A model generated the notes under the pieces. That model ran no database searches, was not told the DNA's origin, and saw nothing but the letters and a program-made list of their open reading frames with translations. A stretch of DNA of 47,572 nt from contig SHVV01000004.1 of the NCBI GenBank assembly GCA_009694095.1, forward strand, positions 1 to 47,572, in the 5' to 3' direction. Of this stretch, positions 1-47,572 are shown in pieces. The position numbers and the translations under genes were made by a program. Positions within the stretch are counted from its first letter, which is position 1, and each line of letters begins with the position of its first letter. The stretch is from Alphaproteobacteria bacterium (GTDB lineage: Bacteria > Pseudomonadota > Alphaproteobacteria > SHVV01).

Positions 1-81
1 CGCCAGTTTGAGCGCGATCGACTGGCCCATACCGCGGCCGGAGCCCGAAACGATTGCGATTTTTCCGTCGAGTTCACCCAT
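1..81 (-). CDS. Short-chain dehydrogenase/reductase, N-terminal part (runs off the window edge)
   Basis: Reverse translation from the ATG at 81: MGELDGKIAIVSGSGRGMGQSIALKLA, an SDR Rossmann motif (GxxxGxG-like). Confidence 0.8.
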   Translation of the reverse strand, partial: MGELDGKIAIVSGSGRGMGQSIALKLA

Positions 82-164
82 GGCTGACCCCTGCTTTTTT
101 TGCCGGGCGTTTAACGCTGGGTGCTGCGCTGCGTCGATCGAATGGCGATCTAAGGAATGGCGAT

Positions 165-587
165 CTAAGGAATGGCGATGAACGCTTTGCCGACGATGGT
201 CTTTTCGCCCGTGACCGACTCTGCGGTCAGATCGACTTCGATCCGGTTCTCGCCTTCGAACGTGGATTTCGCCGCGACAACGCCGACGCAGGCGATGACA
301 TCGCCCGGCCGCGTGATGGCTGCGAACCGGCCGCCCAAGCTCCGGATAGCGGTGATCGGAACCCAGCTCGCAACCAACTCGCCGAGAAACGCCATCGACA
401 ACATGCCGTGGGCGATGACCCCCGGCAGTCCGCCGGCTTTGGCCCGCTCGTCGTCGAGGTGGATATCGTTGTGATCGCCCGACGCGCCGGCGTAGAGCGC
501 GAGCTGAACGCGATCGATCGCCGGTTTCGTCAGACCTGGGAGCTTGTCGCCGATAGCGATCGTCGCGAAGGATGGGAGCGAGGGCAT
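165..587 (-). CDS. MaoC-like hotdog-fold dehydratase
   Basis: ORF MPSLPSFATIAIGDKLPG...YAGASGDHNDIHLDDERAKAGGLPGVIAHGMLSMAFLG: MaoC hydratase motif (D-x-N-x-I-H / AHGML). Confidence 0.85.
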   Translation of the reverse strand: MPSLPSFATIAIGDKLPGLTKPAIDRVQLALYAGASGDHNDIHLDDERAKAGGLPGVIAHGMLSMAFLGELVASWVPITAIRSLGGRFAAITRPGDVIACVGVVAAKSTFEGENRIEVDLTAESVTGEKTIVGKAFIAIP

Positions 588-611
588 GGTACTGGCGCTT
601 AAGGCTGCGCT

Positions 612-1052
612 CTAGTTTCGAACGACGATGACCGTGCGCATGTCGCACACCCGCTCGCCGGTTTGATTGCTCAGCGATGTTTCGCTGACGATGAAATCGA
701 GCGCGCCGCCCTTCTTGTCGTAGATGTCGAGAACTTTCGTTTCGCCCGTCAGAAGATCGCCGGCGTAGATCGGCCGCTGGTATGTGAACCACTGCTCACC
801 ATGCAGCACGCGCAGAATCGCAACCTTGAGATCGCGCAGCAGCCCGAACGACTGGTCGTGGTCCATCACCGCGACGTAGCCGAACGTCGGAGGCGCCGGG
901 ATCGCGCGGTAGCCGGCGGCGCGCGCCACCGCGGTGTCGCGGTAGATCGGGTTAGGGTCGCGGATCGCATCGGCGAATTGCAGGATGCGGCCCTTCTCGA
1001 CTTCGAACACGAAGCGCGGATAGGTTTTTCCGATGAAGCTCTTGTCTAACAT
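612..1052 (-). CDS. FAS1-like/MaoC N-terminal dehydratase domain protein
   Basis: ORF MLDKSFIGKTYPRFVFEVEKGRILQFADAIRDPNPIYRD...IPAPPTFGYVAV, typical partner of the MaoC ORF downstream on the same strand. Confidence 0.85.
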   Translation of the reverse strand: MLDKSFIGKTYPRFVFEVEKGRILQFADAIRDPNPIYRDTAVARAAGYRAIPAPPTFGYVAVMDHDQSFGLLRDLKVAILRVLHGEQWFTYQRPIYAGDLLTGETKVLDIYDKKGGALDFIVSETSLSNQTGERVCDMRTVIVVRN

Positions 1053-1062
1053 GGCGGCTTGT

Positions 1063-2283
1063 CTAAGGAACGGTGGGTGCGAGCTGCCCTGATACCAAGC
1101 CGCGCGCTAGCATACCGTCGCAATCGCTGGCGCTAAAGCCCGCCTCGCGCAAGATCTGAATCGTATGCTCGCCGTACTTGGGCGCAAAGCGATAGGTCGT
1201 GGCGGCCCTGGGAAGATCGACCGCCGGTGGTTGCAGCCGAAGGCTTCGGCCGTCGGGTAAGCTGGTCGTCGGCATCTTGCTGCGAACGAGATCGAGTTCG
1301 TGCGCGGCGCGGATGTCGTTGATTCGGGAGTGCGGAATTTTCGCCTTGGCAAAATCGGCGGCGATGCCGTCGATGTCGAACCCTGCGGTGATGGCGCCGA
1401 TCTCGCGGTAGATGTCCTCGCGTTCGCGATAGCGTCCCTCGGCTGAGTCCCGCCGCCCGCCGGCCTTGAGCGACGCGAACTTCGGGATAGCGGTTAGGCG
1501 TTGCCACTGCACGTTCGATCCCAATGCCATGTAGATGAAGCCGTCCTTGGTCGGATAGGCGTTGGTCGGGATGAACTTGCGGTGCGCGCTGCCCCAGCGT
1601 GTGATCTCCTCCGGTCCGCAGTTCATGTCGATAAGCGGCAGCAGCGTGATTAGCCACGACGCCGCGGCCTGTGCCATCGACACGTCGATCCGGCGGCCCT
1701 TGCCGGTTTCGGCTTTCTCGGCCAACGCCAGCAGCACGTTGGCGTAAACCTCATCGCCTGCCTTGAGGTCGACCACCGGAATTCCCATCAGGGTCGGAGG
1801 TCCATTCGGATCGCCGGTGACCTCCATGAGTCCGAGCATGGCTTGGATCATTGGGTCGTAGCCTGGAACGTCAGGGTAGGCCGGCCCCTGCGCCGAGATG
1901 CCGGCCCAAATGAGATCGGGTTTGATTCGGCTGAGGGTCGCGTAGTCGATGCCGAGTTTGGCGTAGCGCGAGGGAATCGTGTTGCAGCAGAAAATGTCAA
2001 CGTCGAGTTCTTCGATGAGCCGGTGCAGGATCGCCTGGCCTTCGGGCCCCTTGAGGTTGAGCGCGATCGCCTCCTTGCCGACGTTGGGCGCGACATAGTA
2101 CGAGCGCCGGTCGTCGTCGGCGATTCGGCTGCCGACGTAACGATTCGGATCGCCCGGTAACTTATCGCCGCGGGCTGGCGTCGCCTCGAGCCGGATCACC
2201 CGCCATCCGAGGTGCACGAAGCGAAGCGTCGCATAAGTCATCGACAACGCCTGCTCCATCGAGATAATCGTGCGTGGCTTCAT
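1063..2283 (-). CDS. CaiB/BaiF (family III) CoA-transferase
   Basis: ORF with [15 protein letters not shown]...[23 protein letters not shown]...VVDLKAG...[10 protein letters not shown], family III CoA-transferase signatures. Confidence 0.9.
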
Positions 2284-2347
2284 CTCCTGCCTTTACCGTC
2301 CACGTTCGGGCGCGAATCATCTCCGGGTCTAGCGGGGGGCGAGCGCC

Positions 2348-3886
2348 GTGGCAAGGTCAAAGACCCTTGGTACGTTGGTGACCGACCTTCGAGCGACGCC
2401 GCGTCGCGGGTTCGTGCTGGCGGCTTGTTTGGCGACGATCTTCATCGCCGCGATCGAATCGACCATGATCGTTACCGTCATGCCGACGATCGTGTCGGCG
2501 CTAAGCGGCTTCGAATTTTACGGCTGGGTGTTCGCCGCCTTTTTGTTGGCCCAGGCGGTATCGGTGCCGATCTACGGCAAACTGGCCGATCTTTTTGGCC
2601 GACAGCGCATCTTGTTTGCCGGGACGGGACTGTACGTGGCGGCATCGTTCGCGGCTGGATTCAGCGTCAGCCTGCCGATGCTGATCGCCTGCCGCGTCCT
2701 GCAAGGCATTGGTAGCGGCGCGATTCTGCCGATGGCGACCACGATCATCGGCGACATCTACACGCCCGAGGAGCGAGCTCGCGTTCAAGGCTATGTCGCG
2801 GCGGTGTGGGGCACGTCGGCGATCGTCGGACCCTCGCTCGGCGCTCTTATTCTCGCTTTCGCCGACTGGCACGTCGCGTTCTGGGTCAACATCCCCGTGG
2901 CGGTCGTCGCTCTCGGCATGATCCGGATCTACCATCGTGAAACCATCGAGCCTCGGCAGCGTCGAATCGATTTCCTAGGCGCGGCGCTCTTAGTGCCGTC
3001 GGTGAGCGCGATAATGACCGCGCTCATGCAGGGGGCGACGTTTCCGGCGTGGCTCACCGCGAGCCTGGCGCTCGCCGGCGGCCTTGGGATCGCCGTTTTC
3101 GTTCGCTACGAACGGCGGGTCGCCGAGCCGCTGGTGCCAATCGGCCTTTGGCGGGACCGGATCATCGCGATCGGAACCGCCGGCGCGTTCCTGCTCGGGA
3201 TCCTGATGATGGGCGTTCCGGCGTTCCTGCCGGCCCACATCCAGGCGGTCATGGGCGAAGGGCCGCGCCTCGCGGCGTTCGCGGTGGCGGCGCAGATGGC
3301 GGGCTGGGCGACGTGCTCTGGCCTCGGCGGGGTCTTCATGCTTCGCACCTCGTATCGCTTCGTCACCATCGTCGGAAGTGTGGCGTTGATCGGCGGCGCG
3401 GCCGTGCTCGCCGCCGTCGTGCATGCCGGCGGAACCGGATTGCTGCTGGCCGGGGCATTCCTGTTCGGACTTGGGCTCGGCCTCACCCACAGCGTATTTC
3501 TCATCTCGGTTCAGACCAGCGTCGATTGGGCACAGCGCGGCAGCGCGACCTCGGCGGTGCATTTCGGCCGGGTGTTCGGGCAAGCGTTCGGCGCCACCCT
3601 GTTCGGCGCTATCTTGAACGTGGGTCTGTCCGGCGTTGATGCCAGACGGACTGGCGCGCATCTGGTCGAGGCAACGATCGACCCGGCGCGTCGAGCGGCG
3701 ATGGACGAGGCGACGCTCGCGCGCGTGATCGCGGCGATGGCCGATGCGCTCGGTTCGATCTATTGGACCGCGACCGCGATCGCCGTGCTGGTGTTGGTTC
3801 TGGGGCTCATGCTGCCGAGCGGCGCACGGCCGGGGCGGGGAGCGACTCCGACGAAAAATCCTCGGAGCAAGCTTATCGAGCAATAA
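2348..3886 (+). CDS. MFS transporter, DHA2/EmrB-type drug exporter
   Basis: 512 aa hydrophobic ORF: TIFIAAIESTMIVTVMPTIVSALSG...GKLADLFGRQRIL...RVLQGIGSGAILPMATTIIGDIYTPEERARVQGYVAAVWG. Confidence 0.9.
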   Translation: MARSKTLGTLVTDLRATPRRGFVLAACLATIFIAAIESTMIVTVMPTIVSALSGFEFYGWVFAAFLLAQAVSVPIYGKLADLFGRQRILFAGTGLYVAASFAAGFSVSLPMLIACRVLQGIGSGAILPMATTIIGDIYTPEERARVQGYVAAVWGTSAIVGPSLGALILAFADWHVAFWVNIPVAVVALGMIRIYHRETIEPRQRRIDFLGAALLVPSVSAIMTALMQGATFPAWLTASLALAGGLGIAVFVRYERRVAEPLVPIGLWRDRIIAIGTAGAFLLGILMMGVPAFLPAHIQAVMGEGPRLAAFAVAAQMAGWATCSGLGGVFMLRTSYRFVTIVGSVALIGGAAVLAAVVHAGGTGLLLAGAFLFGLGLGLTHSVFLISVQTSVDWAQRGSATSAVHFGRVFGQAFGATLFGAILNVGLSGVDARRTGAHLVEATIDPARRAAMDEATLARVIAAMADALGSIYWTATAIAVLVLVLGLMLPSGARPGRGATPTKNPRSKLIEQ

Positions 3887-3895
3887 AGGGCGCCG

Positions 3896-4010
3896 CTTGC
3901 GCGCCTGATCGAGGCGATGGCCGACGCGCCCCAGCTCCATCGATTGAACGGCGATCGCGATTGTCGTGTTGGCGTTGTTCTCGGACCGACGCCGTCGCGC
4001 AGCGGCGCGA
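3896..4010 (+). pseudogene. Degenerate duplicate of the 3' end of a DHA2 MFS gene
   Basis: cttgcgcgcctgatcgaggcgatggccgac... parallels 3716ff ctcgcgcgcgtgatcgcggcgatggccgat... at a 180-bp offset; reads LARLIEAMADA then, after a 1-bp shift, SID*TAIAIVVLAL against SIYWTATAIAVLVL. Confidence 0.65.
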
Positions 4011-4086
4011 GCGAATTGCGGCGCCGGCGGTCAAATCCACTGCCGTCCGCCTCGCTCCACTTCGCGGACGGGAAGGTCCGGCGGTG

Positions 4087-5754
4087 TTACTCGGCGGCGA
4101 AGCGGATGGGCTCCCGGTAGCGGCCGTAAACATCGACCAGCACCTTGGTCATCTCCCCGACCGTCGCATAGGCTTTCACCGCCGCCATGATCGCCGGCAT
4201 GGTGTTGACGCCGGCGCGGGCGTCGGCCTCGAGCCGGTCGAGTGCGCATCCGACTTCGACTGCGCTCCGCTCCGCCTTAATGGTCGCCAAGCTCGCGAGT
4301 TGCAGCGCCAGATCTTCCGGTTTGGTCGGGTGCATTTCGACGTCGGGCTCGTCTTCCTCGACCCGGTAGCAGTTGACGCCGACCTTCCGCACTTCGCCGC
4401 TCTCGACTTTCTTCTCGTGCTCGTAGGCCTGTTGGCTGACGTGATCCTGGAGGCGGCCCTCGGCGATCAGTTTGACGATACCGCCTAACTCATCGACTCG
4501 CGCCATGGTCCGCCTCATCTCGGCTTCCATTTTGTCGGTCAGTGCTTCGACGAAATAGGAACCGCCCAACGGATCGACGGTGTCGCAAAGCCCCATCTCC
4601 TCGATCAGCAGCTGCATCGTGCGGAGCGAGATGCGCTGCGCCTTAGGGCTCGGAATGGTGTAGGCCTCGTCATAACAACAGAGCGCGACCGTTTGCGCGC
4701 CGGCCAGAGCGGCGATCAGCGCATAGTACGCGCCGCGCATGATGTTGTTCTCCGGCTGATCGATGGTGAGGCCGAAGCCGCCGCCGCCCGCGATCATGCG
4801 GAGCCACATGGTGTCGGGATCGGTGGCGGCGTACTGCTCCTTCAGAATCTTCGCCCACAGTCGCCGGCCACCGCGGAATTTGCACACCTGCTCGAAAATC
4901 TTGCCGAAGATGTTGAAGTTGAACGAGAGCCGCCCGGCGAAATCGTCGATCGCGAGGCCACGCTTCAGCGTTTCGTCGATGTAGGCCTTGGCGATGCAGA
5001 AGGCATACGCCATCTCCTCGACCGGATCGCAGCCTGATTCGCGGATGTGGTAACCGCAGACCGAGACCGGGCTGTATTTGGGCGCGTGGCGCGCGCAATA
5101 TTCGATCGTGTCGCCGACCAGCTTGATCGAGGGTTCGACCGGGAAGATCCAAGTGCCGCGGCCGACGAACTCTTTCAAGATATCGTTCTGCGCCGTACCG
5201 CGCAGCCCTTTGATATCGAAGCCTTTCTTCTCCGCCATCGCCAGGTACATGGCGATCAGGATCGCGGCCGTACCGTTGATGGTGAGCGAGACCGTGATCT
5301 TGTCGAGGTCGATGCCCTCGAACGCGACCTCGAAATCGCGCAAGCTATCGACCGCCATGCCGACGCGCCCGACTTCGCCCTCGGCCGCCGGGTCGTCGGA
5401 ATCGAGGCCGCACTGGGTCGGCAGGTCGAAGGCGACGTTCAAGCCGGTCTGGCCGTTCTTGATGAGATAGAGAAAGCGCTCGTTGGTCGCTCGAGCGTTA
5501 CCGAAGCCGGTGTACTGGCGCATCGTCCATGGCCGGCGGCGAAACATTTCCGCGTGAATGCCGCGCGTGAACGGATATTGGCCTGGGCGTTCGAGCGTGT
5601 CGCCTTCGCGGCCGATGTCGGCGGCGGTGTAGACCGGCTTCATTTCGATGCCGGACTCGCTGAACACCGGCTTCACGCCCGGCGGCAGTTTTTCATCGAG
5701 CGGGACGTGAGCGCGGCGCAGTCCGTTGGGGTCGCCTGCTAATTTCGTGGCCAT
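4087..5754 (-). CDS. B12-dependent acyl-CoA mutase, large (substrate-binding) subunit; divergent methylmalonyl-CoA mutase family
   Basis: Start MATKLAGDPNGL at 5754 (the listed ORF to 6219 is an over-extension through the small-subunit gene). Motifs PGQYPFTRGIHAEMFRRRPWTMRQYTGFG, GLNVAFDLPTQCGLDSDDP, TAQNDILKEFVGRGTWIFPVEPS, CGYHIRESG. Confidence 0.9.
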   Translation of the reverse strand: MATKLAGDPNGLRRAHVPLDEKLPPGVKPVFSESGIEMKPVYTAADIGREGDTLERPGQYPFTRGIHAEMFRRRPWTMRQYTGFGNARATNERFLYLIKNGQTGLNVAFDLPTQCGLDSDDPAAEGEVGRVGMAVDSLRDFEVAFEGIDLDKITVSLTINGTAAILIAMYLAMAEKKGFDIKGLRGTAQNDILKEFVGRGTWIFPVEPSIKLVGDTIEYCARHAPKYSPVSVCGYHIRESGCDPVEEMAYAFCIAKAYIDETLKRGLAIDDFAGRLSFNFNIFGKIFEQVCKFRGGRRLWAKILKEQYAATDPDTMWLRMIAGGGGFGLTIDQPENNIMRGAYYALIAALAGAQTVALCCYDEAYTIPSPKAQRISLRTMQLLIEEMGLCDTVDPLGGSYFVEALTDKMEAEMRRTMARVDELGGIVKLIAEGRLQDHVSQQAYEHEKKVESGEVRKVGVNCYRVEEDEPDVEMHPTKPEDLALQLASLATIKAERSAVEVGCALDRLEADARAGVNTMPAIMAAVKAYATVGEMTKVLVDVYGRYREPIRFAAE

Positions 5755-6152
5755 CGGGCGGTCTGCTCCTTGATGTATGTAACGATTTCGTCGAGTTTCG
5801 ATCCGGTCGCGAATACGGCGTCGACGCCGATGTCCTTGAGCGCGCCATGGTCTTTCTTCGGCACGTTGCCGCCGATCAGCCAGAGCTTGGTGCCGAGATT
5901 GTACTCGTCCCAGAGCTTCCTGAAACGCTGCGCGAACGGGATGTGGGAGCCCGAGAGGATCGACATGCCGATCACGTCGGCGTTCTCTTCCTTGGCGCGC
6001 TTGGCGATTTCTTCCGGGGTTTTGCGCAAGCCCGTGTAAACCACCTCGAAGCCGGCATCGAGCAATGCGCGCACCACCACCTTGGCGCCGACGTCGTGGC
6101 CGTCCAGCCCAGGCTTGGCGAGCAGCACCTTGATTTTTCGGGCCGAGGTCAT
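5739..6152 (-). CDS. B12-binding (small) subunit of acyl-CoA mutase
   Basis: Start MTSARKIKVLLAKPGLDGHDVGAKVVVRALLDAGFEVVYTGLRKTPEEI; DGHDVG cobalamin (DxHxxG) motif; 16-bp overlap with the large-subunit start. Confidence 0.92.
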   Translation of the reverse strand: MTSARKIKVLLAKPGLDGHDVGAKVVVRALLDAGFEVVYTGLRKTPEEIAKRAKEENADVIGMSILSGSHIPFAQRFRKLWDEYNLGTKLWLIGGNVPKKDHGALKDIGVDAVFATGSKLDEIVTYIKEQTARWPRN

Positions 6153-6220
6153 TCGTCCGTCCCCTTGAGGGAGGGGGTAGAGGGAGGGGTGCTCCGCCTC
6201 GTCGTTGCATAATGACCATG

Positions 6221-6598
6221 ATGCGTCGACACCAACGCTCCCGCGACTACACACTGGAGAAGCTCGCAATTGGCCGCGCGCTTGGGATGACGGGCACCGA
6301 AATCGAGTAAAAGGTTTGGCGATATCTCAAAGCGTGTCGGCTCATCGGCTACAAATACCGCCGTCAAGCACCTTTTGGTCCCTTCATCGTTGACTTCGTT
6401 TGTTTCGAGGCCCGGCTCGCGATCGAAGTCGACAACGGCCAGTACGCCGATCTGCTTGCTTGCGATGCGAGTCGGACGGCATAGTTGGAGCGGCGGGGGT
6501 TCCGCGATCTGCGTTTCTGGGGCAGCGACGTTTTGCAGGAAACGATGGCCGTCGTCGCTAGAATCGAAGCGGCGCTCGTTCGTCCTGCTCGGCGGTAA
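6221..6598 (+). pseudogene. DUF559-type (very-short-patch-repair endonuclease-like) protein, interrupted by two in-frame stops
   Basis: One frame from 6221 to TAA 6596-6598: MRRHQRSRDYTLEKLAIGRALGMTGTEIE*KVWRYLKACRLIGYKYRRQAPFGPFIVDFVCFEARLAIEVDNGQYADLLACDASRTA*LERRGFRDLRFWGSDVLQETMAVVARIEAALVRPARR; stops TAA 6308-6310 and TAG 6482-6484. Confidence 0.85.
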
Positions 6599-6621
6599 GG
6601 CGGAAGAAACGCGAAACCCCG

Positions 6622-7773
6622 TCATGCGCGCCCCGCCACTTCCTTGGCGATGATGAGTTTCAAGATCTCGCTGGTGCCGCCGCCGATCAGGAGGAAACGC
6701 ACGTCGCGCAGGAACCGCTGCGCCGGATATTCCATCGCGAAGCCGTAGGAGGCGAAGATGCGCGAGGTATGCTCGCAGATCGCGGCCGCGGCTTCGGATG
6801 CAAAGAGCTTTGCCATCGCCGCCTCTTTGTGGTGCGGCTTGCCGGCATCGATCAGCCACGCGGCGTGGCGCACCATGTGGCGCGCCGCTTCGAGCTCGGT
6901 GCCCATGTCGGCTAAGCGCATCTGGATCGCCTGAAAGCTGCCGATCGGCCTGCCGAACTGCTTGCGCTCGCTCGCGTATTGGACCGCGGCGTCGAGCGCG
7001 GCGCGGGCGATGCCGATCCCGAGCGCGCTGGTCATGACGCGGATCTGTGCCAGGATCTTGCGCAAATGATTCTCGCCCTCGCCAACCGCGCACAGGCGAT
7101 TCGTTTCGGGCACGAAGCAATCGTCGAACGCGAGTTCGGACGTGACCAGCGGGCGCACGCCCATCTTTTCGATGGCGCGGCCGACGTGGAGACCCTTGGC
7201 GCCCTTTTCAACCAGGAAGATCGTGATCTTCTCTTCCGCTTCGCCGCCGGCAGCGGCTTTGGCGAACACAGTGAAGAAATCGGCGAGCGGCGCCGACGTC
7301 ACCCACATTTTTTGGCCGGTCAGCGACCAGCCGCCGGCGACCGCCTTGGCGCGGGTCTGCATGCCGTGAAGGTCGGACCCGGCGTTAGGCTCGGTCATGC
7401 AGATGGCGCCGATCTTCAAGCCATCGAGCGCCGGCTTGAACAAGCGCTCCTTGATGTCGGCGTTACCGAGCTCATGGAGAAAATGTGTCGCCATCAGGGA
7501 CTGCATCGAGCAGGCTGCGGCGACCGACATCGAGCCGCGCGCGAGTTCTTCGACCGCGAGGCAGTAGGGGAGGAAGCCCAAGCCTAAACCGCCCGCGCTT
7601 TCTGGATAACGCATGCGAAAGAATCCGAGTTCGCCGACTTTCTTGAAGAGTTCGGTCGGGAACGCGTGCGCCTCGTCGATCGCCGCCGCGTTCGGCGCGA
7701 TCTCGGCGTCGCTGAAGCGCGCGAAGGTTTCTTGAATCGCGCGCTCATCGTCGGTGAGGGAGAAGTCCACCAA
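6622..7773 (-). CDS. Acyl-CoA dehydrogenase
   Basis: ORF MVDFSLTDDERAIQETFARF...GAICMTEPNAGSDLHGMQTRAK...QKMWVTSA...ERKQFGRPIGSFQAIQ...LIGGGTSEI. Confidence 0.92.
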   Translation of the reverse strand: MVDFSLTDDERAIQETFARFSDAEIAPNAAAIDEAHAFPTELFKKVGELGFFRMRYPESAGGLGLGFLPYCLAVEELARGSMSVAAACSMQSLMATHFLHELGNADIKERLFKPALDGLKIGAICMTEPNAGSDLHGMQTRAKAVAGGWSLTGQKMWVTSAPLADFFTVFAKAAAGGEAEEKITIFLVEKGAKGLHVGRAIEKMGVRPLVTSELAFDDCFVPETNRLCAVGEGENHLRKILAQIRVMTSALGIGIARAALDAAVQYASERKQFGRPIGSFQAIQMRLADMGTELEAARHMVRHAAWLIDAGKPHHKEAAMAKLFASEAAAAICEHTSRIFASYGFAMEYPAQRFLRDVRFLLIGGGTSEILKLIIAKEVAGRA

Positions 7774-7789
7774 CTCCTCCTACTCTCCG

Positions 7790-7935
7790 CCTCTATGAGG
7801 GGGAGGAGGTAATCCGCACTGCGCTTCCGCTCGTTGAGGGAGAGAAAGCAACCCGCACCGCGCTCCCTTGTGTCGAGGCGGAGGGGGCAACAAACCCAAC
7901 GCTCCTCTCCGTGCTTGCAGAGGGAAGGTAGGGAG
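7790..7935. repeat. About 3-4 degenerate copies of a 39-bp intergenic tandem repeat
   Basis: ctctatgagg (7791), ctcgttgagg (7830), tgtgtcgagg (7869) at 39-bp spacing, then a more degenerate copy gtgcttgcagaggg; on the minus strand reads SASTERSVGFVAP / SASTQGSAVRVAF / SPSTSGSAVRITS. Confidence 0.6.
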
Positions 7936-7946
7936 GAGGTGGAGGC

Positions 7947-9689
7947 TCATGTGGCGCGAAGCTTGGTCGTCGCCGCCTGATCGACGGCGAACGTGGTCGG
8001 ATTGACGACGACGCCGTACACGTCGCGCGCGGCCGCCACCGTGATGACGCCGTTGCGCACTTCGGCCGCGACTTTGTTGGCCAGCCGGTGCTTGGGCTCG
8101 CCCCAGCCGCCGCCACCCGAAGCGATCTGGTGATAGACGGTTCCCTTGGGCACGTTGGTCAGCAGGTCCTTGTTGCGCGGCGTGACGACGCGACCGTCGG
8201 GCTGGCGCAGTTCGATCCGATTGAGGCCTGCGTCTTTACCGCCCGCGAGACCAAACGCCGGTTCGAAGTCGCCGTCGCCGAAGGTGACGATTTGGGTTTC
8301 CTCCGAGCCGACGCGATACGCGGTCTCGGTGCCGAGACCGCCCCGCCATTCGCCGGCGCCGGCCGAATCGCAGAGGAGTTCGTGCTTCAAGAGCGTATGC
8401 GGCGTCTGCTGCTCGAACATCTCGTAGTCCTGATCGAGCACGCCGCCCGAGGCGTCGATCATGCCGATGTGGTCGTAGCCATCGGTCCCCCGCATCGCGC
8501 CCGAGCCGCCCTTCATGCCCATAAACATGATGTCGACGAATTTGTCGTTCTTCGCTGCGTCTTGCCCGGTTGAGAGCGAGCAGAGCAGGTTGTTCCAGCC
8601 GGCGGTGACGCGGTCGGGGATGACGGGGGCGAGCGCTCGCATGATCGCGTCCGCGTTGGGTGGGCAGAGATGATTGCCGAACGTCGTTGCCTTGGGGTAC
8701 CCGGCGTTCAGGATGGTGCCCTCGGGAATGATGATTTCGATCGGCCGCGTCATCCCTTCGTTGTGCGGAATGTTCGGGTTGATCATCTGTAGGAAGGTCA
8801 GAATCGTCGCCGAGGCGCTCGAGGTGTACGTGCCGTTGACGAAGCCATTGGTGCGTGGATCGGTGCCGTTGTAGTCGAACGCGATCGTCTTGTCGCTCAC
8901 GGTGATGGCGACGCGGATGGTGTACTTCGAGCCCTCGTTGCGGCCATCGTAGTAGACGTAGCCCTCGCCCCTGTAGACGCCGTTCGGGATCTTGGCGATC
9001 TCGGCTTCCATCATTTTCTGCGTCGAATCGAAGAGCGCGTCCTTGTGCGCCTCGAAGGTAGCGTGGCCATATTTCGCGAGCAGCGCCAACAAGCGCCGCT
9101 CGCCGACGACGCAGGTGCCCATCTCGGCCCGCATGTCTTCCTCGACGATCGGAAAGCGGATGTTGGCGAAGATCAGCTCCCACACGTCTTTGCGGAGCTT
9201 GCCCTTCTCGTAGACCTTGACCGGTGGAATCCGGAGCGCTTCCTGCCACACCTCGGTCGCGTTCGGGTTGTAGCCGCCGGCGACGGCGCCGCCGATGTCG
9301 GCCTGGTGTCCTTTGCACGCCGACCATGCGACCAGACGGCCTTCGAAAAAGATCGGCTTGTACACGGCGACGTCGTTGTTTTGGTTGCCCATCGAGAAAA
9401 CGTCGTTATGGAAAATAACGTCGCCCTCATAGATTTCATCGCCGAAGTAGCGGCGGATGTATTTGCACACCGGCGCCAGCGAGAAAGCGAGGATCGGCAA
9501 GTTCTCGGTCTGCTCCAGCATGAGTCCGTCCGCATCGTAGAGCCCGGTGACGAAATCCTTGGCTTCGCACAGGATCGGCGAGCGCGCCGTCTTGGTGAGC
9601 GAGATCGACATCTCGTCGGTGATCGAACGGAACGCGCGCGCGAACACCGAGAGAAGGATTGGATCGACGTTGACACGCTCCTGGGCCAT
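7947..9689 (-). CDS. Hydantoinase B/oxoprolinase family protein
   Basis: ORF MAQERVNVDPILLSVFARAFRSITDEMSISLTKTARSPILCEAKDFVTGLYDADG...FHNDVFSMGNQNNDVAVYKPIF...GGAVAGGYNPNATEVWQEALRIPPVK. Confidence 0.9.
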   Translation of the reverse strand: MAQERVNVDPILLSVFARAFRSITDEMSISLTKTARSPILCEAKDFVTGLYDADGLMLEQTENLPILAFSLAPVCKYIRRYFGDEIYEGDVIFHNDVFSMGNQNNDVAVYKPIFFEGRLVAWSACKGHQADIGGAVAGGYNPNATEVWQEALRIPPVKVYEKGKLRKDVWELIFANIRFPIVEEDMRAEMGTCVVGERRLLALLAKYGHATFEAHKDALFDSTQKMMEAEIAKIPNGVYRGEGYVYYDGRNEGSKYTIRVAITVSDKTIAFDYNGTDPRTNGFVNGTYTSSASATILTFLQMINPNIPHNEGMTRPIEIIIPEGTILNAGYPKATTFGNHLCPPNADAIMRALAPVIPDRVTAGWNNLLCSLSTGQDAAKNDKFVDIMFMGMKGGSGAMRGTDGYDHIGMIDASGGVLDQDYEMFEQQTPHTLLKHELLCDSAGAGEWRGGLGTETAYRVGSEETQIVTFGDGDFEPAFGLAGGKDAGLNRIELRQPDGRVVTPRNKDLLTNVPKGTVYHQIASGGGGWGEPKHRLANKVAAEVRNGVITVAAARDVYGVVVNPTTFAVDQAATTKLRAT

Positions 9690-9732
9690 CGCTCGTTTCT
9701 ATTCTCCTGCGCAGCTCGACCAGCCAGAGCGA

Positions 9733-11853
9733 CTATCGACCTTCAATCGCACTCGTCACCAGGTCCTCGCGCCCTTTGCGGTAAAGCGCGAACGAGCCGA
9801 ATTTATCACAGACGCAGTCGAAAGACGCGGTCACCAGGATGGCGGTGTTGACTTGCTCGATCAACGCCGGTCCGGCGATGCGGCAACCGAATCTCATCGC
9901 GTGGCCGTCATAGACGGGGACCGTCGCGAACTTGCCCTCCTCGGGCACGTAAATGCGTCGTGCGCCCTTACGCGCGCCAGACGAGTCGGCGCCGGCGTAG
10001 CTTTCCTCGCGAAATGCCGGCTTCTCGGTTACGCCGACCGCTTGTAAGCGAAGGTTGATGACCTCGATGGGGGTTTTCTGCTCTTCGAGCGAGTAGCCGT
10101 ACATGCGGTTGTGCGTAGCGTGAAAAAGCCGGGCAAGAAGCGGTTTGATGTCGGCTCCGGCAAGCGCCGTCAGCGGAAACTCGACCGAGACTTCGTGGTA
10201 CTGCTTGACATAGCGGCAGTCGGCGCGCGCGACGTGGCGGCGGCGTGGTTCGGGAATCTTCTCGGCGTCGAGCAATGCGTCACCGGCGTTCGTCATCTCG
10301 GCAAAAAGCCGTCCGACCTCGCGCTGGTCGAGAGCGCCGAGCCGACGCACATAGGTGCGGACGAAATCGTGCTTCAAATCGCTCACCAGCATACCCGCCG
10401 CGCAGAAAATTGAGGACTCCTTGGGCACGATGAGGACGGGTATTTCGAGCTCGCGCGCGATCTCACAGGCGTGCAACGGACCAGCCCCGCCGGCGACGAT
10501 CAGCGGAAACTCGCGTGGGTCGTAGCCGCGCTTGATCGTGATTTCGCGGACGCCTTGCGCCATGTTGTTGTTGATGACGCGGTACATCCCGGCCGCCGCG
10601 TCCTCGATCGAGAACCCGAGCTTGGCTCCGAGTGCGGATTGAATTGCCGCCTTGGCCGCCGCCGCGTCGAGTTTGAGCTTGCCTCCGGCGAAATAGTCGG
10701 GGTCGAGGTAACCCAAAATGAGATCGGCGTCGGTGCAGGCCGGCAGCTTGCCGCCGCGGCCATAGCACGCCGGACCGGGATCGGCGCCGGCCGATTGCGG
10801 TCCCATGCGCAATAGCCCGCCTTCGTCTATCCAGCCGATCGAGCCGCCGCCGGCGCCGATCGTGTTGATGTCGAGCATCGGCAGCGCGATGCGATAGCGG
10901 TTGATCGAGCCTTCGCTCGCCGTGTGCGCGGCGCCGTTTTGCACCAACGCGGCGTCGAAACTCGTACCGCCCATGTCGACGGTGATGCAGTCCTCGCGGC
11001 CGTGCGCGCGGGCGTAGCCCAAGCCGATGCCGGGGCCTGCCGCCGGCCCCGAGAGCAGTGTAACGGCCGCCTGCTGCATCGCGATGTCCGGCGAAATGAC
11101 GCCACCATTCGATTGCATGATGAGGAGATTGCCGGCAAAGCCGAACGCTTCCAGGCGCGCGACCAAGCTCTGGAGATAGGCTCTCAGTTTGGGTCCGACG
11201 TAAGAATTGAGCACCGTGGTCGACACCCGGTCGTAAAAGCGGATCGCCGGGAGGAGGTCGGTCGAGACCGTGAGGTACGCTTGCGGAAGCTCTTTGCGGA
11301 CAAGCGTTGCGGCGGCTTGCTCGTGCGCTGGGTTTGCGAATGCGTTCATGAAGCAAATGGCGATCGACTCGACACGTTCGCCCTTGAAAAGGGCGAGCGC
11401 AGCTGCGACTTCGGCGAGCGCTAGCGGTTCGGTTTCAATCCCGGCGCGGTCGAGGCGGCCGCCGACGCCAATACGTAAATAGCGAGGCGCGAGCGGGGGT
11501 ACGTTGATGTAACGGTTATTGTACTGCTCTTCGCGAATGCCGCGCCGCATTTCGACCGCGTCGCGCAGGCCCTTGGTCGTCAGCAGCGCCGTCTTGGCGC
11601 CGGAAAACGTGAGCGTGGCGTTGGTGGTGACCGTCGTACCGTGGACGATGGTCTCGATCCCGGCCGCGAATGCCTTCGGCGCCAGGCCGTAGCTTCTCGC
11701 CGCTTCGCCGAGGCCGTTAATAAGACCGATTGCCGGATCCTCCGGCGTCGACAGGGTTTTGAAAACGCGCGGGCCGCCGTCGGCATCGACGACCAGAAAA
11801 TCGGTGAACGTTCCGCCGACATCGATCCCGACTTTGAACGCCATGCCGCCCAA
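9733..11853 (-). CDS. Hydantoinase A/oxoprolinase family protein
   Basis: MAFKVGIDVGGTFTDFLVVD...TIVHGTTVTTNATL...VDMGGTSFDAALV...INTIGAGGGSIGWID; HyuA signatures, paired with the HyuB ORF. Confidence 0.92.
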   Translation of the reverse strand: MGGMAFKVGIDVGGTFTDFLVVDADGGPRVFKTLSTPEDPAIGLINGLGEAARSYGLAPKAFAAGIETIVHGTTVTTNATLTFSGAKTALLTTKGLRDAVEMRRGIREEQYNNRYINVPPLAPRYLRIGVGGRLDRAGIETEPLALAEVAAALALFKGERVESIAICFMNAFANPAHEQAAATLVRKELPQAYLTVSTDLLPAIRFYDRVSTTVLNSYVGPKLRAYLQSLVARLEAFGFAGNLLIMQSNGGVISPDIAMQQAAVTLLSGPAAGPGIGLGYARAHGREDCITVDMGGTSFDAALVQNGAAHTASEGSINRYRIALPMLDINTIGAGGGSIGWIDEGGLLRMGPQSAGADPGPACYGRGGKLPACTDADLILGYLDPDYFAGGKLKLDAAAAKAAIQSALGAKLGFSIEDAAAGMYRVINNNMAQGVREITIKRGYDPREFPLIVAGGAGPLHACEIARELEIPVLIVPKESSIFCAAGMLVSDLKHDFVRTYVRRLGALDQREVGRLFAEMTNAGDALLDAEKIPEPRRRHVARADCRYVKQYHEVSVEFPLTALAGADIKPLLARLFHATHNRMYGYSLEEQKTPIEVINLRLQAVGVTEKPAFREESYAGADSSGARKGARRIYVPEEGKFATVPVYDGHAMRFGCRIAGPALIEQVNTAILVTASFDCVCDKFGSFALYRKGREDLVTSAIEGR

Positions 11854-11965
11854 CTCCGCGTCGCGGCTGTGGATGAGGAGGTCGTCTTGCCGCGTTTGGT
11901 TTATATAAGAGGCGGAGCGGCGACGCTATTGGCCGCCGCACGATCGCCTTTCAGGGGGAACGACG

Positions 11966-13483
11966 ATGGCCGTCAAAGCACCGACGCCGGAGCAGATAAG
12001 AATCGTCGCCAAAGATCTTGGCTTAAGCCTATCGGACGCCGACGTCACCGAGTTCGGTGGCTTGATCGCGGCCACCGTCCGCGACGTCTATGGACCGCTT
12101 GATGCGATGCCCGACAACTTGCCGGAGGTTCGTTACCCGCGCACCCCCGGGCATCGCCCCGATGCGGAGGAAGACCCGCTGCACGCGTGGTACGTGAAGA
12201 CTTCGATCAAGGGCGCACCGACCGGGAAGCTCGCCGGCAAGCGCGTGGCGCTCAAAGACAACGTGTGTCTGGCGGGCGTACCGTTGATGAACGGCGCTGG
12301 CACGATGGAAGGCTACGTGCCGGACGTCGACGCGACCGTCGTGACGAGGATTCTCGATGCTGGCGGCGAGATCGCCGGCAAGGTGCACTGCGAATACTTC
12401 TGCTTCTCGGGCGGCAGCCACACCAATGCGACCGGGCCGACGCACAACCCGCGCAAGATGGGACACTCGGCCGGCGGATCATCCTCTGGTTCGGCCGCCG
12501 TCGTCGCATCGGGGCAGGTGCCGATGGCGATCGGCGGTGATCAAGGCGGTTCGATCCGCGCACCCTCGTCGTTTTGCGGGATTTACGGCTTGAAGCCGAC
12601 CCATGGGCTTGTGCCTTACACCGGGGTTTTTCCGATCGAACTCACGCTCGATCACGTCGGGCCAATGACGGCGACGGTTGCCGATAACGCACTCCTGCTC
12701 GAGGTGATCGCTGGTGCGGACGGGCTCGACCCGCGCCAGTACGCGCCGAAGATCGACATCTACACCAGGGCGCTCGATCGCGGCGTACAGGGTTTGCGGA
12801 TCGGTGTCGTCAAGGAAGGGTTCGCGTGGCCGCAGTCGCAGGCTGAGGTCGATCGCAAGGTACGGACCGCGACTCGGGTCTTCGCCGATGGCGGCGCTAC
12901 CGTCGAAGACGTATCGATACCGTGGCACCGTTTGGGGATGTCGCTTTGGACACCGATCGCCTGCGAGGGGCCAACCGAGCTTATGATGAAGGGCAACGGC
13001 ATGGGCACGAACTGGAAGGGCCTCTATGTCACGAGCCTGTTGGATGCCCATGCGGCGTGGAAGAACCGCGCCAACGAGCTTTCCGAAGGGCTCAAGTTCG
13101 GCATTCTGCTCGGCCAATATATGCACCGCTACTACCGCAACCACTACTATGCCAAGGCGCAGAACGTGGCGCGCAAGCTGCGCGCCGCCTACGACCTGGC
13201 GCTGTCGCGCCTCGACCTTCTGGTGATGCCGACCTCCCCGATCACCGCGCCGCCGCTGCCTGGTCCCAACGCGACGCGGATCGAATCGATGGGACCGGGA
13301 TTCGCCTCGATCACGAACACGGCGCCGTTCGACGTTTCCGGACACCCGGCGATGTCGGTACCGTGCGGCATGGTCGATGGGTTGCCCGTTGGGATGATGC
13401 TGATCGCACGCTATTGGGAAGAAGCGACGATCTATCGGGCAGCGGCGCAGTTTGAACGGGCGGTTAAATGGGAAGCGGCGTGA
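11966..13483 (+). CDS. Amidase (amidase signature family)
   Basis: GKRVALKDNVCLAGVPLMNGAG (Lys), GHSAGGSSSGSAAVVASGQVPMAIGGDQGGSIRAPSSFCGIYGLKPTHG; amidase-signature Ser-cisSer-Lys context. Confidence 0.92.
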   Translation: MAVKAPTPEQIRIVAKDLGLSLSDADVTEFGGLIAATVRDVYGPLDAMPDNLPEVRYPRTPGHRPDAEEDPLHAWYVKTSIKGAPTGKLAGKRVALKDNVCLAGVPLMNGAGTMEGYVPDVDATVVTRILDAGGEIAGKVHCEYFCFSGGSHTNATGPTHNPRKMGHSAGGSSSGSAAVVASGQVPMAIGGDQGGSIRAPSSFCGIYGLKPTHGLVPYTGVFPIELTLDHVGPMTATVADNALLLEVIAGADGLDPRQYAPKIDIYTRALDRGVQGLRIGVVKEGFAWPQSQAEVDRKVRTATRVFADGGATVEDVSIPWHRLGMSLWTPIACEGPTELMMKGNGMGTNWKGLYVTSLLDAHAAWKNRANELSEGLKFGILLGQYMHRYYRNHYYAKAQNVARKLRAAYDLALSRLDLLVMPTSPITAPPLPGPNATRIESMGPGFASITNTAPFDVSGHPAMSVPCGMVDGLPVGMMLIARYWEEATIYRAAAQFERAVKWEAA

Positions 13484-13514
13484 GCGTGGGCGCTGCCCTC
13501 GATTTACAGCGGCG

Positions 13515-15140
13515 ATGACTGAATCGGTCTATTCGGCCTTCGCGGCCGCCGCCGAGCAAACGCCGGACCGGCTGTTCCTACTCGTTCCGCCGTCGGCGGC
13601 CAAATCGTACGCGCCCAAGGGCATGACGATGACCTATCGCGAGGCGGCGGCGACGGTCGAAGCGCTTAGAGATTCCTATGAGGCGGTCGGTTATGGCGCT
13701 GGGGCTCGCGTCGCGCTTTTGCTCGAGAATCGGCCGGCGTTTCTATTGCACTGGCTCGCGCTCAATGCACTCAACGTGTCGGTGGTGCCGCTCAATCCAG
13801 CCTTCGGCGATCGTGAACTCGCCTTCGTGCTGGAGCACAGCGAGGTTGCAGCTCTGATCGCCGTGCCGGAGCGGGCCGAAAGCTTGATCAATTTGGTTAT
13901 TGCCGAGAACTTGGAGCTTCCGGTCGGGATCGCTGGCGAGGCGTTTCTGGCGCCCTCGCCGCACCGAGTTGACTATCGAAGCATCGCACCGCCGGAGGAG
14001 GGCGAGTGCGCTGTAGTCTACACCTCGGGCACGACAGGGAAGCCCAAGGGCTGCATTCTCGGCAACGAATATTTCCTCGGCGCTGGCCGTTGGTACGCCG
14101 GTATCGGCGGGTACTGCGCGCTGCGCAACGGCGGCGAGCGTTTGCTAACGCCACTGCCGCTCTTTCACATGAATGCCATGGCATTCTCGTTTCTCGCCGT
14201 GGTTGTGACGCGGAACTGTCTTGTCCTGCTCGACCGATTCCACCCTGCGACCTGGTGGTCCGACGTCGCTGCGACACAGGCGACGGCGATCCACTATCTC
14301 GGCGTCATGCCGGCCATCCTGATGCAGCAGCCGCCGCTTAAGACCGACCGGGCGCATCGCGTCCGATTTGGCTTCGGTGCCGGTGTCGATTCGAAATACC
14401 ACGCGGCATTCGAGAAGCGTTTTGGGTTTCCACTCATCGAGGCGTGGTCGATGACTGAGACCGGTCCTGGAGCCGTGGTGATCGCCAATCGCGAACCACG
14501 CTATGTCGGTACGCGTTGTTTTGGCCGGCCGGCAGCCGATCTTGAGTGCCGAATCGCCGACGATGAAGGCAATGCGGTTGGGCCGGGCGCGGAGGGCGAA
14601 CTTCTCGTACGTGGCGCGGCGAGCGCGCCACGGCACAGCTTCTTTCGCGGCTATCTTAAAGACACTCAAGAAACTGCTGGCGCATGGGCCGGCGGTTGGT
14701 TCCGCACCGGTGATATCGTGCGGCAGGCCGCCGACAACAGTCTGCATTTCGTTGATCGCAAGAAGAACATTATTCGCCGGAGCAGCGAGAACATTGCCGC
14801 CTTCGAAGTCGAGGGTGTGGTCGGCGAACACCCGGCCGTCAAGGAGACTGCGGTGATCGCCATTCAAGATCGGTTCCGGGGCGAGGAAGTGATGGCGTGC
14901 GTGGTGCTCAGCCCGACGGCAACGCCGGACGAGGCCACCGCGCGGGCGATCGCCGATTTCTGCCGTGATCGCTTGGCTTGGTTCAAGGCGCCGGGCTGGG
15001 TTCTATTTCGCGACTCGCTGCGTACGACCGCGACGCAGAAGATCGAAAAGGCGAAACTCAGGGTACCGCTCGAAGAGCTGTTTCGTAGCCCGACCTGCTT
15101 CGATCTGCGGGCGTTGAAGAAATCGCCGGCACCTCATTGA
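13515..15140 (+). CDS. AMP-dependent acyl-CoA synthetase/ligase (crotonobetaine-CoA ligase-like)
   Basis: From ATG 13515 MTESVYSAFAAAAEQTPDRLFLLV; VVYTSGTTGKPKGCILGNEYF (A3 motif), EAWSMTETGPG, GWFRTGDIVR, RKKNIIRRSSENIAAFEVE. Confidence 0.9.
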   Translation: MTESVYSAFAAAAEQTPDRLFLLVPPSAAKSYAPKGMTMTYREAAATVEALRDSYEAVGYGAGARVALLLENRPAFLLHWLALNALNVSVVPLNPAFGDRELAFVLEHSEVAALIAVPERAESLINLVIAENLELPVGIAGEAFLAPSPHRVDYRSIAPPEEGECAVVYTSGTTGKPKGCILGNEYFLGAGRWYAGIGGYCALRNGGERLLTPLPLFHMNAMAFSFLAVVVTRNCLVLLDRFHPATWWSDVAATQATAIHYLGVMPAILMQQPPLKTDRAHRVRFGFGAGVDSKYHAAFEKRFGFPLIEAWSMTETGPGAVVIANREPRYVGTRCFGRPAADLECRIADDEGNAVGPGAEGELLVRGAASAPRHSFFRGYLKDTQETAGAWAGGWFRTGDIVRQAADNSLHFVDRKKNIIRRSSENIAAFEVEGVVGEHPAVKETAVIAIQDRFRGEEVMACVVLSPTATPDEATARAIADFCRDRLAWFKAPGWVLFRDSLRTTATQKIEKAKLRVPLEELFRSPTCFDLRALKKSPAPH

Positions 15141-15185
15141 ACTGGGCCGTCTTGACCACGATCGTCGCCAAACGGGGAAAATCAA

Positions 15186-16118
15186 ATGATGCGCGTTATT
15201 CGCTTTGAACGGTTCGGCGGACCCGAAGTTCTTACCATGACGACGGTTCCAGACCCGGTTCCAGGACCGGGCGAGGTCGTCGTCGATATTCATGCCGCGA
15301 GCGTCAACCCAGTCGATTGGAAGATTCGGTCCGGCCGGTTGGAACGTTATTTCAAATCGACTTTTCCGGTCATTCCGGGGCGAGACGGCGCCGGCGTCGT
15401 GGCGTCACTTGGAAGCGGTGTTGCCGGGGTCAAGGTCGGCGATGCGGTATCGTTCGTGGCCGCCCATATGGGACAGGGGACTTATGCCGAGAAGATCGCG
15501 CTCACGGCGGACCGCCTCGTGGCCAAACCTGCAGGGTTGAGTTTCGCCGGAGCCGCCGCATACCCGCTCGCGGGGTTGACTGCCTGGATGGCGGTGGTAT
15601 CGACCGCACCCGTCGAGCGCGGCATGAAAGTCCTCATTCACGCTGGGGCGGGTGGCGTTGGCGGGATCGCGGTTCAGATTGCCCGCCACCGTGGAGCAGA
15701 AGTGGTGGCGACCGCGAGCGCTGCGAACGCCGACTACGTTCGATCGCTCGGTGCGAGCCAAGTGATCGCGTATGACCGTGAAGACTTCTCGGCTCGGCTC
15801 AAGGACCTCGACCTCGTGTTCGACACCATGGGGGGCGCGATACACGCACGCTCATACCGTGTCCTCAAGAAAGGCGGAACGTTGGTATGGATCACCGCCG
15901 AGCCGGTCGACGATCACGGCGCCAAATACGGCGTGGCGGTCAAACAAGCGCTCGTGCGCGATAACCCGGATGCGCTGCGCGGGTTGGCCGCGTTGGTCGC
16001 TCAAGGAGAAATTCGACCGCAGGTTGGGCGCGTTCTACCGCTTGCCGATGCGGCTGAAGCGCATCGTCTCTCGGAAACCGGTCACGTTCGGGGGAAAATC
16101 GTTCTCGCCATGCGCTGA
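15186..16118 (+). CDS. Medium-chain dehydrogenase/reductase, quinone-oxidoreductase-like (NADPH)
   Basis: MMRVIRFERFGGPEVLTMTTVPDPVPGPGEVVVDIHAASVNPVDWKIRSG...GRDGAGVVASLG...GAGGVGGIAVQIARHRGAEVVATAS. Confidence 0.9.
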   Translation: MMRVIRFERFGGPEVLTMTTVPDPVPGPGEVVVDIHAASVNPVDWKIRSGRLERYFKSTFPVIPGRDGAGVVASLGSGVAGVKVGDAVSFVAAHMGQGTYAEKIALTADRLVAKPAGLSFAGAAAYPLAGLTAWMAVVSTAPVERGMKVLIHAGAGGVGGIAVQIARHRGAEVVATASAANADYVRSLGASQVIAYDREDFSARLKDLDLVFDTMGGAIHARSYRVLKKGGTLVWITAEPVDDHGAKYGVAVKQALVRDNPDALRGLAALVAQGEIRPQVGRVLPLADAAEAHRLSETGHVRGKIVLAMR

Positions 16119-16130
16119 CGTCGATCGAGT

Positions 16131-17336
16131 TCAGCGGTCGCCGACTTCGATGACGACGGCCATGCCGGAATCGCCGGCGGCGCAGCCGGTGAACAAGCCG
16201 ACGCCGCCGCCGCGAATGACCAACTCCTCGATCAACTCAATCGTAGCGCGCAGCCCGGTCGGCGCGTTTGGATGTCCCCAAATGAGCGAGCAGCCGTAAT
16301 TGTTCATGTCGTTGAGCGGGAATCCGGTTTCGCGGGCGAACACCACGTCGTTGACGGCGAACGGATTGTGGGTCTTGACCGCATCGATATCGGCGATGGT
16401 TTTACCGGCGTGTTCGAGTGCGCACTTGGCCGCCGGCACAGTCGCCGCCGGCATGAACGCTTCGTCGACCCGACCGCTGCCGAAGCCGAGGACGCGCACG
16501 CGGATCGCCGGATCCGATGCCATGTCGCGCGCTCGATCTGGCGTTGTCATCACTACGGCGGCGTTGCCATCGGCTGGATGAGTCTGGCCGCCGAACGTCA
16601 CCGAGCCACCCTCGCGCAAGGGTTTGAGCTTGGCGAGACCCTCCGGCGACGAGGCGAACACGCCTTGATCGCCCGAAAGCGTCACTTTCGTCTTGAGATA
16701 GCGTGCGTCCGGCACGTCGAACGGTAACGTCATGTAGCGTTTCTGAAACGCCGACTCGGCTGCGGTCGCTTGCTGGTATTGCGCATAGCGGCGCAGGACG
16801 ACATCGTGTTGCTGCGCCGTCGTCACCTGCCACTTGGCAGCGCAGTTTTCGGCCGTCTCGATCATCGAGACCTGCGCGTAGGGGTCGCGATTCATGTTAT
16901 CGATCAGCCAGTTCTCGTGTTGGCCAACGCCTCCGAGCCCGTCCGGGTTGGGGTAGTAGATGTGCGGCGTATACGAAGTCTTGTCCGCCGCGACGACCAA
17001 CGAACACACGTTCTGACCGGTGGCGATATCCGCGGCGCCGGCTTGAAGGCATCGAACCGACGTGGCGCACGCCTGGGCTATCGTCGGACCGGTCACGGAC
17101 GGCGCGCCGATCATGCCCATGAACCACGGCACGCCCCAGAACGCCTTGTATTGCGGCGTCGTGATGCCAAGCGCAGCGCTGTCGAAGACGCTGGCTGCGA
17201 TCTTGCGTCGTCCGAGTTCGACCTTGGCGACGTGGGCCGCGAACTCGATCGCGTTCAGGTGGCCGAGGGCGCCTTGCCACTTCGCGAACGGAGTCGTCCA
17301 ATACGCCCCGTAAGGAATCTCAACATTTTCCAACAT
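16131..17336 (-). CDS. Thiolase family protein (acetyl-CoA acetyltransferase-like)
   Basis: Likely start MLENVEIPYGAYWTTPFAKWQG at 17336; QACATSVRCLQAGAADIATGQN (Cys), NNYGCSLIWGHPNAPTGLRA (GHP), LFTGCAAGDSG. Confidence 0.8.
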   Translation of the reverse strand: MLENVEIPYGAYWTTPFAKWQGALGHLNAIEFAAHVAKVELGRRKIAASVFDSAALGITTPQYKAFWGVPWFMGMIGAPSVTGPTIAQACATSVRCLQAGAADIATGQNVCSLVVAADKTSYTPHIYYPNPDGLGGVGQHENWLIDNMNRDPYAQVSMIETAENCAAKWQVTTAQQHDVVLRRYAQYQQATAAESAFQKRYMTLPFDVPDARYLKTKVTLSGDQGVFASSPEGLAKLKPLREGGSVTFGGQTHPADGNAAVVMTTPDRARDMASDPAIRVRVLGFGSGRVDEAFMPAATVPAAKCALEHAGKTIADIDAVKTHNPFAVNDVVFARETGFPLNDMNNYGCSLIWGHPNAPTGLRATIELIEELVIRGGGVGLFTGCAAGDSGMAVVIEVGDR

Positions 17337-17476
17337 TGTGCACGCTGGCCGCGCGTCGCGGCATATTTCTTCACCCATAGTCGAGGTGACCCAATCGGTC
17401 AATTCGGGCCAAGCTGTGCCCGGTGGCTACCCGATGGAAGATTTTTTATCAAGAGGAACCAGATCGGGGGATCGCC

Positions 17477-17600
17477 GTGGACGTTGTCGAAAAGACCTAT
17501 GCCGGTGTCGTTGTTTTGAAAGTGAGCGGTCGGGTTGACCAGAATACATCCGAGACATTCGGGCCGCGGCTCGTGCATGCGATCGAACAGGCGGGCGAGA
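17477..17600 (+). pseudogene. Truncated STAS-domain (anti-sigma-factor antagonist-like) N-terminus
   Basis: GTG 17477: VDVVEKTYAGVVVLKVSGRVDQNTSETFGPRLVHAIEQAGE resembles the first half of a STAS domain and then loses similarity. Confidence 0.55.
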
Positions 17601-17730
17601 TCGCGATAGCTTATGTGCTGCTCGCCGGTGACAACGGCTATGTGGTTCGGGCGCTCGGCGGCATGGACCGCGAGCCAATCGAGAAGTGTCTCGGGACGCC
17701 AGTAGCCCGCCTGTCGAAACCTGCGCGCGC
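17570..17730 (-). pseudogene. Truncated AMP-dependent ligase N-terminal fragment
   Basis: Minus-strand RRFRQAGYWRPETLLDWLAVHAAERPNHIAVVTGEQHISYRDLARLFDRM is the N-terminus of an adenylating ligase; nothing ligase-like follows. Confidence 0.65.
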
Positions 17731-17790
17731 TCGCATCAGGGTGGCGCCTGAGATCGGACTTGCGCACGATCCCGACCCGCACGCCGCTGC

Positions 17791-18630
17791 CTACGGGGCC
17801 GCGGCCGTGAAGGCCAACGCACGGTTGACCCAGGGTCCTTGCGGTTCTCCGCCGGCGTAGTGCGCGGTGAAATGGTTGCGGCCCTCGAAAACGATCTTTT
17901 CGACCAGACTACCCGCCTTTTTTAGCGCTGTTTCCATAGCGTCGGCTTGCCGACGTAGGTGGGGAAAGTCATCGTCCCCATACGCGATCAAGAACGGTGG
18001 CGGCGCCATGCCGATGTGACGGATCGGGCTCGCCTCCATCTCGAACCCGTTGCCCTCCGGGCCGAGAAACCGCGGCCGCACCGACAGCCCTGCGCCGGCG
18101 GTGAAATCGTAGACGCCCGAGAGCGGAAGCGCTCCGCGAATGACGTTGGCGGGGACGCGGTAACGCGCTTGCCAATCTAGTCGAACGGCCGCCAGCGCGG
18201 CGTAGTGGCCGCCAGCGGAATGACCACCGACGAACAAGCGTGCGGGATCGCCGCCGAAACGAGCGGCGTTCTTGTGCAGCCATGCCACCGCGGCGAGAAC
18301 ATCCTCAAATCCGCTCGGGAACACGTGCTGCGGTGCGAGGCGGTAGCCGATCGAGGCGAATACAACGCCGGCGGCGACGAACGGCGGCGCCATGAACGCC
18401 ATCCATTCTTTATAGCCGCTGGTCCAGCCGCCGCCGTGGATGACGGCGAGAACGCGACCGTCGGATTTTCGCTTCGGCGGCGAGACCATCGCAATGCGCT
18501 GGTAGGGGTCTGCGCCGTACGCTTCCTCTTCCAAGGGAATGCCGGCGCCACGCTTCAAAACCTCGGCGTGATAGGAACGGGCTGCGTCCGAGGAGAGCGG
18601 TTCCTGCGGCGGGTAGTCTTCAATGCGCAC
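17791..18630 (-). CDS. Alpha/beta hydrolase (HSL/BD-FAE-like esterase)
   Basis: GTG start; VIHGGGWTSGYKEW (HGGGW oxyanion motif), FVGGHSAGGHYAAL (GxSxG nucleophile). Confidence 0.85.
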   Translation of the reverse strand: MRIEDYPPQEPLSSDAARSYHAEVLKRGAGIPLEEEAYGADPYQRIAMVSPPKRKSDGRVLAVIHGGGWTSGYKEWMAFMAPPFVAAGVVFASIGYRLAPQHVFPSGFEDVLAAVAWLHKNAARFGGDPARLFVGGHSAGGHYAALAAVRLDWQARYRVPANVIRGALPLSGVYDFTAGAGLSVRPRFLGPEGNGFEMEASPIRHIGMAPPPFLIAYGDDDFPHLRRQADAMETALKKAGSLVEKIVFEGRNHFTAHYAGGEPQGPWVNRALAFTAAAP

Positions 18631-20935
18631 GGGGGGCCTCGTTCAGGGCACGGAGCACGCGCTCCGGCGTCATCGGTAGTTTGGTGAGGCGCACGCCCGT
18701 GGCGTGGAAAAGCGCATTCGCGATTGCCGGCGCTGGTCCGACGATCGGCGGTTCGCCGATGCCCTTGGCACCGAATGGGCCGGAGCCGTCAGGATTTTCG
18801 ACCAAGATCGAATGGATTTCCATCGGCGAATCCATCGTTCCCGGAATTTTGTAGTCCATGAACGAGGGGTTCGCGACTTTGCCACCGTCCCACACCATCT
18901 CTTCAAACAATGCGTAGCCGATGCCCTGCACGACGCCGCCTTCGATCTGACCCTCGACGGCCATTGGGTTGATGGCGCGGCCGAGGTCGTGCGCCGCCCA
19001 CACCGCGAGCGGGGTGATGCGACCGGTCGCCTCGTCGATCTCGATTTCGACCGCATGGACGCCAAACGTCCACACGCCGAACCGGAACGGGAAATGTTTG
19101 ATGACGGCCTTGGTTGGGTCGAGCACCGGTCCGTCGTAATGTAACGCGTGCGTGCCGATGATCGGCCCGCCGGCTGCCCAGTGGGCGTAGCCCGAGATCG
19201 CCGCGAACGGCAGTACCTTGTCCGGCACGCCCTTTAGTCCGATGAACCCGCCAAGCCGAAGTTCGAGGTCGACCTCAGCGCACTCCATCATCTGGCTCGC
19301 ATACTTGATGAGCTTCTTCACCGCTTCTTCAGCCGCGCCGACGATCGCGCGCCCGACCATGTACGTGACGCGGCTCGCCGACGTTCCCCAGTTGTAGGGA
19401 GAGGCATCGGTATCGGGTTGTGCGAACGTGATGCGATCGACCGGCAGTCCAAGTGACTCCGCCGCCATTTGCACCAGAACGGTATCCGAGCCCTGACCGT
19501 TGTCGACTGCACCGGTCGAAAGCACGGCGCTACCGTCCTCGAGAATGCGGATGATGGCGCTCGATGACAGCACGCCGCTGATGTGGGGAATACAGGCGAG
19601 CCCGATACCGCGGCGAAAGCCTGGGCGGCCTTTTTCGTTGCGGCGGCGCTTCCAGTCGGAAGCGGCGCGAACCTTTTCCAGGCACTCCTTGAGGTCGGAG
19701 CGTTCGAGCTCAATGCCGCACATCCACTCGCGCCCAGGCTCGGGCGCGTTCTTGAGACGAAGCTCAAGCGGATCCATGCCGATCTTGGCCGCGATCTCGT
19801 CGATCTGCTGTTCGCCGGCCCAAGCCGCCTGTGGTCCGCCGAAACCGCGGAACGCGCCGGAGCGCAGCTTGTTGGTATAGACGCCTTTGCCGCGGCAACG
19901 GGCGTGCGGAATACGATAGGTGCCACGCGAAAACACAGTCGAAACCCCGACGACGCCGGGCGAATCATCCGCATAGGCGCCGACGTCCATGAGGATATCG
20001 ACTTCACGCGCGACCAAGGTTCCGTCTTTCTTGGCGCCGGTTTTCATGCGGATCCGCGCCGGATGGCGGACGCGCATCGTTTCCATGTCCTGCTCGCGCG
20101 TCAGCGCGATGCGGACCGGCTTACCGGTTTTGATCGCGAGCATCGCCGCGATCGGCTGAACCGTGATCTCGATCTTGCCGCCAAACGCGCCGCCAACCTT
20201 GGGCGAGAGGCAGCGGATCTTCGACATCGGCAGTCCAAGGCTTTCCGAGAGGTTCGACTGATCGCGAAAAATCGACTGGTTGCTCGACCACACCGTCAGT
20301 TTGCCATTGGCGTCGACCTCGGCGAGAGCGGCGCACGGCTCCATGTAGGCGTGGTACTGTGCCTGCGTCTCGAACTCGCCTTCGACGATGACATCGCACT
20401 CGCCCCAGGCGGAGTCGACGTTGCCTTGCGAAATCTCGCAGTCCTGCAAGACATTGCCGCGAACCGGCAAGCCGAGGACGTTGACGTACGTGGCGAGTTC
20501 TTCGTGAATGATCGGCGCGTTGGGCGCCAGCGCTTCATCGGGGGAAAACACGGCGGGTAGTTCTTCGTAAACGACGTCGATTAGCTGCGCTGCTTGGCGC
20601 GCGGTATCGACATCGAGCGCAGCGACCGCCGCCACTGGCTCGCCAACGTAACGGACTTTGCCCTTCGCGATCGCAGTCTCGTCCTTGACGAACGGTCCCG
20701 AACGGCCCCAACCGGCGTCGTCCCCCGTGATGACGCCGATCACGCCGGGAACTGCGAGCGCTCGCGTCGTGTCGTAGCTGATGATGCGGGCGTGGGCGTG
20801 CGGACTTTGCAGAATGGCGGCATGCAACATGCCGGGTCGAACGAGATCGTCGGTGTATTCGGCGCGCCCGGTGATTTTCTCGCGCGTTTCGAGCCTTGGT
20901 AGCCGCGCGCCGACCGGGTGAATGTACGGGTTCAT
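18620..20935 (-). CDS. Molybdenum hydroxylase large subunit (xanthine dehydrogenase/CoxL family, molybdopterin-binding)
   Basis: Start MNPYIHPVGARLPRLETREKITGRAEYTDD at 20935; GGAFGGKIEITVQPIAA, RSGAFRGFGGPQAAW, AKGIGEPPIVGPAPAIANAL (catalytic Glu context). Confidence 0.92.
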   Translation of the reverse strand: MNPYIHPVGARLPRLETREKITGRAEYTDDLVRPGMLHAAILQSPHAHARIISYDTTRALAVPGVIGVITGDDAGWGRSGPFVKDETAIAKGKVRYVGEPVAAVAALDVDTARQAAQLIDVVYEELPAVFSPDEALAPNAPIIHEELATYVNVLGLPVRGNVLQDCEISQGNVDSAWGECDVIVEGEFETQAQYHAYMEPCAALAEVDANGKLTVWSSNQSIFRDQSNLSESLGLPMSKIRCLSPKVGGAFGGKIEITVQPIAAMLAIKTGKPVRIALTREQDMETMRVRHPARIRMKTGAKKDGTLVAREVDILMDVGAYADDSPGVVGVSTVFSRGTYRIPHARCRGKGVYTNKLRSGAFRGFGGPQAAWAGEQQIDEIAAKIGMDPLELRLKNAPEPGREWMCGIELERSDLKECLEKVRAASDWKRRRNEKGRPGFRRGIGLACIPHISGVLSSSAIIRILEDGSAVLSTGAVDNGQGSDTVLVQMAAESLGLPVDRITFAQPDTDASPYNWGTSASRVTYMVGRAIVGAAEEAVKKLIKYASQMMECAEVDLELRLGGFIGLKGVPDKVLPFAAISGYAHWAAGGPIIGTHALHYDGPVLDPTKAVIKHFPFRFGVWTFGVHAVEIEIDEATGRITPLAVWAAHDLGRAINPMAVEGQIEGGVVQGIGYALFEEMVWDGGKVANPSFMDYKIPGTMDSPMEIHSILVENPDGSGPFGAKGIGEPPIVGPAPAIANALFHATGVRLTKLPMTPERVLRALNEAPRAH

Positions 20936-21408
20936 GATGTACCCCGTTCGCTCGCGACCTGAACCGCGCGCACGACTTTGACATAGCCCGAGCAGCGACA
21001 GAGGTTGCCGGACAGTCCCTCGCGAATTTCCTCTTCGGTTGGCTTCGGCGTCCGTTTCAGGAGCGCGGTCGCGGCGATGATCATGCCGGGCATGCAGTAG
21101 CCGCACTGAACCGCGCCCAATTCGAGGAAGGCCTGCTGCACGTTGGAAAGCGTGTTGCCATTCGCCAAGCCTTCGATGGTTGTGATGGTGCGGCCTTGGC
21201 AGTTGGCGGCAATCGAGAGGCAACCGCGAACGACTTCGCCATCGACTATGACCGAGCACGCGCCACAGATACCTTGGTTACAGCCGCGTTTGGTGCCAGT
21301 GAAATGCAGCACGTCGCGCAGCACGTGCAAGAGCGTGTGCCACGGCTGGACGAACGCCTGGTGTAGCGCTCCATTGATCGTGAGCGTGATAGGGACGGTT
21401 GTGGTCAT
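20932..21408 (-). CDS. [2Fe-2S] small subunit of molybdenum hydroxylase (CoxS-like)
   Basis: GTKRGCNQGICGACSVIVDGEVVRGCL and QCGYCMPGMIIAATALL...NLCRCSGYVKVVRA; both Fe-S Cys motifs present; 4-bp overlap with the large-subunit start. Confidence 0.95.
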   Translation of the reverse strand: MTTTVPITLTINGALHQAFVQPWHTLLHVLRDVLHFTGTKRGCNQGICGACSVIVDGEVVRGCLSIAANCQGRTITTIEGLANGNTLSNVQQAFLELGAVQCGYCMPGMIIAATALLKRTPKPTEEEIREGLSGNLCRCSGYVKVVRAVQVASERGTS

Positions 21409-22262
21409 GACACGGTCTCAGCACGGACGCGGGCTTTGGAGACAGCCCGCGCGAGGATAGTTGGGAGAATCATCAGGCGGTATTCGCTTGAACCGCGAAA
21501 GTCATCGATTGGGTCGCACGCTGCGGCAAGGAGCACCCCGGCGGCCGCGACCGCGCTGTCTTGGAGTCGGCTGCCGACGAGTTTGGCCTCGGCCGCGGCG
21601 ACCCGGATTGGCGTCGCGGCACAACCGCCGACGGCGATTCGCGCGTGCCGGCAAACGCCTTTCTCCAGTGCGAGTACGACGCCGGCTGAGACTGTCGCGA
21701 AGTCGCCCTGCACACGGGCGAATTTTTCATAGGCGCTGCCCGCGCCGGCGACACCGGCAGGGATCGAAACAGCAACCACGATATCACCCGGCTCGAGCGC
21801 CGTTTCGAGGTAGCCGGTGAAAAAGTTCTGCGCATCAATTTCGCGCTTGGCTCTTGAGTTCTCGATCGTCACCGTGGCGTTGGCGGTGACGAGTGCGGTC
21901 GGATAGTCGGCGGCGGGATCGGCGTGGCTGATCGAGCCGCCAATCGTGCCCATGTTGCGAATTGCCGGATGCCCGATGAGGGCGGCCGCCTCACGGACGA
22001 GGCGCTGGCCGCCGTCGAGTGCCGCTGTATCGGCGACGGCTTGATGACGCGTCATGGCGCCGATCGTGACCGAGCCGTTCTTGCGTCGGGTGATGCCGGC
22101 GAGCCCTTTGACGGCCGATAGACTTACCAGCGCCGACGGCGCGAGCAGGTTGGCATTCATCATCGCGACGAGCGTCGCGCCGCCGGCGAGGCAGCGCGCA
22201 TCATCCTCGTTCGCAAGGACCTTAAGCGCCTGCTTGAGCGTTGTCGGCTGATAGAACTTCAC
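21405..22262 (-). CDS. FAD-binding medium subunit of molybdenum hydroxylase (CoxM-like)
   Basis: GTG start VKFYQPTTLKQALKVLANEDDARCLAGGATLVAMMNANLLAPS...IRNMGTIGGSISHADPAADYP; 4-bp overlap with the small subunit. Confidence 0.92.
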   Translation of the reverse strand: MKFYQPTTLKQALKVLANEDDARCLAGGATLVAMMNANLLAPSALVSLSAVKGLAGITRRKNGSVTIGAMTRHQAVADTAALDGGQRLVREAAALIGHPAIRNMGTIGGSISHADPAADYPTALVTANATVTIENSRAKREIDAQNFFTGYLETALEPGDIVVAVSIPAGVAGAGSAYEKFARVQGDFATVSAGVVLALEKGVCRHARIAVGGCAATPIRVAAAEAKLVGSRLQDSAVAAAGVLLAAACDPIDDFRGSSEYRLMILPTILARAVSKARVRAETVS

Positions 22263-22734
22263 CCGCCGTGCCTCCCTGACTCGCGGTTTCGGCTTCAACG
22301 CGGGTGCGGAACGCGACCGCGAATTCCTCACCGATCGACTTAGCCTTCTTTTTCATCATGCCGAGGCCGAATTTGCCAAGCCGCCCGACCAGCGCGACTT
22401 CAGAGGCATAAGACACGGTCGTCGCGCCCGGGCCGTTCGCGAGAAGGCGGAGTTCGCTTTTTGCGGTCAATGTGCTGGCCTTGCCGCCCTCCTCGCCGCG
22501 CGCCGTCGAAGCGAGGTAAGTCGGCGGCTCCGCCTTCGTGAGGTCGACGATTACGTTGAAGTTGGTTTTGATCGGACCAAGGGCGATCTGGATGGTTGCC
22601 TTATACGACGTGGCAGTCAGTACCTCGTAGGACTGGCAGCCAGGCACGCACGGAGCGACGGTTGCAGGATCAGTGATGAATCGCCAGACGCGCTCGATCG
22701 GCGCCGCCACGGCGAAGGTTTCCGCAATCTGCAT
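22222..22734 (-). CDS. CoxG-like SRPBCC-domain protein
   Basis: MQIAETFAVAAPIERVWRFITDPATVAPCVPGCQSYEVLTATSYKATIQIALGPIKTNFNVIVDL; CoxG-type SRPBCC pattern. Confidence 0.88.
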   Translation of the reverse strand: MQIAETFAVAAPIERVWRFITDPATVAPCVPGCQSYEVLTATSYKATIQIALGPIKTNFNVIVDLTKAEPPTYLASTARGEEGGKASTLTAKSELRLLANGPGATTVSYASEVALVGRLGKFGLGMMKKKAKSIGEEFAVAFRTRVEAETASQGGTAGEVLSADNAQAGA

Positions 22735-22747
22735 GCCGCCGGCGGGA

Positions 22748-23815
22748 CTAGATCGAGGTTGTTGCAGGAACGATCATCTTCGGGTCTTTGAGCCGGCCGC
22801 GATCGATAATGACTTCATTGTCGAGCATCACCGTACAGTCGCGCATCGGTACGTCGTAGTGGCCGGTCGTCGAACGTTTGCCGCCGCCCTCGTTGTTTGG
22901 ACCGGTCGAGAACAGGAAATTGCCGGCGAAGGTGCGCGCTGCCGCATAAGTGCGCTCCGGGTCGTCACCCCATAGCGCCAGATTGTCCCACCGTGCGTTC
23001 GGATTGAGGCCCCACCCCAAGTGCGATATTGCGTGGCCGTCGAAATCATCGTCACTCTTCTTATTGCCGTCGAGCCAATGTGACATCAATTTGGCGTCGA
23101 GCCCGCCTTCGATCTTGCGGACGAATCCGTCGTGAATCTCCAGCCGAATTTGGTCGGTTACGTAGCGGTTGTAGGGCAACACGATCAAGTCGCCGGGTTG
23201 GATCACGACTGAGCCGTTTGCCGTACCTTCATTGGGGAACGTGTGGACGTGGCCGCCGCCCCAGTGGTCGAACCGGCCGGGTTCGTCGGCATAGCCATAT
23301 TGAATCATCGTCGGATACTCGCCGACTTTGACCGTGAAGTCGGTACCGGCCGCATTGGTGATGCGCATGGTCCGGGCCGACTCGAGCCTCTTGCCCGCGT
23401 AAATAACCGCTTCTTTGAGCCCGGGCGGCGACATCAGCGATTCGAGATCATCGGGGTGATCGATCACCATGAGGACACGGGTGCCGCCTTTGCGAACGTC
23501 CTTCATCCATTTGGTGAACAACGGTACATGCAGGCAGACGAGCATGTCTGCCGCTTTGAACGCTTCGAGCGTTCCCTTGCATTGACCAACCGTAGATATG
23601 CCGACGCGATGCCAACTCGGAACTTGATTGACGCACAGCGAATAGATGTCTGCCCCAAGATCGGCAGCGGCTGCGAACGCCGCTTCGACGAATTTCGGCT
23701 GCGTCGACAGATCGGTCAGCACAGCGATCGTCTCGCCGGCCTTGACCCGGCTTAACTCGAATTCTTTGCGGAACAGGGAGGCTAGTTTGGCGGGGTTGGT
23801 GAGTTGCGGGCGCAT
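22748..23815 (-). CDS. NicX/M29-type enzyme, 2,5-dihydroxypyridine 5,6-dioxygenase-like
   Basis: EYPTMIQYGYADEPGRFDHWGGGHVHTFPNEG, HAISHLGWGLNPNARWDNLALWG, FAGNFLFSTGPNNEGGGKRSTTGHYDVPMRDCTVMLD; matches the remembered NicX pattern (GYADEPGRWDHW, HIGWGL, NFLFSTGPNTEVGGKR, H-x-D) including the presumed His/His/Asp metal ligands. Confidence 0.8.
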   Translation of the reverse strand: MRPQLTNPAKLASLFRKEFELSRVKAGETIAVLTDLSTQPKFVEAAFAAAADLGADIYSLCVNQVPSWHRVGISTVGQCKGTLEAFKAADMLVCLHVPLFTKWMKDVRKGGTRVLMVIDHPDDLESLMSPPGLKEAVIYAGKRLESARTMRITNAAGTDFTVKVGEYPTMIQYGYADEPGRFDHWGGGHVHTFPNEGTANGSVVIQPGDLIVLPYNRYVTDQIRLEIHDGFVRKIEGGLDAKLMSHWLDGNKKSDDDFDGHAISHLGWGLNPNARWDNLALWGDDPERTYAAARTFAGNFLFSTGPNNEGGGKRSTTGHYDVPMRDCTVMLDNEVIIDRGRLKDPKMIVPATTSI

Positions 23816-23841
23816 CGGCTCCTCCTGGTGACAATAATTAT

Positions 23842-23855
23842 AGTCGCGCGACTAC
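23842..23855. promoter_or_regulatory. Perfect 14-bp palindrome TAGTCGCGCGACTA, candidate operator
   Basis: Read directly: ataattaTAGTCGCGCGACTAcag, 27 bp upstream of the first gene (23815) of the minus-strand operon. Confidence 0.6.
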
Positions 23856-24261
23856 AGAGCTGACCATGCCCCACGCGCCGATTGAACTGCGGGCTCGCCA
23901 ACTCCAGGGGGAGAAGCAGCCCGACGCTGGAGAATGAGGCAAGAAAATTCGATCGAAGTCTCGGCTCGGTGCCGCCGAGTAGCGCTCGTCGCGTTTCGTG
24001 GAACGGCCCCGATACTTCTCGCTGACGTAAACGGCATCCTTCGGGCTCGCGTTATTACGTCGACTCGTAGTAGATACACATCAAATTTTTGTGCACCCAC
24101 AAACACTTGACGCCGATTCCAGGTTTTCCACAGTAGGGGTTCTTCCTACTGGCGAGTTGCATTGAACCGCCATAAACTCATAAAAAATTGTGTCGTTGGG
24201 CTTGATGCGTCGTTCGATGTTTTCCGCGCTTTCGTGCGTAGTCCCAAGTATGGTCACCTCA

Positions 24262-25416
24262 ATGAAAAAAATACGTGTGGCGATCGCTGGGGTCGGGAAC
24301 TGTGCGAGCTCGCTCGTGCAAGGCATTGAATACTACCGCAGCCGCGCGGACGGCGATGCCACCGGCCTGATGCACCTGAACATCGGCGGATTTTCTCCGA
24401 GCGACATAGAGCCGGTTGCGGCTTTTGACATCGACCGGTGAAAAATCGGTCGATCGCTCGAGCAGGCGATCTTCGAAAAACCGAATCGAACCCTGGTCTT
24501 TCAAAAGATTATTCCTTCGTCGGGCGTCATCGTGCAGATGGGGCCGACGCTCGACGGCGTCGCGCCGCATATGGCCGACTACCCCGAGGATGAGGCGTTT
24601 CGCCCGTCCAACGCACCGCCGGTCGACGTGGTGCGCGTCCTTCGCGACTCGGGCGCCGAAGTACTCGTCTGTTACCTGCCGGTCGGATCGGAGCAAGCTG
24701 TGCGACACTACGCCCAAGCGGCGATCGACGCCGGCGTTGCAATGGTCAACTGCGTCCCCGTTTTCATCGCATCGGATCCGGTGTGGGCCGACAAATTTCG
24801 TAGCGCTGGACTGGCCCTGGTCGGCGACGACATCAAGAGCCAAGTTGGCGCGACGATCGTCCATCGAGCTTTGGCGCGGCTCTTCGCCGATCGCGGTAAC
24901 GCGCTCGACCGCACTTATCAGCTCAATACCGGCGGCAACACCGACTTTTTGAATATGCGTGCGTTGGATCGTTTGGGGTCGAAGAAGATCTCGAAAACCG
25001 AAGCGGTTCAGTCTCAACTGGACGAACGACTCGAGCCCCGCAATATCCATATCGGTCCCTCCGACTACGTTCCGAGGCAGGGCGACAACAAGGTGTGCTT
25101 CATTCGTATGGAAGGCCGCGGCTTTGGCGGCGCGCCGATCGATATCGAACTGCGGCTGTCGGTTCAGGATTCGCCCAACAGCGCCGGCGTCGTCATCGAT
25201 GCGATCCGCTGCGTGCAGTTGGCTCGTCAGCGTAGAGCCGCCGGTCCGCTCGATGTGGTGTCGGCCTACTATATGAAAAGCCCGCCCAGACAAATGCGCG
25301 ATTCGGAAGCGCGCGAGGCGTGCGAGGTGTTTATCTCCGGCAAGGAAGCGGCGAAACCGCGGCGCCAAAACGAGGGCAAAGTGGTCGCGGCTAAATACGC
25401 GGGTGCCAGCAACTGA
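24262..25416 (+). pseudogene. Inositol-3-phosphate synthase (Ino1-like) gene interrupted by an in-frame TGA
   Basis: Same frame throughout: [26 protein letters not shown]...[61 protein letters not shown]...; TGA at 24439-24441. Confidence 0.85.
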
Positions 25417-25426
25417 AGCTGTCGCA

Positions 25427-25660
25427 TCAGCCAGATAAAAACATGCCGCCGAACGCGGCGCCAACAATGCCGATCGGAAACTCCTGCGGCGCCATGAACG
25501 AGCGCGCGCCGACATCGCCCCAGATCAAGAAAATCGCTCCGAGCAGCGCGCAAACCGACAAGACCTGGCGGTTTGTTGGCGCCGACGAACCGCCGCACGA
25601 TATGCTTGACCATCGGACCGATGAAGCCGATCGCGCCAAACGGACCCTGGGTGGGAGCAA
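25427..25660 (-). pseudogene. C-terminal remnant of a FecCD/BtuC-type ABC transporter permease, frameshifted
   Basis: Minus strand: PGIYLAPTQGPFGAIGFIGPMVKHIVRRFVGANK, then (other frame) RQVLSVCALLGAIFLIWGDVGARSFMAPQEFPIGIVGAAFGGMFLSG*; frame changes near 25578. Confidence 0.75.
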
Positions 25661-25718
25661 GATAGATGCCGGGTCTGTTGTACGCAGCGCTTCGTCCGCT
25701 CGCGCTGTCGCGAGCAGT

Positions 25719-27302
25719 TTAATAAGCTGCAGCAACGCCATCGCCGCGCGGGTCGGCGGCGCCGTAGATAAGACGATCGGGCCGCAGAACGATCGCGCCG
25801 GCATGGCCCATGATCTCGGTCATCGGGGCGACCACTTCGATGTCCTGACCGACGCGCCGCAGAGCGGCGATCACGTCCTCGCCGATCCGGCTTTCGATCC
25901 GTAGGTTGCTGACCGAAGTGCCCCAGGTTCGGCCGAGAAGCCAGCGAGGTGCGGCGATGGCGTCGGCCAAATCCTGCTGAAACAGAACGTGCCGGGTGTA
26001 GACGGCGGCCTGCGTTTGCGGCTGGCCATCCCCGCCCATGGTCCCGTACACCATGCGCCGACCATCATTAAGGATGGCAAGCGCCGGTTGGATGGTGTGG
26101 AACGGACGACGGCCGGGCTTGAGTTCGTTGAGTGATCCCTCAGTTAACGAGAACGAGACGCCGCGGTTCTGCCAAGTGATGCCGGTCGCCGGAAGAACGA
26201 CGCCCGAGCCAAACTCCCAGTAGAGGCTTTGAATGGCGCTGACCGAGCGTCCGGCGGCGTCGATGGCGCCAAACCAGACGGTATCGCCCTTGACCGGCAG
26301 TGTTCCGAACGGCGCAGCGTGGCCCATATCGACGACGACTGCTGTCTGGTCGAGGTAGGCCGGCTTGAGGAACGCGGCGGGATCGGCTTTCATGTAAGCG
26401 GGGTCGGTAACGTAGTTGTCGCGGACGCGGAACGCCTCCTTGGTGCATTCGACGAGGCCGTGCACGTGTTCGAAGCCGTCGGCCTTGTCGATGCCCAGAC
26501 GATCGAACAGGCCGAGGATCATCAGCGAGGCGAGGCCTTGCGTCGGCGGCGGCAGGTTGTAGACGGTGCCGCTCCGAAGTCTGACAGAGAGCGGCTCGAC
26601 AAGTTTGGCGCGGTGCGTGGTCAAATCTTCGCGGGCCAACGGGCTCCCGATAGTGGCAAGGTCGCTCGCGATCGCGGCGCCGATCTCGCCACGATAGAAG
26701 TCCACCAAGCCGTTGTTCGCCAAGCGAGCCAACGTTTCGGCGAGACGAGGTTGCGTGAACCGAGAGCCGGCAGTCGGGGGCGCACCTCGGTCAAGAAACG
26801 CCGGCGAGTACCCAGGGACGTTCCTTAGCTCAGCGAGTTTGCTGTTCGTATTGTTAGCTTGAGTATGAGTAACGGCGAAGCCGCCGCCAGCGTACTCGAT
26901 CGCGTCGGCGAGTAAGCGCTCGAGCGGAAGACGCCCGCCCCATTCCTTCGCGATCGCCAATGCCGCTTGCCAACCGGAAACCGCACCCGCAACCGTCAAC
27001 GCCGCGAGTGGTCCGCGTGGTGGGATCGCATCGTGACCGCGTGCGCGATAGAAATCCGCGGACGCCGCAGCCGCAGCGGCTCCGCAGGCATCGATCGCGA
27101 CCGGAGCGCCGCCGTCGCTGATCAGCCAGAAATTGTCGCCCCCGAGGCTGTTCATGTGGGGATAGACCACGGCGATCGTGGCCGCTGTCGCCACCGCTGC
27201 CTCGATCGCGTTTCCGCCTTCGCGGAGAACGCGCAGGCCCGCTTGCGCCGCTAGTTGATGCGGGGCGACGACCATACCGCGCGTCGCTTGGGGCGTATTC
27301 AT
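25719..27302 (-). CDS. Gamma-glutamyltransferase family protein
   Basis: MNTPQATRGMVVAPHQLAAQAGLRVLREGGNAIEAAVATAATIAVVYPHMNSLGGDNFWLI...GDTVWFGAIDAAGRSVSAIQSLY...GMGGDGQPQTQAAVYTRHV. Confidence 0.88.
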   Translation of the reverse strand: MNTPQATRGMVVAPHQLAAQAGLRVLREGGNAIEAAVATAATIAVVYPHMNSLGGDNFWLISDGGAPVAIDACGAAAAAASADFYRARGHDAIPPRGPLAALTVAGAVSGWQAALAIAKEWGGRLPLERLLADAIEYAGGGFAVTHTQANNTNSKLAELRNVPGYSPAFLDRGAPPTAGSRFTQPRLAETLARLANNGLVDFYRGEIGAAIASDLATIGSPLAREDLTTHRAKLVEPLSVRLRSGTVYNLPPPTQGLASLMILGLFDRLGIDKADGFEHVHGLVECTKEAFRVRDNYVTDPAYMKADPAAFLKPAYLDQTAVVVDMGHAAPFGTLPVKGDTVWFGAIDAAGRSVSAIQSLYWEFGSGVVLPATGITWQNRGVSFSLTEGSLNELKPGRRPFHTIQPALAILNDGRRMVYGTMGGDGQPQTQAAVYTRHVLFQQDLADAIAAPRWLLGRTWGTSVSNLRIESRIGEDVIAALRRVGQDIEVVAPMTEIMGHAGAIVLRPDRLIYGAADPRGDGVAAAY

Positions 27303-27386
27303 GGGGTGTTTAGATTCGAAGCGATCCTTCGCGAATCTAGCGTCGCCGCCCACAGATCGTCAAACCACGGCAGGTCGAAAGCGAAA

Positions 27387-27412
27387 CGGCTAGCCGATTT
27401 CTCGGCTAGCCG
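27387..27412 (-). terminator. Hairpin, candidate rho-independent terminator of the Lys-rich ORF
   Basis: CGGCTAGCCGA-TTTC-TCGGCTAGCCG: perfect 11-bp stem with 4-nt loop, followed on the minus strand by TTTCGCTTTCG. Confidence 0.6.
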
Positions 27413-27434
27413 CTTCTACTATACTAAAAGCTAA

Positions 27435-27513
27435 CTAGCGCTTCGCTTTCTTCTTCGCTGTCTTGGATTTCTTCTTCGCAGCGGCTTTCTTCTTAACAGG
27501 TTTAGTTGCCATG
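27435..27513 (-). CDS. Tiny Lys/Ala-rich basic protein (histone H1-tail-like)
   Basis: MATKPVKKKAAAKKKSKTAKKKAKR*; 25 aa, in-frame internal start of the listed 27435..27617 ORF; hairpin follows. Confidence 0.55.
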
Positions 27514-28093
27514 GCTATGAATGCCCCCGTTTTGGGTTGAGGAAACGACGCAAGTTTTGATTCTGGGAGCAGTCGCATGCCGCCGAGCGACGATGTTACT
27601 CGCCGATCCAACTTCAAACATCACAACGCTCTTGCTCATCAACCTCACGCGTCACGAACGCTGCGCCACGGGTGCGGACTTCCTCTTCGGTCGCGTTATC
27701 TTTTTTCACTTCGCCGCGTCGCAACCACACACAGCGAAACGTACACGTTGATGTCTATATGTAGTACTTCTTCTTCGCACCTTAAAGCAACATATTTTCG
27801 CTTGCACGGTTTTTTTGTGCGCGACGACGCGTAAGTTGCCGAACGTCGGTCGCCCGCGCTTAACAATCCGGGAGAAAAAATCGGCGCTGAACCGACGCAT
27901 GGCGGCAACAATACAACGGCGCGTCAGATTGAATCTTGATCGCGGTATTGATGCCTTCGATAAAAGAGCGATGACGAGGGCCCAGGCCACCTTGGAGGCT
28001 AGTTCTTGAGCGTGTGTTTCGTTCAGCGTAAATCGGCGTTATCGTAGACAAATTAATCCGCGTTCCGCTGGATCGCGATGAGGGAGGGTACCG

Positions 28094-28981
28094 ATGCGCG
28101 TGAAGTTCGCCGAGGTAGGCGGAATACCGACTCGTTATTATTACGAAGGAAGCGGAGCGCCGCTCATGCTGGTCCATGGCGCCGGCGTGTCAGGCGATTC
28201 CTGGCTCCGCAACATCGATGAACTTGCGCGCGATTTCTCGATCGTCGCGCTCGACACGATGGGCCACGGCTTCACCGGCACCGGCGCTTACACCGGCGGA
28301 CCACCGCACGCCTACATGGTCGATCATTTGATCGCGCTCGCCAACCACGTCGGCTTCGACAAGTTCTCCCTGGCGGGGAGCTCGTTTGGGGCGATGCTTT
28401 CGATCCTCACCCACTTCAAAATCAAGGACCGGGTCGAAAAACTCATACTGATTTCGTCTGGATCGAGCACTCTTTCGGAGGAGGAGCACCTCAAGTCGGT
28501 ACAGAACGCCTACAAGAACGGCATGTCGGCGATGGAAAATCCGACCTACGAAAACTGTCGGGCGCGATTGGGACGAATCTTTTTCGATCCGAGCAAGATT
28601 CCCGAAGAATTGCTTTGGATGCAGGTGACGCTCTACGCTCGCCCCGGCGTCAAGGACAACTACGAGAAGCGAATGAAGGGGATGATGGACCCGGCGGCGA
28701 AAAAGTTCCGGGTGGCCGAGCGCATGCACGAGATCACGGTGCCGACGCTCTTGGTTTGGGGGCTAAATGATCCACGGGTGATCTACGGTCGCGCCGTGGA
28801 AGCTGCGAACCAGATCAAACAGTCCACGCTGGTCGGCTTCCCGGAATGCGGACACGAACCGCATATCGAGCACTGGCAAAGATTCAACACGGTCGCCCGA
28901 AAATTCTTAAAAGACGAACAGATCAAAGACGACCGTCAATTTGGTCAGGGCGCTGAATTCGGCGCCATAGCAGCGGAGTAG
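28094..28981 (+). CDS. Alpha/beta hydrolase (meta-cleavage-product hydrolase-like)
   Basis: MRVKFAEVGGIPTRYYYEGSGAPLMLVHGAGVSGDSW...SLAGSSFGAMLSIL (GxSxG)...VPTLLVWGLNDPRV...GHEPHIEHW. Confidence 0.9.
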   Translation: MRVKFAEVGGIPTRYYYEGSGAPLMLVHGAGVSGDSWLRNIDELARDFSIVALDTMGHGFTGTGAYTGGPPHAYMVDHLIALANHVGFDKFSLAGSSFGAMLSILTHFKIKDRVEKLILISSGSSTLSEEEHLKSVQNAYKNGMSAMENPTYENCRARLGRIFFDPSKIPEELLWMQVTLYARPGVKDNYEKRMKGMMDPAAKKFRVAERMHEITVPTLLVWGLNDPRVIYGRAVEAANQIKQSTLVGFPECGHEPHIEHWQRFNTVARKFLKDEQIKDDRQFGQGAEFGAIAAE

Positions 28982-28984
28982 GCG

Positions 28985-29848
28985 ATGCGCGCACATTTCA
29001 CCACCGTCAACGGCATTCGTACTCGCTATCACACCGAGGGCAGCGGCTACCCGCTCGTGCTCATTCATGGCGTCGGCATTTCGAGCGAGTCGTGGCTGCG
29101 CAATGTCGATGAACTGGGCAAAGATTTCTGGGTGATCGCGCCCGATTGCCTGGGGCAGGGTTTCACCGAGCCGGGCGACTACAAGAGCGGCCCGCCGCAG
29201 CCGCCCACGATCAAGCACTTGATCGGGTTGCTCGATCAGTTGGGTGTCGACAAGTTTGCGATCGCCGGGAGTTCGTTCGGGGCGATGATTTCGATCCTGA
29301 CCTGCTTTCAATTGCCGAAACGAGTCGAGAAGCTGATTTTGGTGTCGTCGGGGTCGAGCACGCTGCCGGAGGTCGAACTTGAAAAGTCGCTCAAGGAGTC
29401 GTACGCCAACGGTGCCAAAGCGTACCACAACCCAACCTTCGAGGTTTGCCTCAAGCGGTTGCAGAACGTGTTCTATAACCCGGACGACGTGCCGCGTGAA
29501 GTGATCTTGATGCAGCTTACGTCCTATCGCCTGCCCGGCGTGCTCGACGCGTACGAGACGCGCATGAAGGGACTGATGGATTTCGACGCGGTTCGCCCCT
29601 ATCGCACGGCCGAACGCCTGCACGAAATCAAGGTGCCGACTCTACTGATGTGGGGACTCAATGATCCACGCGTCATTTTCGCGCGCGCGCAGGAGGCGGC
29701 TGCTAAAATAGAGCGCGCGACCTTGGTCGCCTTCGACAAGTGCAAGCACTTCCCGCACATGGAACACCCGGCGCGGTTCAACCGGATTGTGCGGAAATTC
29801 TTGAAAGGCGAATCGATGGAGGACGAAACGCGCCGAGCCGCCGAGTAA
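28985..29848 (+). CDS. Alpha/beta hydrolase, tandem paralogue of the preceding gene
   Basis: MRAHFTTVNGIRTRYHTEGSGYPLVLIHGVGISSESWLRNVDELGKDF...AIAGSSFGAMISIL...VPTLLMWGLNDPRVIFARA; shares long stretches with 28094..28981. Confidence 0.9.
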   Translation: MRAHFTTVNGIRTRYHTEGSGYPLVLIHGVGISSESWLRNVDELGKDFWVIAPDCLGQGFTEPGDYKSGPPQPPTIKHLIGLLDQLGVDKFAIAGSSFGAMISILTCFQLPKRVEKLILVSSGSSTLPEVELEKSLKESYANGAKAYHNPTFEVCLKRLQNVFYNPDDVPREVILMQLTSYRLPGVLDAYETRMKGLMDFDAVRPYRTAERLHEIKVPTLLMWGLNDPRVIFARAQEAAAKIERATLVAFDKCKHFPHMEHPARFNRIVRKFLKGESMEDETRRAAE

Positions 29849-29889
29849 CCGCGGCGGCAGTCGATGAAGCGTCTAAACGACGGCGGGCG

Positions 29890-30987
29890 ATGGGCGCAAA
29901 CTTGATTTACTCTGCTGATTCGCACGTAAACGAGCCGGTCGATCTGTGGGTCAAGTCGATGGGCGCCAAATTTGGCGATCGAACGCCGCGGCTCGTTGAG
30001 GAGTTTCGCGGCGAGAAAGGCCGCTTCTTCTTTACCGGTCTCCGCGTGATGAAGCTCGCCGACGACGAGGATGAGCTTCGGCGTATGGGGCTTTCGCTTC
30101 AGGTCGCGTACGAACCCGATGCACGACTCGCATTTCAGCGCCAAGCTGGGGTTGATTGCGAAATCATCTATCCGACGTTTGGACTGCATCAGCTCGTCGG
30201 GCCGGACCGCGAAGCGATGCGCCGAGCGTGTGAAGTCTACAACGATTGGGCGGCGGAGTTTTGTGGCCACGACCGCAAGCGTCTGGTTCCGGTCGCCACC
30301 ATTCCGGTCGACGATGTCCGATGGGCGGTCGCCGAAATGGAGCGTTGCCGCAAGACGGGCCATTGGGGCGCGATGGTAAGCCTGCAGCCGCCGGTCGGAT
30401 TGCCGCCTTATCGCGACTCGATGTACGCGCCGATTTGGTCGGCGGCCGAGCGGCTCGGTATGCCGCTAACGCTTCATCTCGCAACTGGCCGGCGCAAGAC
30501 ACCGATCCAGGCCGCAGTCGATGGAACCACCGACGGCATGGCGGGTATCTATATGAGTACCCGAACCGAAATCATGGATGTTCTCGCTGACGATTTCATT
30601 TGGGGTGGGATTCTCGATCGGCACCCGAAGCTCGACATCATTTGCAGCGAGTTCGAGATTTCGTGGATTCCGTTCTTCTGCGCCAAGATGGATGAAATGC
30701 AGTTCGGTATGGGGCACCGCCTCAAACTGCCGAAGATTGAGATGAAAGCGAGCGACTACGTAGTCGAACGTGTATGGCACGTCCTCATCAATGACCGCTT
30801 CGGTGCCGAAACGGTCAAGATTGTCGGGCCGAAGCGTATATTATGGGGTTCGGATTTCCCACACGTTCGCTCGATCGGACTCAACGCGCGCCGCTACGTC
30901 GATACGTTGCTCGGCGCGCTTGATTCGAACGTTCGTCAGCAGGTTGTGGCGGACAATTGTGTCGGCCTTTTAGGCCGAACCCAGTAG
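29890..30987 (+). CDS. Amidohydrolase-2 family (ACMSD-like) metal-dependent hydrolase/decarboxylase
   Basis: From ATG 29890 MGANLIYSADSHVNEPVDLWVKSM...PLTLHLATG...FIWGGILDRHPKLDIICSEFEISWIPFF...ILWGSDFPHVRS. Confidence 0.85.
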   Translation: MGANLIYSADSHVNEPVDLWVKSMGAKFGDRTPRLVEEFRGEKGRFFFTGLRVMKLADDEDELRRMGLSLQVAYEPDARLAFQRQAGVDCEIIYPTFGLHQLVGPDREAMRRACEVYNDWAAEFCGHDRKRLVPVATIPVDDVRWAVAEMERCRKTGHWGAMVSLQPPVGLPPYRDSMYAPIWSAAERLGMPLTLHLATGRRKTPIQAAVDGTTDGMAGIYMSTRTEIMDVLADDFIWGGILDRHPKLDIICSEFEISWIPFFCAKMDEMQFGMGHRLKLPKIEMKASDYVVERVWHVLINDRFGAETVKIVGPKRILWGSDFPHVRSIGLNARRYVDTLLGALDSNVRQQVVADNCVGLLGRTQ

Positions 30988-31031
30988 TGGCAGAATGGGC
31001 ATTGAAAAGAAGCGCTGATACGGAGGGATAG

Positions 31032-32009
31032 ATGGCGATCCAGGAAGCAGAAACGCAGCGGCCGGCGGCTAAGAGGGACTACTTCCAGCCGCGTCGGTTT
31101 GGGCACGCCAATCTCTATATCGGCGAGATCGAACGCTCGATGGATTTCTACCGGAATGTCGTCGGACTGCGCGAAGCGTATCGCCGCCCGCGGATCCTGG
31201 CCGGGTTCCTGAACAACGGCAACACCCACCACGACATCGGCATGGTGTCGCTCGCGAGCAAAGCGGCGCGCAGTACGAAAATCGGCATCAACCACTTGGC
31301 GTGGGAACTCGAGACTCAGGTCGATCTGGTCGATGGCTATCGTCGTTCGATCGCCGACGGCATCCGCTACGACATGACGATCGATCACGAAATTTCGCAT
31401 TCACTCTACTTCAAGGACCCGGATGGAAACTTGAACGAGGTTTATGCCGATACCGAGATGCGTTGGTACAAGCAGCGTTTTGGCGACGTGCTGAAGCCGA
31501 CTCTGCAGTGGACGCCGGGCGATACCCTACCCTCGGACAAGATCCACTACGAACCCAATCCAGATTATGTCCGCGTCGAGCACGCGGTGTTTCATCCGAT
31601 CAAGATCACGCAGGCGATGCTGGTCGTCGACAATTACGAAGGTGCGTTCGACTACTACACCAAGAACGTCGGCTTGAAGCCGCTGATTGGCGGTCACGCG
31701 ACGCCCTATTGCGTGCTCGGCGGCACCTGCGGCCTGCGCGATCTCGCCTTGTTTCGGGCCAAGCCAAATCGCCCCGCCGAGCTCCATAACGTCAAGTTCG
31801 TGGTCTGGAGCGAACAGGATCTCGAAGCGTCGATCAAGCGTGCGCGGAACGAAGGCATTAAGATCCTCGCCGAAATCGATCATCCGAGCCGGCGTGGCAT
31901 CGCGATCGCCGACCCCGACGGCATCCGCATTCTTTTCTATGTCGATCGGACGAAGTCGACGCCTAACTTGGCCGGAATCGACGAGGAGACTGCGTTTTAT
32001 CTGGTGTAG
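31032..32009 (+). CDS. Two-domain VOC-superfamily extradiol dioxygenase-like protein
   Basis: FGHANLYIGEIERSMDFYRNVVGLREAYR...HDIGMVSL...GINHLAWELET...SLYFKDPDGNLNEVYADTEMRWY, then a second VOC domain ITQAMLVVDNYEGAFDYYTKNVGLKPLIGG. Confidence 0.85.
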   Translation: MAIQEAETQRPAAKRDYFQPRRFGHANLYIGEIERSMDFYRNVVGLREAYRRPRILAGFLNNGNTHHDIGMVSLASKAARSTKIGINHLAWELETQVDLVDGYRRSIADGIRYDMTIDHEISHSLYFKDPDGNLNEVYADTEMRWYKQRFGDVLKPTLQWTPGDTLPSDKIHYEPNPDYVRVEHAVFHPIKITQAMLVVDNYEGAFDYYTKNVGLKPLIGGHATPYCVLGGTCGLRDLALFRAKPNRPAELHNVKFVVWSEQDLEASIKRARNEGIKILAEIDHPSRRGIAIADPDGIRILFYVDRTKSTPNLAGIDEETAFYLV

Positions 32010-32101
32010 TCGCCAGTGTGACCGACCGCCCGGAGCACCGGGCGAGCTCAGAGGAAATGCGTTCGTTGGTACTTTGGTGTTGGTGGAGTGTACCCCTCGT
32101 C

Positions 32102-32566
32102 ATGACCGTCGAAGATCGCCTTAGCGCGCTTGGTCTCGTGGTGCCGCCGACCCACAAATTCCCCAACCAAAATCGGGTCGGGTGCGTCCGTGCCGGGAAT
32201 CTCGTCTTTGTATCGGGCCACCCGCCCACGGCGCTCCCCGGCGTGAAGACAACCGGTAAAGTAACGGGCGATCTCACGCTCGAGGAGGCGCAAATTACCG
32301 CACGCGCTTGCGCGCTCAACATGCTCGCGTCGCTCAAAGCGGAACTCGGCAGCCTAGATAAGATTAAGCGGGTCGTGAAGATCAACGGTATGGTCAATTC
32401 GTCGCCCGGGTTCATTCAGCAGTATGCGGTAATCGATGGTGCCTCGGACCTGTTTGTCCATTTGTTCGGACCCAAGAACGGGCCCCATGCACGCTCGGCG
32501 GTGGGTATGTTCGAACTGCCTCGCGCTATCCCGGTCGAAGTCGAAGGCGTCTTCGAAGTCGAATAG
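32102..32566 (+). CDS. RidA/YjgF/Rid family protein
   Basis: MTVEDRLSALGLVVPPTHKFPNQNRVGCVRAGNLVFVSGHPPT...GDLTLEEAQITARACALNMLASLKAELGSLDKIKRVVKINGMVNSSPGF...ARSAVGMFELPRAIPVEVEGVFEV. Confidence 0.92.
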   Translation: MTVEDRLSALGLVVPPTHKFPNQNRVGCVRAGNLVFVSGHPPTALPGVKTTGKVTGDLTLEEAQITARACALNMLASLKAELGSLDKIKRVVKINGMVNSSPGFIQQYAVIDGASDLFVHLFGPKNGPHARSAVGMFELPRAIPVEVEGVFEVE

Positions 32567-32649
32567 GATGAGGGCTCAGTAGCGTCATTGACCGCGTGGC
32601 TCATCCGCGCGACCATGGCGGCGGCATAGAGCGCGACCGAGGGGGGTTC

Positions 32650-33870
32650 ATGGCGATTACCGAACCGAGCGATGCCGAACCACGCGGCCGCGCGCGCCGG
32701 CCGAAACGAATCAACTACCCTGGCCGCGGCGGCAAGAGCGGATTTCATCCGCAGGCCGAGCATTCGGCCACCCTTCCGTCGTATTACTATTACGATCCGG
32801 CGATCTTCGAGCGCGAGAAAGAAGAAATCTTTTATAAGACTTGGCAGCTCGCTGGTTACGTGGCCGATCTCGCGAATGTCGGCGATTACATCACGACCCG
32901 CCTATTGGATCAGCTGATCTTCGTCGTTCGCGACAAAGATCGACGGTTGCGCGCGTTCTACAACGTCTGCATGCACCGTGGGCATACGCTGCTCGAAGGC
33001 AAGGGCAATGTGAAGAACATCACCTGCCCGTTCCATGCCTGGACCTATGGGCTCGATGGCGCGCTCAAGGCCGCCGGCAACGCCGAGAACGTGGTTGGTT
33101 TCGACCTTGACGATTTCGCCCTCAGCGAAGTTCGCGCCGAGCAGTTCTTGCATATGGTGTTCATCAACCTGGATCCCGATGCAACGTCGTTGAACGAGCA
33201 GGCCGGCGATTTGGCGGCCATGATGCGGCGCGTCTTACCGAACCTCGATCAAATGAAAAAGGTTCGCCGCGACACTTACGAAATCAAAGCCAACTGGAAA
33301 CTCTTGGGCGATCAACTCGAGTGCTACCACTGCCCGGTCATTCACCCGCAGGTCATGGGGAGCGAGGACTCCTATCTTCAACCCTCCTTCGAGTCCGAAG
33401 AGCACGGTATTTGGTCGATCGATGTCTCCAGGGGGGCCGACGATGTCTTGGAAAAAATCCGCAAGTTCCTGCCTGCCGACGTAGGTGCGGAAACGTTCAC
33501 CAAAGATGTCTATATCTGGTTCCTGTGGCCGAACTTGATTCTGATCACGCACCACGGCCCGCCCAACCTTAAGATTGGCTACGCGATGCCGGATGGGGTC
33601 GGGAACGTCGTTCGCCATATGGATCACTTCGTGCTCAATGATCCGCCGAACGCATTTGAATTGGCGCAGATGGACAACCACATGAATATCGCGGCGCCGC
33701 AAGACCGCGAAGCGATGGAAAAGCAGATGGTCGGCATTAGGGCGCGTGGCTACCGCCAAGGCCGGCTCATGGTCGATTCCGAGCATTCATGGCGGAGCGA
33801 GCACGGGGTCCACTTCTTCGACGACCTGGTCTGGAAAGCGCTGAACGGAGATCGATACGAGGCCGGCTGA
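32650..33870 (+). CDS. Rieske [2Fe-2S] aromatic-ring-hydroxylating-type oxygenase, alpha subunit
   Basis: CMHRGHTLLEGKGNVKNITCPFHAW (Rieske C-x-H...C-x2-H) and NWKLLGDQLECYHCPVIHPQ (mononuclear Fe site). Confidence 0.92.
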   Translation: MAITEPSDAEPRGRARRPKRINYPGRGGKSGFHPQAEHSATLPSYYYYDPAIFEREKEEIFYKTWQLAGYVADLANVGDYITTRLLDQLIFVVRDKDRRLRAFYNVCMHRGHTLLEGKGNVKNITCPFHAWTYGLDGALKAAGNAENVVGFDLDDFALSEVRAEQFLHMVFINLDPDATSLNEQAGDLAAMMRRVLPNLDQMKKVRRDTYEIKANWKLLGDQLECYHCPVIHPQVMGSEDSYLQPSFESEEHGIWSIDVSRGADDVLEKIRKFLPADVGAETFTKDVYIWFLWPNLILITHHGPPNLKIGYAMPDGVGNVVRHMDHFVLNDPPNAFELAQMDNHMNIAAPQDREAMEKQMVGIRARGYRQGRLMVDSEHSWRSEHGVHFFDDLVWKALNGDRYEAG

Positions 33871-33978
33871 AATGCCGGGGCGACGCTGTTGATGGACGTA
33901 TGCGCACCTAACTTTGTGTCGCGTGCGCAGCATTAGCGAGGTGTGCCGGTCGACGATGGCCCGCCAAGGGAGAAAGCG

Positions 33979-35400
33979 ATGACCAAACGGATTCGGTGCG
34001 GCCGGTTGTTCAGCGGGATCGAGAACGAGACCCGCAAGGATCAGACTATCGTCGTCGACGATGGCGGCGTCATCACGTACGTCGGACCGACGAACGAGGC
34101 GCCGCCGCGGGGCTCGCGTGAAGTTTCGATCGATCACAGCAAGCAGTTCGTGATGCCCGGGCTGATCGACGCGCACACGCATCTCACGTTCGGCGGAACG
34201 CAAACGCTCGAAGACATCGATCTCTATGCGCCGCTCGAATTTCGCGCGCTGCGGGCGCTCATCTGGGGCCAGCGGCTGCTGCAAGCGGGCTTCACCGGCG
34301 TGATCGATCCCGGCTGCACTGGTCGCACCATGATTTCGGTGCGCGATGCGATCAACTCCGGAATGTTCGAAGGACCGCGCGTCTGCGCCTCGGGTCCGTT
34401 CATCGGCAACTATCAAGGATACACCGCGTTCTATCCGACGTGGATCAACAATCCGACCGCGGTGTATGCGCATGTCGATTCGATCGACCGCGGCATCGAG
34501 ATCGTGCGTTCGTTCGCCAAGGATGGGGTCGACTTTTTCAAATTCGCGCTCGACGGCAGCGCGCTCGACGGCAAGGGCGGATTGGCGTCGTCGATGCGGC
34601 CCGATGAAACCAAAGCTTTGTTCGGCGAGGCGCATCGCCTCGGCAAGCGCGTGATTGCTCACTCGAAGGGACGCGACGGCGCCGAAACAGCGGCCAAAGC
34701 TGGCGCCGACGTGATCTACCATTTCTCGTGGCAGGACGATGCGTCGCTCGAGGCGGTGATCGCCAACAAAGTAACGATTTGCCCTTCGCTCGTCATCATT
34801 CACAATCGCTATGCGTACACTCAACCGACGGACGGTCACGGGATGGGAGCTTCGACCGCGGGCCGCCTGCGGGACCCTCGTCATCCCGAGTGGGACGGCC
34901 ACGGCGCCCGATCGGATCTCGGACGTTCGGAATGGCGCGGCGCGATCGCGGCCGCCAAGAAAGCCTATCAGGCTGGCGTTCCGATCATGGTCGGCAGCGA
35001 CTCCGGATTTGCGGTGTGCCCGGTCGGCGAATGGAACGCGCTTGAGCTTGTGCTTCTGCACAAGTACGTCGGGATGACGACGGCCGATGTCCTCAAGGGT
35101 GCGACGTCGGTCAACGCCAAGTTCATGCCGGGCGGCGACAAGTTTGGCGTGCTCGAGAAAGGTCGCTTCGCCGACATCTTGGCCGTCGATGGCGATCCTC
35201 TCACGGCGATCGACGTGCTGCTCGATAAGTCGAAACTCACCGTCTACAAGGCGGGCGAACGCATCAAGTCAATGCCGCCCGCGATCAACTACCGCAAAGA
35301 GCAGGATTTCTCCTATCGCATGTGGCAGGACGTCTACGACCAGCGCTTTGTCAAAGCGTTGGGCGAGGCGTCGCGGCTGCAGGCTTTTGCCGCTGAGTAG
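33979..35400 (+). CDS. Amidohydrolase-superfamily protein (imidazolonepropionase/prolidase-like)
   Basis: MTKRIRCGRLFSGIENETRKDQTIVVDDGGVITYVGP...FVMPGLIDAHTHLTFGG...KRVIAHSKG...PIMVGSDSGF...ADILAVDGDPLTAIDVL. Confidence 0.9.
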   Translation: MTKRIRCGRLFSGIENETRKDQTIVVDDGGVITYVGPTNEAPPRGSREVSIDHSKQFVMPGLIDAHTHLTFGGTQTLEDIDLYAPLEFRALRALIWGQRLLQAGFTGVIDPGCTGRTMISVRDAINSGMFEGPRVCASGPFIGNYQGYTAFYPTWINNPTAVYAHVDSIDRGIEIVRSFAKDGVDFFKFALDGSALDGKGGLASSMRPDETKALFGEAHRLGKRVIAHSKGRDGAETAAKAGADVIYHFSWQDDASLEAVIANKVTICPSLVIIHNRYAYTQPTDGHGMGASTAGRLRDPRHPEWDGHGARSDLGRSEWRGAIAAAKKAYQAGVPIMVGSDSGFAVCPVGEWNALELVLLHKYVGMTTADVLKGATSVNAKFMPGGDKFGVLEKGRFADILAVDGDPLTAIDVLLDKSKLTVYKAGERIKSMPPAINYRKEQDFSYRMWQDVYDQRFVKALGEASRLQAFAAE

Positions 35401-35413
35401 CTATCAGTTCGTC

Positions 35414-36778
35414 ATGGCGCGAAAAGGACGTTTCCTCTCGGCTCCGTACGGTGCCTACCATCAAGCGATCGTACCGCCGATCGACGAGACTATGCAGCTG
35501 GTGGGTCCGGGCACGCCGGGCGGCGAGTATCTGCGTCGATTCTGGCACCCAGTCGCGCAATCGGTGCGGCTCGACGACCGGCCAGTCGCATTGCGTATCC
35601 TCGGCGAAGATCTGGTCCTGTTTCGCGACAAATCGGGCCAGCTCGGATTACTGCACCGAAACTGCGCGCACCGCGGCACTTCGCTTGAGTTCGGCAAGAT
35701 CGAGGAGCACGGTCTGCGGTGCTGCTATCATGGCTGGCTGTTCGGCGTCGATGGAGCGCTGCTCGAAACGCCGGCCGAGCCCGCGAATAACCCTTATCTC
35801 GGTAGACTTTGCCAGGGTGCCTATCCGGTCGTCGAACGTCATGGCCTCGCGTTCGCTTATTTTGGCCCTCCGGACAAGAAACCGCCGCTACCCGCTTTCG
35901 ACATCATTGATCAACCGGGGATGGCAATCGGCCATGGTGAGCCATCGGTCATTGGCAACGTCAAGCCGTGCAATTGGCTTCAGATCATGGACAACGTGGT
36001 TGATCCGGTGCACGAACCGTTCCTGCACGCGCGTCACTCGGGGATTCAGTTCCGTGATCGCGACGGGCGCGAGGTGAGCGAACTGCTCGACTTGGGCGAG
36101 CCGGAGTGGTTCGAGACGCCGATTGGCATCCTCTGCGAGGAAGCACGCTGGGTGGGCGACTCGGTTTGGGTTCGCTCGATGGAATATATCTGCCCCAACA
36201 TCGCGCTCGTGTGTCAGACCCCGAGCCTGCCGCCGCACTATTCGAGCAAGTCGGACGAGATCGCATCGCTCCCACTGCTCTGCCGCTGGCGGGTTCCGGT
36301 TGATGACACGACGACCACCGAATTCGCGTATGTCTTTTATCCACGCACCGGCGTCAATGATTACCTGTCGAACGCAATTCCGGGAACGCGGTCGAACTAC
36401 GGTGATCGGAGCTACGAGGAACGGCAGCGGTACCCCGGCGACTATGACGCCCAGGTGTCGCAGCGCTCGATCGCTCGACACACGAACGAGCACCTGGCGG
36501 CATCCGACAAGGGTGTGGCGATGATGCGCCGCATGGTGCGCGACGGGATCGAGACGGTGGCGCGCGGCGAAGATCCAAAAGGGCTCCTGCGAACGCCCGG
36601 CGAAGTATCCACCTACGCCAATGAAACCGTGAAACGCTTGCCGCGCGGCGCGAACGAGGTCGAGAATCGGAGTATTTTGAAGGCCGCGATGCGGGCCGTT
36701 TTCGAACGTTCCTCACAAGGATCGCTGGCGGCGCGGGTGCGCCGAGACGCTTTACCCCCGCTTCAGATCAAGGTCTGA
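35414..36778 (+). CDS. Rieske oxygenase, phthalate 4,5-dioxygenase-like (paralogue A)
   Basis: MARKGRFLSAPYGAYHQAIVPPIDETMQLVGPGTPGGEYLRRFWHPVAQS...CAHRGTSLEFGKIEEHGLRCCYHGW...NWLQIMDNVVDPVHEPFLHARHSG. Confidence 0.92.
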   Translation: MARKGRFLSAPYGAYHQAIVPPIDETMQLVGPGTPGGEYLRRFWHPVAQSVRLDDRPVALRILGEDLVLFRDKSGQLGLLHRNCAHRGTSLEFGKIEEHGLRCCYHGWLFGVDGALLETPAEPANNPYLGRLCQGAYPVVERHGLAFAYFGPPDKKPPLPAFDIIDQPGMAIGHGEPSVIGNVKPCNWLQIMDNVVDPVHEPFLHARHSGIQFRDRDGREVSELLDLGEPEWFETPIGILCEEARWVGDSVWVRSMEYICPNIALVCQTPSLPPHYSSKSDEIASLPLLCRWRVPVDDTTTTEFAYVFYPRTGVNDYLSNAIPGTRSNYGDRSYEERQRYPGDYDAQVSQRSIARHTNEHLAASDKGVAMMRRMVRDGIETVARGEDPKGLLRTPGEVSTYANETVKRLPRGANEVENRSILKAAMRAVFERSSQGSLAARVRRDALPPLQIKV

Positions 36779-36803
36779 GCGAATCGATACCTAGATGCGG
36801 CGG

Positions 36804-37811
36804 CTAGCGCCGACCCGCGTCGACCGGGCGCCACTTGCGGGTCGACTCGATGAATAGATCCTCCGGTGCGAACTTCTTGGCTGAAATTCCTTGCTCGAAC
36901 GACCAACGCGTTTGCGCTTCGAGCGTCGGGCTGAGCGGCTCGACGCCGTAAGGCCAGAAATTCTTTCCCATCAGTTTGACGGTGTCTTCTGCCTCGGCCA
37001 CGATCCAGGGCAGACTGGTTGTTAAAGCATCGAGCTCAAACAGACGGGGCATCGCCCATTGCTTGGCAAGTTCGAACGCATTCAGCAAGTTCACCGGCAA
37101 CCACGAGTACTTCTCGATCATGTCGGTTCGGATGCCGATCAAATGCATGATCGGCCAAACTTTGGTGCGTTCGAAGCTCGCGCGCTCGACGCTGCGGAAA
37201 TCCGGAAACAGGCGCTTGATCTTGGGATGACCGGCGAGGAACGCATCGGGATCGCGGGCCGCAACGATCGCATCGATCTTGCCCTCGATCAGGAGCTCGG
37301 TCAGAGACTTGCCACGTTCGGCCATCTTGGCTTCGATGCCGGCAGGCGGTTCGAAGTCCATGTAGGCGTGATCATAGGCGGTGTCCACTCCGCCGAAACA
37401 GTACTTGATGTCGGTGTGGCCGATGCCGAATTCATCTTTCAGCACGCCTTTGGCCGAGAGCCCGCGCGTAAAGTGATAGTTAGGCATGCCGATCGTGGCG
37501 CCTTTCAAGTCCTGCGGTTTCTTGATGCGGCCGTCGGCGTTGATCCAAATCGAGCAGTGCGCGAAGACGCGTGAAACAGCCACCGGGATCGCACGATAGG
37601 GGAGATCGCGGCGCGAGCGAGCCAGCATGTAGGTCGAGAGCGACATCTCCGAGACTTGGAACTCGTGGTTGTTCATGAGCCGCGGGAACGAGGACGATGG
37701 CGGCAAATGAACGAACGTTACGTCGCAGCCTTCGACTTTGACGTCACCGTCGCGAAGCGCTTGGATGCGGTCGTAGTTGTCGCAAACGATTGTAAGCGGT
37801 ACGCGCGCCAT
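36804..37811 (-). CDS. 4,5-dihydroxyphthalate decarboxylase-like / NMT1-type substrate-binding-fold protein
   Basis: MARVPLTIVCDNYDRIQALRDGDVKVEGCDVTFVHLPPSSSFPRLMNNHEFQVSEMSLSTYMLARSRRDLPYRAIPVAVSRVFAHCSIWIN...KKPQDLKGATIGMPNYHFT. Confidence 0.8.
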   Translation of the reverse strand: MARVPLTIVCDNYDRIQALRDGDVKVEGCDVTFVHLPPSSSFPRLMNNHEFQVSEMSLSTYMLARSRRDLPYRAIPVAVSRVFAHCSIWINADGRIKKPQDLKGATIGMPNYHFTRGLSAKGVLKDEFGIGHTDIKYCFGGVDTAYDHAYMDFEPPAGIEAKMAERGKSLTELLIEGKIDAIVAARDPDAFLAGHPKIKRLFPDFRSVERASFERTKVWPIMHLIGIRTDMIEKYSWLPVNLLNAFELAKQWAMPRLFELDALTTSLPWIVAEAEDTVKLMGKNFWPYGVEPLSPTLEAQTRWSFEQGISAKKFAPEDLFIESTRKWRPVDAGRR

Positions 37812-37985
37812 TGGCTCCTCCTTGAACGACCATCGCCAGCGCCGCTCGAACGACGCCTATCACATGGCCGTGCTTTCCTTAGCCCAGAGTGGGCACCGCG
37901 TCCACGCTCGCTGCGCCCTTGATTGAGCAACGCCATAGCCTCACAATCGCCGGCACTAGGCGCAGTTGCATAGAGGCAATCGGAG

Positions 37986-39311
37986 ATGGCGGATCAGCAT
38001 CGATTTCTAACCGAGACATTTTCGGCCTACACGCAGGCTGAAGTTCCGCCGATCGAGGAGAATCTGCAGCGAGTCGGACCGGGAACGCCGGGCGGCGAAT
38101 ATTTGCGCCGTTTTTGGCAGCCGGTTGCCCAGTCGGCGATGTTGAAGGACCTTCCGGTCAAGATCCGCATCATGGGCGAGGATTTGGTTATTTTTCGCGA
38201 TAAGTTGGGGCGGGTCGGCTTACTTGAGATGCACTGCACGCACCGTGGAACGTCTCTTGAGTTTGGTAGGATCGAGGACCGCGGTATCCGCTGCTGCTAT
38301 CACGGCTGGCAGTTCGATATCGATGGCGCGATCCTCGACACCCCGGCCGAGCCGGAAAAAAATCCGTACAAGGGTAAGCTCTACCAAGGCGCTTATCCGA
38401 CGATCGAATATCGCGGGCTGGTGTTCGCTTACATGGGGCCGCCGGACAAGAAACCGCCGTTCCGCAAGTTCGACATCTTCGAAAATCCAGACATCGACTT
38501 TGGGCTTGGAGAACCGCTCGGCGGCAATTTGAAGCCGTGCAATTGGCTGCAAGTCATGGACAATGTCGCCGATCCGGTGCACGAGGCGTTCTTGCATGCT
38601 TCGATATCGGGCATACAGTTCACTGACACCAACGGGCGCACGGTCGAAGAGCTCGCCGACAAAGGCGAGGACGACTACTGGGAAACCGATGTCGGCGTCC
38701 TTTGCCATGTGGCGCGGCGCGTCAAAGAAGCGGTTTGGGTTCGCTCGATGGAGTACGTGATTCCAAACATTATCCAGATCTGCCAAATGCCGTTGTTGCC
38801 GCCGCCGTTTGCAAGCGGTGAGGACGAACTCACGATGCCGCAGCTCCTGACGCGGTGGCGTGTTCCGATCGACGACGAAAACACGATCGAATTCGCGTTG
38901 GTCTATTTCGGCAGGAATGACGAAAGAAACTACGTGAGTGCGCCTTCAATCGCCCTCGCTACGAACCGCGGCGGCCGCAGCTACGAGGAAGCGCAGCGCA
39001 CGCCGGGCGACTACGATGCGCAAGTCGGTCAAGGACCGATCGCGCGCCACGGCCGGGAGCACCTTGGTCGCACCGATCGCGGTGTCGCGCTCATGCGCCG
39101 GATCGTGCGCGAAGGGATCGAAGCGGTCGAGCGAGGCGAGGACCCGAAAGGATTGTTCCGGAACGGGGCGATCGCGCCGGTCTACGCCAACGAGACCATC
39201 CGCCGTGCATCACGCGGTGCGACTCCGGAGGAAGACCGCGCGATCGTTCGCCGCGTCTCGCACGACCTTTATCGAAAAACGTTGGCGTCGCGACCGCGAA
39301 CATGGGCCTAA
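37986..39311 (+). CDS. Rieske oxygenase, phthalate 4,5-dioxygenase-like (paralogue B)
   Basis: MADQHRFLTETFSAYTQAEVPPIEENLQRVGPGTPGGEYLRRFWQPVAQS...CTHRGTSLEFGRIEDRGIRCCYHGW...NWLQVMDNVADPVHEAFLH. Confidence 0.92.
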   Translation: MADQHRFLTETFSAYTQAEVPPIEENLQRVGPGTPGGEYLRRFWQPVAQSAMLKDLPVKIRIMGEDLVIFRDKLGRVGLLEMHCTHRGTSLEFGRIEDRGIRCCYHGWQFDIDGAILDTPAEPEKNPYKGKLYQGAYPTIEYRGLVFAYMGPPDKKPPFRKFDIFENPDIDFGLGEPLGGNLKPCNWLQVMDNVADPVHEAFLHASISGIQFTDTNGRTVEELADKGEDDYWETDVGVLCHVARRVKEAVWVRSMEYVIPNIIQICQMPLLPPPFASGEDELTMPQLLTRWRVPIDDENTIEFALVYFGRNDERNYVSAPSIALATNRGGRSYEEAQRTPGDYDAQVGQGPIARHGREHLGRTDRGVALMRRIVREGIEAVERGEDPKGLFRNGAIAPVYANETIRRASRGATPEEDRAIVRRVSHDLYRKTLASRPRTWA

Positions 39312-39378
39312 CGACGACCACTATCGACCTCTCCCCGTGGAGAAGCGAGTTTCTTCGGCAAGGCGAGAGGGCTCACTA

Positions 39379-40701
39379 ATGGGCGCACAGCATTTTCTCA
39401 CCGAAACGTACGGTGGCTATCGGATCGCCAAACAACCGGCGATCGACGAAGACCTCACGCGGGTCGGGCCGCGTACTCCAGCCGGAGAATTGCTCCGGCG
39501 CTATTGGCAGCCGATTTTACATTCGGCCGACCTCAAGGACCTGCCGGTTCCAGTTCGGATTCTTGGCGAGGACCTGGTTGCTTTTCGCACCCTGGGGGGA
39601 GAGGTGGGGCTGCTCGAGCGACACTGTTCGCACCGCGGCGCCTCGCTCGAGTACGGCAAGATCACGGAAAACGGTATCCGCTGCTGCTACCACGCGTGGC
39701 ATTTCGCGCCTGATGGGCGCTTGATCGAGGCACCGACCGAGCCTGCGCAGAACCTATATGCCGGCAAGCTCTGCCAGGGCGCCTATCCGACGAGGGAATT
39801 TGCCGGACTTGTGTTCGCCTATTTGGGGCCACCTGAACGCAAGCCGATATTTCCGCTCTACGATTCGCTCGCGCGGAAGGACTTTCACTTCGGCCTCGGC
39901 GAGCCCGACGGGAACAAGATCAACATCCAGCCGACCAACTGGCTGCAGATGATGGACAACACGCCCGATCAGGCGCACGAGGCGTTTCTCCATTGCATGC
40001 ACTCCGGCCCGCAGTTTCTAGACCAGAACGGTCGGCCGATCACCGAACTTGCTATCATTGGCGAACTTGATTGGTGGGAGACGCCGGCCGGGCTCGCCTG
40101 TCACGAAGCGCGTCGGGTCGGCCCCGATGTCTGGGTTCGCTCGATGGAGCTTCTGTTTCCGAACTCGGTCCAGGTCTGTCGCCCACCGGTATTCCCGCCG
40201 ATCTATCCGCCCGAAAAGAACAGGATCGAATACCCGCCGTTCTTGATCCGGTGGAAGGTGCCGATCGATGACACGCATACGGCGAACTACTCGATCATCT
40301 TCTACTTTCACGATGAGCCGGCTGACTATTTCACCAAGCCGACGCCGGCGGCCAAAGCGCTTTATAGCAATCGAACGTACGAAGAGATGCAGCGCTCGCC
40401 GGGTGATTTCGAAGCTCAGATCGGGCAAGGGCCGATCGCTATTCAGGCGCGCGAGCATTTGGGCCGCACCGATCGCGGACTCGCGATGATGCGCAAGATG
40501 TTGCGCGACAATATCGAGGCCGTGCGCCGCGGCGACGATCCAAAAAATGTCGTTCGTACGGCGAACGGCCCGATCCCGACGTACTCGCGCGAAATGATGA
40601 TTCGAGTACCGATGGCTAACGACCCTGAAACGGATAAGAGTCTTTTGCGCCAGCTGTCGAAGCAGACACTCGATCTTTCCTTCGCGGCGGCAGGGCGCTG
40701 A
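39379..40701 (+). CDS. Rieske oxygenase, phthalate 4,5-dioxygenase-like (paralogue C)
   Basis: MGAQHFLTETYGGYRIAKQPAIDEDLTRVGPRTPAGELLRRYWQPILHS...CSHRGASLEYGKITENGIRCCYHAW...NWLQMMDNTPDQAHEAFLH. Confidence 0.92.
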   Translation: MGAQHFLTETYGGYRIAKQPAIDEDLTRVGPRTPAGELLRRYWQPILHSADLKDLPVPVRILGEDLVAFRTLGGEVGLLERHCSHRGASLEYGKITENGIRCCYHAWHFAPDGRLIEAPTEPAQNLYAGKLCQGAYPTREFAGLVFAYLGPPERKPIFPLYDSLARKDFHFGLGEPDGNKINIQPTNWLQMMDNTPDQAHEAFLHCMHSGPQFLDQNGRPITELAIIGELDWWETPAGLACHEARRVGPDVWVRSMELLFPNSVQVCRPPVFPPIYPPEKNRIEYPPFLIRWKVPIDDTHTANYSIIFYFHDEPADYFTKPTPAAKALYSNRTYEEMQRSPGDFEAQIGQGPIAIQAREHLGRTDRGLAMMRKMLRDNIEAVRRGDDPKNVVRTANGPIPTYSREMMIRVPMANDPETDKSLLRQLSKQTLDLSFAAAGR

Positions 40702-40772
40702 CAGGGCTGACAATGGGCGTATCGTAGGTCGCGGACGTCTGCCAAAACCTGCGAGTCAGTTGGGAATTATCG

Positions 40773-42215
40773 ATGGTCGGTATCCTTGCATATGGCGGTT
40801 ATGTCCCGCGGCTTCGGCTGAAACGCGCAGCGGCGGTCGCAGCAAACGCCTGGTTCGCGCCAGGGCTTAAGAGCTACGCGCAGGGCGAACGCTCGATCTG
40901 CAATTGGGACGAAGACACGCTCACGATGGCAGTCGCTGCCGCGCGCGATTGCTTGGGGCCAACACCGCCCAAGAGTTTGGCCGCGCTCTACTTGGCTTCG
41001 ACCACTCATCCATTTGCGGATCGGCAAAACGCGGCCGTGGTTGCGACCGCGCTCAATCTGCCGGCTGATCTCGCGACCTCGGACGTTTCCGGAACGCAGC
41101 GCGCTGGAACCTCCGGCTTGATAACCGCCTTGAACGTCGTGAGGGGAACTGGAAATCCCGCTCTTTATATCGCCGCCGACAACCGACGCACGAAGTCCGG
41201 ATCGGCCGGCGAACTGCTCTACGGCGCGGGCGCGGCGGCGCTGGTGCTTGGGCCGGACGACGGGACCGCCGAGTTCGTCGCTTCGCATCAGATAGCAGTC
41301 GATTTTGTCGACCACTATCGAGCCGAGGGCGAGGAGTTCGACTACGGATGGGAAGAACGTTGGATTCGCGACGAAGGATTCGCTCGGCTCGTGCCGCAGG
41401 CGTTGACCGGCCTGTTTGCAAAGACCGACATTAAACCGAATGAGATCGACTATTTCGTCTTACCGTGCGTGTTTCGCGGCGTTGTCCAGGGGATTGTTAA
41501 ACGGATCGGCATTCGCGAAGCGGCGGTGAGCGATAACCTGCACACGGTCATGGGCGAAGCGGGTGCAGCGCACGCCGTGGTGATGCTGGCGAGGCTCCTT
41601 GAGACGGCGAAGCCAGGGCAAACGATCCTGGTCGCCAGCTTCGGCCAAGGATGCGATGCGCTTCTCTTTCGAGCGACCGATCGGATCGCGATGACGAGGC
41701 CCTCCCGCGGCATTAGCGGTTTTCTCGCTCGCCGCAAGGAAGAGACTAACTACCAGAAATTTCTCGCCTTCAACGATCTCGTGGTTCGCGACCTGGGCAT
41801 GAGGAGTGAAGTCGACAAACAAACGGCGATGACCACGCTCTATCGCAACAAGGAGATGATCCTGGGGTTCGTCGGCGGGAAATGCCGTGTTTGCGGCACG
41901 CTGCAATATCCGAAATCAAATATCTGCGTGAACCCCAATTGTGGCGCGGTCCACAGCCAGGACAACCACCCGTTTGCCGATACACCGGCGGAAATTCTGA
42001 CTTGGACCGCCGACAATCTCACGTTTACCGCCGATCCGCCGGCGCATTACGGAATCGTTCAATTCGCCGCGGGTGGCCGGTTCCTCGCCGATTTCACGGA
42101 TGTCGATCCGGGAACGATCGATGTCGGACAGCCGATGCGAATGACGTTCCGCATCAAAGACCGCGATCGGCAGCGCGGCTTCGTGCGATACTTTTGGAAA
42201 GCGGCGCCGGGCTAG
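40773..42215 (+). CDS. HMG-CoA-synthase/KAS-III-like thiolase-fold protein with C-terminal DUF35-type zinc-ribbon/OB domain
   Basis: MVGILAYGGYVPRLRLKRAAAV...CNWDEDTLTMAVAAARDCL...GAGAAALVLGPD; C-terminal CRVCGTLQYPKSNICVNPNCGAVHSQDNH (CxxC...CxxxxC) followed by an OB-like region. Confidence 0.85.
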   Translation: MVGILAYGGYVPRLRLKRAAAVAANAWFAPGLKSYAQGERSICNWDEDTLTMAVAAARDCLGPTPPKSLAALYLASTTHPFADRQNAAVVATALNLPADLATSDVSGTQRAGTSGLITALNVVRGTGNPALYIAADNRRTKSGSAGELLYGAGAAALVLGPDDGTAEFVASHQIAVDFVDHYRAEGEEFDYGWEERWIRDEGFARLVPQALTGLFAKTDIKPNEIDYFVLPCVFRGVVQGIVKRIGIREAAVSDNLHTVMGEAGAAHAVVMLARLLETAKPGQTILVASFGQGCDALLFRATDRIAMTRPSRGISGFLARRKEETNYQKFLAFNDLVVRDLGMRSEVDKQTAMTTLYRNKEMILGFVGGKCRVCGTLQYPKSNICVNPNCGAVHSQDNHPFADTPAEILTWTADNLTFTADPPAHYGIVQFAAGGRFLADFTDVDPGTIDVGQPMRMTFRIKDRDRQRGFVRYFWKAAPG

Positions 42216-42234
42216 GGTTACATGGGAGCGAGCG

Positions 42235-43437
42235 ATGGCACAGGGCATCAGGGACAAAGTCGCGATCCTCGGCATGGGGTGCTCGAAGTTTGGCGAACGC
42301 TGGGACGCAGACGCTGACGACCTTATCGTCGAGGCCTTCACCGAGTGCGTGAAGGACGCCGGAATCGACAAGAGCCGCATCGAAGCCGCTTGGCTCGCCA
42401 CCGCGATCGAAGAAGTGAGCGTCGGCAAATCAGGAATACCGCTCGCGCAAGCGCTACGCCTTCCCTATATCCCGGTGACGCGCGTCGAGAATTTTTGCGC
42501 CTCAGGTACGGAGGCATTTCGTGGCGCGGTCTATGCCGTGGCCTCTGGCGCTGTCGATATCGCGCTAGCGGCCGGTGTCGAGAAATTGAAAGACACCGGT
42601 TACGGGGGCTTGCCGCAGCGAAGCCGAGGATCGCTCAACGACATGTACTGGGCGAACCTATCGGCGCCGGGGAGTTTCGCGCAACTTGCGTCGGCCTACC
42701 GGGCGAAGCACCGGGTGAGCCGAGAAGACCTAAAGCGGGCGATGGCGCGGGTTTCGATCAAGAGCCACGCCAATGGCGTCAAAAATCCTAAGGCTCATCT
42801 GCGCAAAGCAATCACGGAAGAGGACGCGCTCAAGGCGCCGATGGTGGCCGAGCCGCTGGGTCTGTTCGATTGCTGCGGCGTTTCGGACGGCGCGGCCTGC
42901 GCGATCGTGACGCGTCCGGAAATCGCTCGCGAACTCGGCAAGAGCGACCTTGTATCGGTCAAGGCGCTGCAGCTGTCGGTCTCCAACGGCGCCGAAGCCG
43001 GCTACAACAATTGGGACGGAAGCCATTTCGTCACCGCCCGCATCGCGTCGCGTAAGGCCTACGAAGAAGCGGGCATCGGCAACCCGCGTGATGAAATCAG
43101 CATGGTCGAGGCGCACGATTGCTTCTCGATCACCGAGCTTGTGGCCATGGAAGACCTGCGCCTTTCGAACGAGGGCGAGGGGTGGCGGGACGTGCTCGAT
43201 GGAGCATTCGACGCCGATGGCCGTCTTCCCGTCCAAATCGACGGCGGCCTCAAGTGTTTTGGGCACCCGATCGGCGCATCGGGGCTGCGGATGCTGTACG
43301 AAATGTACCTGCAGCTCCAAGGACGCGCCGGCGAGCGCCAAATCAAGAATCCGCGCTTCGGCATGACCCATAATTTGGGCGGGTTTCCGCATCAGAATGT
43401 GTGTTCGGTCGGAATTCTCGGGCGCTTCGAACACTAA
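42235..43437 (+). CDS. Thiolase (SCP-x-like acetyl-CoA acetyltransferase family)
   Basis: MAQGIRDKVAILGMGCSKFGERWDAD...VTRVENFCASGTEAFRGAVYAVASGAVDIALAAGVEKLKDTGYGG...CFGHPIGASGLRMLYE...THNLGGFPHQNVCSVGIL. Confidence 0.9.
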   Translation: MAQGIRDKVAILGMGCSKFGERWDADADDLIVEAFTECVKDAGIDKSRIEAAWLATAIEEVSVGKSGIPLAQALRLPYIPVTRVENFCASGTEAFRGAVYAVASGAVDIALAAGVEKLKDTGYGGLPQRSRGSLNDMYWANLSAPGSFAQLASAYRAKHRVSREDLKRAMARVSIKSHANGVKNPKAHLRKAITEEDALKAPMVAEPLGLFDCCGVSDGAACAIVTRPEIARELGKSDLVSVKALQLSVSNGAEAGYNNWDGSHFVTARIASRKAYEEAGIGNPRDEISMVEAHDCFSITELVAMEDLRLSNEGEGWRDVLDGAFDADGRLPVQIDGGLKCFGHPIGASGLRMLYEMYLQLQGRAGERQIKNPRFGMTHNLGGFPHQNVCSVGILGRFEH

Positions 43438-43593
43438 GCCGAGGTACGGCCGGCCAAAAGGATCGCTCGTGGGCTCGCTTCGACTATCGGGGTATTCACC
43501 GAGGGCGCTCCTGCGACGTCCCGATACTTCTCGGCGCGCCGCTACGGCACAATCCGACCGACGGTTTCCTCTTGACCGCGAGCGAAGAAGGTT

Positions 43594-44128
43594 GTGTCCG
43601 ACAGTTCCCGCTATGAAGTGCAGCTGAAAACCCGCGGCTCGTGGGCCAAGGATTCGTTTCATCCGGGCAAGGTCGCTGCGATGGTGGTGGCCCAAAAGCT
43701 CATCAAAGCTGCAAAGTGCGATGGCGTTCGGATCTGCGGCCTGGTTCCCGTCAAACCGGCGGACGCGTCGGTCGGCACGCGCGAGCTAGCCCGCGGGGCA
43801 TACCTTTTTCGACAGGGAGCAGCGGGGGACGAGGCCTACGTTATCGAAAGCGGCCATATGGAGGTCCTGTTGGGGGAACGCGGCAGCGAAAGAATCTTTG
43901 GCGTTCTCGATCGGGCCGATATGGTGGGTGAAATTGCCTTGATCGACGATCAACCGCGCATGGCGTTGGCACGAGCGAAAACCGCCGCCGTGCTTACGGT
44001 TGTACCGAAATCGACATTTCGCGCTCGCATCGACCGAATTGCCGACATCGATCCATTCATTAGCCTCCCTCCTTGCAACCTACGTCGAACGTCTTCGGTT
44101 TTACGCGGCGCCAACACCGCCCAGCTAA
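43594..44128 (+). pseudogene. Cyclic-nucleotide-binding-domain protein with C-terminal frameshift
   Basis: GTG start; ELARGAYLFRQGAAGDEAYVIESGHMEVLLGERGSERIFGVLDRADMVGEIALIDDQPRMALARAKTAAVLTVVPKSTF; after DPFISL the neighbouring frame reads LLATYVERLRFYAAPTPPS* (TAA 44126-44128), the expected continuation. Confidence 0.7.
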
Positions 44129-44189
44129 CGAGGCTGGCGTATCGAAGCGATCGTATTGACACATCGCGGGCGGCGGTTACCGTGGCGTC

Positions 44190-45170
44190 ATGGCGATCAA
44201 GCGTGAGGATGTCGCGTTCTATAGCGAAGGAGTAAAGCTCTGGGGGCGCCTTTGTCTCCCGGAGGGTTACGCGCTCGGCCAGCGCCGGCCGGCGGTAGTC
44301 AACCTCGTTGGGTTCACTGGAACCTACGACTACAAAGGCTCCTCCGCCGACTTGGGCGATCGTCTGGCGCGCGAGGGCTACGTGACGCTCGGGTTCGACT
44401 ATCGCGGTTTTGGTCGGAGCGAGGGCGCTCATCGCATCGTCAATCCGCTGATGCAGGTGAGGGACGTGCAAAATGCCATCACCTACCTGCAAACGCGACC
44501 AGAAGTCGATCCGAACCGGATCGCTTTGTGGGGGCGCAGCCTGGGCGCGGGGATCGCCTGCTATACCGGGGCCGTTGATCGGCGCATCGGTGCGGTCGTG
44601 TCGTATGCCGCTGTCGCTGACGGGCATCGTTGGCTGCGCCATCTCATTCCGGGTCCGGAGTGGCAGGATTTGATGCAGGCGGTAGAGGTCGATCGGCGTG
44701 CGCGCGTTCTTGGCAACGCGCCGCCAAAGACGATCGCCGCCTACGACATCGCCCGCAAACGCCGCGCCGACTACGTCGCCGAAAATGCCGATGACGAGAA
44801 ACTTGGTCATATCGGCGGCGAGATCTTATTGGAGAGCGCGCAGACGATTGCTGCTTTTTCGGCCGAATCGGTGATCAATCAGATGACGGGACGTCCGATT
44901 CTTTTCGTTCATGCTCAGTCGGACGCCACGGTCCCGCCAGACCATACCCGGTCGCTGTACGAAAAATGCGGCGAACCCAAGGCACTCTGGCTTATTCCGG
45001 CCGACTGGTCGAAGGGTCACTACGGCATGTTCAAAGGCCAAAACGACCCTTCCGAAAATACGCCGTGGGCGCGCCTGACACGGCCGATCGTGCGCTGGTT
45101 GAAGGAAGTTTTTCCGGTCAACGAAGCTCCGAACCTCGGGGTGGTGCGTGGCGCGTTTCGCGTCGACTGA
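44190..45170 (+). CDS. Alpha/beta hydrolase (dienelactone hydrolase/acetylxylan esterase-like)
   Basis: MAIKREDVAFYSEGVKLWGRLCLPEG...VNLVGFTGTYDYKGSSADLGDRLAREGYVTLGFDYRGFGRSEG...IALWGRSLGAGIACYTGA...RPILFVHAQSDATVPPDHT. Confidence 0.85.
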   Translation: MAIKREDVAFYSEGVKLWGRLCLPEGYALGQRRPAVVNLVGFTGTYDYKGSSADLGDRLAREGYVTLGFDYRGFGRSEGAHRIVNPLMQVRDVQNAITYLQTRPEVDPNRIALWGRSLGAGIACYTGAVDRRIGAVVSYAAVADGHRWLRHLIPGPEWQDLMQAVEVDRRARVLGNAPPKTIAAYDIARKRRADYVAENADDEKLGHIGGEILLESAQTIAAFSAESVINQMTGRPILFVHAQSDATVPPDHTRSLYEKCGEPKALWLIPADWSKGHYGMFKGQNDPSENTPWARLTRPIVRWLKEVFPVNEAPNLGVVRGAFRVD

Positions 45171-45173
45171 AGG

Positions 45174-45814
45174 ATGGGTTGCCCCACGACAAGTGCCGGC
45201 GAGGCCCGTTCCGCAAAACCGACGAACGCACGATTGCTCCTGCGGAAGGTACGGCCCTTCCTGTCGCGCACTTTTTTCGGCGACATCCGCCTTATCTTCC
45301 AATATCCGACCAACGAACTTCGGTTCGTCCCGCAACCGGGGCTCACGTACTTTAGGTACAACTCGTTCGCCGAGATTCCGGTTGATGCGGTCGCGGGATC
45401 GGAGCGGGAGATCGGCAGCGATTTTTCCGATGCGGCAAAGACACGCTTTGACGAAGACGCTGGCTATACGTTCTACGCCACGAAGGCGTCGCCGCCGGGG
45501 TGAGTTGGACGAAGAGTGGCCGGAACATCGCGCGCTGGTTCATCGACCTCTCTCCCGACGACGTTGTCGCGTATGCGGCGGTCACCGCGCCGCGTTTGCG
45601 GGGACGCGGCCTACGCGCTAGTTTCCTACCGTTCATGGTTCAAGAGGAGCTGCGTCGGGGCGCGCGCGATATCTACTGCGACGTTTCGAAATTCAACCCG
45701 GCGGCGATGCGCAACAACCAGAAACAAGGCTGGCACTACCTGGCCGAAGTGCGCGCCCGTAAGACGCTGTTCGGGCGCAAACTCTTCGACCTCCCGACCA
45801 GTCGCGCGAATTGA
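45174..45814 (+). pseudogene. GNAT-type acetyltransferase split by a frameshift
   Basis: Frame 1: GDIRLIFQYPTNELRFVPQPGLTYFRYNSFAEIPVDAVAGSEREIGSDFSDAAKTRFDEDAGYTFYATK; continues in another frame GVAAGVSWTKSGRNIARWFIDLSPDDVVAYAAVTAPRLRGRGL...FNPAAMRNNQKQGWHYLAEVRARKTLFG; shift around 45480-45490. Confidence 0.6.
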
Positions 45815-45880
45815 GGACGCTCGAAATTTTCCTCGCCATGGAAAGGTGGCCCGGTAACGCAGCCATTGTCAGGATCGCCC

Positions 45881-46924
45881 ATGCGTCTCTTCACTACCAT
45901 CCCGCAGGATGACCTTAATCTCGTCGCTTCCGGGGCGAAAGCCGCCGAAGACGCTGGCTATGACGGCATCGTCGCCATGGAGAATTCGCATGACCCGTTC
46001 CTGCCGTTGGGGATCGCAGCGACGGTAACGAAGCGAGTCGAGCTTCTCACCGGTATCGCTATCGCATTCGCCCGCAGCCCGATGTCGGCGGCGAATATCG
46101 GATGGGACCTCCAGGTCGCCTCCAAGGGTCGCTTCGTCATGGGGTTGGGCAGCCAGGTCAAGGGGCACAACGAGCGGCGCTTTAGCGTGCCGTGGAGCCC
46201 GCCCGCGCCGCGAATGCGCGAATACGTCGAAGCGTTGAACGCGATCTGGCACTGTTGGAAACACGGCACCAAGCTCGATTATCGCGGGAAGCATTACAAC
46301 TTCACGCTGATGACGCCGAATTTTGTACCGGAGCATCCGAACTATCCCATCCCACCGGTTACGATCGCGGCCGTTGGCCCGGCGATGCTCAAGGTCGCCG
46401 GCGCGGTGTGCGACGGCGTCCGTTTACATCCGTTCTGCACGCGGAAATACATGGAGGATGTCGTCGTACTGAAACTCGCCGAAGGGTGGGCGCTGTCTGG
46501 GCGAAGGCGCGAGAATTTCGAAATCACCGGCGGCGGATTTTTGGCGACGGGAGCCGATGACGCGGAAGTCGCGCGGTCTGTCGAGTCGGTACGCAAGCGA
46601 GTTGGGTTCTACGGCTCGACGAAGGCTTATTTTCCCGTATTGGAAGTGCACGGACTTCGTGACCTCGGCGAAAAGCTTTTCCAGATGTCGGTCAAAGGTC
46701 AGTGGGCGGATATGGCGCGCGAGATCTCGGACGATGTGGTCCGGCTATTCGCCGCGGTCGGTCGCTACGATCAAATCGCCGCCGAGATCGCGAGTCGCTT
46801 CGGCGGAATTTCCGATTCAATCTTCGCTAGCATATCGTCAACCGCGCCCGCGGGCCTGCCGCCCGACATCATCCAGGATGTCCGGCGAATTCCGGCGGCG
46901 TTTACCGGGTTCGCGCCGGTTTAG
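45881..46924 (+). CDS. LLM-class (luciferase-like) flavin-dependent oxidoreductase, possibly F420-dependent
   Basis: MRLFTTIPQDDLNLVASGAKAAEDAGYDGIVAMENSHDPFLPLGIAATVTKRVELLTGIAIAFARSPMSAANIGWDLQVASKGRFVMGLGSQVKGHNERRFSVPWSPP. Confidence 0.88.
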   Translation: MRLFTTIPQDDLNLVASGAKAAEDAGYDGIVAMENSHDPFLPLGIAATVTKRVELLTGIAIAFARSPMSAANIGWDLQVASKGRFVMGLGSQVKGHNERRFSVPWSPPAPRMREYVEALNAIWHCWKHGTKLDYRGKHYNFTLMTPNFVPEHPNYPIPPVTIAAVGPAMLKVAGAVCDGVRLHPFCTRKYMEDVVVLKLAEGWALSGRRRENFEITGGGFLATGADDAEVARSVESVRKRVGFYGSTKAYFPVLEVHGLRDLGEKLFQMSVKGQWADMAREISDDVVRLFAAVGRYDQIAAEIASRFGGISDSIFASISSTAPAGLPPDIIQDVRRIPAAFTGFAPV

Positions 46925-47067
46925 GAGCGACGTCTGCATTGAGTTAGTCTCGCTGTGGTAATTGGTAAAGTTGCAGATTCGCTGCCAACACATCTAGTAA
47001 GTGCAAAACTGATAGCAAGAATGACAAATTTAATTTTCATAGATTAGTTCCTTTTAATCTATCCTCG

Positions 47068-47205
47068 CTAGATAACATAATCCTCTTCTTTGGCTTTGCG
47101 TTTACCGGCATGTTCATCGCGCAAAGTCCTAATCCAACCACGACCACGGCGTTCGCCAGAATTGCCACATTCTTCACAGGTAGCTTCGGTCATGCTCTCT
47201 GCCAT
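47068..47205 (-). CDS. Small (45 aa) CxxC zinc-ribbon-like protein
   Basis: Below the ORF-track cutoff: MAESMTEATCEECGNSGERRGRGWIRTLRDEHAGKRKAKEEDYVI*; stop 47068-47070, start 47203-47205; AT-rich hairpin 47039-47062 downstream. Confidence 0.5.
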   Translation of the reverse strand: MAESMTEATCEECGNSGERRGRGWIRTLRDEHAGKRKAKEEDYVI

Positions 47206-47329
47206 ACGTTACGGACGCTTGGTCGGCGATCAGATGATCGTGCGCGCCGGCTTTTCTCCGCCGGGCGCCTCTGCGGGCGTGAAGCTGCAGCGAGATCGGT
47301 GTAGAATCATTCCATAGGCCCAGGAGGAA

Positions 47330-47572
47330 ATGATGCCGAGGATCGACATTCACCACGTCGCGCTCAAATGTAAAAAGGGGAGGCTTAAAGAAACCGAGAA
47401 ATTTTATACCAAGCTGCTCGGCATGACCTACGCGAATCGCCCCGATCTAGGTTTTCCGGGCGCGTGGCTCAACATGGACAAGACAATGTTCCACCTGATC
47501 GAGAAGGAAGACGACAAGAATCTCGATCCTTGGTACCGACGCGGCGAGTCGAAGAGCCAGGTCGATCACATC
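47330..47572 (+). CDS. VOC/glyoxalase-family protein, N-terminal part (runs off the window edge)
   Basis: aggagg RBS then ATG: MMPRIDIHHVALKCKKGRLKETEKFYTKLLGMTYANRPDLGFPGAWLNMDKTMFHLIEKE. Confidence 0.85.
   Translation, partial: MMPRIDIHHVALKCKKGRLKETEKFYTKLLGMTYANRPDLGFPGAWLNMDKTMFHLIEKEDDKNLDPWYRRGESKSQVDHI

Follow-up and report, generated by a model that had tools for sequence, protein, structure and literature searches.

A tight run of plus-strand genes (28094-33870) in the window, i.e. the whole analyzed stretch of 47,572 nucleotides, looks like an unstudied way of opening aromatic rings, and the closest known route differs from it. Good support exists for the predicted module of ring cleavage that includes imine hydrolysis, because the active site and fold of a VOC protein, a recurring gene order, a separate clade of Rid proteins and a Rid arginine all speak for it. 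Our best explanation, which we hold with evenly divided confidence, is a catabolic ring-cleavage operon in which a Rieske oxygenase, ring opening by the VOC protein, a hydrolase and a Rid protein acting on an enamine acid would work together.

The earlier note on this DNA had described five tightly spaced open reading frames on the plus strand (28094-32566). This is borne out by the reading frames themselves and by Pfam, whose matches comprise two alpha/beta hydrolases, one Amidohydro_2 protein (PF04909), two Glyoxalase/VOC stretches and one Rid protein. The likelier starts of the amidohydrolase and Rid genes lie at 29890 and 32102; the listed frames open upstream at GTG, at 29740 and 32018, respectively. 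Using the likelier starts, the genes are spaced by 3, 41, 44 and 92 bp. The run extends past 32566, as a Rieske oxygenase gene starts 83 bp downstream, at 32650. A scan for promoters and terminators returned fewer matches than in shuffled sequence. The source of the DNA is an uncultured bacterium from a lake.

The candidate for ring opening is encoded by VOC (31032..32009, plus strand) and resembles two-domain type I extradiol dioxygenases. Residues H25, H67, H88, H119, Y126 and E136 make up the full type I extradiol active site and are invariant in 18 of 18 relatives, with the family spacing kept for the 2-His-1-carboxylate triad (H25, H88, E136) and the acid-base His and Tyr. The 2-His-1-Glu ligands, for which an alignment check had been proposed in the earlier note, are thus present. 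The active-site region aligns with XylE residues 149-271. It is situated in the N-terminal domain, whereas two-domain type I extradiol members carry it in the C-terminal domain; in the C-terminal domain of VOC, Gln replaces the first His and the third position lacks Glu. When the AF2 model (mean pLDDT 88.5) was compared with solved structures by Foldseek, the best matches were all extradiol dioxygenases (5zsz, 1mpy; E 8e-17, TM about 0.65-0.7). The prediction that VOC is a ring-cleaving extradiol-type enzyme is hence supported by the full residue set and the extradiol fold. No relatives were found on plasmids at 1e-40, and among 399 genomes sampled evenly from the phylum, none apart from the source genome held one at 1e-80. 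The family is therefore uncommon at that stringency; at 1e-60 it occurs in 9 of 385 genomes of the class. The source genome (63% complete) holds at least eight stretches that match the N-terminal-site type.

A nitrogen-removal step is probably provided by the Rid protein (32102..32566, plus strand; PF14588), a predicted Rid1-type imine/enamine deaminase, since its catalytic arginine is kept and the VOC-linked Rid genes form a separate clade. This arginine, R131, takes the position of RidA Arg105 and is invariant in four VOC-linked Rid proteins. Its equivalents mark the imine-hydrolyzing Rid subfamilies RidA and Rid1-3 (PMC4433059, PMC5619798). The clade (97/95) is common to two families, Rid abuts VOC in four genomes, and the top four Rid scores across ten genomes belong to exactly the VOC-adjacent proteins. 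Natural Rid chains matching at E 1e-3 are 3d01, PA0814 and ACIAD3089 (Rid1), which are the closest solved relatives, as well as 2otm; among the solved chains, none named RidA or AmnE matched at this threshold. In vitro, imine deamination has been shown for PA0814 and ACIAD3089 (PMC5619798), whereas PMC4433059 remarks that nothing was known about what Rid1-3 act on in vivo. The 2-aminomuconate deaminase AmnE belongs to the RidA subfamily (PMC6742747), which rules out AmnE as the identity of the Rid1-type window protein.

The gene neighborhood, likewise put forward for checking in the earlier note, proved partly conserved. The six-gene order including RieskeA is kept in the sister species, and a smaller core of Rieske, hydrolase, VOC and Rid genes is found again in two genomes from a different family, ordered Rieske-hydrolase-VOC-Rid at locus L069 and hydrolase-VOC-Rid-Rieske at L068. 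Each of these two genomes has one close VOC and one close hydrolase. Because these single copies adjoin end to end, together with a Rid and a Rieske gene, the linkage is more than chance. At L017, L020 and L059, Rieske, hydrolase and VOC genes stand together without Rid, so the VOC family does not depend on a nitrogen step.

The Rieske oxygenases of the window are of two kinds. RieskeA (32650..33870, plus strand), which holds the same position in the sister species, encodes an oxygenase alpha subunit nearest to the quaternary-amine (group V) Rieske monooxygenases. It matches CntA (6y8j) at 6.6e-64 and scores 142 bits against the GbcA model, whose cut-off is 670. Its LECYHC aligns with MECYHC of CntA, which preserves the bridging Glu and the Cys-x-x-Cys by the iron site, a group V feature (PMC10952381). 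An aromatic residue at CntA position 203 (Tyr/Phe) denotes subgroup Va and Asn denotes Vb (PMC7948474); RieskeA shows a gap or Gln there and thus lacks the mark of either described subgroup. RieskeB (35417..36778, plus strand) matches 7fhr at 2.5e-46 and is of the phthalate-dioxygenase/LigXa type that adjoins hydrolase-VOC in other lineages: relatives of RieskeB/C at 53-61% lie next to VOC at L017, L020, L068 and L069. RieskeB-D all belong to this type, with an NMT1-like gene between them. These features would suit an ordinary, nitrogen-free meta-cleavage of a naturally occurring aromatic, for instance an acid that derives from lignin or resembles phthalate, with Rid as protection from nearby reactive imines or as a passenger, and so would the loci without Rid and the finding that the Rid-linked VOC proteins do not form one clade. 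However, the VOC-linked Rid proteins have a clade of their own in two families, abutting VOC in four genomes, and the Rieske gene that follows Rid directly has its nearest relatives among amine-cleaving enzymes; we consider this alternative less likely.

The opened chain could be processed by hyd1 (28094..28981; PF00561/PF12697) and its tandem duplicate hyd2 (28985..29848), which begins 3 bp further on; both lie on the plus strand and are relatives of meta-cleavage product hydrolases. They are 57% identical, and hyd1 has an 87% ortholog in the sister species. CumD (2d0d) is the best solved relative of hyd1 at 3.8e-22 and matches hyd2 at 8.6e-26. The Ser-Asp-His triad (S97, D227 and H255 in hyd2) is invariant in hydrolase alignment A5. 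Known C-C hydrolases hold the dienoate by residues equivalent to MhpC Arg188 and Trp264. In hyd2, Gln177 and Phe256 occupy these positions, and the aligned hydrolases have Gln177 and mostly Phe, Glu or His instead of the Arg and Trp, with Trp in L058 and L059 only. Since these equivalents are absent, hyd1 and hyd2 may catalyze hydrolyses other than C-C cleavage. The designation meta-cleavage-type in the earlier note is a statement of homology only. The bph, cum, mhp and hsa pathways similarly employ a Rieske protein, a type I extradiol dioxygenase and an alpha/beta hydrolase, followed by hydratase, aldolase and acetaldehyde dehydrogenase. In contrast to these, with their C-terminal extradiol site, the window has an N-terminal one, hydrolases without the His-Trp and Arg signature, and additional Rid and PF04909 genes.

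The PF04909 protein, AHS2 (29890..30987, plus strand), is of the PtmU3/AibH type. Its closest solved match is PtmU3 at 4e-38, compared with 4e-10 for 5-carboxyvanillate decarboxylase, 5e-8 or weaker for ACMSD and just 1e-4 for LigY (5vn5, 6e6i). The metal ligands D10, H12, H196, E254, D322 and H325 are kept in 13 of 13 members and equal all six AibH2 ligands, whose positions were taken from PMC7782822. They form the pattern Asp-x-His...His...Glu...Asp-x-x-His, the PtmU3/AibH2 ligand set. In ACMSD, the ligands are His-x-His, with His at the fourth position. AHS2, with Asp-x-His and Glu instead, is ruled out as an ACMSD and, judged by its sequence, is ACMSD-like only in the common PF04909. The LigXa-LigZ-LigY-LigW route of Sphingobium SYK-6 breaks down 5,5'-dehydrodivanillate and has a LigB-type LigZ. 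It shares with the window a LigXa-type Rieske protein, ring cleavage and PF04909 enzymes, and differs by its LigZ and its lack of Rid; a LigY/LigW-type role of AHS2 was set aside on the above E-values.

The amn system of 2-aminophenol modified meta-cleavage (Pseudomonas sp. AP-3; Burkholderia xenovorans LB400) also combines extradiol-type opening with an ammonia-releasing Rid-family deaminase after cleavage. It differs in having a semialdehyde dehydrogenase, AmnE of the RidA subfamily acting on 2-aminomuconate and no C-C hydrolase, whereas the window offers a VOC-type protein, hydrolases, a Rid1-type protein and a PtmU3-type amidohydrolase. The amn ring-cleavage dioxygenase is LigB-type. Cleavage of 3-hydroxyanthranilate or 2-aminophenol, followed by ACMSD-like decarboxylation and 2-aminomuconate deamination, would draw on the same superfamilies (extradiol-type dioxygenase, PF04909 and Rid). 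This already disfavored route is nonetheless highly improbable, as AHS2 is far nearer to PtmU3 and has different ligands, Rid is Rid1-type as opposed to RidA-type AmnE (PMC6742747), VOC is not LigB-type and the hydrolases have no place in it. Of the earlier proposal that a nitrogen-containing ring-cleavage product is handled here, ring cleavage is supported by the VOC residues and fold and a nitrogen step by the Rid arginine and clade; its analogies with ACMSD and 2-aminomuconate deaminase are not supported.

Tentatively, AHS2 could be an amidohydrolase-related dinuclear oxygenase of the PtmU3/AibH2 kind that works ahead of the hydrolases and hydroxylates a substrate, which may be a CoA ester or a side chain; this would be compatible with the best explanation. 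The wide margin of the PtmU3 match points this way, as do the six ligands, a criterion by which 555 candidates were picked in PMC10401708. In addition, family members adjoin VOC in two families (L016, L064, L066) or form divergent pairs with hydrolases (G335, G002, G001). On the other hand, Arg327 replaces PtmU3 Glu313 and AibH2 Asp342, an acidic residue confined to dinuclear members (PMC7782822), and Arg is also found in the VOC- and hydrolase-linked members. Furthermore, no AibG-type small Rieske ferredoxin was recognized beside AHS2, and the AF2 model, built on three sequences, was discarded (mean pLDDT 51).

Sequence, structure prediction or synteny show the active-site residues, the fold, the gene linkage and the lower-pathway genes of the genus; we infer all substrates and reactions, which way the route runs and what the amidohydrolase-fold protein does, which may be to act as an oxygenase. 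In the catabolic operon that we prefer, RieskeA or a phthalate-dioxygenase-type RieskeB/C would prepare the aromatic compound, and VOC, with iron bound in the N-terminal domain, would open the ring beside a catechol or aminophenol pair. The opened chain could then be cut by either alpha/beta hydrolase or by both, and an imine/enamine acid formed en route would be hydrolyzed by the Rid1 protein with release of ammonia. In the preferred version, a side-chain-bearing 2-aminophenol-like ring would be converted into a 2-amino-6-oxo-dienoate by VOC, from which the hydrolase would free 2-aminopenta-2,4-dienoate. Rid could then generate 2-oxopent-4-enoate for the ordinary hydratase-aldolase-acetaldehyde dehydrogenase route. 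The resemblance of RieskeA to the C-N-cleaving CntA/GbcA favors this explanation; the hydrolases without Arg/Trp equivalents, the missing Rid at several loci, the spread of Rid-linked VOC proteins over more than one clade, a hydratase-like gene below cut-off and the lack of an aldolase above cut-off in the source genome stand against it.

The earlier note had taken lower-pathway genes missing from the window as a hint of an undescribed route. Genes for HOA aldolase and acetaldehyde dehydrogenase, both above cut-offs, are adjacent in a sister species (L086), and a hydratase-like and a decarboxylase-like gene form a pair on contig C69 of the source genome, the former below its curated cut-off; this genome, which is 63% complete, yielded no aldolase above cut-off. 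Since these genes lie elsewhere in the own or sister genomes, their absence from the window is no argument by itself for an undescribed lower route. It is conceivable, albeit unlikely, that in an undescribed route the fragment retains its nitrogen until the ring has been opened and the C-C bond cut, and that a dedicated Rid1 enzyme then removes the nitrogen from a 2-enamino acid; such a route would employ an extradiol enzyme with a relocated, N-terminal active site and an amidohydrolase-fold oxygenase of the PtmU3 type. A literature search gave no description of a cluster uniting extradiol, Rid and Rieske genes; the nearest parallel is a speculative 2,4-diaminotoluene scheme (PMC7118221).

The N-terminal-site VOC proteins are numerous, and their default labels would be glyoxalase or catechol 2,3-dioxygenase without test. 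The tie between one Rid1 clade and a ring-cleavage gene offers a definite starting point in the search for Rid1 substrates. PtmU3-kind amidohydrolase-fold proteins are abundant as well, with 10 to 22 copies per genome in the source genus, which raises the question whether the amidohydrolase-fold oxygenase family extends beyond members that are acidic at the second metal site. Taken together, the genes point to a so far unstudied degradation, in lake water, of organic matter that is aromatic and possibly contains nitrogen.

The window's gene run is a new variant among meta-cleavage modules. ORFs and Pfam confirm the five plus-strand genes of the earlier note at the place it gave: two α/β hydrolases, hyd1 (28094-28981) and hyd2 (28985-29848), an amidohydrolase-fold PF04909 protein (29890-30987; the longest ORF opens at 29740 instead), a VOC protein of two domains (31032-32009) and, last, a Rid protein (32102-32566; longest ORF from 32018). 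RieskeA, a Rieske oxygenase α subunit (32650-33870), prolongs the run 83 bp past Rid; after it come an amidohydrolase (33979-35400) and RieskeB, another Rieske oxygenase (35417-36778). Within its 1.88 Mb assembly (92 contigs, 63% complete), the window makes up contig 64.

Conservation of this neighbourhood is partial. The order hyd1-hyd2-amidohydrolase-VOC-Rid-Rieske is identical in the sister genome G001 (76-89% identity), while two genomes of another family carry a reduced core, hydrolase-VOC-Rid-Rieske (L068) or Rieske-hydrolase-VOC-Rid (L069). In each of these genomes, 3.1 and 3.5 Mb in size, exactly one VOC relative (1e-60) and one hydrolase (1e-30) turned up, placed end to end; by chance, such a placement in a single genome would have a likelihood of roughly 2 kb in 3 Mb. 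Amidohydrolases and hydrolases of these families are numerous in the genus (11 matches each in the own genome, 22 and 15 in G001), and their adjacency within the genus alone would carry less weight, but a second family again shows amidohydrolase-VOC pairs (L064, L066) and amidohydrolase-hydrolase pairs in divergent orientation (G335, G002, G001).

The 2-His-1-Glu ligands of the VOC protein (H25, H88, E136) are present and never vary among 18 relatives with identity down to 30%, and H67, H119 and Y126 are likewise invariant. In order and spacing, the six residues agree with those that bind the metal or form the second shell in catechol 2,3-dioxygenase (H153, H199, H214, H246, Y255 and E265 in XylE). 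Residues 21-142 align to the catalytic C-terminal domain of XylE (149-271; HMMER). In the VOC protein, the active-site residues sit in the N-terminal domain; the corresponding positions of the C-terminal domain show Gln and lack Glu. A narrow literature search found no published account of two-domain extradiol enzymes whose active site lies in the first domain. The predicted structure (mean pLDDT 88.5) points to type I extradiol dioxygenases as top matches. Since equivalog models of known extradiols score far under cut-off (HpaD, 47 of 321 bits), the protein belongs, by sequence, to a separate subfamily.

Both hydrolases possess a Ser-Asp-His triad, and their closest relatives are the meta-cleavage product hydrolases CumD and MhpC; they look like a tandem duplication that arose within the genus. 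CumD, MhpC and HsaD have a Trp after the catalytic His, where members of the present family mostly carry Phe, Glu or His, and the Arg of known enzymes aligns with Gln177. Since this Trp and Arg bind the dienoate in known enzymes, the substrate likely differs. A second ring-cleavage candidate of the own genome (L026, G000:C84 9706-12861) comprises two tandem VOC genes followed by a hyd2-family hydrolase (45%); no Rid match was found in this stretch.

The PF04909 protein is not ACMSD-like, as had been proposed earlier: its best solved match is the nonheme dinuclear monooxygenase PtmU3 (4e-38), with ACMSD at 5e-8 or weaker. D10, H12, H196, E254, D322 and H325 are invariant across 13 sequences including PtmU3, and all six metal ligands of AibH2 (PMC7782822) are matched. 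As these six ligands satisfy the criterion of PMC10401708, the protein is a candidate oxygenase. However, at the position of PtmU3 Glu313 and AibH2 Asp342, where an acidic residue is reported as a mark of dinuclear members (PMC7782822), it has Arg327, as do VOC- and hydrolase-linked relatives. PtmU3-like genes (11 copies in the own 63%-complete genome, 22 in the sister) occur in tandem threes in all three genus genomes (G001:C4, G002:C10, G000:C85).

The nearest solved relatives of Rid are 3d01, PA0814 and ACIAD3089, of which the latter two belong to Rid1 and deaminate imines in vitro (PMC5619798), whereas the 2-aminomuconate deaminase AmnE is a RidA subfamily member (PMC6742747); hence Rid is not its counterpart by descent. 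The four VOC-adjacent Rid proteins are exactly the four top-scoring ones among ten genomes searched and form a single clade (97/95; in 97% of bootstrap trees), and every VOC-linked Rid retains the arginine predictive of imine deaminase activity. Rid is a frequent, not a fixed, partner, since Rieske-hydrolase-VOC occurs without it in L017, L020 and L059. We give roughly even chances to an intermediate of the pathway undergoing an imine step; the main rival is a meta-cleavage pathway free of nitrogen, in which Rid would act as a protector.

The closest match of RieskeA is carnitine monooxygenase CntA (6.6e-64). Of the features of amine-cleaving group V enzymes, it retains the bridging Glu and the Cys-x-x-Cys, whereas Tyr203 of CntA is not conserved (PMC7948474, PMC10952381). 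A RieskeA-like oxygenase by eye, containing ATLPGNYYFDSGIYEREKEAIW, lies at 804-1985 of contig 69 (L083). RieskeB and RieskeC are of the phthalate-dioxygenase/LigXa type, which adjoins hydrolase-VOC in other lineages. At 35417-40701, three Rieske oxygenases beyond RieskeA, two clearly of this type, surround a minus-strand NMT1-fold gene (36804-37811) that we take to resemble 4,5-dihydroxyphthalate decarboxylase; a 46% relative lies close to Rieske-hydrolase-VOC in L020. The 33979-35400 protein between two Rieske genes is of amidohydrolase family 1; in NCBIfam it best fits Xaa-Pro dipeptidase, at 178 bits against a cut-off of 500, and L016 has an 88% ortholog some 6 kb away from RieskeA. A second catabolic block (40773-46924) encodes an HMG-CoA-synthase-like protein and, both above cut-off, the thiolase PRK06157 (702 bits) and an F420-dependent luciferase-like oxidoreductase of TIGR03617; F420-type chemistry is unexpected for an alphaproteobacterium.

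Lower-pathway genes absent from the window are encoded in the genus. 4-Hydroxy-2-oxovalerate aldolase adjoins acylating acetaldehyde dehydrogenase in L086 (both above cut-offs), G001 has the aldolase likewise above cut-off, and contig 69 of the own genome, shared with the L083 oxygenase, carries a 2-oxopent-4-enoate hydratase-like and decarboxylase-like pair, both under curated cut-offs.

From the observed residues, fold, linkage and lower-pathway genes, we infer a route in which oxygenation would yield a vicinal diol or aminophenol, whose ring may be opened by the VOC protein; after hydrolytic cleavage, Rid could hydrolyze an enamine or imine acid, and the product would enter the hydratase-aldolase route. 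Aromatic ring-cleavage catabolism is quite probable. In the preferred nitrogen version, the intermediate would be 2-aminopenta-2,4-dienoate, a vinylogue of the known Rid-protein substrate 2-aminoacrylate, although this exact identity is doubtful. The outline of the earlier note (ring cleavage, a likely nitrogen step) stands, but its model of ACMSD and 2-aminomuconate deaminase does not. The module would gain in interest if the Rid1 or the PtmU3-like protein proved to work in the pathway.
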